From positions 186,001 through 250,000 of the forward strand of contig CP087215.1 of assembly GCA_020912385.1 (NCBI GenBank): 64,000 nt of DNA, written 5' to 3'. Within the stretch, counting starts at the first letter, position 1. Each line of letters starts with the position of its first letter. Below the pieces are notes generated by a model. It saw nothing but the letters and a program-made list of their open reading frames with translations, did no database searches and was not told the origin of the DNA. Shown one piece after another: positions 1 through 64,000 of this stretch. Made by a program: the position numbers and the translations under genes. This DNA is from Neofusicoccum parvum (Eukaryota; Ascomycota; Dothideomycetes; Botryosphaeriales; Botryosphaeriaceae).

Positions 1-243
1 AACGGGTTGAAAGACAACGGCAGCGCTAGCATCGGCAGCCGTTGCGTCGAAATACCACCATTCGTATGATGTTGTGTTCGGTTTCTGGATCTGTACGCTG
101 TCCACGCCGTTGTACGATGCGGTCGAGCTGAATTCGGCGGATCCGTTGGTTGCTTCCGTCGGAACTATGAAGTTCTCCGCATACGGACGTAGGGCGAAGG
201 CCACAGAAGCGTAGCAGCTGGTAAGAACGATGGGAATTATCAT
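1..243 (-). CDS. 5' end of a secreted CrtC/AttH-like (hydroxyneurosporene synthase / Diels-Alderase-like) protein, partial
   Basis: The minus strand is open from an ATG at 241-243 to the window edge, giving 81 N-terminal residues. The protein starts with a hydrophobic segment (MIIPIVLTSCYASVAFA) that reads as a signal peptide. About 60 residues in comes the motif SYEWWYFDA, followed by a Val/Phe strand. The E/D-WWYFD motif marks the N-terminal lipocalin-like domain of the CrtC/AttH superfamily, which in fungi includes hydroxyneurosporene synthase-like proteins and the Diels-Alderases of decalin and tetramate pathways. The rest of the gene lies outside the window, so catalytic function cannot be judged. 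The start was chosen because it is the ATG in frame with the motif and directly precedes the hydrophobic segment. Confidence 0.7.
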   Translation of the reverse strand, partial: MIIPIVLTSCYASVAFALRPYAENFIVPTEATNGSAEFSSTASYNGVDSVQIQKPNTTSYEWWYFDATAADASAAVVFQPV

Positions 244-1628
244 GTTGACAGTCAGCATATGCGGGATCTGATGGGACTGATGGAGCTGCTTCAGGTGAGT
301 CTTGGGGAGACATTGATAGCATTTATAGGAAGAGGCATGCCAAACAGTATATCTACTCGGCTTGAGGACATTCCGGCGTTGGCTGAGAGCCTCACTGCTT
401 GTACATTCCAGATGTGTACCACGATTGCGAGCAGTGCGTGGCATTTCATTACACAGGTGTAGTTGTAGTTTCAAATCCTGAAATCTTTTCATTTTGGTTT
501 GGTAAACGGTCTTGATTGGCCGACGATGAGCGAAAAACGAGCCAGCTTGCATTTTCTTTGCGTCAACGTGCTGACAGCTGAGAATTTACAACCGGAAGGG
601 ATGCTTCCGAAATATCCGCGTGGCTTGTGCTGTGGCTTTTGTTGTATTGCGTGCGCTAAGCTCCATGAAGTCCGACTAAATTCAATTTTGCTAGAGCGTC
701 TGTTTACGCTGTGGCCTATGCGCCGTTCAGGGACGCGTTGCTGTATCCGAAGTGGTTACAGTGCGGCTGGCCACTACTCGTGAATGGCCCAGGATCCTGT
801 TTCCGAGTCTCTCATTGGTTTGGGTCACGCCCACGAGTCTTGTGTTGTGATTACCGCCAACAACCGCCCGAGATCGCCAACTGCCGCTAATTGCCGCCAA
901 CTGCCGGGAAATATCGCACACCATTCTGCGGTCGCATCTAATTCCGCACTAATGTGAGCTCTGGCACACTAGATCTATTAGAACGGACCTTTTCCATGCC
1001 AGAGCGCTGGACCGGAGGGGGTGATGGTGCTGTTGAAGTGACTAGTATGCGAGCGGTGTGTAAGGAGTTCGGTTCTTGTTTCCTGTTTGACAGTTTTTAG
1101 CGGCAAATCTATAGTGCGGGCTTTGAAAAACAAGTATATGGACTGCGGTAGGTAACACTGAAAAGATTCCGTGCGTGGACACCCCGGAAGTTCCACGCAA
1201 GTACCCGCTCCGCTGCGCAAACATGATCATCGACCCACCAAATCGCCCAGGTGGCCGGACCTTACGGAAAAGAAGGATCCGGTGGAGTAAAGAGCAGAGA
1301 TCGGGTCTCCAAGAGACCGTCAATCTTAACGCTAGTTAGACCTGACTCTGACCGTCATCAACACTTTCCCGGTTGGAAGCTGTTATCGTTCACCAATGGT
1401 CCCCTTCTTGCAAGAAGTTTCGGGCAGTCATTTTGCGAATCTTATATTCATGGATCGTTTACATCTATTACCTCCCTCTGGTGAGTATTCCAATACCCAG
1501 TCTTGATCTGCGCGTCCTCGACATCGCGACCACCCAAGCAAAGCAGAAAAGCTTAGCCTCAGCATCGCCAAAAGCCTTCTCCTCCACACACCGAATGGTC
1601 AATCCGGACATCCTGAAGATGTATGTAG
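244..1628. other. No supported gene
   Basis: Only short, mutually overlapping reading frames are present, without recognisable motifs or convincing intron pairs. The left part is the upstream region of the CrtC-like gene. No RNA gene was recognised. Confidence 0.5.
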
Positions 1629-2342
1629 CTACGCTTCGTAAGCCCGATGATTCGTAGAAGGCTTCTTTTGAAACCTCGCCGCTTGCCTGGCGAGATTGTC
1701 CGCCATCTGATTCCCAATTATCCCGTTGCGGGCTGGGACCCAGTGGAGTTGAACACCCAGCCCGATCCTACGGATCTCCTGCAAAGCATCGATGACAGCA
1801 CTACCGATAGAGCAGGATAACATGTTCTGCGGCTTGCGGATTGATTTGAGCGCGTTCTGGCTATCACTGAAAACCACGACCTCTTGGGCATCGGCTATGG
1901 TGGCCATCGACAAGGCCATCCAGATTCCCATGAGCTCAGCCGTGGTTGTATCTTGATTGTCTTCCCCGTCAAGGTACGCTTGGGAGCTTGTACCCAGCGG
2001 ACGAGCAATTGCGGCTGCGCCGAGTCGTTTATTGACCACACTTCCGTCTGTGTAGAGTGCGAGCGGAGGAGCCGGCTGACGTGTTAAGTGATCATGGTTG
2101 GCGAGCGCTGAGGCTTTGCTCTTTGCTATAAAGACCGGCGGTGATGAAAAAAAGGTGGTCGATGTAATTCCTCTGGCATCCGCCTTGATGCTGTTACTCT
2201 CGAAGTATCTTTGTTGACGCATAGTGTCTCGAGAGATCTTGTTGGCTCGCGTGATAAATTTCCATCTTGGGCCAGCTGAGATGTTTTTCACGACTGAATT
2301 CGGCGGCTTGTTGGAGACTTTCAACATGATGTCGTTGATCAA
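1629..2342 (-). mobile_element. Relic of a non-LTR retrotransposon (RNase H domain)
   Basis: A 237-codon frame carries a complete-looking RNase H fold. It has LALYTDGSVV (first Asp), TTAELMGIWMAL (Glu), VVVFSDSQNALKSI (second Asp) and LHWVPARNGIIGNQMADNLA (the HWVP...N..AD end). The residues before it resemble the linker between reverse transcriptase and RNase H in Tad-like fungal LINEs. No reverse transcriptase, endonuclease or ORF1 was recognised on either side, so this is a truncated copy. The catalytic acidic residues are preserved. It is clearly a different family from the two LINEs at 49.9-60 kb. A host-adopted RNase H is possible, but there is no start context or splice evidence for that. 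Confidence 0.7.
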
Positions 2343-3949
2343 TGCAGGGTCGTCTCTTTGCTGTACAAAGACTTAGAAACAAGAAAGTCCTTCCTCCCTG
2401 ACGCTGCTTGGGTCAACATCTGTGTATTTTGATTGCTTTATATATTCTAGAGGGCTTGAACATATAACTAGAGTGTCATGATGGTCATGTGTGACGAGCT
2501 TCACCCGACGCACTGCGTAAAGAAGCCGGAATGCCTTACTACTACAATGCCGGGAATCACGATTCCAATGTCCACGGATTCCTTTCGAAGACCGGATGCT
2601 GGCGAGAATGCTAAGTACTTGCCGTGCTAATTTAGATCGGAGTCATTTGGAATGAATTCATCGTCACGTAGTACCGCAATTGTCTTGAGTCGGCAAGGCA
2701 GAGCCGATTGCGAAAAATCATGACTGATGGATTCAATCGTATGTACGAAGAACCTTGCTTCTTTTTTCGAGGAATCAGAGGACAGGAACTCTACATGCCT
2801 TTCATCAGTGACATTTTAGAAAGACGCACAGAAGGAGAGAGGTAAAGCTTGTAATGCAAAAGGCCGTTTTCAACAATGTTCCCTGCGTCACTTATCGTGT
2901 TCAGTACTCAATTGAACGTACGTGAGCTTTTATTAGCTGCTTGCAAGTAGCTCGACTGGCATAACATCATGTAGTATCTGGTGGCCCTTGCACGCGTTTC
3001 GCGAGCCGCCCAGCCAACTCAAAAATTCGTTGCTTGAGAGAAGTAAGGACGATTTGGAATGATGGTGCAAAGTATGGACTTCGAGATATGTGAGCAGTAT
3101 GTAGTAGGATATAGAAAGAGGGGTACTATCGAGTAATATGGATCGAGAGACTGCTATGCTCTCCATTCTATGATCATTGCCTGCTATTTGCTCAGTCCGG
3201 TGAATTAGTGAAGAATGCAAATGTACATACCAGGTATTAGTGATACAAGTACTCCGTTACGGTGGACGTGATCACTTGGAACTTGTGGCAGGTTTCCCTT
3301 TTGTGTTGCAATCCAAGGTAGGGCGGCGATGGCTGGCGTTTTTTCTATTGGCACACATTCCAGTGGTCTCCAGCGGCCACGTGATGTCAGTCCAAATCGC
3401 TAGAGGAGAAACATATTTAAAGACCTGCTTCATCTTTAACGAGCGACACTTAGCTTTAGAAATCAACCTCCCCTATAGCTTACTCCATTCTGAATACGCT
3501 TTACTCGTTCGCCTTCCAGTCTTCTCCTTCTGAAGGGACTAACTACGTCAGCATGTTTACGAGACACAACCGAACTGTTGTGAGTTTCAGTATCTGAATT
3601 TCAGAAGACAGTGGCGCATGAAAACTGATGGTAACTTTCAACGCAATAGCGCTACACTGTCCCGCGGTGCAAAACTGGTCCTCCTCGCGGGGAAAAGACT
3701 TCCTATCGAACCCAACCTTTCCGAGCGTATAGGCCACCAGAAACCAGGCTCAAAGCAGCGCTGCGGAGACTTATCGCAAATTACACGGCAATCCGTAATG
3801 CAAGGAGACTTCCGTGTCAAATCCTCTGGGACTTTCTATTCAGAAGAAGATCAGACAGTCAAAACGAGATTCGAGGCACCAGTCATCAGTTCTCCACAGC
3901 CACGACGTATCTTTCTGGAGCATACCCGAAGGACACGGAAGGAATTGGT
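2343..3949. other. No clear gene; possible upstream exon of the following pseudogene
   Basis: No frame here has recognisable domains. A 127-codon plus-strand frame at 3618-4001 lies immediately before the acidic-repeat frame and could be an upstream exon of it. No convincing GT/AG pair joining the two was found, so it is not called. Confidence 0.4.
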
Positions 3950-4184
3950 TTGTATAAAGCAAAGTCTAGAGAAGTACAGGTTCAAGAAGATGGTCGCTTG
4001 AGAGAGCTGGAAAATGCTGAAAAGCCAGTGGAGAATATCGAAGAGGTCGAGAGTGCTGAGAAGCGTGTCGGGGATGTTGAAAGCGTGGAGAACGACTCTC
4101 GGAAGGATGTCGAAAAAGTAAATGACTGTAAAAAAAGCAAAGACTGGGATGAGCAGGTCGGATATGGTAGTGGAGGCGCCGAAG

Positions 4185-4440
4185 ACGATATCGAAGACGA
4201 TATAGGAGAAGACGTTGAAGAAGATGTCGAAGACGTTGAGGAAGATGTTGAGGAGGATATTGGGGAAGATGTTGAAGAAAATGTCGAGGAGGATGTCGAA
4301 GAAGATTTCGAAGAAGATATTAAAGAACATGTCAAGGAAGATGTCGAAGAAGACGTCAAAGAAGAGACCAAAGAGGATGTTGAAGACCATTTCGAAGAAG
4401 ATACTGACGAAGATATCGGGCAGGATTTCAAAGAGATGAA
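4185..4440 (+). repeat. Acidic minisatellite-like coding repeat
   Basis: Imperfect 9-18 bp units of the GAAGATGTTGAG type repeat through about 250 bp and encode (E/D)EDVEED runs inside the broken gene. The complementary strand is also open and encodes Phe/Ile-rich nonsense, which is a by-product of the repeat. Confidence 0.75.
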
Positions 4441-4490
4441 AGAAAGACGCTGTGGAAAAACACGGTCAAGATTCAGGAGTGACGGGGAAG

Positions 4491-4716
4491 ACTTTTGTCA
4501 ACCACATTGGCCCGCAATCACGTGTTTTACCTCCTTGTTCCACATGCGTTTTACTACTTGCCTTGTTACTACACCATACACCTACCCCTGCACAAGTCAT
4601 TCACCCTAGTTATGCGTATTTCCGTAAATCCGATCATTACACCTATATAGCAAGATTCTGTAGCAACAATAAGAAAACCAGCGGTGTCTTACTTTCTCGC
4701 GCCGTTCGACAACTTT
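4491..4716. mobile_element. 216-bp solo-LTR-like element, copy 1, with 5-bp target duplication
   Basis: The stretch 4496-4711 is identical, by eye over its full length, to the reverse complement of 47328-47543. It begins TGTCAACC and ends GTTCGACA, so it has TG...CA termini with a short imperfect inverted repeat (TGTC/GACA). It is flanked by a perfect duplication ACTTT at 4491-4495 and 4712-4716. A TATATA motif lies in its second half. These are the properties of a solo LTR left after recombination of an LTR retrotransposon; a non-autonomous DNA element with 5-bp duplications is the alternative. It interrupts the acidic-repeat gene between Phe and Glu codons and truncates its frame at 4609. 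Confidence 0.8.
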
Positions 4717-6057
4717 GAAGATAAGACTTCCGAAGTCCGTGTCGACAATTCAGACTATACCGGACCGACGTATCTGAACGGTCTCGCAAACATGGCAAAG
4801 GTCATTCAAGATAGGGAAGCAAAGATTGCAGTTAGTGAGAGAGAGGAGCCTCCGATGGGTGAAGCGACACAAACAAAGCCCATCCAGACCGTACCGACTG
4901 GGCTTAAGACCACTACTACCCAAGCGATGCTAACTCTGGAAGAAATCAAAACATCACTTTTCCAATTACCAACTCTCGCAAACCATCGTCCAAGAAAAAC
5001 AGCACTTGGCACGCGGAACTTCATCACCTACGTCTTAAACCCCAGAGGCATCCAAATCAACACGGAAGAGGCCAAGGTCGAATCAGCCTTTCAGCACTTC
5101 AAAAGCGTGGAGCCACTACCGAGATCGAATGTCTACAAGCACTACACATAACTCAGTGGACTACGCTCATCAACTTTATGGATCAACCCTACGGACGATG
5201 TCGTACAATCTATCCACAGCAATTACTCCGAGATGCACCAATCCGTACCCAACGCGCTCTGCGAGCCTGAATGGGTGGATGATGCCGTCAAATTCCTACT
5301 CAAAAGCGAGCCTCGAAGCAAGCTACAACCCAAGCTCGGTAGTAACTCACAATGGCTGCCTGTGCGGATGCGGGAAGAGAGCTTCCGTCCACAAGATGGT
5401 GGGGTCTGGGACATGCCCCCTATTGTCCATAGAGACATCCCTGTTGACCCTACGTTCAATTTCAATGTGCAGCCCGACTGCTCATACTGGATATGGACTG
5501 GCGGTTTTCGCCCAGAAATCAACGCAAAGTTAATATCACTTACATCCGTACGGTTTCGCCGCTCCCTTTGTCCATATCTCACTATCGAGGTCAAGAAGGA
5601 CACTAAAAATAGTTCCAAAGGTCGCCAACAAATTGCAGTTGCCGCATCCACAGCTCTATATAACCGTTGGAGACTCAGGGAAAGCTGCCTACGGAAGGCG
5701 GGAGCGTCTTTTGGCAGAGAGCGGTTTTCAGATGTGCGACATTATGGACTTCTCCTTGCCGGTGTGCGATACGAAATTTGGTGTTTACGACCAAACAACA
5801 CAGCCAACATATCTCACTTCTCTACTCAACCTTGGACTGGATGTGGGATGCAAAAGATTCACTCGGGAGATCTTGATACCAACGCCGGAATAAGAGATTG
5901 CATCAATTGGATCAATGAAATCCATTGCTGGGGGAACACAAGGCACAGTTCTGGCTGTGCTCGAGATATTGAGAGCCGACTTCTACCTCACGAGAAGGCG
6001 TTGACGACCACCCTGGCTCCATTGGCACTTGTGAAAAAGGATTTCCTACACGTGTGA

Positions 6058-7965
6058 CCTGTCAACAATTTACAAGACTAGCGAGGTTAGTGATGAATAA
6101 AGTCAAGTTTCCTTTCGTTGGTCTAAATTGTGTGCCTTCGGGGAGAAAACAAGAAATGATCCGCGTGGAACAGCAAAGTTGTGCGGCGGTAGCTGTTTTT
6201 TGAGCGCAACGACCCATATCCTGGAAGCTGCTCGTGGCCGACAAACTGAAAACATGATGGCTAGGCCCGAGAGAACTTGCCAATGGATATAGCGGCAACC
6301 CTGAGGTATCTCAGACCCTATCGGGCAAAAAGTGCGCTGGCATCGGGTAGTGGAGCGAAAGGGACAAAGAACAAAGAGGACTTCGACGGCCATTTCTATG
6401 ATTCGTCCAGTCTCAGTCAGTCAACTCCAGGCCGGGTACCGGTCGAAAGCAAAACTCCATCAAGCCAGCTCTCTCATCCTGCCGACCCCGGATACCAGAC
6501 AGCCTCCGCTGCAGCTAGCCAAGAGCCTGCCTCTCCATCACCTTCGCCCCCGATTTGTCCTTCCAGCATCAGCGCTTGTTGAAAGTAACTTGGACCACTA
6601 CGGTTCAGCCCAGATGAGCAACCAACTCTGTCTCCACTCAGTTCATTATCCCCATCTTGCGTAACCCAGAGCCTGGGTCACCTCCTTCCACAATGCCACC
6701 GATGCGGACGATCTATCACTGCTCCGGCACGAAAGTCACCCGAGAGCCATGCAAGGGGCCAGTGGGATTGAATCGCGAAGGCTGCTACTCTCACTCGCCC
6801 CGCTCACTGCCCTACGGCATCCATGAGCGGTTGCGCAATTTCCATAGCAACATAAGCAACCTATCACGCCACTCACGTCGTCGCTCACGTACCAACACCG
6901 CCACGCCTCGGTCGCCGCAATTGAACACCCGATTATACTGCCTTCGAACAACTTTGGTGCCAACTTGAACGCCGGAATGGCTTCGTTGTCGTCTTCATCA
7001 TCTCTTGCATCACCAAGGCTACCGTCAGCCGCGTCTTTACACCGCGGATGGTCAGCTCTCCCTCCTCTTTCCGCACCGCCTTCTTCATCCACAACAACAG
7101 CACCAACAGCAACAGAACCCCCACCTCCTCCATCAAAGCCACGCCTGGCCTCCAGCAAATGCAAACATACGCCCCCGCCGCCCCCAGTCCGCAGCACCAA
7201 GCCACGCAAACGCAAACGCACGCCTCCACCCCCACCCCCACGACGCCCTACCGCAGCCGCCACTAGTCACTGTGCACATCGCCACCGCACCGAGAACCAT
7301 CACCCCAGCGGAGACGCAGATGTTCCCGCCGGCCCATTCGCCGCAGCACCGCCGCCGCAGCCCTTCCAGACAGCAGGATGGCGCGGGCGCTGTGGAGCAT
7401 GGAGCGCATGCTGGCCGAGGATGTCATGGCGGGGCGGGCGTGGTGGTTGGGGAATAGCGGGGAGGATTTCGCGGAGGAATTAGAGATCAGAGATGTTGCC
7501 AGAATGCCGTGGAGATGGTGAGAAAGAGATGGAGGGGAATGGATCGGGGTGGGATGCTGAGCGCTCTCCGCTGTGGGACCTGCCGTGAATGGAGACAACT
7601 AGAGAGAGTGGTCGTAAATTGAATGGCCCTATGGTCGCGCACTGTTGTCCGTATGACAACCCTAATAACGATAAAATGTAACAGGATATGCTAAATACGC
7701 TCCCAATCCTATAAGAGGGGTAGTAGATTAAACGAGAAGGAGCGGAGAAGGATCAGTAGTTAATAAAAGACGCAGTTACCCCGGGTGAAGATAGTATTCT
7801 AAGGTGTTGTCGTCATCGATGCAGGCAGCGTAATTGCTTCATTAGGTTAGGTTCAGAGACACATATGACCGCATTCTCCTATCTTATAACCTGTACCAAC
7901 TGCTAGTACTAAAGGCGTCAAGAATCACTGGACGAAAAGACCCCGAATTCCATTTCCGTCTCTAC
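6058..7965. other. About 1.9 kb without a confident gene
   Basis: Frames are short or low-complexity. The stretch 6950-7500 is CCA/CAG-rich and opens several overlapping Pro-, Gln- or Gly-rich frames on both strands, none with a recognisable domain. A possible small gene begins at 6693 and is listed separately. Confidence 0.45.
6693..6968 (+). CDS. Possible small hypothetical gene or first exon
   Basis: An ATG-initiated 91-codon frame begins MPPMRTIYHCSGTKVTREP and contains four Cys residues and a basic Ser/Arg segment. It stops just before the Pro-rich stretch, where another exon could follow in a different frame, but no clear splice pair was identified. The protein matches nothing I recognise. 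It may be chance open frame. Confidence 0.2.
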   Translation: MPPMRTIYHCSGTKVTREPCKGPVGLNREGCYSHSPRSLPYGIHERLRNFHSNISNLSRHSRRRSRTNTATPRSPQLNTRLYCLRTTLVPT

Positions 7966-10098
7966 CTAGATGATACGAAACGTTTTCGACCGTCTGTCTC
8001 CCTTTCTCCATCTTTCAACCATCTCTCCGTGCATGATCCCGTTTACATAGCATTCCCCAACGAATTGCCAACTCTTACCACATGGACGTAGAACCACTGG
8101 CACGCTCATCCCAAATATAACGCATACTTGATCTCCCGGACGCATGGCCATTGGCCCCAGACCGTAGTTGCCACTCAGAGTCACGAAGAACGTTCTGTCG
8201 CAACAAACGTGTACGGCGTAGTTTTGTAAGAAGAGAAGAGCTCTCTTGCTGTCATCCTCTGGATCATAGTCTGGCATTTCACCAGCAAGATACGCATCCG
8301 GGAGCAATTTCCACTCCCGGGGATATGTGAATAGCGGCGGTAAGGCATCTAATGGATTCCGCGCATTTTCCCGCGATACCCAACGATTCGATTTTCCTGA
8401 ATGGAGCCAGTGACAGTTTCCCGCCGTCAAAGTGTTGCAATAAGCTCTCCAAGCCTCTTGTTCTCCACTGTATTGCGTGAAGGCACCATCCATTTGGGAA
8501 CACATGTCTTTCCAGATGTCCATGACTGGGTTTTGGTAGGTCTTGGAAGATTGCACAGCTTTTTTCGAACTTGGCCAGAATTCGCACCCGTCCAGCCGTT
8601 CAGAGTGGAAAGTGATGCTACTAAAGCAGATTCCAAGAAGTAGAAGCTCTCTGTCATCGGATGAGAGAGAGAATACTGGCTTGGAATCCGCTCCAGAAGA
8701 GTAATCTTTACAATGATTGAAGATGCAATGTCCAACAAATCGGTCCCATTGTGGCACCCATGTTGGTGATTTAGAATGTAGCTGCTTCTCCTTCTCTTGT
8801 AAATCTTGGGGTCCATGTTCTACCATACTTAGCAGTCCCAATCTTCCGGTCGATTTAAGAACCGCAGTCGCGGTTTCCAGGAAGACCTGGCGTTTAGACT
8901 TGCTATAATCAGGTGTGATTCCAAGTTTCAATGCAGATGGATGGCTCAGGAGTGCAAATATACGGTCTTTTGGATCTGAAGCGTTGCAGCGTCGCACACG
9001 AGTTAAGACGTCGTAAAATTCCGCGCTCTCATCAGACTCACGATAGTCCGTCGCCGAAGTCACAACGTGTGCTCCACCCAATAAAAACTTTTGACCGACA
9101 AGACTGAGTTCTCTAATTGAGAAGTATGCAAAGCAGAGTTTTTCCCAAGCCACGCTGGATTTTCCGCAGAGAACCTCCGCAGTAGCTGCCTGTCCGACCT
9201 CTGGAACAGCCCACAGCCTCGAAAACCATTCGTGGTCGAATATTCTGGAAAGACTTTCGCATTCAGATCCAATGACCCGCCCTTTCAGTTGAGAGCGTAA
9301 TATGAGATCCGCATTGTTCCTAGGGTTGTATGAGGAGGACTTTCTTATAGCGTAAAGGTCCTCTACGAGCTTAAAGGCAGCCTCAGCATGCTCGCTGTTG
9401 CCATCCAAGCAGACAAGCGCCCTTTCTGCCTGCTTGAATATGCGACCAACGAGTTGGACCTGTTGTCCTCGTTCAATCGTGTCACGTTGGTCAATGCAGA
9501 CAGCATCAATCCATACGGTGACACTCTTGTCTCGGTCTCGTATTCTCTTGAGAGCAATGCTGGCGCTCTGCGTTGTGACAAGGATGGAGTTTTCAATCAT
9601 CATATTGTAGTCCGGAGTAGGGTCTGACCATCTGTATGATATTGCTTGGTACTTGGGTGGTCGCCGAAGGTCAACAAGCTGTAGATGTCCTCGAAGTCGT
9701 GCGTGGTATTCCTGGGCTGGCTCCAATGTCAGGACTCGAATTGTGTTGTTATTGTCGGTCTTTGGCAGGTCCGGATAAACGTATGAAGGATAGCACTTGT
9801 TTGCGCTAATGTAGGAGTGTTGTCTTTGGCATCCCAGGCGTTGGAAAAAATCCTTCAAGTTTTTACGGTCTGGAACATCGTCTTCAGAATCATCAAATGA
9901 GTCCTCTGGATCATCTGACGAGTCTTCGAGGTCATCGGACGAGTCTCTGAGATCATCGGACGAGTCTTGAAGATCATCAGACGAGTCTTGAAGATCATCA
10001 GAAGTGTCCTCCAAAGATTCCCGGTACAGAGTTCGATTTGTACTGTCGGCACCGGTGCGGAAAGGTGAGGCCTTGGTGCGTCCCCCTCTGCTGATCAT
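7966..10098 (-). CDS. HET-domain (heterokaryon incompatibility) protein
   Basis: A single uninterrupted 710-codon frame. The HET domain occupies roughly residues 120-280: YQAISYRWSDP, then a spaced VWIDAVCIDQRD and ERGQQVQLVGRIF..A, which are the three conserved HET blocks. HET proteins act in vegetative incompatibility and related cell-death responses after non-self recognition. Residues about 30-75 are an Asp/Ser-rich run of 7-residue DSSDDLQ-type repeats placed before the HET domain, which is unusual because extra domains usually follow HET. The C-terminal 400 residues show no WD, ankyrin or NACHT repeats. The start is the first ATG, directly before MISRGGRTK. It faces the divergent alpha/beta-hydrolase-NACHT gene across a 0.9-kb spacer. 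Confidence 0.9.
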   Translation of the reverse strand: MISRGGRTKASPFRTGADSTNRTLYRESLEDTSDDLQDSSDDLQDSSDDLRDSSDDLEDSSDDPEDSFDDSEDDVPDRKNLKDFFQRLGCQRQHSYISANKCYPSYVYPDLPKTDNNNTIRVLTLEPAQEYHARLRGHLQLVDLRRPPKYQAISYRWSDPTPDYNMMIENSILVTTQSASIALKRIRDRDKSVTVWIDAVCIDQRDTIERGQQVQLVGRIFKQAERALVCLDGNSEHAEAAFKLVEDLYAIRKSSSYNPRNNADLILRSQLKGRVIGSECESLSRIFDHEWFSRLWAVPEVGQAATAEVLCGKSSVAWEKLCFAYFSIRELSLVGQKFLLGGAHVVTSATDYRESDESAEFYDVLTRVRRCNASDPKDRIFALLSHPSALKLGITPDYSKSKRQVFLETATAVLKSTGRLGLLSMVEHGPQDLQEKEKQLHSKSPTWVPQWDRFVGHCIFNHCKDYSSGADSKPVFSLSSDDRELLLLGICFSSITFHSERLDGCEFWPSSKKAVQSSKTYQNPVMDIWKDMCSQMDGAFTQYSGEQEAWRAYCNTLTAGNCHWLHSGKSNRWVSRENARNPLDALPPLFTYPREWKLLPDAYLAGEMPDYDPEDDSKRALLFLQNYAVHVCCDRTFFVTLSGNYGLGPMAMRPGDQVCVIFGMSVPVVLRPCGKSWQFVGECYVNGIMHGEMVERWRKGDRRSKTFRII
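9885..10010 (-). repeat. 21-bp coding tandem repeats in the HET gene
   Basis: About six 21-bp units of the GAAGATCATCAGACGAGTCTT type encode successive DSSDDLQ/DSSDDLR/DSSDDLE heptads. The units are close in sequence, so their number is likely to vary between strains. Confidence 0.75.
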
Positions 10099-11010
10099 GG
10101 TAATAAAATGCCCAGGGACCGATTGTTGACTTCCAGGAAGCTATAGTCGAGCTCCCCAATGCATGGATAAGTAGTTCTGTGAGGTAGAAGGAGAAGGTGG
10201 AACGCTGATGGATTGGTGAATGGGAGCGAGAGAAGGTTCTGGGCTGGAGAAGTATGAAGTAAATACTGGCGCCTCTCTGCTATATGAGTCACAGTCATTG
10301 GAGGGAGACAAAGATAAAGTTCCTGGATGTGAGGTGTTTGGCGTGGCACATGTGAAGCTGGATGCGCCTGTCCTACTCAGCTGGTGGAAGCGGTCAAGCA
10401 AAGGTGCACGTGCTTTGAGTGTTCAACATCCCGACCCACAGTCGGGTCCACTCCAGGCACCACGGCCAAGAATTCCCCGTTACTGCGCCGCTGCGCACAA
10501 GCTGCGCCACCTCTTCTTGCTGCGTGGCACTGCCACGTCTGCATTTTTCACTTACAGTCAAAGCTCATAGCTCCTGTGCTAGAATAGTATGCCTAGAGGC
10601 GGTGTAGAAAGTGGAGCACTCATAGAGGCGCCCTGATACGCTGTCATCACGCACGAAGGCTTAGCAACCCCACCTACCAGCTCCCACCCCAGCTGTCGCC
10701 CCAGCTTTGGGGAAACACGAAGATGTCTCAGTGTTCACTATGACCACACAGGCCAAACGGTGAGAGGTGCACGGTATGACTGCGCTCTGCCTTGTTGATA
10801 CATTCTGAGCCCCACAAGCGTTGCACCTCCAGCCCGGCACAGGCAAAGCATCACAGCCACACAGGCACAGCACGGTTTCAAATGACGGGCTATCTTGTCG
10901 GAGCTTTTTCGGTAACGCTTTACATCGCGGTGATCTCTTTTCTTTGATATTTCCCCAATCTCACTCCCAATCCCCCTCTCCTCATCCCACGATCACATTT
11001 TCCCCATGCG
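10099..11010. other. Divergent intergenic region between HET and NACHT genes
   Basis: About 0.9 kb with no supported gene. It must hold both promoters; a pyrimidine-rich run (TTTCCCCAATCTCACTCCC) lies about 50 bp before the NACHT gene start. Confidence 0.5.
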
Positions 11011-13449
11011 ATGGTCGCAGATAATGAGATATCGTTTCGATTACGCGGAGTTCCTAACGACTGGACCCAAGATGAACTTTCCGAACACCTCAAGTCCAAA
11101 TTCGACAACACGGGGCCAGCAATTAGATCCCTTACTCCTGACCCGACTCGCAATTGGAAGGGAAGTGCAAGACAGATGGCAACCGTGAATTTTGAAAGAC
11201 CTCCAGATCTATTGAAGATACGCGGACGTCAACATTTAATCGCGATGGGGGACGAAGGCGGCGGTGCGCAAATCGAAGTGGACGACGAGTTCGAGGGTTT
11301 CACTCTATTGCACTCGGCGCCTGAAGGCTCCTGCGATGCTGAGTATGATGATCGGAAAACATTTCGAACTCCGCTAACGGTCGCAGCATAATCGCAATCT
11401 CTGGGCTAAACGGCCATGCCTTTGGTTCCTTCAAGAGCAAAGGTAGCGATGCGATGTGGCTTCGAGATTTCCTACCGAAAAGTTTCCCGAGGTCTAGAAT
11501 CTTCACCTATGGTTACGATACCAAGAGAGATTCTTTCCAGAGTCCCACCGACATCGCCAAAACGTTCAAACATGCGCTGGGTCAATTGCGAAAGAATTCC
11601 GCACGAAAACCATGGATTGTCATTGGACATAGCTTGGGCGGCCTGATCGCAAAAATTGTACTTTTTTGCCCGCATCAGAAAGCAATCATGCGCTGATTTT
11701 AGTCTTTATTTAGGCAATCAAACACATGGCCATTAGCGAGATAAAAGAAGAGTATGATGCATACCAATCGCTTCGTGCGGTCCTCTTCTTCGGTGTACCC
11801 AGCGATGGAATGAGAACGGAGTCACTTAGGCCCCTATTCAAAGAAGAGGCGCAGCGTAACGTGCTCGATAACATCGACGAACTTAACACAGCTTTCCTTC
11901 GCGAAATTTCAAGTGGGTACATGCATGCTCTCTCCAAGCATGTAGATTGTACATCTTTTTACTTCTACGAAACATTACTATCGCCGACATTGGTCAGGAA
12001 ACAGAAAAAGATCATTGGGAGGTTAGAGTGGCATTGGGTTGATGATGGCCCGCCAGAAAAACTTGTGTCCAGCCATTCAGCCACTCAGGGAAAACTGTAC
12101 GAGAATGACCCAAAGCATAGGGTTTTTCCCGTCCAGAAAACTCACAGCGATTTGGTCAAGTTCTCGAGTGAGAACGATGTCACATACAAGATTGTAGTCG
12201 ACTGTCTTGAGAGCGTTATGACGGAGATGGGCAAATTTGATCAAAGAGATCGTAGCCTGGCAAGCGGAGAAACCCAAATCACGGAAATTGAAAGAGGTGA
12301 GTGCTCAGTTACACACGAAAATCGTTCTCAGCATCTGATACATAGGTAGCCTGTGTTCAATCTCTTGCATTTGCGTCAATGGATTGGATTAAACGCGACG
12401 CCCAGGTTGCAGTGCATGAAAATGCATTTTCGTGGTTCTTCAAACACGCAACGGTCGAGGAGTGGATGGCTACGCGGCAACGCATACTGTGGATCCTCGG
12501 GTATGCCGAGTGTGGGAAGACGGCGCTGATGCAATTTGCAACGAAATGTATCCGGGACAAAGCAAGAGAGAATGTCGTTGCTGAGTTTTTCGTCAACGGT
12601 CGGTGCGAGTCCATTTCGAACAAACCTGTTCGGATTTACCGCTCTTTTCTGTTTCAACTCTTGCCGCATTTTCCAAGGTATTCAAAAGCATTGGCAGCTG
12701 TCTTCCAAAGGAACCAGGACTCCCGAGGACAGTACGGGAAGAGATGGAAGTGGACTGAGGGCTTTCTGCGAGAGTTCACCTTGGATATGCTGGAAAACGC
12801 CTGTTCAGGTGATGGAAACCGAAGAGTGTTCCTGTTCGTCGATGGAATCAACGAGCTAGAACGTAAGCCTGCGGAGAACTTCATACAGACGTTCAATCGC
12901 TTTCTTGGAAAACCTCGGAAGGCTCCGTTAAACCTCGAAGTATGCATTTCCTGCAGATATTCCCCCAGGCTTCGGGATGGCGGCCTCGCAATTTCCATGG
13001 ATTCCGAAAACGCCCAGGATATCAGATACGTGGTCGAGCATCATCCGGTCATGTCTCGACTTCGCCGGCGTGGAGAAGAGCTCCACAACATCATCCTGGA
13101 ACGAGCTAGAGGATCCTTCGGCTGGGCCTATGGAACATTGGAACTGGTTACGAAGCTCTATGAGAGAGGTGAGCGCTACAAGACAATCATTGCAGAGGTG
13201 AAACAAGAGCAGCGGAAGATAGAGAGCAAGCGGGCAAAGAATCTGGCGATGACGGAAGCAGGATCATATTCGGAAGAAGATTGTGACGATTTTTCGGATA
13301 ACAATTTGACCGCATATGAGTCGTCTGATTCGGAAGACGAAGGGCAGAGAAGGGGAACCCTGAGGAAAAAGACTCCAGCCTTCAAATCCGGTGCAGTTCC
13401 TGCGACGAGGATACTTCCCACGCGTACAAAGATTCCAGAGTTCAGGTGA
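11011..13449 (+). CDS. Alpha/beta-hydrolase (SERAC1/PGAP1-like) - NACHT STAND protein
   Basis: Four exons are supported: 11011-11342, 11387-11657, 11714-12296 and 12350-13449. The introns (44, 56, 53 bp) begin GTATGA, GTACTT and GTGAGT and end CAG, TAG and TAG; the summed exons make 761 residues with no frame break. Residues about 1-110 look like a compact RRM-like fold (FRLRGVP...). An alpha/beta-hydrolase follows, with IIAISGLNGH, FTYGYD and the nucleophile elbow GHSLGG, then AVLFFGVPSDG. After MDWIKRDAQVAVHENAFSW comes a NACHT NTPase with P-loop GYAECGKT and Walker B-like FLFVDGIN. In this class the hydrolase is the presumed effector and NACHT the switch. No ankyrin, WD or TPR repeats follow. 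The tail is acidic then basic, so the sensor part is missing or divergent. Confidence 0.85.
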
Positions 13450-14097
13450 TAATAGCTCAAACTGAAAGAAGAACTGAAGCAAGATAGAGCCAAAAAAAAA
13501 ATTCATTCACGCGTCTATGACCTGATAATGAGCAATAGGGATAGATCGGGATACACAATAGGCCGGATGTAGGATGATGTCAATAGAATACGAGAGTGCG
13601 GTAAGCTTAAAATCATTTTAAAAACAGCATTAAAAACGCAGCAGCCTAGGATCTCATGGATATCCTTGCAAGTCCACCTTTCGATCTCCGAACCAGGTTC
13701 TCGGGATTGAAACTTAATCCTTGTCGTAACCCGACAGCTGCTTAAAGCTTAAGCGAACTACGCCATAAGCCGGCAAGCTCGGCGGAGTTACCTCCCGATA
13801 GTAAAGCCTGGAACATGCACTCAGATCGAAGCCGTGGACCTCCAGCAGCAATGCGGTAAAGTGAGACAGTAATTTAATTTCGACCTAGTGTTGGAGAATT
13901 TGATGTTGCGTCCAATCGACCTGAGACGGAAGCCATTTGAATGATGAGGGGCGGTCTGCAGGCAATATCCGAAGATCAGCTCACTTTTTCCTGACCTGAC
14001 TGGAACTACGGAGATTCCATGCAAGCTTCCGTATGACTGTGTCCGTAACGCAATCTTCCAAAGACATTGAGGAAATTTCAGTGCAAGCTGGGAATAC
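13450..14097. other. No supported gene
   Basis: About 650 bp with only short frames; includes the 3' flank of the NACHT gene. Confidence 0.5.
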
Positions 14098-14790
14098 CTA
14101 AGAATGGCCTTGAATGGGCCGTGGTTGGTAAGACTCTTCCAGATACTTCTCTTCCTCGGGTGAGAGCACGAGACCTCGGGCGCCCAGCACCTCGTCGATT
14201 CTATACACCGGCGACATGCCAATGATGGGCGCTACCACACGTTTGTTCAACCACGCCAAGGCCACATAGATCTGGTGGACTCGGTTGACGATTTCCTTTC
14301 GACTCTTCAGGACTGTAATCCTTATAGATTTGCCCATTGACAGCGCGGAAGGTGTTCGGCTGGTACCCCGGAGGCCTGGGAAGTCTGCCCGATGCCAGCG
14401 GACTCCACTTGAAGCTTGTGAGCATGACGTCGGCAGCTGGATCGGAGATGTGCAAACCTACTGGGATGAGCCCGATGCCTGCGTGGTTGCAGTACTTGAG
14501 CATCTCACGCTCCTCTTCTCGGGAAAGTCCTTTCTGGGAGAGCAGTAGTTGAGATAGATACATATCAAGGGAATGCTCACCGCAGTGATTGACATAGTCT
14601 TTGCTTTGCCGCGCAGGATCCAAGCTGAAGGCGGCACATGATCCAGTGTCGTCGATCTCGGGGTCGGTGACTGGACGGAAGCACTTGGTCATGATGACCA
14701 TCTTGCTGCGCGGGATGTTGTGAACCTTCAAGGTCTTGTTGACGCCGCTTAGAAACGGCAGCCAATGCGTCGCACCCAGCTATGAGCTGT
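14098..14790 (-). pseudogene. Aldo-keto reductase pseudogene
   Basis: Minus-strand fragments match the aldo-keto reductase family in the expected order: KVHNIPRSKMVIMTKCF, then REEEREMLKYCNHAGIGLIP, then LASGRLPRP, then KEIVNRVHQIYVALAWLN, APIIGMSPVYRIDE and a C-terminal SPEEEKYLEESY. The last block is in a different frame from the earlier ones, so a frameshift lies near 14290-14330. The segment between the TKCF and REEEREM blocks is about 90 residues too short and lacks the usual IDLFQIHR strand and the catalytic Tyr/Lys region upstream. The N-terminal third is absent. The copy is therefore dead. Family members reduce aldehydes and ketones with NADPH. Confidence 0.75.
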
Positions 14791-14947
14791 CATCTTCAGT
14801 CCAGCTGTGGCTGACGAACGCCAACCTCACACACGCTTGCATGTCCCATTCATGTTTCGAGATTAAATTGAATTAATCATAGAGTGTAGTATATACATCA
14901 GAATCCTACGTAGACGAACTCTCGCGCAAGCCGTCGAGCTCAAGTAT

Positions 14948-15973
14948 TTACAAGCCAGAGAGGGTGTTACCGGCCTTGCCGACAACAGCGGCCTTGACGG
15001 CGCTCGCCTCGACAGCGGTGTACGAGTAGGGCATCTCGGTGAGGGTACCCTCGGGGGCCTCGTTGGTGGAGGTGCCCCAGTCGTTGCCGCGGGCCACCGC
15101 GTAGCCGTCCTCCTTGGAGTCGACCGAGACGAGGGCCTGCACGACGTTGTCGAAGACGTTGTTCTCGACGAGCACCTGGGCGCCCATGCGCGTGTTGATG
15201 CCCGACACGGACACGTTCTCGAAATAATTGTTGACGACGTGGACGGTGCCGAAGCGCACCAGCGGGCAGCGCGAGCCGACGTTGCTCCAGTAGTTGTTGT
15301 AGTAGGTGACGTGCAGCTTGCCCGTGTCCTCGTCGGCGTTGGAGTCGGAGTGGCCGACCAGCGAGTTCTTGTGGTGGTCGTGGAAGTACACGTTCGAGAC
15401 GGTGATGTAGTCGCCGCCGTGCGAGATATCGAGCAGGCCGTCGTAGAAGTCCTTGTCGGCGGAGAGGTCGCTGGAGAGGTCGCAGTGGTCGACCCAGACG
15501 TTGGTGGAGCCGTCGATGCCGATGGCGTCGCCGCCGGTGTCGGCCTCGACCTTGGAGATGGCCAGGTTGCGGATGATGACGTTGGACGAGTCACGGACCA
15601 GGAGACCAATGCCTTCGAGGCCGGAGGTCGAGTCCACACCGAGGATGGACTGGGGGATGTGTTAGCCACTTGGATGCCGTCTGGGGAGGGAGAAACAACG
15701 CACCTTGTTTGAGCCAACGTAGATCTTCGCCTGGCCGGTGATCTTGCCCTTGACGTAGACGACCTGCTTGGTCTCATCGCCCTTCTTGAGAGCAGCCGTC
15801 ATCTCGGGCAGCGAGGAGACGGTCGTGGTGGTGCCGCCCTGGCCGCCCGTCGTGCCGCCGTTCTGCGAGGCGTAGCCAACGGGCGTGGCCTCGGCCGCAC
15901 GCCTCTCCGCCATGGGGACGGCGCACACCAGGTGCGTGAATGCCACCAGGGCCAGAGTGGAAATGAACTTCAT
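14948..15973 (-). CDS. Secreted pectate lyase, polysaccharide lyase family 1
   Basis: Two exons (15704-15973 and 14948-15649) are separated by a 54-bp intron with donor GTGCGT, branch GGCTAACAC and acceptor CCCCAG, giving 323 residues, the usual length for fungal PL1 enzymes. The start MKFISTLALVAF begins a signal peptide ending near CAVP. The parallel beta-helix shows VWVDHCDLSSD, HDHHKNSLVGHSD (calcium-binding side) and RCPLVRFGTVHVVNNYF, which holds the catalytic Arg of the R-x-P-x-x-R block. PL1 enzymes cleave polygalacturonate by beta-elimination outside the cell, releasing unsaturated oligogalacturonides. An upstream in-frame start at 16042 would hide the signal peptide and is rejected. 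Confidence 0.93.
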
Positions 15974-17658
15974 GTTGCCGGTTGTGTGGGCTGGAGGTGA
16001 AAAGAAGGTGGAGGGAAAGTTGAGGCTGCTGCTGGAGAGCATCGTTAACGCTGCGATGCCCGTCTATATGTGCACTCTGCCAACGGCCTCCGGAACAATC
16101 AGCAGATCTGAGACGATTCGTGGAAGCTCGCCGTCCGCTTGAAACATGGGCGGCTCGACAAACAGGCGGAGTCACGGCCCGCACTACGCCCGACTCCCAC
16201 GGCGTGGCCCGACCGGGAAACCGACATCGCCGGAAACAGATCTCGCCCTTCCCGATCTGGCGCCGCGGGGTCGTGAAACAGGGGTTGCATGAACGCCGTG
16301 TGGGTCCGCCCCCCGCCAAGCCTCGCTAGGATATTACCCTCCGGCTTTCACGACCCTCCGGTCCGGCCCTGCTGTCGTCCCTACTGGTGGATCCGCCCAG
16401 GGAGAATTTGCGCCCATGTTTCACGGCCGCCTGCCAAGACTGGAGGCGAGGCTTGGCGTTTGCAGGACGTTCAATCTCCGCTTCGGGCGCTGTTTGAGCC
16501 GGTGGTGTGGTGTGGTTGGGTCAATGGTGTTTGGGTGTTTGGCTTGGCGGGAAGTGCACGTGGCGGATCTGCCCTGCCAAGCCCACCTGAAGTCCTCTGA
16601 CGTTTGAGCAACCGGTGGGCAATCTAAGTCGGACAATGAGGCGAATGACGGCAAGGCGGACAGGACAGAGGTTGGATTAAGGAACGTCGGCACGTACGGG
16701 CCACGTGAGTACGCTGTATCACGTGCAGCATTACACCAGTGCTTGGGACGGGGAAGGAGATGGACTCTGCCTGGACAACTTCCAGAGCTTGGGCTGTTGG
16801 GTTCGATGATACCAACATCCCATGGCCCCAGCATCACTAGAGGTTCCTTGCGCGAGAGTCGAAGGCGCACGACACCACCACTGTTGTATGTGATGGAGGA
16901 TTTCAGAACCGTCTCGGATATTTCGTTTCGCCTAAGATTGAGGCTCCTGGCAGGTACAATTTGAACTTGTTGCGACATCCTTTCGCTTAATGGAGCCTGC
17001 GGCTAGCGCCCGTCAAGCACTGCGTGTGGAACGTCGGGTGGGGAACGCCACTGCCAAGTGAATTGGCATCGAAGGGCCGATGACGCTACTGGATTATGCC
17101 GGGAATAGATACGTTGGTTGATTGTGTGGCGGATTATATGGACATACGCTAGTCCACCTATCGTTAACGCGAGAGGAGGGTCTATTGCGCACCTCCCCTG
17201 CTCACTTCTCCACACCATACCAAGAATCTTACCTCATTGCAAGATCATCTACTGTTCACAGGAGCCGACATTGTGAGTATCTTTGCACAGCTAGCTACCG
17301 TAGAATTGGCCTTGGACTTCGAAGAACAGAGAAAATGGAGCCATCCAGCGTGGCCTTGCCTCTTGACGCGGTCACGTTACCTCTAGGAACCGTTGGCTGG
17401 TAACTGGAGGCAGAGACAGAGACATGGCCTTTCAGTAGGAACGACTGTTATATCTGCATAAAAATCATCGTAGCCAGACGTGACCTATGCAGCTAAATTT
17501 ACGTTTTCGGAGACCGCAGCCTCTCAAAGCAGACGTGATCGCAGCCCCTCACCTCCCTCCGCGCCTTCATTCCTGCAATTCAAATATCATTTACATATCT
17601 CCTCTCGCTCGCGCACTGCCGTAAATGTGAGTTTCTCAAATGTGAGTACAGTCTCCCT
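15974..17658. other. About 1.7 kb intergenic, no gene seen
   Basis: Contains the pectate lyase promoter on its left and the 3' flank of the next gene on its right. Frames are short and without motifs. Confidence 0.5.
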
Positions 17659-18791
17659 TTACGAGTCCACAGTGCTAGAATCAACGTCGGGGTCGCTTTC
17701 CCAGAATCTGGCCTTGATCAATGGCGGATTGTGCTGGGGACTGACATCTTCCCCTTCCGCATTCCGTTTCACAAACTGGTCACCCAATACTCTCATCAAC
17801 CCATCGTACATAGTCCCTGAAAATTGCGACATTAGCATGCGACTCCGTCTACATGGACAGATGGCTTACAGTGCTTGTAGTATCGAGCTCCAGCTTCCCT
17901 CACAACCTCGTTGTGGGAAAGGCCCTTCGCTGCAAGAGCATCGTAGGCTTGGTGGTTGGCCTTCGTGCCCTCCAGTACCCAGACGCTCTCATCGTTCTCC
18001 CAGGCGAAAATTGTGCCATATACAACACCCGCGCATTTGTCGTCCTTGACTAAAGAGCTCCATTCATTCACGGAAGAATGCCCGAGCTGCTCCCATTCGA
18101 GGTCATTCCGCTTCTCGAGCGTGCCGCCATCCGGCAAAGTCCTCTTTCTGAAGGGCAGGGAATCGACCCAGCTATATTGCCAACTCTTTGGCTGTGTCTC
18201 CGGATAGCTCATGGCGTCGTCATTGGCGGATATCTGGAAAGTCATGACCGATGCCCGATCCGTCGCGTCGCCGTACGTTACGGCCATTGAGGGGCAATTC
18301 TTTCCGGAATGGCCTCTAGAAGAAAACCTGGTTCGACAGTCAGTGACAGAGCGGTCTTTATCGAATTGTACATACCATCTTGCACCATCCCCATGCGACA
18401 AAAGTCCATGCCCACTCATACAAATGGGGCGTGTGCCCTCACCCACGATGACGGTTGCTCTATCATGTCCACAATGTTCAAGGTCGCTGTTCCCCCCAGA
18501 TGCGTTGCGCCAGAACCATTTCGCAACGGAGCAGCGTGGCATGCCAGTGAACTTGACGGATCTCGTCCCCTGAATTCGCGCTCCGATGTTCTGGGGAAAG
18601 ATGCAGCAATTCATTTCAGGAATATTTTCGCAGGTGATCTGTAGAGAAGACCTCAGCGTTACTGGTATCCTGTCGTCCCTGACAAGCCCTCCACTGCACC
18701 CGACGAGGCCGTAGCTCGAGATATCCACAGCTATAGCCCCTGATACAATGAGGGCAACGACTTGGGACTTGAGAAACGTTTGAGGGTGCAT
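17659..18791 (-). CDS. Secreted hypothetical protein
   Basis: The start MHPQTFLKSQVVALIVSGAIAV gives a clear signal peptide. Three exons are proposed: 18376-18791, 17870-18327 and 17659-17816. The 3' intron (17817-17869) has donor GTAAGC, branch GCTAAT and acceptor TTTCAG; splicing turns a premature stop into a 52-residue extension beginning W-T-M-Y-D. The first intron (18328-18375, donor GTATGT, branch CTGAC) is exactly 48 bp and in frame, so it may be retained. The mature protein is Cys-rich at its N-terminal half (ENIPEMNCCIFPQ) and polar later on. I do not recognise the family. It could be a secreted effector-like protein or an unannotated enzyme. Confidence 0.65.
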
Positions 18792-19633
18792 CTTTCTTAT
18801 CAAAGGAGAAGATAACTTGGGGTTATAAATGTAAGGGTAAAGTCTGTGAATGGAAATGGTTTCTGGTGAAGTCAGTTTCTCTGATGGAGTACAGCTGTTG
18901 TTTTTAAGGGAGATACACTTGGCAGTTGTTCTCTGAGCTCCTCCGTCGCTATCTGACAGGCCACGGTTTTAGTTGATGATCATAGTACTTGAAGCTTTCT
19001 CATCTGCGCCGCTTGACGTGTTGGCAAACTCGAATTTGAAACCAACCCAACTTCGGAATGAAACGGTAACTGAACGTTGCGCCGTGTTGTTGACCGCGCC
19101 GCTTGAGGTGCTGGCAAATCCGAACCCAAAACACCAACCCAATGACATCAACTCCCGACCGAGATAAGATCCCAAATGCTGTGCCGTGTTGTCAATTACG
19201 CCGCTTTAGTTGTTTGATATGCTTTCCTGAGCACTGAAACACCACGCCGCATCACCAAGCCACTCGAGTTGCTATCAGTTCCAATCATTGCGCCGCCTGA
19301 GGAACTGTGCTGCAAAAATAGAAAAAAGAGGCACAGCGAACTATCATGTGAGCACGTTCATTCTTTAGCTGAATGTCAACAGTGTCTACAACACAGATGA
19401 TTCGCGCATCAAAGCTGTTAGGTCCAGATCATCCACAGACACCAACGCTGAGTCCTCCAACATTGGAACAGGAGGTATTCTAGATCATGACACGTTATTA
19501 CCTATGGAGAGAGACTATGACGCGTGAGCCAGGGAGCGGATGGTACAAATACCGGTCTACGTATGACCTGCTCTGCCTACAACGTTGACCAAACCAGAAC
19601 TTTGAAAAGTACACTTCACTCAGTCAATACGCC
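18792..19633. other. Intergenic with degenerate tandem repeats
   Basis: No confident gene. It contains the GCGCCGCTTGA repeat region listed separately and the promoter of the small secreted gene at 19634. Confidence 0.45.
19009..19310. repeat. Degenerate ~90-bp tandem repeats
   Basis: The motif GCGCCGCTTGA(C/G)GTG(T/C)TGGCAAA occurs at 19009 and 19098, and degraded versions (ACGCCGCTTTAG, GCGCCGCCTGAGG) occur near 19199 and 19290. On the minus strand the first two units read FA(S/N)TSSGA, so they may be the remains of a repetitive coding region. Confidence 0.5.
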
Positions 19634-20114
19634 ATGTATTCATCCAACCCCTCTCTCCTCGCTCTCCCTCTTCTCAGCATTCTTCCCGCAGCTTCGGCAG
19701 ACTGCTACAGCGATGGTCTGACGATTCCTTCGAGCGGGGATCTCGACAGCCAGCGCACTTGGGTCTGCAATCAATTGATCGGCAGCTACACTGGCCACGA
19801 AACTCGGAGCGCCTGTGCCATGGACGCCATCGACGGATTCAAGTACGACGTAAGGGCCCGTAACAGCAAGACGTCGAATGTCACATTGACGTTCGATGTT
19901 TGCAAATCGGGAACGAAAAAGGTGCTCGAAAAGTGCAACAAGAGCAAGAAAGGCGGCGACCATAGCTTTGGAGACTACACATTCTGGTGAGTGTTTTCTG
20001 GCAGGGAATAAGTGTCCTGGTCGTACGCGGATGACCAACATGATCATCAGGCTCGATCCAAACTACGGGAGATGTGTTGACGATAGCTACTCGGCCAAGA
20101 ATCAGAAATGGTGA
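19634..20114 (+). CDS. Small secreted cysteine-containing protein
   Basis: Two exons (19634-19986, 20051-20114) are joined by a 64-bp intron with donor GTGAGT and acceptor ATCAG, giving 138 residues. Residues 1-22 form a signal peptide ending ASA. The mature part has six Cys (DCYSDG, WVCNQL, SACAMD, DVCKSG, EKCNKS, GRCVDD) and a Lys-rich patch before the splice junction. The short last exon restores a Cys and ends at NQKW. The family is not recognised. Size, secretion and Cys content fit an effector or antimicrobial-type protein, which is inference only. Confidence 0.75.
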
Positions 20115-21837
20115 GGAGATGAGACGAATGTTTTGGAATTCGCTTTGAGAAGTGGCGTGGCATGCCATACTACGTGGGCGGAAGAGTTGAATGGAGAGCT
20201 ACAAACAATCTTTGTCTTCCACGTGCTTCAGACCCACTTGTCGCAGTGAATGTATTGGGCTTTTAGAATTTCTCGTCTGTACACCAGTCACGTCATGTGC
20301 CAAGAGGATGAACGGACAGAGTTGTCAGTCTCCGCAGGAGCTGGCATCCCGACGCTGGCCGGCCTGGCTGCGCGCACCCGACAGCGTAGCCTTTGACCAA
20401 TGCTATGAGACGGTGGCATTCAACAACAGTGCCCATCCCCGCAGCGAGCCAATCCCACACCGCGACTTGTGCCGCAAGGCGTCCGACGCGAGCTCGCGGG
20501 CCGGGTACGCAGATGCACGGCGCCCAAAGACATCCTCATTCAGCCCGCCTCGGCGGCACCGGCCCTGGCAGGCCCACCGTCCCCTATCCCGAGCTCGATC
20601 GACGCGGCGGGCTGGAGACCGGGGCGCCGGCTGCGGGGACGCTCGCTCGCCGCCCGCTCAACGGCACTCTCCAAACCTCAGGCCGAGCTGTCAAAGCACC
20701 GAGGCCGTTGGTTGGGGTGTCTTCGTCTGGTGTGGTATGGCTGCACTGCGCTGCGCGGCGGGACACGGCGCCGCTCGACGACGATGCCGGCGCGTTGGAC
20801 GGGGTGGCGGTGGGCGCGGATGCGGGTGGCGTCGCGGTCCTCGCTGGACTTGGCGGGGCTCGAGGAACGCTTGGTGCGCGCGTGGGTGGCGGCGGATCGA
20901 AGGCGGCGCTCGACTGCTCGGAGGATGGCAAGTGGGGGACCCGAGGCGCGTGTGAGGCGCGTGGTTCTGGCGAGCGCGTTCGAGCCGGAGCGTGTGGCTG
21001 GTGGGGGCGGGGCAAGACTGGCCTCGTCGAGCCGGCGCTGGTGGGACGTGAGCCGTAACGATGGTGGGGGTGGGGTTCTTGTTTTGTTGTTTGCCGGTCG
21101 TGGGCTGACGCGCAGATCGAGCTTGGACGCCAGCCGAGGGCGGAGACGCGGGGTGAGAGGCCGGGGGCGGGGCGGAGCGGGAGCAGGAACGAGTTCAGCA
21201 CCTTCGCATCGTCTACCCGTAAATTGTTTACTGGTCTGATGTAGCCGTCTACGCTGCCACTGGCCATTCTATTTGCACGCCAACCCCTGGTGAACTCGTC
21301 GGCTTTTTTGCTGCGTGACCTGCTGCAACTTAAGCGATGAGCCGTTTACGAAGCTGACTATCATTTCATGCGCGAAGAACCACAAATTTGTTGCACTTTC
21401 AATCGTGTGCGTTGGCATGCTGCGAACAAGAAATTTTTGACTGGTGCTCCTGTTGTCATCTTTACGACAATATGTTCCTTCTAATAGAATACTGCTTCGT
21501 CGATGGAATGATTTTCGAGTAGCGCGTAGATAATACGAGGACCATTGGCCAATAACGAACGCTCTCCATCTTCAAATGATCAGGCATGGATCGGAGTTCT
21601 ATTTTTGCACCCACCTCCTTCCTAAAGAGGCCCTAGCTCGAAAACTCACTCCACGTTTTCGAACATCTTCAGGAAGCTTGGCAATATTTCTGCGGGTACG
21701 TGGTGCCATCACAGCCGACCAGCTGTGGCCGGATGGGATTGTCCAGCTATATAAGAATGCAAACCATCCACAAATGCTCGTCGCTACACTTCCGGGGCCC
21801 AAACTCACAAGAATTTAGTCCCTAAGGCTCCCCAAAA
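20115..21837. other. GC-rich intergenic stretch without a supported gene
   Basis: The part 20340-21200 is strongly GC-rich and opens long frames in five of six phases, all rich in Arg, Pro, Ala and Gly with no domain. This is the expected effect of base composition. No splice-supported gene was found. Confidence 0.5.
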
Positions 21838-22506
21838 ATGATGTTCCGTTTCGGTCTCAAGGAAACAGGGCTCCTGTGCTTCTCCGTTCTCGCTGGAGCA
21901 TCGAATTGTTACCCCCCACTGTACAATTACGAATCTGGACATATCCCCAGCCCGGACAGCAGCTTGAAAGTCTGTGACGTTCTCCCCTACTACAACCCAC
22001 AACTCTCGTGTTGCCCACAGGATTCCACCTGCCTGGACAACGGGTTGTGCCTGACACCCTCGAACAATTCTCTGGAAATCCTACAGTACGCTGGGTGCAC
22101 ATATCGCTCGGGATACGGACAAGCTTGTCCTGGTGCTGAATATTGCGCGTACAAGAGTACGTAGTTTGTTGGCCTTCAAGGCGACCAATGACTAACGCGT
22201 TCTGCAGGTGTGCCGGACGAGCCATATCAACGAGGCAGTTGGAACGTCATCCCCTGCTCGAACGGAAAATACTGCTGCTCATTTGGCGAAGCTTCCAGTG
22301 AATGTTGTGGGGACGAGGAAGAAACGTTCGAGGTTAGCTGGGGACCCGTTCCGGATCATAGCACCACCATCTACTCGACTTGGACGTATACGACGACTGA
22401 GACGACAACTCAATCGGTGTGCCCTACCGCCTCATCCACCCTTGCTGGCACTACGACAGCTGGTTCCGTGGCTACTCCTACGTTGCAGGCGAGGTTTACG
22501 GCATGA
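21838..22506 (+). CDS. Secreted Cys-rich protein of the fungal CC-C 'STCLDNGLC' family
   Basis: Two exons (21838-22156, 22208-22506) flank a 51-bp intron with donor GTACGT, branch TGACTAACG and acceptor TGCAG; the product has 205 residues. The N-terminus is a signal peptide. The mature part has paired Cys (LSCCPQDSTCLDNGLC, then GKYCCSFGEASSECCG) and then a Thr-rich segment (TWTYTTTETTTQ). Many ascomycete proteins share this Cys pattern, usually followed by a transmembrane helix and cytosolic tail. Here the frame ends after the Thr-rich region without a helix, so it is either a secreted variant or has a missed 3' exon. Function is unknown; wall sensing has been suggested for similar architectures. 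Confidence 0.75.
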
Positions 22507-23002
22507 TTTTGAGAAAATGAGGGAAGGGCAAAAACGTTAATGGGGGTGGAGCTGGAGGCAAACGTGGGTTCTAATCATGTGAAAGAGGTCGAGCTACGTA
22601 TTGAAGATGACGTTATGAGGTAGACAATTCAATGTGTAATGAACTGCTTTTATGTAAACTAAAGGATTTTTGATTAGTTTCCAGAAACGCTTTCTTTGCC
22701 CGCTCAAGGAATTATTGCGGCTCCAGATACCACCTGGTGATCTCTGAGCTGGAAATATGGCACTGAGATAATAGAAGACGGGTTTCCGTTCGGAGTTGAG
22801 CAAGAAACCTCGTGCTGGTGATGGCAGAAGGGGTAATGTGGGCTGTGGATGAGACAACGAATTTGGAGAGGGCTGGAGCAAAGGATTAACAGAGGGTATC
22901 ATCAGTAGAAATACAATTGTTCTAAATGAAGTACATTGGTCGGAACTCAGGTCATTGATTATGGCCCTGAAGAACAACTGAACAGACCCCATCTTTCTAG
23001 TT
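22507..23002. other. Convergent intergenic region
   Basis: About 500 bp between two converging genes; no gene or obvious element seen. Confidence 0.5.
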
Positions 23003-24696
23003 TTAACGCTTCGCCGGAGTAAGACGAACATTGAGCGGAGGCTTATTCCACAGCGTCCACACCTTCTGGTCGGACCAGTTAAGAGATTCATCACATAGCT
23101 CTATATCATACGTCCAAAGCATAATGGACAAGATCAACCTGATCTCATGATATGCCAAGCTATGAAAAAGTGAGCTTCAAGCATCCATCAGGGACAACGC
23201 TGGCCATATAAAGACTTACTTTTTACCAAGACAGTTTCTTGGGCCATACGAGAACGGCTCGAACACATCTCGCTTGTCGCACTCATACTCAGGCGCACCC
23301 ATCCAACGTTCGGGAACAAAGGAGTCGGGATCGCGGAAATTGGAGGGGGAATTATAAGCAGAGTAATGATGGACATAAACCCTCGTCTGTAAATAAATGA
23401 CCACGTTAATAAGAAGCCAGGTAGGGAATATCAGGAGGAAAGATGGACACTTACGCCTCCAGGTACCCACTGCCCACAGATAGCCGCTCCGCCTTCAGCA
23501 ACTTTCCTCGGCGTGCCGATCGGCGCCGGCGGATACATGCGGAGTGCCTCCTCAATGCAAGCATGCAGATACGGCAGCTGCTGCAGGTTCACCAGATTCA
23601 TATCCCGCAAGTCGGTAAACGCGCCACGAATCTCATCGACCAGCTTGCGCATCTTGTCCGGGCTGCGCAGCAAGTAATACGTGAGGCCGCTCAGCGACGT
23701 GGCCGTCGTCTCGGTGCCGGCAAGCATGAAGAAGACGGAGTTCGAATGCATACGCGACTCGTCCAGCTGTCCGCCATCGCGCAGCACGAGGCTCCAGATA
23801 TCGTGGTGGCCATCATCACGGACCTTGGCCAGCCGACGCGTGACGCGGTCGATCGAATTCCTAACATGCAGCCTCTGCGAGTCCACGAGCGACCGGGGCA
23901 CGACGAGGCGCCACAGGGGGCCGAGCCAGGTGTACTCGCGCGCCACCCTCACCAAGTCGAGCGCCTTGACGTTCGCGAAGACGGCCTGGATCCACGGCGA
24001 CAGCGCGGAGCTCTCCAGCAGGTGCAGCGGCTCGCCGAACGTCAGGTCGCCCATGATGTCGAACGTCGTGCAGTTGTACAGCGTCACCAGGTCGCTCGTG
24101 CCGCCCGCCGCCGCCGCCGCCGCCGCCGCCACCCGCCCCAGCTGCTCCGCGTACCGCCGGATCAGCGGCTCCTGCGCCACCAGCGCCTTGTGCGAGAACG
24201 CGTTCGCGAAGATCCGGCGCACCCGCCCGTGCGTGGCGTCGTCGTGCTCGGTCTGGAGCGTCGGTCCGCCTGTTGCGGATGGCGGGCTGTACCATCGCGT
24301 GTCCTTGCCGTGGCTGGGCTTGCCGCCCACGCGGTGCCCGAAGATGTCCTTCCAGGCGCGGGCGTCGATGTAGCTGAGCTCGTTGGGGTTGACGCGGACG
24401 ATGGGGCCGTACTTTTGGTGCAGGCTGTGGATCCATCGCGTCTGGTTTCCGCGGATGGCGTGGTACCAGTACGGCGCCTGGGTGAGGGCGCTCAGCTTGG
24501 GGCCTGGGTATTTTGCCATCGGGCTGAGGTACCAGTTGTACATCAACATCCAGGTGAAGTGGATGAGACCCTAGGTGCTCTTGTTAGCGAATGCTCGCCG
24601 ACGACGGCAAATGCTTACCAGAACGAGTAGCCCTGCCACAACATTTCGGGGCGTCGAGACCTGGAGAGGTCGGTCAAATGTATCGTTTCCCGTCAT
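23003..24696 (-). CDS. Cytochrome P450 monooxygenase
   Basis: Four exons are supported: 24619-24696, 23455-24570, 23220-23386 and 23003-23159. The introns are 48, 68 and 60 bp with GTAAG donors; the sum is 505 residues, normal for a microsomal P450. The first exon supplies the N-terminal membrane anchor ([19 protein letters not shown]), followed by KYPGPKL. Diagnostic motifs are AGTETTAT (I-helix oxygen-binding), EEALR (ExxR), PERWMG and [11 protein letters not shown] (heme Cys loop). A run of nine Ala at about residue 165 comes from a GCC repeat near 24104-24130. The sequence resembles CYP65-like secondary-metabolism P450s. It lies at the left end of the region that ends with the UstYa/precursor pair and next to a Zn2Cys6 regulator, so a tailoring role on a secondary metabolite is likely but unproven. 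Confidence 0.9.
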
Positions 24697-25232
24697 TTCA
24701 AATCAATCTTCTTCCTTTGCTGCAGAAAGCTCAAGTTTGAAGGGTGTATTAATACTTACAGGCTAGAAGGGGACGAAGGTAGATGTCGCTGTCGACATCT
24801 CGGCTCGGTGGTTTCACAACCACCGAGCAACCCCGGTCTGCTCGGTTTTCGGTTGTTGTCAAAAACCGAAAGATCCTCAGGGATCATTGACGTCTTCAGG
24901 AGAATGGCACATGCAGACAGACCGCAACTTGAGTGAAGGTATCCATTCGAAGCCCCACCTGCCCGTCGCTGTCGATACCAGGGGCAGCATCAGGCCCTCG
25001 GCTCACCGTCAACCAGACCGGTAAAGTCAATCAACGCAGCTAGGTGTCCTCAAATTAACTTAGAAGTGTAATTGATCTATTTTTAGGCTTGGAGTCTCTT
25101 GCTATATATTTAGAGTGTGAAATGTGGTAGATAGATATTTTTGAAATGCTAGCAAATGAGTTCAGAGAACCTGCTTCTGAAAAACAGACATCCGCCACCG
25201 TGATTCAGATAAAATTTAGGCGTTCGAGAAGA
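24697..25232. other. P450 promoter / regulator 3' flank
   Basis: About 540 bp without a gene. It contains the palindrome array and, further right, AT-rich sequence. Confidence 0.6.
24781..24885. promoter_or_regulatory. Four consecutive palindromes in the P450 upstream region
   Basis: Within 105 bp, 85-190 bp before the P450 start, lie four perfect inverted repeats: AGATGTCG/CGACATCT (24781-24800, 4-base loop), CTCGGTGGTT/AACCACCGAG (24804-24827, 4-base loop), TTTCGGTT/AACCGAAA (24847-24871, 9-base loop) and GATCC/GGATC (24872-24885). The middle two contain facing CGG and CCG half-sites, the usual target form of Zn2Cys6 dimers. Such a factor is encoded in the next gene. Operator function is inference. 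Confidence 0.5.
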
Positions 25233-27261
25233 TTATGCATCCTCCCAAATGGCACCAGTGTCAAACTCGTCCCATACTGCCTGCCATTCCGACCACGGCA
25301 AGGTGCTCTCGTCGACGGAGAATTCAGGCATGACGAAGGTATTCTGCCTCTCGGATGATGTTTCATTGCCGCCTGTGCACGATGGTAGCCCCGAAAAACG
25401 ACTGGGAGAGAGCACATGGCCATCTCTGGCGTGGTTTTCGCCAGCTGTCGCTGCACCCATTCTGATTTCGCGCGCTTGAGCCATCAACTCGTGCAAAGGT
25501 CGCAACAACAGTGACGTCTTTGAGTCCGGAGAGCTGTCTAAAGGCGGCAGTGATATTTCTGTGATCGTCTCCCACGCCCGTTGAGCTAACTCGTCGTCTC
25601 TGCCATCGCAAAGCTGGAGAAGCACGTAGCAAAGCTGGTGCCACTGGCGGGGCGAACGGAAAAGCATGCTGCGTTGAGATACACGCGGATCTGTCATGAT
25701 CACTTGCCCTGATTCAAGGCATTCCAGAGAGTTCGTGAAAAGTCTGTCTACGATTTCATGCGGAAGTTCGAGGCCGCGGCGGAGACTGCGGAATGGCCGG
25801 TAAAGGAGGAGCCAAATCTTTGAGAGCAGGAACCGAAATACGGCTGTGCCAATCAGAAACAACGGGTGCTCGCTGTTTCGAGGATGGAGATAAGTGTTGA
25901 CAATGTTCTCAGCAAAGTCTGCAACGCAGCGTTCCTTGTGGGCGAGCCCCCCAGCTATCGCTGCACCTGGTTTGAGGCGTCGCAGAAGGCGGACCATCTC
26001 AAAACGGATCAAAGAGCAAGTGATCTCCGTATACTCAAGAGATGTCTCTGGTAGGTGTTGCATGTTCGGGCTGAGATCATTGTCGCGGACGTTGAGTGGA
26101 GGGTGGGTGTCGAAAGCCATGTCCAGCGTTGTACATTCCACACCGCAGCGTTCGGAGGCCATGAGATCGAAGAAGCAGATCTGCCACCACAACCGACGGC
26201 GCATCTCAACTGCAAAGGGAGAAAGAGCAAAGTGAGAGCCATCGCGGTGAAGGCCCATTTGCTGAGCTACTCGTAGTGCCAGACCAGACATGGGCCATAG
26301 CTCTTCTGACTCGGTTCCGGGCATACTACCAAGGAAGAGAACAAAAGCCTGGAGGACAGAAATGTCCTTAGTCCGTAGTAAGCTGGCCTTCTGAAGCGAA
26401 TATTGGGTGGCAAGCCTATATTTGAGGAGCAGAGTGCGCTTGTCTTCCCCGAGTTCACGCTTGCACTCTTCATCCGACAGGCTTGCAGTAGCACTGTAGC
26501 ACATGGCAAAGATGAGAGGTGTGGGAGCCTTGTTGGTTCTCGCAGATACGTCTCCATATGCCAGGAAAGACGCAGACTCAGTCGGCAGGTGTAGAATCTT
26601 GATGTGCGGGTCGACTCTTTGAGCGTATTTGTCCAGATAGAATGGAATTTGGGCCGCTGGTGGGAGGTACACAAGAGGTGCCACGTCCGGAATCCCTTGG
26701 CCCCAGATCAGCCCGAAGCCGCTAGGGGGAGGGGTTTCCTGAAGCGAACAACCGACATCAGCCTCGCCTTTCTCGGCAAGCACCGTTCCAAGCTCCTCGA
26801 CCTGGCACAAGGATATCCTTAGCATAACGCGCTGGCGGGAAAACGGCCATGGGTCTCACTTCGTCATGGAATCTTGCAAGAGTACCGTTCGTTGTGTATT
26901 TCGTTGCTCCGTGGCAGATTTCCAGCGCTCCGAAGCTCTCGGTGATAGACCAAACTTTATTGGCCGCCGCCAGGCTTGATTCTGCACCATCGCTCGTTTC
27001 GGAGCTCGTGTTTGCCTCAGAAGTGGTTCGATCGGCCACTCGTTCTTCTGACGTTGCCGCACCGGCTCGCAAAGATTGGACGACGCCCTCCAAGTCCCTC
27101 ACCCGTCCTACCAGCTGCTGATACGGCGCCGCGCGCGGCCTGCGCATCCGGCGTCTCTCGGTGTACACGCACTCGACATGCAGGCGTACGCAGTTGGAAC
27201 AAGGGTGTTTCTTGTCGCAACGTACCTTGCGCCGCCTGCAGATTGCGCATGTCGGCAGCAT
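25233..27261 (-). CDS. Zn2Cys6 fungal-specific transcription factor
   Basis: Two exons (26860-27261 and 25233-26801) with a 58-bp intron (donor GTGAGA, acceptor GCCAG) give 656 residues. The N-terminus is a binuclear zinc cluster with exact C-x2-C-x6-C-x5-C-x2-C-x6-C spacing (CAICRRRKVRC...CSNC...C), followed by a basic linker and a heptad-like dimer segment (VGRVRDLEGVVQSL). The middle carries the fungal_trans domain (LRVAQQMGLHRDG, EMRRRLWWQICFFDLMASERCG). Such factors bind paired CGG triplets and often control the cluster they sit in. Paired CGG palindromes occur in the adjacent P450 promoter. An intron-free reading would create a different exon junction and is rejected because the spliced product keeps both domains in frame. 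Confidence 0.9.
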
Positions 27262-28143
27262 GGATGTTGTTCCTGGGTGTCAAAGTGGGCGCTGGTAGGT
27301 TCGTTTAGCGTGACTTTTGATGACTTCCTGGCAACTGTGAGCCCCTCAAGTTCATCCGTGGGCGGTCTGACGTGGGTTCCGCGGACCATTGTGCACAAGC
27401 GTGGTTCACATGCTCTTCGCGCCACGAAGCAGTTTCAGATGCCAAGTCAGGAGGCCGATGCGCTTTGGCGGACCGTTAGTACCCGCCGAGGACCGTTCGT
27501 ACCCGCCGACGATCTCATACCAGGGGTAGTTGCTACATTGCAATTAGCGTAGTAAAAAATGTCTCAGCTCTCTTGGCTAGCCGTGCAGTTTTCGTGTTTG
27601 AAAGCAAACGACAGTTTTTGTTGAAGGAGATAGTCTGCTGGACTTCGCATTTTCCAGCAGTGAGAAAGCCGCATTGCCACCTTTCAAACCACCAGTGGCC
27701 ACGGTAAAGTCAACATACGTAGTACACTAGTTGCATCTGGCGATGATTTCCATTCTGCGGGTTTTCTTCCGTCAGATCGGACCTACATCGGGACAGGTGG
27801 TATCAGGCGCCCTGGGGTATTTAGGAGCTGCAGTTGCAGGTACTCATATGTTGAGTCAAGGCAGGGCAGCTGTCAGAATATATAGGGTCACCTATTAGCA
27901 CCAGTCATTAGTGCGGTGTCTGGTGGCCATGCACTTCACGCATTGCGTCCTTGCAAGAGCTAAGCTTCTCAGCTCAGCTCCTTAGAAATCATCCATCAAT
28001 AGGCCAATATCACGAGTATGTTATGACGCCCGTGACAGTCATGAAACCAGAAGCATGGCTGTACCTCGGCGTCAAATACAAGATGTTCAACGAACATAGA
28101 TAGTACTATCTACACTTACAATAGTCTAGCTGATTCTTTCTTT
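27262..28143. other. Regulator upstream region
   Basis: About 880 bp, no gene. A short direct repeat of GACCGTTNGTACCCGCCGA occurs twice at about 27470-27510. Confidence 0.5.
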
Positions 28144-29292
28144 CTACACCACACGCGCCGTGTACGCGCTCGTCCTCTCCGCCTCCGGCCGCGCATCCCA
28201 CTCCTTCAGCACCGCCGGCAGCTCATCCTGCTCCCAGCTCTCCCAAATACTCTTCTCCCTCGGCGCCCACCCCATCTCCCGCAGCCGCACCGCGCGACTC
28301 CTCGAATTCAGCCCGATCGCCGGCCCCGTCCCCGCCGCAAACAGCTGATCCCAATCGCCCTTCTCTCGATCAAACGACCTGACCTCCGGCGCGGGCAAGC
28401 GTCCGCACTTCACCAAGCTCTCCGCCACGCCCTCGGCGACCTCCTTCCACGAAAACTCGCGGCCATTCTCGCAGAAGAAGTACGGGTTCGCGCGCAGCGC
28501 CGCGTCGTCATCCGGCCCGCGCTCCAGCGCGTGCAGCAGGACGACGTAGGCGCGAGCCAGGTCCTTGACGTGGATCTGGGACTCGACGCTCAGGCCGGCG
28601 CCGACGTGGCCGGCCCAACCGCGCACGAGCGCGAAGCGCGCGATCGTCGGCAGCTGGATGGTCAGGCGGCCGTGCCGCTCGTTCCAGCCGTAGATCTCGG
28701 GCGGGATCATGATGGCCAGCTTGGCGGCGGCGCCCAGCTCGGAGCGCGCGGCCTGCGCGATGGCCAGGTCGACGAAGCGGTGGGGTTGCGTGGCGGGGAG
28801 GCCGTCGATGGCGGCGGGGTCGGCGTCGCTGTAGATCGCGTCGCCTTTGTATGCGCCGAGGGCGTTGTCGTCGAGGAGGGAGGTGCCTGATGTGTGGATG
28901 TAGATGGTTTTTTTGGAGGCGGCGGCGCGCTGTCGGATTCCGTCGAGGATGGCTTCGACTGAGGCGAGGTGGTCTGCGGTCGCGGTGTGGATGACGATCT
29001 GGAGGTAGGATTATTAATCAGCGGGGACGGGGGCTTAATGAGAGAAATGATGGGGGCGTAGCTGGCGGAGAGAATTAGCTCTACGTACATCGGAGTCCGC
29101 TGTGTGTTGGGAGATGAGCGGCTTGTCGTCCAGGTCACCGAAGATTGCCTGCGCGCCGGACTTTCTGATGCCTGCGGCGTGCTGCTCACGGCGCACGAGC
29201 CCGCTGACTTGGTAGCCCTCGTCGATGAGCAGGTCGAGAACGTTCCAGCCAATGAAGCCGGGCCCGACGATGAAGACCTTCTTGCCAGACAT
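28144..29292 (-). CDS. NAD(P)-binding epimerase/reductase (extended SDR-like)
   Basis: Two exons (29089-29292 and 28144-28998) with a 90-bp intron (donor GTACGT, acceptor TCCAG) give 352 residues. The N-terminus is a Rossmann fold with VFIVGPGFIGWNVLDLL (GxGxxG-type loop), and a later strand reads TIYIHTSGTSLL. IPPEIYGW sits where extended SDRs/epimerases carry their PxxIYG motif. SQIHVKDLARAYVVLLHALE is the conserved C-terminal block of the NAD-dependent epimerase/dehydratase family. These enzymes act on carbonyl or sugar-nucleotide substrates with NAD(P)H in the cytosol; the substrate is not predictable. An upstream in-frame ATG at 29307 adds five residues and is equally possible. It could serve the neighbouring biosynthetic genes. 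Confidence 0.85.
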
Positions 29293-30400
29293 TTTGGGGT
29301 GAAGCATGCAGCTGTTTCGTGAAGAGGGAGCGGTGCGGGGTACAAATCTCTGATATAGAGCGGGACGGCGAATTGATAGTCGTGGTTGACCTCACGTTGT
29401 TGGTGGGTCGTCGGATATCGGTTACCTACAGAGGATATTGCGTCCGACCGCTAACGCGAAGGATTTCGTGCATTTCAACAGCGAATTGTTGTGATTGGTT
29501 GGAAATGGCAGGATTCGCTTGTGTCAACGGTAAACAGGGCTCTGAGACACGGAAAAGACACATTGACAGCTTCACCCGCTCCTTCTCCCCACTCCTCACC
29601 CTGCCTCAACAACAGTCGACTGTGCGTATCCCAGTCGCTCCGCTATCGCCAAGAAAATTTAATAAAGATACCCAGTAATACCGGGCTTCTAACCGAAATG
29701 CTTAAATCCACGAGGACAGGTTAAATTTAAGCATATTTGTTTGGTTTACCGCGTTTCAGGTTTACTAAATTTCGTGCTTCTTTATAGTTATCTTCGAGAT
29801 GGTGATCATGAACGGCAGTTACCCGCTGCCAGACCTTAATGTCTTTAACCACGGCTCTGATAAAGAGACAGATTAAATCTGTCGATGAAGCACCCCCGAA
29901 TATAAAACGATAGCGCTCAAATAGCTATAGATGCAGCAGGAGTTTTAAATCGCAACTCCAATGTCAGGTCTATGGTGGAGGTATCTTCATCTTAATGATG
30001 TAATCCACTTAACGAAAATGTCACAGGCAGAACAGTCGCAACAACCGGACTTAATATACTAGAGGTGCTTGCGCCAGTTCGTACTGCCTCGAAGCGCAGT
30101 GGTATCCTGCTTAGTGTCTCGCACAGGAGTCCTGGGCAGGATGCTGCTTCTACCCGCATAATTTGCAAACAACGAAGGGCTACAACGAGAAGAAAGGCGA
30201 CATGCAATTAAAGCTTGATCACTCGATATGGCAGTGTGCACTCACAAAGCAAGAATGAGCAAGGTGGCGGCCGCGCTAAGTATATTTACCTAAAGAATGG
30301 TCGGGTCTAACGCTACTCGATCCGGACCCCTCTTCTCCCTTCTTCACCCCATCTACCGTGCCAAACAAAGCTGATCAAGATCGCAAATGCCGAAAAGGCT
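29293..30400. other. About 1.1 kb intergenic
   Basis: No gene seen. The part 29640-29960 is AT-rich and holds an inverted repeat ATGCTTAAAT/ATTTAAGCAT (29698-29707 and 29725-29734). Confidence 0.45.
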
Positions 30401-30775
30401 CTAGGAGCTTCCGTTGGTGGAGCAGTCGATGGTCTGCTTGCTGCAGGCGTGCAGCGCCTGGGTCATGTCGTAGTTGGTGCACCCAGAGACAGTGTTGAAG
30501 GTGTAGTGCGCCGTGCCGGCGCTGTCACGGGTGCAGCCCCAGTCGGTGACGTCGCCGCAGCGGCCACGGATGTTGTCGAGGCAGCCGCCGCCGCACTGCT
30601 TGTTGTAGGTGGCGTCGTTGTCGAGGTAGATGCTCCACGTCGCGTAGACGACGCCGAAGTCGTTGGTGCAGGAGTTCGAGCGCTTGACGACTTTGACAGT
30701 CTCGTCGTTGTTGGCAATCGGGGTGGCCATGGTGAGGCCGGCAAGGAGGGCGGCGAGGATGGTTGAGGCGTGCAT
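30401..30775 (-). CDS. Small secreted cysteine-rich protein
   Basis: A single exon of 124 residues starts MHASTILAALLAGLTMATP, a clear signal peptide, followed by a short propeptide ending in VVKR, a Kex2-type site. The mature part has eight Cys (SCTND, QCGGGC, RCGDV, WGCTRD, GCTNY, HACSK, DCSTN) and ends in GSS. Upstream frames that extend the N-terminus lack a signal peptide and are not used. The family is not recognised; an effector or antimicrobial role is possible. It lies inside the candidate cluster region but has no evident biosynthetic link to it. Confidence 0.75.
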   Translation of the reverse strand: MHASTILAALLAGLTMATPIANNDETVKVVKRSNSCTNDFGVVYATWSIYLDNDATYNKQCGGGCLDNIRGRCGDVTDWGCTRDSAGTAHYTFNTVSGCTNYDMTQALHACSKQTIDCSTNGSS

Positions 30776-32248
30776 TGTTGTGACTAGTGGAAAGTTTGCA
30801 GAATGTGCGAGAATTGATTGATGAGTGCTTGGACTGAGTTGGAGCTGAGTGCTGGAGCTGGTGGATGGTGATGAAGCCAAAGAGTGTGGCAGTTGGCCTC
30901 CATTTATACTTGACTCTCGCTACCAGAGTCACCGACGTGGCAATGTCAAGCCTACGTGTGTGATGTTCCATTTCTGTCCGGTCCTCTCAATCTACTACCC
31001 AATGCAGAAAGAGGGCACAAATGTTGACCGTGACAGACAAACAAAATGGTTCACTCTTGAGAACACTTGGGGGCCATACTGGTGGACAGAGGTTTTGGGG
31101 GCTGAAAGCTATGACGACTCTCCAGTCTCGGAAGAACGCGTACTCGCAGGGCTGTACGTGTGGAGATGACTGGGGATGAATGGGAGGCTTTTACTAGGGC
31201 TCCTGCCCAGGCCTCACAATCCTGCGCTCATCAATGCTTCCTTGAGACGTTTTTTCAATACTTCTACTTCAATTGTCACACGAATGGTCCCACATCTCAC
31301 AATGTCTCGCCGGTTGAGGTTTGCTGTAAGCGTAGCTGCCTAGAATGCTGCCAAAGGAGGCTAGGAACCGCGAGCCTTACTGACGATCTTTTTCTGCTAA
31401 GCCTCGGACCCGAGCATCTAGCGGTTGCTTTCAGTATTCGAGAAGATAGCCGTTGACAGATGGAATTCGTATTCTCCACCAGGCTCGGCCATAAAGCTTA
31501 TCCATCGGACTCGGATATAACATCTCCGTAAGTGGGTCCACACCAAAGAATGCCCCGAATAGCGCTAAACACAATTTTTTCGATTCGAAGTTGAACTTAG
31601 CCTTAGTTTTTTAGTCTTTCCAATCCTCGATAGTCAATACTGGTCGGTAACACCACGCGAGTTTAGTGACTGAGCGTTGAGTACTGGTATAGTCTGCACT
31701 TTCGCCCACACGAGCCCCGAAGATACGGAGACATTACGCGTCTATCGTCTGATTCCCGAGGCTACGGTACCTAGCTCCACCTAAAAAGTGCTTAGAAGTG
31801 ATCTGACGGTGCTTGTCACACTTAGCATGGCTAGAATTGGTAGTGCGTCTCCGATTCCGTCCGGGTTGGGCTTAGTACGTTCCCAATACTATGAAATCTT
31901 CCGTAGTGGTGGGAGAGGTGTAGAAAAAAAATTGAAAGTTGATCTCGGACATAAATGAGTAGAACTCGGCGATGTACTGTGAGACCCGAGGCGCATTGGT
32001 ATTCTACAACAAATTCTTCAAAGCAGCCACTCATGTTGCATAGCATACGAGTGTAGTTACATTGGAAATCAGTTTCATTCCTTCCGGCAATCCCATGTAC
32101 CGCGTACACTAGAGAATATGCCATCGTGGAAATCTTGTCGCGTTGTTTGTCGAGGTCGTCTGTGGTTGCAGGGCGCTCATCTGTGAATTATACCACCTGT
32201 CCCTTCGTGTTCAAAACTCATATGTTCAGGTAGTGCTGTCGTCCGTAT

Positions 32249-32297
32249 GGTGTCTCATCGTCTGTCCTGAACCAAAACGGACGGATGATGAGACACC
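32249..32297. repeat. 19-bp hairpin
   Basis: GGTGTCTCATCGTCTGTCC (32249-32267) and its near-complement (32279-32297) pair over 19 bases with two mismatches around an 11-base loop. No target duplication was identified. Its role is unknown. Confidence 0.55.
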
Positions 32298-32908
32298 CTG
32301 GTCACGTGGCATGACGACCTTGAATCTGTCCGTACTACAGTTTAACCGCTATCTATCTTCAACTGCTCAACTAAGTGAAGAGCAGCGCAATCGACCACTT
32401 TTACTCCCCTCCCGCTCATCACTGTGTCGATGCAGCATTTGTGTCATGTGCGCGGCGGCATCGGAAGATGCCGTCACCGTGGCAATTCGACCAGCGAGGC
32501 GAGATTGTGGGGCAGGATGCAAAGCCACATGTCGAAAGGGCGTCCGTGGCGACGAAGGTGCCGATGAAACTGCCAATCTGCGTTAGCTTGGGAGCATCCC
32601 TTGCTGTGTCAACTGGCTACCGCGCTGCCAGGGCTTCCTACTACAGAAAGTCAAGGAGACATCACATGCGTCGGATGTTGTGGTGTGGATGTGTCTCGAG
32701 CGAGAGAGAAAGAGACTGGGAACTTCGAGGCATTTGCGCTGTTGGGCCTTGCAGGATGGCATGCATTGTTGTGTTCCGGTCCTCGTTCCACGGCGGCGTG
32801 TCCAGCCACAGGGGTGAAGACGCTAGCAGTCAGCTACACCAGCCCGCTGCACGATCACTTGAATCTGTCCTACACAGCCCCCCGTTACAGCGCAGCCGTC
32901 GTGCAGCC

Positions 32909-33015
32909 TTAGTCACTAGTCACTCTTAGTCACTTCAGCCCATCGTTACTGTGCAGACATTGTGCAGACGTTGTGCAGATGTTGTTCAGCATTGGTTACT
33001 AGTCAGCATGAGTCA
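32909..33015. promoter_or_regulatory. AP-1/Yap1-like motif cluster upstream of the GST
   Basis: TTAGTCA occurs at 32909-32915 and 32926-32932, and TGAGTCA at 33009-33015, 190-300 bp before the GST start. TTAGTCA is the complement of the Yap1-type TGACTAA site and TGAGTCA is the AP-1/Gcn4 core. Oxidative-stress control of the GST is a reasonable inference. Confidence 0.45.
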
Positions 33016-33202
33016 TAATGAATCCCTTGGGTCTGCGCCACATTAAGCTTAGCGAAATCGACTATAAGAAATCCAGTCGCCACCAGCCAAACAGGAAATA
33101 AGCAAGCCACTTGGGTCTGTTCTACTCAACCACCAAACCATTTCCCTCCTCAGAGACAAAATATCCAGCCTCCAGGAAATCTCATTTTCATCATTCACCA
33201 CC

Positions 33203-34042
33203 ATGTCGACGACCTCAGTTCCATCCAGCCCTATCATCTTCCATGACATCGCCCTGCGTCCCCCGGTGGAGAAAAACTGCTGCTCGCCAAACCCCTGGAA
33301 AACCCGAATGGCTCTCAACTTCAAGGGTCTCCCATACACGACCACATGGGTGGCTCTACCCGACATCCCCAAAGTCCGCAGCAGCCTCAAAGTGCCACCT
33401 TGCCGCAAATTCGCCGACGGCACCGACTTCTTCACGTTACCCATCATCCAGGATCCCGCCACCGACTCGCTGGTCGGCGACTCCTTCGACATCGCCGTCT
33501 ACCTGCAGAAAAACTACCCGGACTCGGGCGCGGGCGACCTCTTCCCGCCTCAGACGATCGACTACGTCTTCGAGAACGAGTTCACGCTGCTCGTGCCGCT
33601 GTCGGACTGCCGCGACAGCGACTTCCCCGAGTACGCCCGGTTCAACGTGAACGTCGACGCGGCCTTCAGCGCGCATGCCCAGCTCACGGTCGGGGGGTTT
33701 CCGTTCAATCAGGCCACTGCGGAGGCCACGAAGGCCGAGTTCGTCCGGCGCGCCGGTGTTACGTGCTGGGAGGACTTTGCGCTGGAAGGCGAGGCGCGGG
33801 AGAAGACGAAGGACTCGTTCCGGAGCATGCTTGGCGATCTGGCTAAGCTGTTCTTGAGGGACACCAGTGGGCCGTTTCTGCTCGGGAAAAGGGCTAGCTA
33901 TGCGGACTTTATCGTTAATGGGTGGCTGCAGATGATGCGTGTAACTCTGCCGAAGAGTGAATGGGAGGAGGTGAGAAGTTGGCATGGGGGTGTTTTTGGG
34001 AAGTTGCATGATGCATTAGAGGTGTATGCGGAGGTGAAATAG
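33203..34042 (+). CDS. Glutathione S-transferase-like protein
   Basis: A single exon of 279 residues with a good start context (CCACCATGT). The N-terminal thioredoxin-like half shows NPWKTRMALNFKGLPYTTTWVAL, FFTLPIIQDP and LVGDSFDIAVYLQKNYP, which match the GST N-domain glutathione-binding loops (the cis-Pro in LPIIQDP and the D-S pair). The C-terminal half is helical and contains LLGKRASYADFIVNGWL, the GST C-domain cap motif. Fungal members of this type conjugate or deglutathionylate reactive intermediates. Some secondary-metabolite clusters include them. It is 1.2 kb from the UstYa gene, and upstream AP-1-like sites suggest stress control. Confidence 0.88.
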   Translation: MSTTSVPSSPIIFHDIALRPPVEKNCCSPNPWKTRMALNFKGLPYTTTWVALPDIPKVRSSLKVPPCRKFADGTDFFTLPIIQDPATDSLVGDSFDIAVYLQKNYPDSGAGDLFPPQTIDYVFENEFTLLVPLSDCRDSDFPEYARFNVNVDAAFSAHAQLTVGGFPFNQATAEATKAEFVRRAGVTCWEDFALEGEAREKTKDSFRSMLGDLAKLFLRDTSGPFLLGKRASYADFIVNGWLQMMRVTLPKSEWEEVRSWHGGVFGKLHDALEVYAEVK

Positions 34043-34237
34043 GTTGTTGAGTCAAATTTGGTGGAAACAGTAAGCATATATTTAGCCTCGCTACCATAAT
34101 TTCCCAATTTCATGTGCCACTCAGGACAATTTTCTTTTCTCTTCTAAGGATCAAAGATAACAATGAGAGAGTTATTAAAAATTCCGTTTCATTTACATTC
34201 CCGAGCCACCGACATGCAGCAAACCCCCCAAACCCCC

Positions 34238-34876
34238 TCACCCCACCCTCTCACACCCCGCAAACTTCAACATCGCCGCGACCGGCACCTCCCCGCCATC
34301 CGCCGTCCACCCCTCCTCCCCCAACAGATACCGCGCGCACGCATCCGTATGCCGCTCCTCGCCCACATACGTATCCATCACGCCGCGCAGCACGCCCCGA
34401 TGCATCTTCCGCCACATGAACACGCAGTGCGCGACGTAGAACGCCCGCGTCACGTACAGCGCCGGCATCTCGCCCGCCAGCACCTCGGCACGCGCCACCG
34501 GCCTTGCCCCGAACACGTCGTACGTCCACGTCCAGTTGCCGGCCGCCATGAACTCGGCCGTCAGCGCCGCGTCGTGGCACGCCGGCGCCTGCCACGCGAA
34601 GCTCAGCGGGTCGAAGATGCAGCCGGCGGCCCGCGCGGCGGTGGGTGAGGAGCCGCAGGTGCCGAGGGAGGGGCGGAAGGTGGTGTTGGTGGGGGGTGGT
34701 GGGGCGGGGCCGCGCGGGTGGAGGTGGAGGGTGAGGAGGGTGGTGGTGAGGGAGAGGAGGATGGTGGTGGTGGCGAGGAGGAGGGCGTGGAGCCAGGGCC
34801 GCGGGCGGTGGGGCGGTGGGTGTGGGCTCGGGTCCGCGGGTGGGAGGAGGTGGTATTTTGGTTCTGTGGAGCTCAT
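34238..34876 (-). CDS. Single-pass membrane protein with HC motif, UstYa-like in layout
   Basis: A single exon of 212 residues. After a Pro-rich cytosolic head comes one membrane helix (WLHALLLATTTILLSLTTTLL) and then a luminal domain with LGTCGSS, AGCIFDPLSFAW, AFYVAHCVFMWRKMHR and ERHTDACARYLL. This matches a widespread ascomycete family with a conserved CG...GC.FD...W start and an H.HC.Y.W.K.HR block. The order helix, HC block, second H-C block recalls UstYa/DUF3328 oxidases, although the second block here is HTDAC and not HxxHC. It is transcribed in the same direction as the UstYa gene, 0.4 kb away. A role as partner or second oxidase is speculative; the gene could be unrelated. Confidence 0.7.
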   Translation of the reverse strand: MSSTEPKYHLLPPADPSPHPPPHRPRPWLHALLLATTTILLSLTTTLLTLHLHPRGPAPPPPTNTTFRPSLGTCGSSPTAARAAGCIFDPLSFAWQAPACHDAALTAEFMAAGNWTWTYDVFGARPVARAEVLAGEMPALYVTRAFYVAHCVFMWRKMHRGVLRGVMDTYVGEERHTDACARYLLGEEGWTADGGEVPVAAMLKFAGCERVG

Positions 34877-35280
34877 GGTTGAGGTGTGGGAGTGAGGGGC
34901 GATGAGATGGGTGGACAGGGAAGTACTGAGGCGGGCTTTTGACGTGGGGTTGGCTCTGAACCGAGGCAGTGAAGTGTCTTATCACACAGGGTTACATTGG
35001 GCAAGTCACACAGAACGTGCCGAGTCTTGAAAGGATTCGGGGGCCGATGTGGGAATCCTCCTCGTGTCTTGGCTGCATCTGTGACATGGTTATGGGCCCC
35101 CGTCTTCAGTTCAGCTGTTGATAACTGCATAGTTGGGATCGCCATTATGCGCAGGCAGACTGGTCAATCACGGATGGACAGTGGTCACACGGGAGATAAG
35201 AGTCAGACGGTGATTGATATTCTCTATTCATAGTGGCTGAGGAACAGGGACCGCAGTGTTTGACCGGTCCTCTTGCTGCG
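34877..35280. other. Spacer between membrane-protein and UstYa genes
   Basis: About 400 bp; no gene seen. It holds the promoter of the membrane-protein gene. Confidence 0.5.
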
Positions 35281-36305
35281 CTACTCGGAGCACTCAAGCC
35301 CGTGGGGCAGATTCTCCAGCCGTTGCGTCGGAACAGACAAATGGAACCCATCACCCTTGTGCCATCCGGTACCCTTGCCCAAGGCTTTCAGGCCAGGCGG
35401 CGGCGGCAGCTGCACTGCGTCATCGGGCTTCTTGAAGGCATACCAGTGCCTCCGCGCATCCTGAAGCTTGGTGCGCTCCTGCCACTCGAGTACAGCATTG
35501 AAGTCCCTGCACTTCTTGTTAATGCCGAAGTTTGGGAATGGATGCAGCTGCGTCTCCCGCCAGTCGTAAGTGATGACCTCAACGTCGGCGTGACACATGA
35601 TATTTTGCCGCAAAACGTCCATGCAATGATTCAAGTGCGACGAAAACATGATCGGTGGGTCCAGGCCGTAGCGGTCGCCCCAGTAATACTGGTAGTTGTG
35701 GATGAGACCTTTGCGGAGGGAGTTCAGGCAGTGCAACTGGTGGAAGACGTCGATTTCGGCCATGTAGTTTCCGTCGAATCCCCAGTCGGCTGGCGGTCGG
35801 AGGGATGTGGCTGGATCCTTCCCCACGCGCTCGACATCATCGCGTGTGATGGAGTGGATTCCAACGTTGGTGATACGGTCCCAAGCCCCGTCAACCTCTG
35901 GACTCGGAGGAAGGCGGTAGATGTGGGCCGGATTGGACGCGTTCGGCAGCAACGCTGATTCGATTTGATAGTCAAAGAGTGGGATAGACACTCTATCGAA
36001 TATCGGTGCTGTTCTCAGCTGTTAGCAATTTGATGGCATGGGGTCATCATTTTCGGCTCACAATATGCGGAGACTCGTTTCTCCAAAGATTTATCGGACA
36101 ACAGGTACTTCATCAAAAGTCCTGCTGTCACGAGGTTGGATAGGAGGACGATAATGACGGTGATGAATACCCCCCGCCCGCTCACGTGGCGGGCCAATCG
36201 GGTGAAATAGTTCAAACTTCGTCGGCCTTGGACAAATCCTTCCACCTCGACCTCTTCCTCATCCACCTCCTTGTCCTGCAAAAGGCCGTATCTTGAGTCT
36301 GTCAT
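35281..36305 (-). CDS. UstYa/DUF3328-family protein (putative RiPP oxidative cyclase)
   Basis: Two exons (36062-36305 and 35281-36008) with a 53-bp intron (donor GTGAGC, branch TGCTAACAG, acceptor AACAG) give 323 residues. An acidic head is followed by one membrane helix (GVFITVIIVLLSNLVTAGLL), then a domain with both signature motifs of the family: HQLHCLNSLRK and HLNHCMDVLRQNIMCHAD. The HxxHC pairs are thought to bind copper. UstYa-type proteins catalyse oxidative ring closure of ribosomal peptides in dikaritin-type pathways and act in the secretory pathway on precursors with repeated cores. The divergent neighbour encodes exactly such a precursor. The C-terminal 60 residues, Pro-rich (LPPPPGLKALGKG), are longer than in typical members. 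Confidence 0.92.
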
Positions 36306-36992
36306 CGTGAGCTAAGAAGTTTTTGGAGTTGGGAGTTTCAACGAGGACGCGTTTGAGGAATAATTCACCAAGTCGACGGGTGTTGATATAGCGCCTCCGG
36401 TGGGGCCGCGATAAGCACCCTATCTATCGTTACCCCATGTGCGGGCTGGAAACTTGGGGAGGGCTGGGATCATCCCGAGCTGAAAAAACAGACGTCAGAT
36501 AACACAAGTATGCACAATCATTTAGCCTCAATCCTGTAGGATTTGCAGGAACGAGATAGTCGGGGTTGATGCATCATGTTTGCCTTGTGCTTTTTGTTAC
36601 CTGCCATTTTTGAGTTCGTGCCAACAACTTCGGATCTTGGTCTACCGTCTCTCCGGCTTGGACACAGCAGTCCCATGTCGCAACAACAATATTGCCAAGC
36701 ATTTGTGATGATATGATAGGAAATCCAGACTGTCATCGTGCGCTTCATTTCCTGTTGCATATTAGTCCTACGGATTTTGGGTGCCGTAGGATTGCAGCTC
36801 GTGGGACAGGACCATTCTGTGCAAGCTCGCAATGTGCAGTTGATTTCTGTGCTCCGAGCACTGGTTTTGGATTGAAGCGTTGGAATATAAAGGTTACGTT
36901 TCTTTCTCAAGAGAAGTAATCAGCACCAGCCCCAATTCTTTTTCGCCATCGGATTCAAACAATCCAAGCTCGGCCCCCAAACAACCATCATC
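36306..36992. promoter_or_regulatory. Divergent promoter region between UstYa and precursor genes
   Basis: The 687-bp spacer carries a TATA-like ATATAAA near 36886, about 105 bp before the precursor start. On the UstYa side, about 90-110 bp from its start, is CTCCGGTGGGGCCGCG, which contains CGGTGG, the half-arm also found in the P450 promoter palindrome. Shared control is inference. Confidence 0.45.
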
Positions 36993-37366
36993 ATGAATTT
37001 CAAGATCGCTGCTGCGCTTCTTGCCATCCTTCCAGCCTGGCTGGCATACGCCAGTCCTGTTGGACCAGTTCGTAAGAGCGTCATTCTGCCTATTGCTGGT
37101 CATCTCTGACGATTTTAGGATCTGTCGATAGCGAAGAAGGCCAGGAAGAAGTTCAAGCTTGGGGTGGGGATCTCAATGCTATTGATTTCAAGACAAAGCG
37201 TGATGAGGTAGAGGACGATGAGACGGTGGACGTGCAAGCTTGGGGTGGTGACTTGAACGCCATTGACTTCAAGATGAAGCGTGGCGAGGCGGAGGAGGCT
37301 GAGACTGAGGATGTGCAGGCTTGGGGTGGTGACCTCAACGCTATTGATTTCAAGCGTGATGTGTAG
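36993..37366 (+). CDS. Dikaritin-type RiPP precursor (Kex2-processed repeat protein)
   Basis: Two exons (36993-37071, 37119-37366) with a 47-bp intron (donor GTAAGA, branch CTCTGACG, acceptor TTTTAG) give 108 residues. Residues 1-21 are a signal peptide ending AYAS. Three tandem 27-residue units follow; each has an acidic linker ending in VQ, then AWGGDLNAIDFK, then a Lys-Arg Kex2 site (TKR, MKR and directly KR). Core positions are 37157-37192, 37238-37273 and 37319-37354, spaced exactly 81 bp. The three cores are identical in protein but differ at synonymous sites. Kex2 cleavage at KR in the Golgi would release linker-core fragments for further trimming and, if like known dikaritins, cyclisation by UstYa-type oxidases. 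The core has Trp and Phe but no Tyr. A repeat pheromone-like peptide is the main alternative. Confidence 0.88.
37157..37354 (+). repeat. Three 81-bp precursor repeats
   Basis: Core copies at 37157, 37238 and 37319 have constant 81-bp spacing. Copies 1 and 2 differ at seven bases in six codons, all silent; copies 1 and 3 differ at three codons and copies 2 and 3 at three, again silent. The acidic linkers between cores differ in amino-acid sequence. Confidence 0.9.
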
Positions 37367-37420
37367 AAGAAGGCGATGGAGGATGTTCAAGTTTAGGATG
37401 GTGATTTGAAACTCGATCGA
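37367..37420 (+). pseudogene. Decayed fourth precursor repeat after the stop codon
   Basis: Directly after the TAG, in the same frame, the DNA reads GAGGATGTTCAA and then, at 37391, a version of the core start in which GCTTGGGGTGGT has become GTTTAGGATGGT, followed by GATTTG. The changes are C-to-T and G-to-A transitions and create a second stop. The linker is 9 bp shorter than in intact units. The original precursor therefore probably had at least four units. Confidence 0.65.
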
Positions 37421-38385
37421 CTCTTAGTTCAGTGGCAGTAGCTCATACATGCTTGCTTATCTTCTTTGACTGAGTCGGCGATTGTAAACGGATACGATCC
37501 CCCTTGGACTCGGTGAAGAATTCCCCCCATGGCTTCACTAACGCTCCAGTCTTCCGTCTCCGCAGCTGCTGCTGCCTGTAGACCGGCCGACGGCGGTGAT
37601 GGTGCCTTATACGGTTACGCCCTAAAGAACATTACCCCGCCGCCCATTCTGCGAGAACGGCCCCGCGGAGCTGCCATCTTCAGTCTCTGTCTCACTTGGC
37701 AGGCCCGGGGACAAATATTCCTTTGCCGCGCCATCCGCCGCACCGCTTACCCATGCTTTTCAGCCACTGACATACGAGGAAGTCAGCCCTGTGACCTCCT
37801 TGCTAAAGAGGTTCCAGTCGACGCCCGTGAGCCTCTCCATCACATCCACTTCGACCTCCCTGATCCCGGACACGCAACCGTCACTCACCACATTGAGCTC
37901 CAACCCCGTATGCTTGGCTACCTCCTAGACCGCCTGGATGATTGAGTGCTTTGATAATATGTCGCTTTCATCAAGCGCGCATCTACGCAGTAGTGGGAGC
38001 TCGAATGTACAAATTTGACCGTGTCTGAGAGCTCTGGCGGTGCGTTTTAAAGTAAGCACTGAATCCTTCTATCCTCTCAGAAGAACCTTCCCATGAACTT
38101 AAGTTCACTACAACTTGATTTAATGGTAATGAGGAAACAAAGAAGTAGTGTACCTCGACTCGGGGGTGCAGGTGAGCCTGATCTTGCTACTGGGATAAAA
38201 AAGCTACTGGATGTGTCAATCGTGTTTGAGAAATTCAGTGAGCATAGAAAGGTAACGATGATAGTATTGAATAGGTTAGTAAATCATGAATTCGAGATTA
38301 CCGCTCGCATCGTCGCAGACCCAATGTCCTGTGTTTGGATTTGTAAGCTTAAGTTATAAGAAAAGGAAGAGGCTAAAATCTATCT
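37421..38385. other. Intergenic with one doubtful ORF
   Basis: Mostly featureless. The only long frame is the 138-codon ORF at 37529, listed separately. Confidence 0.45.
37529..37945 (+). CDS. Doubtful hypothetical ORF
   Basis: An ATG-initiated 138-codon frame begins MASLTLQSSVSAAAAACRP and ends LGYLLDRLDD. It has no signal peptide, helix or motif that I recognise. Its position beside the precursor makes it worth listing, but it may be a chance frame or gene relic. Confidence 0.25.
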   Translation: MASLTLQSSVSAAAAACRPADGGDGALYGYALKNITPPPILRERPRGAAIFSLCLTWQARGQIFLCRAIRRTAYPCFSATDIRGSQPCDLLAKEVPVDAREPLHHIHFDLPDPGHATVTHHIELQPRMLGYLLDRLDD

Positions 38386-41085
38386 TTATAGTCTAATAGC
38401 CCCAAGATGGTCGAAAGAATCAAGTGCCTCCTGGGTTATGACGTCCGTAGCCCAGAACTCAGCATGCTCTGGAGTATCGAGGTATCCATCTTTCCATAGC
38501 CGGTAGGCTGCCCACTTTCTTATGCTGCGTGCCTCCTTGGTTTGAATTGGAGTGCCATTCATCCTGTGGTCCTTTCTAGTACACGTGTTTACCGAAAAGT
38601 AATTACTACACGGCAGCCCGTTCGGATGCCGATATACCGCTTGATGTCGTTTCGTCGCTGGAGCTATGAAGTGAAAATAAATATCAAACGGTGGGCGAAA
38701 GTAATACGGCCCGATTGATTCCTCACAGCGCTCACAAATTCCGTGCAATCTGTTATCACACAGAATCTCCCAACTAGCCACGCGAGGACTTGTGAGATCA
38801 CCTAGCAACTCTCCCAAATCCTGAGAGCTAGGACTCTGAAGACCCTGAGCCTCATCATCATGTTTTAGTAAGCTCTCAATATTGATTCCAGCTGTTTCCA
38901 GAGCTCGGCACCAAAGGACCCAAAATGTGGGTGCTAGAGCGAGATCGGTTGGCGACCAAGTTTTCGATCCAGAGGGTGAGGCGCCTTGAGCTATCAGCTC
39001 AACTAGGAGGTTGACTATGCTTTCTTCTGATTTTTCGTCCGATAAGAAACCACGACAACCTGAAAGACTGCTGCAATAATGCCACAGAATTCCACACCCT
39101 TGCTTGTCTGTCGATCGGGCATTAGCTCCTGCATGCAAGAGCGCTCTTGCTACCGATCCTATATGGGAATGATGCACATAATCGGGAGCAATTGCGAGTA
39201 AGGTTGCCCCTGTGTGCTGGGTTGCATCGACCTCTAAGGTGTGAGATAGAAGTAATTGAAAATGGTCTGGATTAGCTCTTCTATCGCGAAGCCGCCGGAG
39301 AGCTGTGAATAAGGGCGAGGATGAAGAAATGCCAATTGTTCCACCGTTGTGGTCGTATATTTCGAATAGTGACTCGCATTCGAAGCAACCAATAGTTCCA
39401 AAAAGCCGGATAAAGTCCTCGTATGGAAGGTTGCTGTCTTTTAGATCACAGAATTGTAGAAAATACGCCAACACTGTTCCACCACGCCTGTTATCGTATT
39501 AGTAAGTGCTAATATTAATAGGCCAGTTGCAGCTTACGCGTTGCAGTCTAGTGGATCGGCACCCAGGCGTAGCAGGAGGCAACATATGTCATATCTCATG
39601 GTTTTGATGGCGTACTTGCTTGCTGTCAGTTTTTGCTTTCACCAATGAGAATAAGTCTCTACTCACTAGAAGTAGTGAATTGCCGTGTCGGTCTCTATCC
39701 CTAACGGAACACTCTCTACGCTGGAGAACGCCCTGTACTTCCTGGATGTTACCACTTTGAATATGCTTGATTATCTTGCACTCCCTTGGCACGATTCCGA
39801 ACGTGCGAATCGCGGATGGTATTTTCAAGCCATTGTTGGAAGACTCGATAAACGCTGCAGACATTCCTGGTAGGTCATAATGTGTCTCCGGGGTGAAAAG
39901 GATTCGAAATCCTCTTAGCCAGCTCGAGGCGCTGCCCCAGCTGACTTGGCAGTCATTGGTTATTCGGATAGAAAGGTGACCCTCCGGAAGAGAGACCGAG
40001 ATCTCCATCTCATCGCTCTGTCTTACTTGCATCTTCCGGTTACGAAGCCGATCTGCCTGTCTTTGCATGACCGAAAATGACTGTGCGTTGACGAAGTGTA
40101 AGGCTTGTAGTCCGATTGGCTGAGTTACTCTGCGAGTTCCGTAGGGGACGAGGCTCAGACCGCCATCTAGCTCTGATGCCGCCAACATGTGTACTCCAGA
40201 AAGAATGTTGCGGATTTTTTCCTCGACCCAGTTCATGTCTCCAATTGTTGCTCCAGGCACGGAGGCACCTGATGAAACCGACGGCAAAAGCTGTCGTACC
40301 ATAGAAAGCACACCAGCTGCATCATTCGCGGAACCCTCATGTATGAGAATTGGGGGGTCTGCCTGGACATAAGGGCCCTGAGTTGAATTGAGTATATCAG
40401 CACGCAACTGTGCTCGCCCGTCGAGGATGTCAATACGAAGTTGTTCCTGCTCTTGAAGGAGTTGGTGTGACGCGGATGCGTTGGTGCGCATTCCATTCAG
40501 AAATTCATCTCGTAAATGTATTTGTCCTTCAAGGAGTCCCTGTGAGGTATCACTGATGGTTTCGAGCAGTCTTATTTGCGTAAGGTCGTTATCCCTAACC
40601 GGTTCATTAGTGCGGATTCTACTGGACAAGGACCGAAAATCATACCTTCCGAGGACGCTCAGAACACCATGTATCAATGCGTTTTTCTGGTTTAGCCGAG
40701 AGCAGATCTTGTTGATAGAGTCCTCCCTTCTGTGAAAGCGAAACGACTTCAATAGGCGACGAGAGAGGGAGTCGGAGTTGAGAATGGGCTCCTCTATCTT
40801 GGTTCGAAGCAGTTTCAAATCGTTGTCGATGCTTTTGACAATGTGGCGTATCGAGGCTAGGCTCTTGGGATTGACTTGAGGAATGGGACGGAGTCGATAA
40901 GAATTTTCTAGGCGTGTCAACTGTTCAAGAAGACTCCGAACCTCACAGACCCTTTCGTGGGCTTGGCGCAGGTCCTCCGGAGCATCTTTCAGAGCAGAAA
41001 TGATGGCAGATATTTCACGAGCTGATTTGATGACGACGTCGACAAGGCTGATGGCGGCCGCCGCGGTTGAAAACGGGTCCGCCAT
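38386..41085 (-). CDS. STAND-type N-domain protein with ankyrin-like C-terminus, no NTPase
   Basis: Three exons are supported: 39667-41085, 39538-39614 and 38386-39487. The introns (52 and 50 bp) have GTGAGT and GTAAGC donors and CAAG and ACAG acceptors, and the sum is 865 residues. The start MADPFSTAAAAISLVDVVIKS begins the hydrophobic N-domain found at the front of many fungal STAND/NLR proteins, with a coiled region after it (LKLLRTKIEEPILN..). No P-loop follows. The middle ends in WGSASSWLRGFRILFTP, and the second exon starts an ankyrin-like stretch (YAIKTMRYDICCLLLRLGAD, ARALLHAGANARSTDKQG). The last 150 residues are Cys/His-rich. Such proteins may work as helper or decoy components of NLR systems, which is inference. 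The upstream extension to 41454 has no motif and is not used. Confidence 0.8.
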
Positions 41086-43876
41086 ACGGTTGCATTGCCG
41101 GAAGAGATTGACCGCTATCAATGCGAGCGGAGGCAAGCAAAAGACTGGTAAGATTCGACACTGGGGCAAATAAGGGGGGAGACCAGCATTATGTGGCTTC
41201 CTTGCCGGATAAGAGGCTTTGCACAAAACGGGGAACATACGCCTCGCATCGTGGCGGCATGGATTGGCAGAGGCTGGAACGCCAGGGCTGTGGTGACAAC
41301 AATTCAGGCTGATGCCCGATGTGCCTCGCCAAGTTTGGTCGATGTGGTTGACATGCCGCAGGGCTCGGCGTTGCGATTTGTTCCACAGGAAGATGCATTT
41401 GCACAGCTGATTCGCGTAGCCATCTTTCAGCCTTGCCGACCAAGCCAGGTTCATGCGGGCTGACGCTGACCCCAGTCGTTCTACAAAGGCACAGCATTGC
41501 CACAGTAGATTATGCCTTGCCAGTACCGAATAAATTCAATTGAGGCTCGGAAGAAGAGCTCGTCCATCAGCCGCGCTGCGTCGATATCGACCAGGCCAAG
41601 CGGAAGCAGCCGAGCGCATTCGCGCACTTCGGCACTGACGACGCTCTCGACTACCGCCAGCTCCCTAGCCTGGCACATATTGACGTCTAGGTGCACGAAG
41701 ATACGTCCTGGTCTGAGAAATGCGGCTGCAGGGCCTCTGCGAGGTTGAGTTCGCCACGTTTGGTAAGGTTTGTTTCTTTAAAGGGCGTCGGCGGGCAGCG
41801 TGTCCGGCGCCGCGTGAGCCGGTGACGTGTGGCTGGACTGCAACTACTGGCTGTCGCTGCGCGGCTGCAACTACGAGTTCTCGTTAGGAGTGGAACGGCT
41901 GCGTTATGGAGCGCGTCGTCACGGTCGACTGCTCGCGGCACTGGATTTCTGCCAGGGAGCTCGCACGCTGGATCAACGAGATCAACGGGTGCGGGTTGGC
42001 GGTGCAAGGCCCCGAGTGCAAGGACGAGATTTGTTTTTCTTTTTGTTTTCGAGGTCAGTATGTCATTTGTCCACTCGGACTGATCTGATAGGACTTCTGC
42101 CTGTTGTTTTGGTAGTCAATGCGGAGGGCATCTGCCCATACTATAGCCGAAGTTTCTCGCTAGCGAGACGAAGTGGTACCACTTGCAACGATTTGACTAT
42201 CGTCCGGTGGCACATAAATCCACACGCAATTCGAGGTCTGGTACATACACGACATGATCGTAATCTGGCCTCCGAGGATTTCCAGGGTCTCCATCCAGGT
42301 TAGACCACCCTAAACGTACGAAATTGCTTCGGAAGGGGCATTGGTTTCCAAGGAGACAGCAGAGAGCCCTCAACAACCAGATCTTCTTGCCAGGCGGATG
42401 GGTTAACAGTCAAATGTAATTTGGAGTGCCAAAAGGCTTGTAGGTGTAGTATTTCAGAGGTAAAAGCATTGTCGCGTCCTACGGTGATCATTATTCGTAG
42501 CGCCGGACCAGGTGGGTAGATCGCGTTCAAAATTCAAGATGGCACAAGGGTGAAAAAGAAATCAATAATACGATTGGCGAATCTCGATTCTAATAATTAT
42601 AACATGGCTTCAGCAGGTCCCTGTGACCTTTTGCTTACATACGTAATGGCTAATGATTCATAAGCAATGAGTAGATGAGCAGCCAGAGCTCGCGGTACAA
42701 TATAGTGTGTAGGCTGCTGATTTTAGGTTATGCGACTGTGCCCAGCCCGTCAGCAGTAATCAATTCACCATAATGAATTTTAATTACCTCGCATAACAGC
42801 CCTAGAAGGTCTTGGTATCAATGCATAAGGGTTAACGTAGATCACATCCTAATTTGCCAGCGTGATTCTGCGCTAAGTATCACTGCATATCAATGGAAGG
42901 CTTGGTACGGCTGAGTTGACTGAGGCGTTCCATATATTTCGATAGTGCAAGCCAACCATACGCTCTCAACAAAGCCACTACAGATGGGGAAGGTACACAG
43001 GAGGATCATTGTAATTTATAAGTGCTCGCAGCATACTGTGGCAGTAATTTCAGCTATATGGGCAAGGCTATCAGCATGCATAAATTATAAGGCAGACCTA
43101 GTCTGCAGTTGGATGTTTGAATCCTCGATCGTAGCCGCACTGCTGTGGGTCGAAAAGGAGTCACGGTCAGTAGAAAATTGTCTGATTTTCTGCATTGTAT
43201 CAAATGATATGCGAATTTTCCGTAGCAAAGTCATTTAAGAGTTACTAACGATCCCTCTAGCGGTGCTTGATAGGTTTATAAGTGATTTAACTAGCTGAGG
43301 GCCCTGTATTTCTACCATTTGCGTCAGCTTACGTGTTGGAATGCAAAGCATCGGGATTTACGAGCAAGATCGGCATTAATATAGCTCACGGGCCTTGTCG
43401 AGTCATCTGACCAATGGTGGAATAATTACTTCCTGGATTGGCGTCCAACCTCTTCACGAATTTCATGCTGACTGCATCGCCAAGAAAGGATTAAAGGCGG
43501 GCGTTCCTTAAGGTAGGTCTATCACTTTAGTAATTTTCCCAGCCTGTGAACGGAAAAGCACTTTAATGAGACGTTGTAATGTCGTAACAATTCTTCTATC
43601 ATTTAATTGAAGATAGGTAGCCTCGCACGTCGACTAGACGGCGACTATGTGATTTACTTCTTGTCCTTTTGCCTTCATTACATAATATTCTATTGCACTC
43701 TAGACCAATGAAGAATTTATAACAGAATTTCATCAATCAGCTTTCAAGTTATTTACATTTTCAAGATAAAAGCCATTTGGTTTATTGTCCCGTGTTCGGC
43801 GACCGTACGATCACCGCATCACCTACTTGAATATCAGCTCTATAAACCCGGTGCATCCGACTGGCGGCTACGATTT
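41086..43876. other. About 2.8 kb gene-poor region with possible gene remnants
   Basis: Between 41700 and 42300 several short frames on the plus strand carry W/C-rich fragments (VWLDCNYWLSLRGCNYEFS; VDCSRHWISARELARWINE) in different phases, which may be a decayed small secreted gene. From 42530 to 43770 the sequence is AT-rich with many stops in all frames and no gene. Confidence 0.4.
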
Positions 43877-46800
43877 CTACGTATGCCCTACATCAATCCC
43901 GAAGAATCGGTACACCATCGGATTGGTGGAGTGTGCAGCCATACGGACGATCACGTTTAAAGACATGCAATCTGAGCCGGGCCAAGAAGCCTCTTCGATA
44001 TTACCCCCATTGTGATGAAGAATCTTTACGCACTCAAGTTGCCCATCTTTTGCAGCCGCCAGGAGCGGGGTATTGCTGAAATTGTCCAGGAGATCCAGGG
44101 AGGCACCATGATGAATCAAAGCGTTGACGGCATCGACCCATCCCAAGCTGCTGGCGATGTGCAGTGCCGTCTCTCTTTGAGAGGTTACGCGGTGGTTTAA
44201 GTCCTTGACATGGGGAATGAGTGTGAGCAGAGCGGTCTCGGTTGTTCTTGTCTGACATATGTTCTCTAATCGGCTATAGGAGATCTTGTCCAGTGTCCCC
44301 TCTTCATCCAGAGATGAAGGTTTCTTTGTTTGGAGCTGTTCCCTGAGCAAATCTGCCAACTCCAGGTTTCCAGCCCGAAGTGCTTCTAACTCCGCAGTAG
44401 CTGATACGGGGCAATTGTGGCAAAGAAGGGCCTTGACCATGTCCATATTGCCTTTTCGTGATGCAATCTCAACAGGTGAGCTCAATGCCTGAGTGTCTGT
44501 GACAGCGAGTTTGCCATGGCCCGAAAGTAGATAGTTGCAGATTTCGAGGGAACCGCCTTTGCAGGCGAAATGAAGGGTGGTAAATCCATCCTTGTTGACT
44601 TCAAACGGAGACGCACCCGCAGTGATAAGTATCTTGCAAGCTTCAAGGTTCGCCTTCCGGCATGCCAAATGCAACGGTGTTGTACCACGGGTAGTTTTTG
44701 GGTCTAACTTGAGATTCCTCTCATTTGCTAAAAGCCACTCGAGAGGTGCCGTTTTGGTCTGCATGGAGGCAAGGTGCAGTGCTCTGGCGTTATTGAAATG
44801 TTGATTGTTCTTGTAGATCTTGATGGGCGCTTCAAAATTGAATCCATCGATAGTCTCCAGAAATTCCCGGAAAAGGGGGAAACAACAATCCCTCATTGCG
44901 AAGTGAAGCAACTGCCAGCCATCCTCATCTTCTACAAGAGCATTAGCACCTTTTTGGATGAGCATCCTAACAGTATCAACATTCTCATAGTTTGCTGCAA
45001 CTAGCAATGGTGGATCTCTCCAGACTGATCCATTAGATGTTCGATTTATTAATGGATCGTCAATTCCTCCGTGGCGGTCGATCAGGGCGGCAACCACGGA
45101 ATCGGCTCCCAATCGACAAGCCCAATAAAGACAACTGTGGTTCATCTTGTCACAGGCATCGATAGTTTTTCCAGCTGCTTCGATCATCCGGGAAGCAACT
45201 CCAAGGTCGTTCATGGACTTCAAAATGTGAATTAGCGGCATGTAGCCGTCTCCGTCAAGAGCTGTTGACTGGACCAATATTGGCAGGTGATCTGGGAATA
45301 ACCGTTCCACTCCAGGTTTCTTGCAGATATGATGAACGAGTGGGACCCCATCCCCACAAAGTTCGTCGAGGTCCGAACTCTTCATACGAGGCAGGATGAG
45401 TCGTAGAAAATCAATGTTTTTGCATTTGCTCCGCGCAGCAACCATCATTGGTGTCTCGCCTCGTTTGTTTCTGATGGAAAAATCAATTTTATGTTTGAGG
45501 AAAGCAGAAATGACCTGTTCGAACGGGAACCCAGACTTGCTTTTAGCAACATAGTGCATTGCAGTCATGTCGCGGTAGTCTTGTTGGCTGAAGAAGCTAG
45601 CGTCCTTTTCCGGTTCGATAAGTATGCGAAAGACGTGTGAAATAATTTCCTGGAATTGATCTTTCGACGTTTCTTTGAACTCAATGTCGCTTGTAGACTT
45701 TGCAAAAGCAAGCATTGGCGTGCGAAGTTTGTCCCCTCTAGCCGAAAGATGGTCTCGGAACTCAAATGGAGGATTGGCCAGTAACATTATCTGGTGCAAT
45801 TCATACTTTGAATCTGAGTTCTGCTCGTGTAATCTTTCACAGAGGTTTTCCAGACTCAAATGTAGTGGTGTTCTTGACTCTGAATCAGTCGAGATAAGGG
45901 CATTTTCTCTGCTCTTCCCATAGCGCTCATCCTCCAATACCTCCTGCAGGATCTCATTCGAATGGCCAGACGGCTTTCTTGCACCGATGAGGAGATGGAG
46001 GAGAGTCTTCCCAGATCCGACCGTCGTGCTCAAGTCATCCTCCAGTTCGATAAGACTTCGTAAAATCCGGATACTTTCCTGAGAACCCCAACCATCTGCG
46101 AAGGTCTCCAGGAGTACATGGATTGGGCGTCGGCCATCTGCAGCTGGTGAACTGAAATCCACAAATCGTTCTTGGAGAAAACGGAACAATTGCTCATTTC
46201 CGGACTTGACGGCCAGGTGGGCGGCAGTCAGGCCAAGGCTTGTAGTTTGTTGCAAGTCTATGTCGGGATGGACTTCTAGGAAGATTTCCAGTACATCCAA
46301 GTTTCCGACATCAATGGTATATAGCCATGGCGTGAGCTCTTTGTGGTCTTTTCTTTCCAAGGCAGATCGTGGATCTTGACAGCTTTGCAGAAGGCTGCGT
46401 ACTATCTTAGAGTCGCGTTCCCACGCAGCTGAGTGTAGAGCAGTCATTCCATCCGATCTTCGTTGGTATGACGGATCGACCCCCTCTCCAAGCAGGAAAT
46501 TGACCACCTCAGCTTGATCGTTTGTTGCAGCATATGATAGGCACACAGATAGAACCTCATCTCTATCTTCTTCCGGCATTGTTGAAAGACATGGCAGTAA
46601 GCTTGAGAAGGTCTCAAGGCGTCCATGTGAAGCCGCAATTGGGAGCATCTGCAGGTAGTTCTGCTTCATGTGCTCAAACACTGCCTCAGATGGAATATCC
46701 TTGTCCTCGTCTCGATCAATCCTGAAATGGTTTTCAACGAGCATCTTTGTGAATATGGGTTCAGATTCTGGATCCAGCAATGCAGTCGTTGTTTCCGTGA

Positions 46801-49569
46801 GGAACGCCTCCACAACCTCTCTGCCTCCATATCGTATGGCCATTTCTAAAGCTTCTGCTGTGACCGGAAAACCTTTTTTAAGGAGTGAAGCCACAGTTGC
46901 ATTATCTTCTCGTTCAGCTGCCCTTTTCAACGGATCATGATTTAGTATGTCACGAGTTATGTCCTCTAAGAGGAGGCGTTCAATGACTTGCAACCTTGTG
47001 ATTTGCGAAGGCCATTCATCTTCACCAAAGCCGTGAGACCAACCACCAAGTGCACAAATCAGAGGCGTCCTCAGAACTCGGTTGCATCTATTAACGTCGG
47101 CTCCTTCTTTGATCAAGTTGTCGACCACTTCCGGAAGACAGCAAACGCAGGCAACGTGTAAAGGGGTGATGTCCTGAATCTCGTCCGCCGTGTTTGTTTC
47201 GTATTCGAACTCTGTATGGTAGGGCAACCAGGTGCAAGCCCAAAGACAGAAGTGATCTGATTTTTCCGGCTTAAAAAGCTCGAGCTCTAACTCCAGAACC
47301 TGAGAGTTGTTGGTGTCAATTGCATGGTGTCGAACGGCGCGAGAAAGTAAGACACCGCTGGTTTTCTTATTGTTGCTACAGAATCTTGCTATATAGGTGT
47401 AATGATCGGATTTACGGAAATACGCATAACTAGGGTGAATGACTTGTGCAGGGGTAGGTGTATGGTGTAGTAACAAGGCAAGTAGTAAAACGCATGTGGA
47501 ACAAGGAGGTAAAACACGTGATTGCGGGCCAATGTGGTTGACACATGGTCGAACCAATACCGAGAAGCGTAGTCGTAGAAAGGTCGGTGAGCCGTGTGCT
47601 CGTCCCACGATGTAGAATCTTGCAAGTCAAGAGCCGAGAAATCGTCCAAGAGAAGATACGACAAGCAGACAGAGGCGAGATAGTCTTGATCGTTCTCTTT
47701 GTTGACCCGGAATCTGGCGAGTTCTTGATCCTTGGTGTCGATCTCACAGAGGTACTCCTTTACAGAGAAATGACTGAAAGAAACTATCCCGTCAATAGTA
47801 CGAACAAGACTGCTGCAGGGTCTAAGTATAGTTTCAATTTCCAGGGTGTCGTCGAGTTCTTTCTCTCCTGGTTCCACGCTGATGGCTTCGGCCATGGCAG
47901 ATATGCTCATTGGACACCTTGCCAGTGCGATCCAACGAAGCGCTTTTTCAATAAATCCAAGGGTCGACTGTCGTTGTGAAGTGACTGCACGGTGAAGGAT
48001 TCTCTGATACGTTTGTGGGAGATCCGGTGGAAGATCGTTTAGGGCCTTTCTACGTAAACCATTGGTAGCAAGGCTTTCGAGGTGGTCTAGCTGGCATCTA
48101 TGTTTTGTTAGCTCGGCCGCTCTTATGCGCAGAAGGATAAAATCGACTGACTTGACCCATTGAAACCTAGTGGGAGTTTGTCAGCAAGAGATTCTTCAAT
48201 GATGCAGCATGCTTGCTTACATTCCCTCGGACCTATCCACTAAGCTTTCCAAGATGTCTTGCCTGAGTTTCGGATCTTTGGATGTCATTCGTTTGAACCT
48301 TGAATCCAAATGCGCGGCAACGTAAAGTCTGACATCAGCTCTATCGGCAGCGATTGGGAGGCTCTCGAATGCACTTAGATCCTGTTTGATGTCTAGCTCC
48401 TCTCGGCTCGCGAACAATGTCTTTATGCTGCCTCGTGAGCTCAACACGGCGAGGTTGCGGACAATTTCACTGCGATCATCCAAGCATTCGTCCAGGCCAT
48501 CGATGACAATGGTCGTGGTGTCAAAATTGGTCGATAGGTCTTGAACGAGCTCCACCCATTCGGAATCATCGCGAGTTTTCGAAAAAGCATGTGAGCCATC
48601 GTGCAGGCTGTGGAACTCTTCCAAAATGGCAAAAGAGTCGGTGTTCTGGACGGCCAGTTGCCGAGCAATCGAACCGAGTATTTGTCGAGCTGTCTGGGTG
48701 ACTCGGTTGCCGTATTCGCAGAAGAAGAATGCGACGGCCATCTTCTCGCTTCGCTGAAGCGAGTCGATGATTGCTGCGCTGAGGACTGATTTTCCCGCGC
48801 CAGGGATCCCGTACAGCCACAGCCGAGCGTTTGGAGAGTCCAAGAACTTCTTGAAATCAGGGCCATTTGTAAACCACAGACCGGTGCCGTCTTGGCGCAG
48901 TCCGAGATGTTTCTGTAACGAATGCTCAGGGTGGAGCCCTGAAACATCATCGAGTATTTTTCGCCGGTGTTCGCTGAGGCGCCGCGTCTCTTCGGCAACC
49001 TTGGCAGCCCAGATACGAGCCTGAGTATCCTTCATCTCCCTCAGTTCCGACATTGCTTCGTCCTGCCTTCTAAGGACCTCGACTATCCCGGATAAGGAAT
49101 TTTGCGTCATTGCGAGCAGGAGAGTCGATTTATGGTTCTCGAGATCGTCAAGAAGTTTCTCAACTTCGTGTTTCTTGAATACCCAGACCGCTCGATGTTT
49201 TGTGACTTCCCAGGTTGAAGGCGTCCCCTTGACGTTGGATTTCGATGGTGGGGCTCCAGCTCCGGAAATGCCTGTGATGTTGTCGCTGGGACCACATTTT
49301 GCGAGAAGTTTCCGAATGTTTTCCAGAGTTGTGCTACAGTCAAATATGACCTTTCCAGGGTTTGTTGCGTCATTGCTTGGAAGCTGATCCAGAATGAGAC
49401 CGAGCCCTTTGAGAATCCCGTACAAATTCGCGACGCTATTGCTGAGGCTTTGCATTTCCGCTTTCGCGCCGCGAACAGATTGAATGACTGAGGAGATTCC
49501 TTGGACGATTTCCTTTGCCAATAAGGCAAGCCCCCCGACGCTCGCAGTTATGGATAGCGGATCAGTCAT
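43877..49569 (-). pseudogene. NACHT-ankyrin NLR-like gene disrupted by the 216-bp element
   Basis: Exons are 48221-49569, a 15-bp exon 48152-48166, and 48097 downward; the introns (54 and 54 bp) start GTAAGC and GTCAGT. The N-terminus (MTDPLSITASVGGLALLAKE) is the fungal STAND N-domain. NACHT follows with P-loop GIPGAGKS, VIDGLDEC (Walker B) and FASRE. After MFQWVKCQLDHLE comes the winged-helix-like region, ending FYDYASRYWFDH. The frame then runs into the inserted element (47328-47543). Beyond it a 3.4-kb frame encodes a long ankyrin array (ITPLHVACVCCLPEVVDNLI and many more) to 43877. Removing 221 bp (element plus one CCATG copy) joins both frames exactly, giving about 1787 codons. Splicing inside the element could also bridge the frame. 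Ancestral role: non-self sensing and cell-death signalling. Confidence 0.82.
47323..47548. mobile_element. 216-bp solo-LTR-like element, copy 2, with 5-bp target duplication
   Basis: The core at 47328-47543 is the exact reverse complement of 4496-4711. It is flanked by CATGG (CCATG in gene direction) at 47323-47327 and 47544-47548. The different duplication from copy 1 (ACTTT) shows two independent insertions. The element lies in the same direction as the NLR gene, with TG at the gene's 5' side. Confidence 0.82.
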
Positions 49570-49898
49570 ACTCGCAATCTCTTTAATCGGAATGGACAGC
49601 TAAAGCGTTTGGAAAAGGGACTTCATGGCAAGAAACCGAGGTGCGATAACCTAGAGCTGGGCAAAGAAGACGTTTCGATGAAAAATGGGTCTGGCAAGCC
49701 AGAAAAGTGGGATAAAAGAGGTTTCTGGTGGGAATTCGAGCAGGTGCCTGGCCTGCGTATTAATGTTGCCTTGACTACATCCGATATGCCGCGGTCGGAA
49801 GTATTGATTCAACCGGCACCGCCTGCATGATAACAAGTCGTGCCCAATTATTGGTGGGTGTGCTAACTATGGAGCCTACGCCCTCTATTTCCAATCAA
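49570..49898. other. Spacer between the NLR gene and the LINE nest
   Basis: About 330 bp. A 73-codon frame at 49609 has no recognisable feature. The right end is the target site of LINE A. Confidence 0.5.
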
Positions 49899-51970
49899 TC
49901 ACCGTGCTTCGCCCCCAACCTACACTGGAACTCAGAAAAAACGATCCGCCATCTACGTTAATAAACGAATCTCCTCCTCTGCACAGCAGCAAGTTCCATG
50001 CAATAGCCGAGACCTTACAGCGGTTCAAATCCAAACACCAAGCCAACCAATCCTCATCTTCTCAGTCTACGTACCTCCAATGGGAGGAACCCAACAGTCT
50101 GCAGAGAACGAAATGCTCGCCGCCCTTCAATTAATTCGCCAGTCCACAGCAAAGCAGACAACATGCAACACCCTAGGCCTGATTCTCGGAGGAGACTTCA
50201 ACAGACAAGACCCGCTTTGGGGCGGAGACAATATTAAACCATACCTAGTAGGAAGCGCAGCATCCTTAATCTCGTTCATGGAAGAACACCACCTTCAGAG
50301 CCACCTCTATCGTGGTACACCAACCTGCTACGCTAGCAATAAAGCCGATAGTAGAACGACAATAGACCTTACTCTTAGCAACATTCCAAACCAGCTAGTC
50401 AAGTGTGAGCTTCTAGACCAGAACTACGGCTCTGACCATAGAGCCATCTACTCTGAGTGGAACATGGAGGTCGAACTAGCCAACACACGACCACCACGTA
50501 AGCTCTATGAGCGAACAGACTGGACAAAGACAGGACAGGCTATTCAGCGCGCCCTTGGGCAGGCAAGGCAGATTGCTACATGTGGGCAGCTCGATGAAGC
50601 AGTCGAGCAGCTTATTAGCGCAACCACAGCTATGACAAATGAGTTTACGCCAACTGCCAAGCCATGTCCATACTCGAAGCAGTGGTTTAACCCAGAACTC
50701 AAAGAACACCAATCTAAATACAAAAAGCACCGCCGGCTCTGGCAAACCTTTAGCGCAAGCCTTGGAAGAGACAACCCAGACACAGTGGACCAATACAGCG
50801 CAATGAAGACGGCCCGTAGAGAATGGGTAAAGGCAATAGCACATGCAAAGAGCAGCCACTGGAAGGACTTTTTAGACAATGCAGGGAAAGGTAACCAGCT
50901 ATGGAAAGCAGCCAAGTACGCCAGCCCAAATGATAACTACTGTAACATTCCCCCACTCTCTACTGGTAGCAGCAAAGCCACAGAAAATGGAGAGAAGGCA
51001 CAGCTTCTATTAGACACCTTCTTTCCAAAGCCAACCAGCCCACTACCACCAGTTCAATCTACCATGGCAACCCCTATAGGGTGGGAACCAATCACAGAAG
51101 CCGAAATCCACTAGAGTCTAGGCTCTTCCAAACCCAACTCTGCCCCTGGAGATGATGGCCTTCCTATGCTTGTCTGGCAGAAGCTTTGGCCCCACATTGC
51201 TAAACATATCCACTACATCTTCTCTGCATCTATCAACCTTGGCCACCATCCTAAAGCCTAGCGTACAGCAGCAATCATTGTCCTCCGGAAAGCTGGCAAG
51301 CCTGACTACACAATTCCCAAAGCATACCGCCCAATCTCACTGCTTAACACACTCGGAAAGTTGCTAGAAGCAGTAATGGCAAAGAGGCTATCCTACTATG
51401 CTGAGAAGCACAATCTCTTGCCGGCCACCTAGTTTGGGGCAAGACTAGGTAGATCAACAGAGCAAGCTCTCCTTATCCTAGTTGATGCTATATGGAAGGC
51501 CTGGAAAGAGCACAAAGTGGTCACGCTTATGGCATTCGACCTAAAAGGTGCCTTTAATGCAGTTGGTAAAGAGGTACTAGACCACTGCCTGGCTAAGAGA
51601 GGGATTCCAACTGAAGCAAGGTGCTGGATTAGGAGCTTTATGGAGAACAGAACAGCCTCAATATCGTTTAATAACTACACCAAGCCAGTGTTACGAACCC
51701 CAGTCCGATAGAGATGAGGAAAGACGAGAAGCGCGGACAACGGGCGCAAGAACAAACGCCAAGGAAGACATCACGTGCTGTACCACGTGCGGCTCCACAA
51801 GGACCCACATTAGATCAGAACAGATCCAACCCTCAAATCCAGAAAAACAACCACCTGCAGCGAGAACGAATTCTTGGAATTACGCCTTACAACCACGCGC
51901 AATCGCCCTGTAACACGCGTTAAGCCGCTCTACAGGCAATCCGCTATCGCCCAATACCGGATTGTCCGCT

Positions 51971-53503
51971 ATGGCGGTCGCCGACGCCTTATGACCGGGC
52001 GACAACCCACTTTCGCTCTACGAGCACGCCGCACAGCTTAGGACCCAGGCAAAGCAGCTCCTTGACGATGCAGCCGACCACAGACGTAGCTTCCGCTACC
52101 ACACCATCGCCCCGCTGATCGAGAGCGCCATCGAGCTGTGCGATAAAGCCCTCGGCCAACCGACGCCGGCCGAGCTGAAGGCGGCCATGAGCTCAGTCCT
52201 CCAGACGGCGAACGACATTAAGAAGGACACCAGCGCCATTAAGCGCACTACTGACACTATTAACACGGCAGCCCCTCTTTCCCAGCAGAACACGCAGCAG
52301 AGCCCCATGACCTGGGCGCGAGTAGCAGCGCTGCGAACGGCAGCGACAGCGCAAGCGCAGCCCAACCTCGCGCCGAGCCCGACCGAGAAGTATCGCGAAC
52401 TGGTGATCAAGCTTACGGACCCACAGACGATCAGCCACCTCCGCTCGCAGCCCGCGACCCACCTTAAAGAACGTATCAACCGTGCCCTGAAGTCGCAGAC
52501 GGATCCCGAGGTAAACAAGATCCAGGTAGTCGCGGCGAAGCAGCTCCGGAGCGGGGACATCGCGGTATACACAAGGAACCAGCAAGAAAAAGAGATACTG
52601 CAAGAAAGCGCACACGGCTGGGTGGAGACTTTTGGAGGATCGGCGCGGATCGTAACGCAGACGTACGGTGTCATCGTGCACGGCGTACATACCAAGTCAA
52701 TAGATCTCTCAGATATGGAGAATGCCATCAAGGTACTCGAGGCAGAGAACAAGCCGCTGCTTCCCAATGCCGAAATCAGATACGTGGGCTGGCTGACCAA
52801 GGCCTCCACTAACAAAAGGGCGTCGTCCCTGGTGGTAGAATTCAGCAGGGCGGAGGACGCCAACGCAGCGATCACCGGCGGGATGGTGTGGCAGGCGGAG
52901 ATGCTCTCGTGCGAGCTCTACGACCGGACATGCAAAGTCAAGCAGTGCTTCAACTGCCAGAAGTACGGCCACATAGGAACCCAGTGTCAAGCGCCGCAAG
53001 CCTGCGGCTACTGTGCAGGCCAGCACAGCTCCAAGGAATGCGGCCAGAAGGAGGATCCAAACGCGGAGCGCAAGTGCGCCGCGTGCAAGCGCTCCCACAC
53101 GGCGTGGAGCGCGGTCTGCCCGGAGAGGAAGAGAGAGAAGGACAGGGTAGAGAGAGCCAAGGCCATGAGGCCATTCCTTCACCCCGAGACTATTGGCAAG
53201 AGACCATCAACCACGACCCAGACACCAACGCAGACAGCCCAACTCACGGAATGGAGGACGAACCAAACGCCAGTAGCTCCGGCAGCACGCCTGACCAGGA
53301 AGCGCGGAAGACCGAGGTCACTGCACGCCGAGCCTGAAGACGAGGTGATACGAAGCGAGCGGCAGGAGGAAATCGATAGCCTAATTAGGGCAAGCCAGCA
53401 GCTCCGGGAGAAGGCGCTGGCCATGTCGACCAAGCAAGCCACGAATGCTCAGCAGCTAAGCATACAGCTACCTAGCAACGAGGTTACAATGCTCGATGAC
53501 TAA
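51971..53503 (+). pseudogene. LINE B ORF1 (gag-like, zinc knuckles) with one nonsense codon
   Basis: An ATG at 51971 opens a frame that meets TGA at codon 8 (51992-51994), then stays open to 53503, 510 residues in all; the next ATG in frame is 52187. The N-terminal part is helical (YEHAAQLRTQAKQLLDD). The middle resembles the RRM-like region of LINE ORF1 proteins. The C-terminal third has three Cys clusters: CFNCQKYGHIGTQC (CCHC), CGYCAGQHSSKEC and CAACKRSHTAWSAVC. Such proteins bind element RNA and form the transposition particle. The TGA is explained by a CGA-to-TGA transition. Its stop overlaps the ORF2 start in ATGACTAA. Confidence 0.85.
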
Positions 53504-56500
53504 AGACCGGCAGATCTCCATATTGCAGTACAACGTCATGAGATCCAGGACTAAGGTGATGGCTCCCCTCTTCCGGGACAGGCGGACACGCGAGTTCGAC
53601 ATCATTGCCCTACAAGAGCCGTGGAAGAACCCCTTCCGAGACACGACATACCACCCACTAAAGAGGGAGTTTGAGCTACTACACTTCAACGGTCCCGCCA
53701 GGACATGTATATTCGTAAACAAGCGGATAGCGTCCTCATCGTGGACGGTAACCTTCCACACATCCGACCTATGCACACTACATCTTAAGCTCGCGAACAA
53801 CAGCAACGCAGGGGGCGCAGTCCATATTCACAACGTATATAACCCACCGCGAACGACGGGGGCGACGAGCCCACTATACACGCTAGCAGCAGCTCTACGA
53901 GATCATCCGACCGACCAACATATCGTGCTCGGCGACTTCAATCTCCACCACCCGCTCTGGACGGGACCTGAGTACAGCCATCAGGATCGAGAGGCAGACG
54001 AGCTTACTGACCTACTAGAGCGCTTCTCACTGCGCCTAGCCTCCCCACCGGCGATCCCCACCTTCACGAGAAACGACGCCCAAACCACCATAGACCTGGC
54101 ATTCATGACGGCAGGCATCCTTGAGCACCTAGTCAAGTGCCAGGTGAGAGAGGACCTCCAGCAAGACTCGGACCACATTCCCATAAGTACGGTGATGGAC
54201 CTGTCCCCGCCGAGGCGCCCAACGGAAGCAAGTCCAAACTGGAAAAGTATAGACACCACGAAGCTCAAGCAGATATTCGAGAAAAACCTCCCTTTAGCAA
54301 AACCGCCACGCTCGGTTGAGGCACTCGAGAACCTCACGGGCGCCCTAATCAAAGCTATTAAAGAGGCGATTGAGATATCGACCCCACCGCTACGAGTATC
54401 GCCGCAGTCGATGCCAGGGTGGACGAAAGAGTGCAAGGAGGCCTAGATAGAGACGCGGAGGCTGCGTAGGATCTGGTAGAGAACCCGGTCGGAGGACGAC
54501 TGGGAGAGATACCGTTCGACGAGGAACAAGAAAGGCAGGCTGATTCAAAAAGCGCTGCAGCAGGAACATCGGACAAAGATCGAGTCTGCGGCCACGAAGG
54601 ACAACGGCATCTGGAGATTGGCCAAGTGGGCTCAGAACCGGGAGGCAAACCAATCCAGCCACATGCCAGCTCTAAGGAGGCCGGACTCGACCTATGCAGA
54701 ACAGCCAAAGGAGAAACTCGACACCCTCCGGGAGGCCTTCTTCCCCGAGCCCCCGCAAGCGGACCTGTCTGACATGGAAGGATTTGTCTACCCACAAGAG
54801 ATGCCTTGGCCGGACGTCACGGCGGAGGAGGTGAGGCTGGCCATGCAGAGAGCGAAGCCGTGGAAGGCACCAGGCCCGGACGGCATCCCGAATGGTATCC
54901 TCCAACAGCTTGGACCCGCCCTGATTCCCGCTCTTACAACGGTGTACAACGCAAGCCTGAGGCTGGGACACTGCCCAGGCCAGTTTAGACAGTCGATCAC
55001 GCTAGCGCTCCGTAAACACAAGAAGGACGACTACACGGACCCCAAGTCATACCGGCCAATTGCACTCACAAACACGATCGGCAAGATCCTGGAATCCATC
55101 ATAGCGAGGCGCATAAGCTACCTCGTCGAACGCTTCGATCTCCTACCCCAGAGCCACATTGGGGGTCGTCACGGCCGCTCCACAGAACACGCCGCACACC
55201 TCCTAGTTGAGACGGTACACAGCGCGTGGAACTCGGCGGAGCCGCGAGTGGCAACCCTCCTGCAACTAGATGTCTCTGGCGCGTACGATAACGTCTCTCA
55301 CCCCCGCCTCCTGCACAACCTGCGGAAAAGACGCATAGGCGGCAGGGCGCTTGAGTGGATTAGAAGCTTCCTCTCCGAAAGACAGACAAAACTTAAGCTT
55401 AGCGATGGCGCAGAAGCGTGCTACGGCACCCCATCTGGCATCCCGCAAGGCTCGCCGCTCTCACCGATGCTGTACCTCTTTTACAACGCAGACCTCCTCG
55501 AGACATGCGCAGTACAAGGAGTCATGGTAATCGGATACATAGATGACGTGAACCTGCTCGCAGTCAGCTCGTCTACTGAAGAGAACTGTCGACTCCTCAC
55601 CGAAGCCCATGCCCAGGCGGAGAGATGGGCAGCTACGCACGCGTCGGTCTTTACCGTAAAGAAATACGAACTGACGCACTTTACGAAGACTCCCGCGCGG
55701 TTTGACACGGAGCAAGGCATCACCCTCGGAGGCCGTTACCTCAGCCCCAGCGATAGCTGCCGCTTCCTAGGAGTATTCCTCGATCAGAAGCTGAGCGGCA
55801 AGACGCATATCCAGCAGCTACAAGCCCGCGCAACCACAACCCTGGCAGCACTTTCCAGTATCGCGGGTTCGACGTGGGGGATACCCACACTCGGCCTGCA
55901 CCAGATCTACAGATCCATCATCCTACCACGGATTCTATACTGCTGCAGCATCTGGGCCCTTGGAAAGCTACGCAGTAAATCGATAGAAGCTCGGCTCGCA
56001 GACACCATAGAAGCGACCCAATATCGTGCGGCTCGAATCATAGCCGGCGCCTTTAGAGCTACGTCAAAAGCGGCGCTCGACGTTGAGCTTTTCCTACTCC
56101 CCGCGGCGCAGACAGTTAGGAAGTACATAGGCGAGGCATTCCTACGGATAGCATCGACACCGCTCTACCGGCAACTGGTCCAGCTCACGGAACGCACGTG
56201 GGACTCGAGAAAGCGCGACTGCCTAAACACGCGCAGCCCGATGCTTAGAATCAGGGAGCACTGGAACGAACGGCTGGACGGCCTGCTAAACAATATTGAG
56301 CAGAGGCTGCCACGCCTCTTCCCCCCATGGCAGAAGCCGGCTGACGTGTGCATAGCAGAATCACGCGAGCTAGCGATATCTCAGCACGATCAGACCAGAA
56401 AAGACACAGACACGCTGGCCATCTACACTGATGGCAGCGCAATAGACGGACACGTCGGTGCCGCAGCGACTGCCCCTACCGCAAAAACGAGGCGCACGAA

Positions 56501-57344
56501 GTATATAGGCACGGTAAAGTCAGCGACAGTCTTCGCCGCGGAGCTCCAGGGTATAGTAATGGCGCTCGAGCTCGCAGGAGCCGAGATGGTTTATGGCAAG
56601 CGAAAGATAGCTGTCTTCACTGACAATCAAGCAACGCTGCGTGCACTCGTGACACCTGGCGAGCAGTCCGGGCAATATCTACTGGGCTCCATCATCGCGA
56701 AGCTGACAGATCTCCGGCAGAAGGGTGCATCTGTGGGCTTCCACTGGATCCCCGCGCACCAGGGAGTGCCGGGCAACGAAGAGGCTGACAAACTCGCCAA
56801 AGCGGCAGCCCAGGAGGGCCGCGCTGTAGAGCATAGAATGCAGCCAAATACACGAACGAGCCTGGTAGCAGCACTTAAGCAAGCTATCAGCCAGACGGTA
56901 ACGGACGAATGGAAACAGACCTGGCGCGACAGCGAACGAGGCCGGCAGCTCTTTAAAGTAGCTCCGGAGCCAAGCAGGAAGATCTTAGCACTCCACCGAG
57001 GCACGCCAAGGGCCATGAGCTCGTTGGTGGTGCAGATGAGGACGGGCAAGATCGGGCTAAGACACTTCCTCCATCAGAGACACGTTCCAGGCATAACATC
57101 AGGCGAATGCGACTGCGGGCGTGGGCTGCAGACGGTTAGCCACGTGTTATACACGTGCAGCAAGTTCGACGGGCTAAGACTCACCTTCCGTGTGCCGGAC
57201 GAGAGGGGGCGGAGATACTGGACAGCGGACCTGAGAAAGCTGCTGAGCCAGCGCAGCACAGCAATAGCAGCAGCAAAGTTCATGATGGCAACCAAGCTCC
57301 TTGGGCAATTCGGAGCGACATCGCGCACACAGCATGAAGCTTGA
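53496..57344 (+). pseudogene. LINE B ORF2 (endonuclease - reverse transcriptase - RNase H) with two nonsense codons
   Basis: The frame opens at ATG 53496, overlapping ORF1 by 8 bp. The apurinic-like endonuclease covers the first 230 residues (ILQYNVMRSR, IIALQEPW, HNVYNPP, VLGDFNLHHPLW, SDHIPI). Two TAG codons (54444, 54477) interrupt the linker. From about 54500 the frame is open through the reverse transcriptase (PWKAPGPDGIPNGIL, SYRPIALTNTIGKILE, LLQLDVSGAYDNV, GIPQGSPLSPMLYLFYNAD, GYIDDVNLLA) and RNase H (AIYTDGSAIDGHVGAAA, AAELQGIVMALELA, VFTDNQATLRAL, HWIPAHQGVPGNEEADKLA), then a CDCG...H...C terminus. Catalytic residues YIDD and the RNase H D-E-D-D set are present. Target-primed reverse transcription in the nucleus is the known mechanism. 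Confidence 0.9.
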
Positions 57345-57547
57345 CACTGGAGGAAGACGGGATAGTTTATGGAGATTACTGGCGCTGCGGGAAGCTGTAG
57401 CGCCAAGAGACATGTAGAGATACGCAGAATAGATAGAGAGTAGGCCAGGCTCCGCTATCTCGCTTAGGCCTAAACGGGTCCAGCGGGCGCAGAGGAATCG
57501 GCCGCATGCCGCATAGCTGCCTTCGGCGGCTGGGACGGTCTATGAAT

Positions 57548-57570
57548 TCATCATCATCATCATCATCAAC
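57548..57570 (+). repeat. TCA microsatellite tail of LINE B
   Basis: About seven TCA units follow TGAATTCA. This is the 3' end of LINE B, where other LINEs have a poly-A tail. Confidence 0.85.
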
Positions 57571-57576
57571 CCTCAA

Positions 57577-57648
57577 ATCCATGAGGGCCATCCAACCCTT
57601 ATATCCACGAGGGCCATCCAACCCCCATATCCACGAGGGGCATCCAGA
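57577..57648 (+). repeat. 26-bp tandem repeat in solo LTR C
   Basis: Units starting ATCCA(T/C)GAGGGCC and ATCCAACCC alternate, giving a 26-bp period for nearly three copies. A related half-unit lies left of LINE B at about 51825, so LINE B inserted inside this repeat. Confidence 0.7.
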
Positions 57649-60020
57649 TTGTCATAGCTTTCCTACAGTATATAAGCATACTCACTTAGCTAGATACTTG
57701 ACCCTTTGTGGTCAACTCAAAGTAGCAATCTCACTCATTGCTGGTAACGAGTCTTATCACGTGCATTCCAGTCCTCACGTGAATATCCCACTTCTCTCCT
57801 CGCTTATCCTTACCCACTCTTGTCCTCAAGGTAAACCCTTCGGTTACCCAACTCCTACCCGACGACTCCGAAGTCGAGTAGCAGAAGGCACTCCGTTACA
57901 GCCAGCTACAGCTCTTAACCACCCTGGTCTCCCTTAAGGCTCACCTCTCTCACCAATTCTCTTTGCCTTCTACAACGCCGACCTAGTTGACCAGCCAGTT
58001 GACTTCACTGGAGGATCATCTGCCTACATTGATGATTACTGCTGGTGGCGAACAAGCCTATCTGCAAGCAAAAACCTTACGGCCTTGCAAAGGGAGGACA
58101 TACCAAGAATGCAGCGCTGGGCAGAGCAAACTGGATCAAGCTTTGAAGCAGACAAGACAGAGCTTATACACTTTATAAGAAGTCCAGACCAGAACTGCTT
58201 AGGAGCAATAGTCATGGGCAACCATGTAATTGAGCCTAAGCAAGAAGTGAAGCTGTTGGGAGTTATCTTTGACCAGCAACTCCGGTGGAGAGCCCATGTT
58301 CAGAGAGCAGTCACACGAGCAACTAAGACCTGCCTGGCCATAGGTAGACTACGATACCTCCGCCCAAAACAGATGCGCCAGCTCTACCAAGCATGCATGG
58401 TTCCCCAAATGGACTATGCCTCAACGGTGTGGCACTCCCCAAAGAGATGTAAATGGCAGGTAGCAGTGCTCTCTAGAGTCCAGCGAATAGCAACAACCAA
58501 GGCTATCTCAGCCTTCCGCACTGTATCAACTGAAGCACTGGATTACGAAAACTTTCTTCTACCAACAAAGCTACGCCTTCAAGCCAGAGCAGAGAGGGTT
58601 ATCTGCAATCTTAAAACACTTCCAACCTCACACCCATGCAAGGTGCTGGTTAAAGGAACCCGAAAGCTCGACCTAGCCGTTAGCTTTCTTAGCCCCCTCA
58701 ATGCAACTCTCAAGCTACAAAGCCCAAGCCTAGTGGAAGACATTGAAGTAATCGACACCTGCCCCCTTCCACCATGGAAACCTCTGCCTCTGGACGATAT
58801 TCAACTACAGCTTCCGGAATCTCAGACTCTAGAGGACTTTAAAGAAATGCTCTATTCGAACCAGTCTAGAAGAGTCTTCACAGACGCATCCAAAATAGAA
58901 GGACAACTTGGAGCAGCTGCAGTAATCCTCAATCAGACGCAAAAAATCCACAGGCAAGCCCAGAAAGGAGTTGGCTCTAGTAGGTTCTATAGCATCACAG
59001 CTGCGGAGCTTGTTGCTATCAGTACCGGCATGGAACTGGCAGTAGAACAAAACCTTGAAGAAGGCAATTCAAACCCGGTATCCTACACAATCTACAGCGA
59101 TTCGAAGGCAGCCTTACAAGCATTAGCAAACCCACACAAACGGCGATCAGGTCAAGGCATAGTGCGGTCCATCACAGAAACAGCCCAGAAGATTAGAGAC
59201 AGCCATCAGATTAGCTTTTCCCTTTAATGGGTCCCAAGTCACAGCAGAATCAGAGGAAACGAAGAAGCAGATAAGCTTGCTAAAGCTGCAACTACACGTC
59301 TTAGAGAACACAGCTTCAAACCACTAGCATCGCTCCAGATCCAGACATCCAAAGAAGCAGCACATGCATCCTGGACAGCAGAGTGGAAGAACTCAGACAA
59401 AGGCCAACACCTTCGAAACATTGATACAGCACCACCAGGCCTTCACACCCGACACTTATACGACAAGCTTCCAAGGAGCCTGGCTGGTCTCCTTGCCCAG
59501 CTACGAACAGGCCATTGCTGGCTTAACCAACACCGCAAGCGGATGGGCCGAATCAATGATGAGCAGTGTGAATGTGGAGAAGTTGAATCAGTCTCACATG
59601 TCCTTCTTGATTGCCACCTGCTCCAGCAAAGCCGTCAAAAGATGCTCCAAGATAGTGGACTCCAACAGAACAGCCTACCGGCCTTGCTAGGTGGAAAGCC
59701 ACCAAGCAACATAGCAGCCACCCAAAGCAAAGACAATTGGAGGATTACAGCATCACAGCTACAGGCTGTACTCAGCTTTGCGCAAGACACACAGCGGTTT
59801 AAAAACAGAGATGAACCCACAGTGTAGAAAACCCTTTATACCACACTCCTTTACACCTTATATTACTCACCGCCCTCCTCTACCTTCTCTCTCCCTCTCA
59901 GATTAGCACACAACATGTATACTAGCAGCAAAATTCTTTGAATAGTCGTAGCCTGCATATCGCTCAGGGCGATGGGTCAGGGTAAATGAATTCAACTCAA
60001 CTCAACTCACCGTGCTTCGC

Positions 60021-61368
60021 TTACCTTCGGACGTCACTCCAGACGCCACAGGGCAGAATCTGGCATCAGCTGCTTATTCGAGGCAGGCGGCAAGGCTGCC
60101 GGAGCAAGCCCTCGGTTTTTCATGCCACTTGGTGGCTTTTTATCCGTCGGCTCCACCTATCACTCTCAAATTTGGGTCCAAAATATCCAGAGGTGAGGCA
60201 GTTTCTAGGCTGCAACAAGGCTGAATTGTAACACATTGATACGACCGTAACATCCGACACACATTTCGGCTGCATCTCATAATAGTAGAAGAGTTTTGAT
60301 GCGCTCTATCTTTGGCGTGACTGGGGGTTTTTTTTTAAAGACTTTAGTGTAGATTTACGCCAAACGCCGTGGCAGGATGGGAAGTCGATAAATTACGAGG
60401 CCAGCTGTCAAGGGTGGGGTTTTTAACAGGCAGGATGCGCATTACAGCAGGCAACCGCAGCCTTGGGTCGACGGTCGATGCAAGCCACATCTGTAAGCGC
60501 ATGCACATTTGAGCAAGAGAAGTCTGCCTTGTGTAGGGATGCCACCTGCACATGGCGTCTCGGCACTACGGTCGAGGATGTCAACGACGCAGTAGCGCAG
60601 CACTGTGTGGGCGCCTCTCTTACCCTCGTTTGCGTCTTGCTTTTCCTTTGTTCTTTGCCTTGCAGACATTTCGCGACTCGTATGACAGCTATCTGGAAGG
60701 CAGTCTTCCCGACTCGGGCATCGCGGAGGCCGCTGCCATGCGCGTCACCCCCGTCAACGCCGATCACTACGCCGACCTGGCCGAGCCCGAAGATGCGTCA
60801 GCACGGGGCGTTCGTGCTGAGGCGTGCGCCAGGATGTCGTTGAGATGTGCCAGAAACTCAAGGCACCGCTGCCTGATGAGCGACTGCGCCAACCAAAAAT
60901 GCCCACTGGATGCAGGAGGAAAATGATGACTGCAGGACCACCGTCGTTGACAGGGACTTTGCCGCGCCTCTCCGGCTAATGCTGCCATTGCGTAGAATTT
61001 GCAGTCCGAGGCTACGCTCTCATGCCGTCCGCGACAATGGTGCTTGAGACGCTGCTGTTACGACCATTTCGGGCGCCAGACCCTACCACTTGCTATCAAC
61101 AGTTATTGGTATTGGATACTAAAACAATTTGAGGAATTACATAGTCTGCAAGAAGTATTAGGAAATTTCTCTTTTTGTTTGAATAATATAAGCCTTCTGG
61201 AACGGGTTTTTACATGTGTACTTAAAACGATTAGTGCCACATATTTCATTCGCTCGGGATCGTGAGCATCTTCTTCATGTAGCATTCGCGCCGAAACGCT
61301 ATCCACACGCGGATAGGATGTGTGACGTTTCCCATCCTTCACCACTGATTTGTTTGTCGACTTCGCAA
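60021..61368. other. About 1.35 kb intergenic with a possible exon remnant
   Basis: The only hint of coding is 60667-60924, after an acceptor-like TTGCAG, reading TFRDSYDSYLEGSLPDSG and then AAAMRVTPVNADHYADL. No family, start or donor could be assigned. Confidence 0.35.
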
Positions 61369-64000
61369 TCAAACCTTTCTCTTCCACCTCATCCTACCAT
61401 CTTCTCTCCTCCACACCCTTTTCATCCACGTCCTCTTCCTCTTCTCCCTCATCCCGGAACCATCCAACATCCCTCCCGTCAACCCCACCACCTTCCTGTC
61501 CGCCCCATACCTCAACATCTCCTCCCACACCTCCACCCCAAACTCCTCCACCCCACCGCCCTCCACCACCTCCTCCCACGGCGACCTCGCCACACCCCCC
61601 CTAAAATTCGGATCCGCGCCCCACTCCAACAACATCGCCACCACCCTCGCCCTCCCCTCTTCTTCCTCCTCGCCCTCCCCCACCCCCGCCGCAACCGCAA
61701 ACCCCAACACCCCCGCCGCCCCGCTCTCCACCCGCTCCGCCTGCACCTTCACCCACGTCCGCCCCAGCCGGTACGCCACGTACCCGAGCGCGCGCGCCCG
61801 CACCGCCACCGCCAGCAGCGGCCCGTCGCCCGCGTCCGCCGGCCCGCGGCACCAGCAGCCGGGCGCGGCGCAGAGGCCGGCGCGCGCGACGAGGGCCTGC
61901 GCGGTGTGCGCCAGCGCGTCCCACAGGTCGGCGTGCAGGGCGGCGGCGGCGGCGTCGAGGGCGGCGGTGGCGGCGACGGCGGCGAGGAGGAGGGCCGCGA
62001 GGGAGCCGGGCGGCGGGTGGGTGAGGGTGTGGGTGTGGTGCTGGGCGGGGGTGAGGCGGGCGGTGCGGAGGCGGAGGAGGGAGGCGTGGGCGAGGGCGAG
62101 GTGAGGGGGGGAGGGAGAGGGAGTGAGGCGGGCCCAGGTGGTGGGGCGGTGGAGGTAGGTGCGGATGGTGGGGTGGAGGTGGTGGACGGTGGGGATGGGG
62201 GTGGTGGCGGAGGGAGTGGTGGTGAGGAGGCCGTTGCAGTGGGTGGCGAGGCGGCGTTGCATCTGGTTGCAGCGGGCGGCTTCTTGGTCGGGGGTTAGGG
62301 GTTCGATGGGGTGGTCGTATGCGAGGGTGTCGTCGTCTTCGTCGGCGAATGAGAGAGAGAGGAGGTCTATTGGTGACTTGGCTGCTCGGACGATCTGGAA
62401 GATCTGGGAGGCATGCTCGATACGCTCGGGTGGGATGCCGTCCAGCATCTTTTCAAAGAGGGGTTCCAGATCACTGGGCGTGCTTTCGAGCCTTCGGCGA
62501 AGATCCGAAAGCCTCTCGCCGTCTTGAAGACCCTTTAGCAGCATGGAAAGCACGATCCGGGCCCATAAGAAGAGCCCGGCAGCCTTCTCAGCAATCGCAC
62601 CCACCAATTCCCGCGCTTGGGTCGGAGACACAGCGCGGAGTTGGGGGAAGTCTCTGCTGCTCTCCAAGCTGGTTTGCGTAAACTGGATGATGTCCGGATG
62701 ATTCAGGTCCTCCAAACACAGACTCGGCCCTGGACTGGAACCGTTCTTGGGATTGGTGCGAGCCCGGCTGCTCAGACACAGCTTGATATTCGGAAAAAGC
62801 GGCGGCTTCTTGAACGGGGCTATCACTGCGTCGGGATTTTTCAGGTCGTCGATGCCATCAACAAAGAAGATGAAGCGAGTGTCGAGATTGCACTTGATCA
62901 TACGTTCCAGAGCCTGCTGTAAGTCCAGCTCCGTCATGGGCGAGTCAGGTGGTATGCCCAGGAGAGTGAACATCTCCCATTGGACAGGGAAAGTCCTTGC
63001 AATGAGTCTCTGGTCTTGCCTCAGACAATCGTGCAGTAATGTCTGGAGAAGGCGCTTTCTCGAAGTCTCCAAGGAAGCGTCGCCATCGCCAAGAAAACAT
63101 CGTGCTTGAATGAGTCTTTCGCCTGCAGCCCACTCTCGACCCAACTTGTCAGTTTCTTCGTGGTTGGAGATGAGTTTCATGAGCGTAGATTTTCCAGTGC
63201 CAGTCTTGCCAGTTATCCAGTAGATGTGTTGACCCGAGTCCTTCCGCAGCCAGTCGACAAAGCTGGACCACCGGGCATCGTTTGGTTGAGGCTCTCGAAA
63301 TATCCATTGGAACGTCCCCTGGGATGGCTCACAGATCTGATCTCCTTGACTTTCCATTTCGACAAACCAGAGAGCTGACAGGATGCCTGTCTCGAACTCG
63401 TCGCTTGAGGCGAGTGGAAAGACTTCTCCGACGGGCCTGGGAGTCGCGCAAATCGCCTCTCGAATTTCCGAGAGATACTCGCCATTCTGCTCCAAGCATT
63501 TCAGGAACCTCAGCCCGTTCTTGCTGTTCTGCACCATTATACTCTGAGGCAGCGGAACCTGGCATCCCCGCTGGGTATGCAGCTCTCTAGACCACATCGT
63601 CAGCACGCACCCAACGCCCAAGCAGCCCGCACGGTCTCACCTCAGCGCCGCAACACTCAGCACCACGAGCCTCGCCCTCCAGCCCCACAGACTCTTCCTC
63701 AACCGCTCGACCTCATCCGCACTCCACACGGTCTCAAGTGCCTCCGCAAAAACCTCAACCCTCTCCTTCCTGCACAGCCGCCTCCCCTTCAGCTTCCGCG
63801 CCGCGTGCAGCAGCCTCCGCGCCGCGTCGCCGCCCTTCCCGCACGCGGCCCGGATCTGCGTCTCCGTCTCGGACGCGCCCGGATCGGTCCCGCCCTCGCT
63901 GCTGGCGTCCTCCATCTCGCGGATGCGCTCCGCCAGCTCCTCGGCGATGGTCCGGGCGGCGTCGTCCGCGTCGGCGCGCTGCAGCTCGCCGCTCTTCGTC
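61369..64000 (-). CDS. NACHT NTPase (NLR-like), 5' end outside window
   Basis: Two exons are seen: 63641-64000 (runs off the edge) and 61369-63586, with a 54-bp intron (donor GTGAGA, acceptor TCTAG) that joins AALR to ELHTQRGC in frame. The first exon is helical and charged (EDASSEGG.., RKERVEVFAEALETVW), the usual N-terminal bundle. NACHT follows with WITGKTGTGKST (P-loop), FIFFVDGIDDL (Walker B) and LCLSSRA. Then come VGAIAEKAAGLFLWARIVL and LRRRLESTPSDLEPLFEKML, as in the large family of ascomycete NACHT proteins with a helical domain after the NTPase. The C-terminal 300 residues are very GC-rich, with Ala/Thr/His-biased composition and one ankyrin-like unit (VAMLLEWGADPNFRGG). Likely a non-self sensor or cell-death switch. 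Confidence 0.85.

Follow-up and report, generated by a model that had tools for sequence, protein, structure and literature searches.

Closest described systems

The ustiloxin and phomopsin loci each combine a Kex2-repeat precursor with DUF3328/UstYa proteins, and Kex2 cuts after Lys-Arg (KR). Five dikaritins had been reported according to a 2022 review, which also describes the heterologous production of fungal RiPPs as difficult and states that residue desaturation in phomopsin biosynthesis likewise depends on UstYa homologs (PMC10512285). Macrocyclisation in the known KEP pathways is reported to require UstYa/UstYb or AprY (PMC6514808), and the Tyr-O to C-beta ether of asperipin-2a is described as a product of the UstYa family (PMC12186524).

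One catalogue of such precursors is that of Umemura 2020 (PMC7329392), which reports 7,878 KEPs in 1,461 fungal genomes, 1,758 of which have a DUF3328/UstYa gene within their 15 nearest genes, most often immediately beside them; loci that combine a KEP with UstYa are therefore not rare. The other 6,120 KEPs were reported without a nearby DUF3328 gene and include some linear pheromones; among pheromone KEPs, almost all lack such a neighbor, with three exceptions. As given in the same survey, Tyr occurs in 65.6% of the KEPs with a nearby DUF3328 gene, and Trp occurs in the repeats of 20.5% of KEPs with, and 24.5% without, such a gene, that is, with no enrichment (PMC7329392).

Another member of the family is CctR, the cyclochlorotine hydroxylase, which is copper- and O2-dependent and for which the HxxHC pair is essential (PMC12435403). 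It is membrane-bound and proposed to face an organelle lumen, and its authors hypothesise an accessory protein that gives electrons or Cu(I) (PMC12435403). In the lyciumin-type burpitides, a four-His copper BURP-domain cyclase is reported to join the indole N of Trp to carbon (PMC12186524). These are plant products of a different enzyme family, and we use them as an analogy only.

A UstYa gene divergent from a Kex2-repeat precursor

The window, by which we mean the whole 64-kb stretch of DNA that was analysed, comes from Neofusicoccum, a plant pathogen. The original prediction had proposed that it contains a UstYa/DUF3328 protein with both HxxHC motifs, facing, across 0.69 kb, a 108-residue precursor with three identical cores, each next to Lys-Arg. 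The features of this pair are as follows; the introns of both genes were picked by us among the listed splice options, and the gene models are therefore predicted ones.

35281-36305, minus strand: UstYa gene, 323 aa, one predicted intron
36062..36305, minus strand: UstYa exon 1, encoding the tail at the N terminus plus the membrane helix (helix by eye)
between 36062 and 36008, minus strand: UstYa intron, 53 bp, GTGAGC...GAACAG (predicted)
35281..36008, minus strand: UstYa exon 2, domain bearing the copper motifs (PF11807; AlphaFold model)
35728..35742, minus strand: copper motif 1, HQLHC, residues 171-175
35623..35637, minus strand: copper motif 2, HLNHC, residues 206-210
36306..36992, no strand: intergenic region between the divergent starts, 687 bp (computed)
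36886-36891: TATAAA ahead of the precursor (TATA box by eye)
36993-37366, plus strand: precursor gene, 108 aa, one predicted intron
36993..37071, plus strand: precursor exon 1, encoding the secretion signal (MNFKIAAALLAILPAWLAYA) and the first part of the pro-region (signal by eye)
37072..37118, plus strand: precursor intron, 47 bp, GTAAGA...TTTTAG (predicted)
37119..37366, plus strand: precursor exon 2, with the three copies of the core and the Kex2 (KR) sites, up to and including the stop
37151..37192, plus strand: core repeat 1, VQAWGGDLNAIDFK, then TKR
37232..37273, plus strand: core repeat 2, VQAWGGDLNAIDFK, then MKR
37313..37354, plus strand: core repeat 3, VQAWGGDLNAIDFK, its K being the K of the KR site

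The anatomy that had been predicted was largely borne out. The ORF of UstYa exon 2 alone matches PF11807 at 1.1e-49 (169.8 bits; cut-off 25) with HQLHC and HLNHC intact, and the 687 bp between the two start codons agree with the predicted divergent arrangement. In an alignment of the window UstYa with 18 of its 64 database matches, the HxxHC motifs keep all four His and both Cys without variation. An AlphaFold model of exon 2, made from an alignment of the window exon with 44 of the 64 matches, reached a pLDDT of 79.4 and a pTM of 0.79 and places the motifs on helices 86-99 and 119-138, in agreement with the published description of CctR, where each motif lies on a helix (PMC12435403). A comparison with solved structures revealed no clear relative, the best sequence match having an E of 0.71 and none of 72 fold matches at E <= 10 reaching E <= 0.001. 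Viral and prokaryote contigs gave only pattern matches to UstYa, none of them confirmed.

The precursor begins with a predicted signal peptide that looks typical by eye, and it was the sole ORF of the 64-kb window flagged by a fixed test for repeats plus [KR]R. Its three 14-residue repeats correspond to the KEP criterion of at least three repeats of at least eight residues between Kex2 sites, which we took from PMC7329392 and applied without that survey's own program. Between the three 14-codon VQAWGGDLNAIDFK repeats, 8 of the 14 codons differ by a total of 9 base changes, all 9 of which are synonymous; as only ~20% of random changes are expected to be so, the probability is, as a rough figure, ~6e-7. 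Judged from this pattern, the core is under purifying selection. The acidic spacer lies N-terminal to the core and KR lies C-terminal to it, in the contexts FK-T-KR, FK-M-KR, and F-KR. Thus, KR is found at all three cores, as predicted, but the Lys of the third copy belongs to the Kex2 site itself, and AWGGDLNAIDFK is therefore not the natural core boundary.

Among the 94 candidates of a precursor search, two matched at E <= 1, one from N. parvum and one from Talaromyces atroroseus. The former, UCRNP2_7477, has the same length, which supports the predicted 108 residues, is 94% identical over 100% coverage, and retains all three cores; none of the 7 amino-acid differences affects the 42 residues of the cores (P 0.028). 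The latter, UA08_06937 (E 9.5e-10), has four copies of AWGGDLNGIE. Three of these start with TVQ, two lying directly after KR and the first one after GR, and the fourth is in tandem with another copy with no Kex2 site between them. The spacer of UA08_06937 lies C-terminal to the core, whereas that of the window precursor is N-terminal. VQ precedes the AWGGDLN-[AG]-I-[DE] unit in all three window copies and in three of the four Talaromyces copies, and the element common to both, (VQ)AWGGDLN-[AG]-I-[DE], is our best estimate, from these sequences, of the natural core. Neither the Phe nor the Lys of the core originally proposed is conserved in Talaromyces, and Trp is the only aromatic residue of the core conserved across both genera. 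An artificial 302-aa query for longer precursor relatives gave no match at E <= 10 among the 7,998 candidates listed.

The UstYa search returned 954 candidates, 64 of them at E <= 1e-30, with UA08_06936 of Talaromyces atroroseus as the top match (50% identity, 98% coverage). UA08_06936 and UA08_06937 are consecutive locus tags and are recorded on a contig of the same length, 1,485,326, and on these grounds the UstYa-precursor pair is very probably adjacent in Talaromyces atroroseus as well, a fungus of a different class of Ascomycota from that of the window. In a midpoint-rooted tree of 41 rows (the window and 40 matches of at least 240 aa), the window and Talaromyces fall inside one supported group of 23 rows (96/98); Talaromyces is the nearest row by path, and no smaller well-supported group includes the window. 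The UstYa copy of N. parvum UCRNP2 was absent among the 64 matches at E <= 1e-30.

With the same pair found in Talaromyces, the dikaritin-type anatomy that had been proposed holds: on its sequence, the locus is a small dikaritin-type RiPP locus and a further member of the group that combines a KEP with UstYa. It fits the criteria of the Umemura 2020 catalogue, with three repeats and an adjoining DUF3328 gene, and the precursor may already be listed there, although the main text of that survey does not name Neofusicoccum (PMC7329392). It had also been stated that no product with such a core was known, and neither the core strings nor the locus tags were found in the open-licence literature. A close parallel is the asperipin-2a locus (AprA, AprY), which is similarly minimal, pairing a repeat precursor with a single oxidase of the UstYa family, and, as described, has no tyrosinase among its four genes (PMC6514808). 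Its core, FYYTGY, is reported as Tyr-rich, whereas Trp is the only conserved aromatic residue of the window core. The scanned ORFs of the window include no recognisable counterpart of aprT or aprR; the window has instead a glutathione S-transferase-like gene and the HC protein described below. The ustiloxin and phomopsin pathways are described with a tyrosinase and Tyr-based ether rings, whereas the window repeats have no Tyr and this contig carries none of the 26 PF00264 (tyrosinase) matches in the list for the genome. CctR is alike in belonging to the DUF3328 family and in having HxxHC...HxxHC and a membrane helix; it differs in that its reported substrate is a nonribosomal peptide and in that it works as a homodimer (PMC12435403).

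The adjoining HC gene and its family

The original prediction had overlooked both the Talaromyces relative and a gene on the same strand as UstYa, which starts 404 bp past the UstYa stop and which we named HC.

34238-34876, minus strand: HC protein gene, 212 aa, N-terminal membrane helix, FYVAHC...HTDAC

Its reading frame is intact along the whole length. The window copy has YVAHC and HTDAC, two of the four motif His being replaced (Y147, A179), and it matched no Pfam family above the cut-off and did not match PF11807 at E <= 1. Five queries, namely the window copy and four paralogs out of five, each gave the identical set of six genes in the 44-Mb genome (18 contigs). The paralogs are 25-32% identical to the window copy; all five have HxxHC...HxxHC, 30 residues apart, and three match PF11807 weakly (E 0.016-0.052, below the cut-off). 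An HC profile aligned with UstYa over both motifs, with an E of 5.9e-4 and a probability of only 29%. From these similarities, we read the HC proteins as a putative distant branch of the UstYa fold. A single-sequence model of the HC protein had a pLDDT of 47.5, good at the first helix and poor beyond it. The open-licence literature gave no mention of the family; searches for a nameless family are difficult, and this one may already be known elsewhere.

The 23 PF11807 matches of the genome were grouped by us into 12 UstYa loci. All six HC genes found sit at four of these, namely the window (one gene), C11:84-88 kb (two), C15:1074-1082 kb (two), and C11:47 kb (one). Outside the window, the repeat ORFs counted at UstYa loci are as follows.

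C11:82564-83073: repeat ORF, PQVRFVF x8, at an HC locus
C15:1084334-1085344: repeat ORF, PQKLKVD x25, at an HC locus
C11:42391-43875: repeat ORF, ADPPWYR x11, at an HC locus
C1:190777-191964: repeat ORF, APAYVW x13, at a UstYa locus without an HC gene

An HC gene is thus present at four of the five UstYa loci with a repeat ORF, versus none of the seven without (Fisher 0.010; one genome), as counted over stretches of unequal length (64 kb for the window; 14.5, 14, and 10 kb for the three other HC loci; 16-18 kb for the eight others) and on unspliced ORFs, a count by which more distant precursors would be missed. The ORF at C11:82564-83073 is atypical, with a dibasic site in two of the seven gaps between its PQVRFVF copies and a single R in the rest, and its exclusion changes the comparison to three of four versus one of eight (about 0.07). 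Among the eight UstYa loci without HC, the only repeat ORF is that on C1, which is also the only one of the five repeat-ORF loci with a tyrosinase match within 100 kb (C1:192397-193095); four PF11807 matches lie nearby. By our reading, these four matches represent three genes, and one of the matches is below the cut-off. An asparagine-rich repeat ORF on C5 failed the stricter repeat-plus-[KR]R test and was left uncounted, as were antisense and out-of-frame shadows of repeat ORFs.

The distribution suggests that the HC protein partners UstYa enzymes of the RiPP type, and we give a nearly even chance to its working with UstYa in this particular locus. That the HC protein is instead a chance neighbor, unrelated to the pathway, with a decaying copy in the window, seems doubtful to us, even if the two missing motif His, the modest profile match to UstYa, and the poor single-sequence model are what one would expect of such a gene; the presence of all six family members at UstYa loci in a 44-Mb genome, the location of the other five at three loci, each with its own repeat ORF, and the intact reading frame of the window copy all argue against it.

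One further gene of the window is a possible tailoring or protection enzyme of the locus.

33203..34042, plus strand: glutathione S-transferase-like gene (GST_C_7 8.1e-17, GST_N_2 4.6e-10)

A search of the genome at E <= 1e-5 gave nothing besides this gene itself. The 25 window ORFs scanned against Pfam, a minority of its ORFs, included nothing recognisable as a transporter or a peptidase. A P450 (23434-24570), ~10 kb from the HC gene, and a Zn2Cys6 regulator (25236-27279), ~7 kb from it, were set aside as members of the locus; in both cases there are genes in between and the evidence is neutral.

A possible route to an oxidised peptide

From these features, we infer the following course, from export of the precursor and its cleavage to oxidation of the peptide, including the bond formed and what the HC protein does. 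The precursor would enter the ER, Kex2 would cut after each KR, and the acidic spacers would be removed by other proteases, so that each precursor would release three copies of a peptide centred on VQAWGGDLN-A-I-D. UstYa, as a two-copper, O2-using oxidase in the same membranes, would then oxidise the core peptide, and the HC protein might act as the second half of the enzyme or as an electron or copper donor for UstYa. The window HC copy, having lost two copper ligands, would best fit a non-catalytic subunit, a candidate role. We consider it probable that the Kex2-cut precursor yields a peptide oxidised by this UstYa.

Since Trp is the only conserved aromatic residue of the core, the usual Tyr ether is excluded, and what is known of ring formation in ustiloxin, phomopsin, and asperipin is not simply transferable to a core without Tyr. 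The known UstYa rings, as reported, start from Tyr, and with Trp as the sole aromatic residue kept, our simplest guess is a bond between its indole and a C-H close by. The conserved Trp would be the likely site, its indole forming a bond to a C-H a few residues on (Leu, Asn, or Ile) with the loss of 2 H; hydroxylation or desaturation would be the alternative outcomes of UstYa. The joining of the Trp N to carbon by a four-His copper enzyme is conceivable by analogy with lyciumin. We hold the assignment of Trp as the oxidation site tentatively, at somewhat less than an even chance. No Trp-linked UstYa product was found in the titles and opening lines of abstracts of the open-licence literature.

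It is possible, if on balance unlikely, that the locus is a true RiPP locus whose UstYa forms no ring at all, the linear core being only hydroxylated or desaturated. CctR, of the same family, is reported to hydroxylate (PMC12435403), and the desaturation attributed to the phomopsin UstYa homologs (PMC10512285) points the same way; against this stands the reported need for UstYa/UstYb and AprY in macrocyclisation (PMC6514808). Such an outcome is compatible with our main reading, which leaves the type of oxidation open.

We regard it as improbable that the repeat protein simply yields an unmodified secreted peptide, a signal or an effector, with UstYa acting on something else. A core without Tyr would suit such a peptide, as would the 6,120 of 7,878 KEPs reported without a nearby DUF3328 gene, some of them linear pheromones (PMC7329392), but the pair has been kept in two fungal classes with a near-identical core, and the UstYa motifs are intact. 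A Kex2 pheromone precursor in particular is argued against by the UstYa gene 687 bp away, whereas almost all pheromone KEPs are reported without one (PMC7329392).

Several points count against our main reading. The core lacks Tyr, which 65.6% of the DUF3328-linked KEPs are reported to contain, and Trp is not enriched among these KEPs (PMC7329392). The Pfam scan of 25 window ORFs revealed neither transporter nor peptidase, and the UstYa of N. parvum UCRNP2 is missing from the 64 matches. The HC pairing comes from one genome, with a degenerate copy in the window and with mostly single-R sites in one of the counted repeat ORFs. The most far-reaching version of that reading, in which HC is a second HxxHC branch missed by Pfam that serves as a dedicated subunit of RiPP-type UstYa enzymes in tyrosinase-free loci, either as half of a heterodimer or as the donor of electrons or Cu(I), is non-catalytic in the window, and takes part in making a RiPP oxidised or cross-linked via Trp, we consider unlikely as a whole.

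Two features of the locus are less ordinary: its core, which lacks Tyr and is retained in two classes, and the HC family. If oxidation at Trp is true, it would widen the known reactions of the fungal dicopper UstYa enzymes, and a short core shared by two fungal classes lends itself well to use as a substrate in vitro. If HC is indeed a partner, a component has escaped searches limited to the Pfam UstYa domains, an omission that might partly account for the difficulty reported for heterologous production of fungal RiPPs (PMC10512285), and the HC genes are candidates for the accessory that is hypothesised to supply DUF3328 enzymes with electrons or Cu(I) (PMC12435403).

For the trimmed peptides, the computed [M+H]+ values are 1178.548 (linear), 1176.532 (minus 2 H), and 1174.516 (minus 4 H) for AWGGDLNAIDF, 1405.675 (linear) and 1403.659 (minus 2 H) for VQAWGGDLNAIDF, and 1031.479 (linear) and 1029.464 (minus 2 H) for AWGGDLNAID.

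A repeat ORF with a UstYa-like part in one frame

Kex2-type repeat ORFs were found together with UstYa or UstYa-like sequence on three contigs of the N. parvum genome (G000).

C11:42391-43875 (L022:2392-3876), minus strand, repeat plus UstYa-like ORF, single open frame of 495 codons
C1:177000-195000 (L038, L023, L039), UstYa/tyrosinase/repeat precursor locus, four PF11807 matches, one tyrosinase match
C15:1071500-1086000 (L018, L019), UstYa locus, two HC genes, repeat ORF
C11:79000-93000 (L020, L021), UstYa/HC locus, repeat ORF

The first of these carries eleven IADPPWYRDSAA-type repeats separated by KR sites; the motifs HQYHC and HTIHC follow in its C-terminal part. When this part was aligned with the UstYa profile using hhalign, both motifs were covered (E 4.1e-5, probability 70%), while the match to PF11807 was below the cut-off (E 0.087) and the profile of the HC family hardly matched at all. 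The frame, read as unspliced, may encode a RiPP precursor fused with its own UstYa-like domain; a search of G000 revealed no further copy.

Other UstYa loci with repeat ORFs

The C1 locus, whose precursor contains 13 APAYVWASSAK repeats, resembles the ustiloxin and phomopsin loci in its PF11807 matches, tyrosinase match and repeat precursor. On C15, the repeat ORF comprises 25 copies of PQKLKVD with dibasic sites between them, and this core, encoded beside UstYa and two HC genes, lacks an aromatic residue. At C11:79000-93000, eight PQVRFVF copies are separated mostly by single-R sites, and each of two nearby UstYa matches adjoins an HC gene.

Other features of the window

23434-24570, minus, cytochrome P450
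25236-27279, minus, Zn2Cys6 regulator
28147-29391, minus, NAD(P)-binding protein (weak match, below cut-off)
30401-30880, minus, small cysteine-rich protein
14951-15661, minus, pectate lyase (PF00544, 157.7 bits)
49867-51111, plus, non-LTR retrotransposon piece (endonuclease domain via Pfam)
about 53460-59824, plus, non-LTR retrotransposon piece (by eye, from the ORF list)
7969-10140, 12346-13446, 43880-47626, 48220-49599, 61372-63636, HET, NPHP3_N (NACHT-like) and ankyrin-repeat ORFs

The first three, ~5-10 kb distant from the window's HC gene, possibly form a separate small cluster. The cysteine-rich protein begins with a signal-like stretch and has a KR behind its pro-region; it gave nothing in Pfam at E <= 1 and by eye looks like a secreted effector. 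The HET, NPHP3_N and ankyrin-repeat ORFs are of a type known among fungal self/non-self recognition genes.
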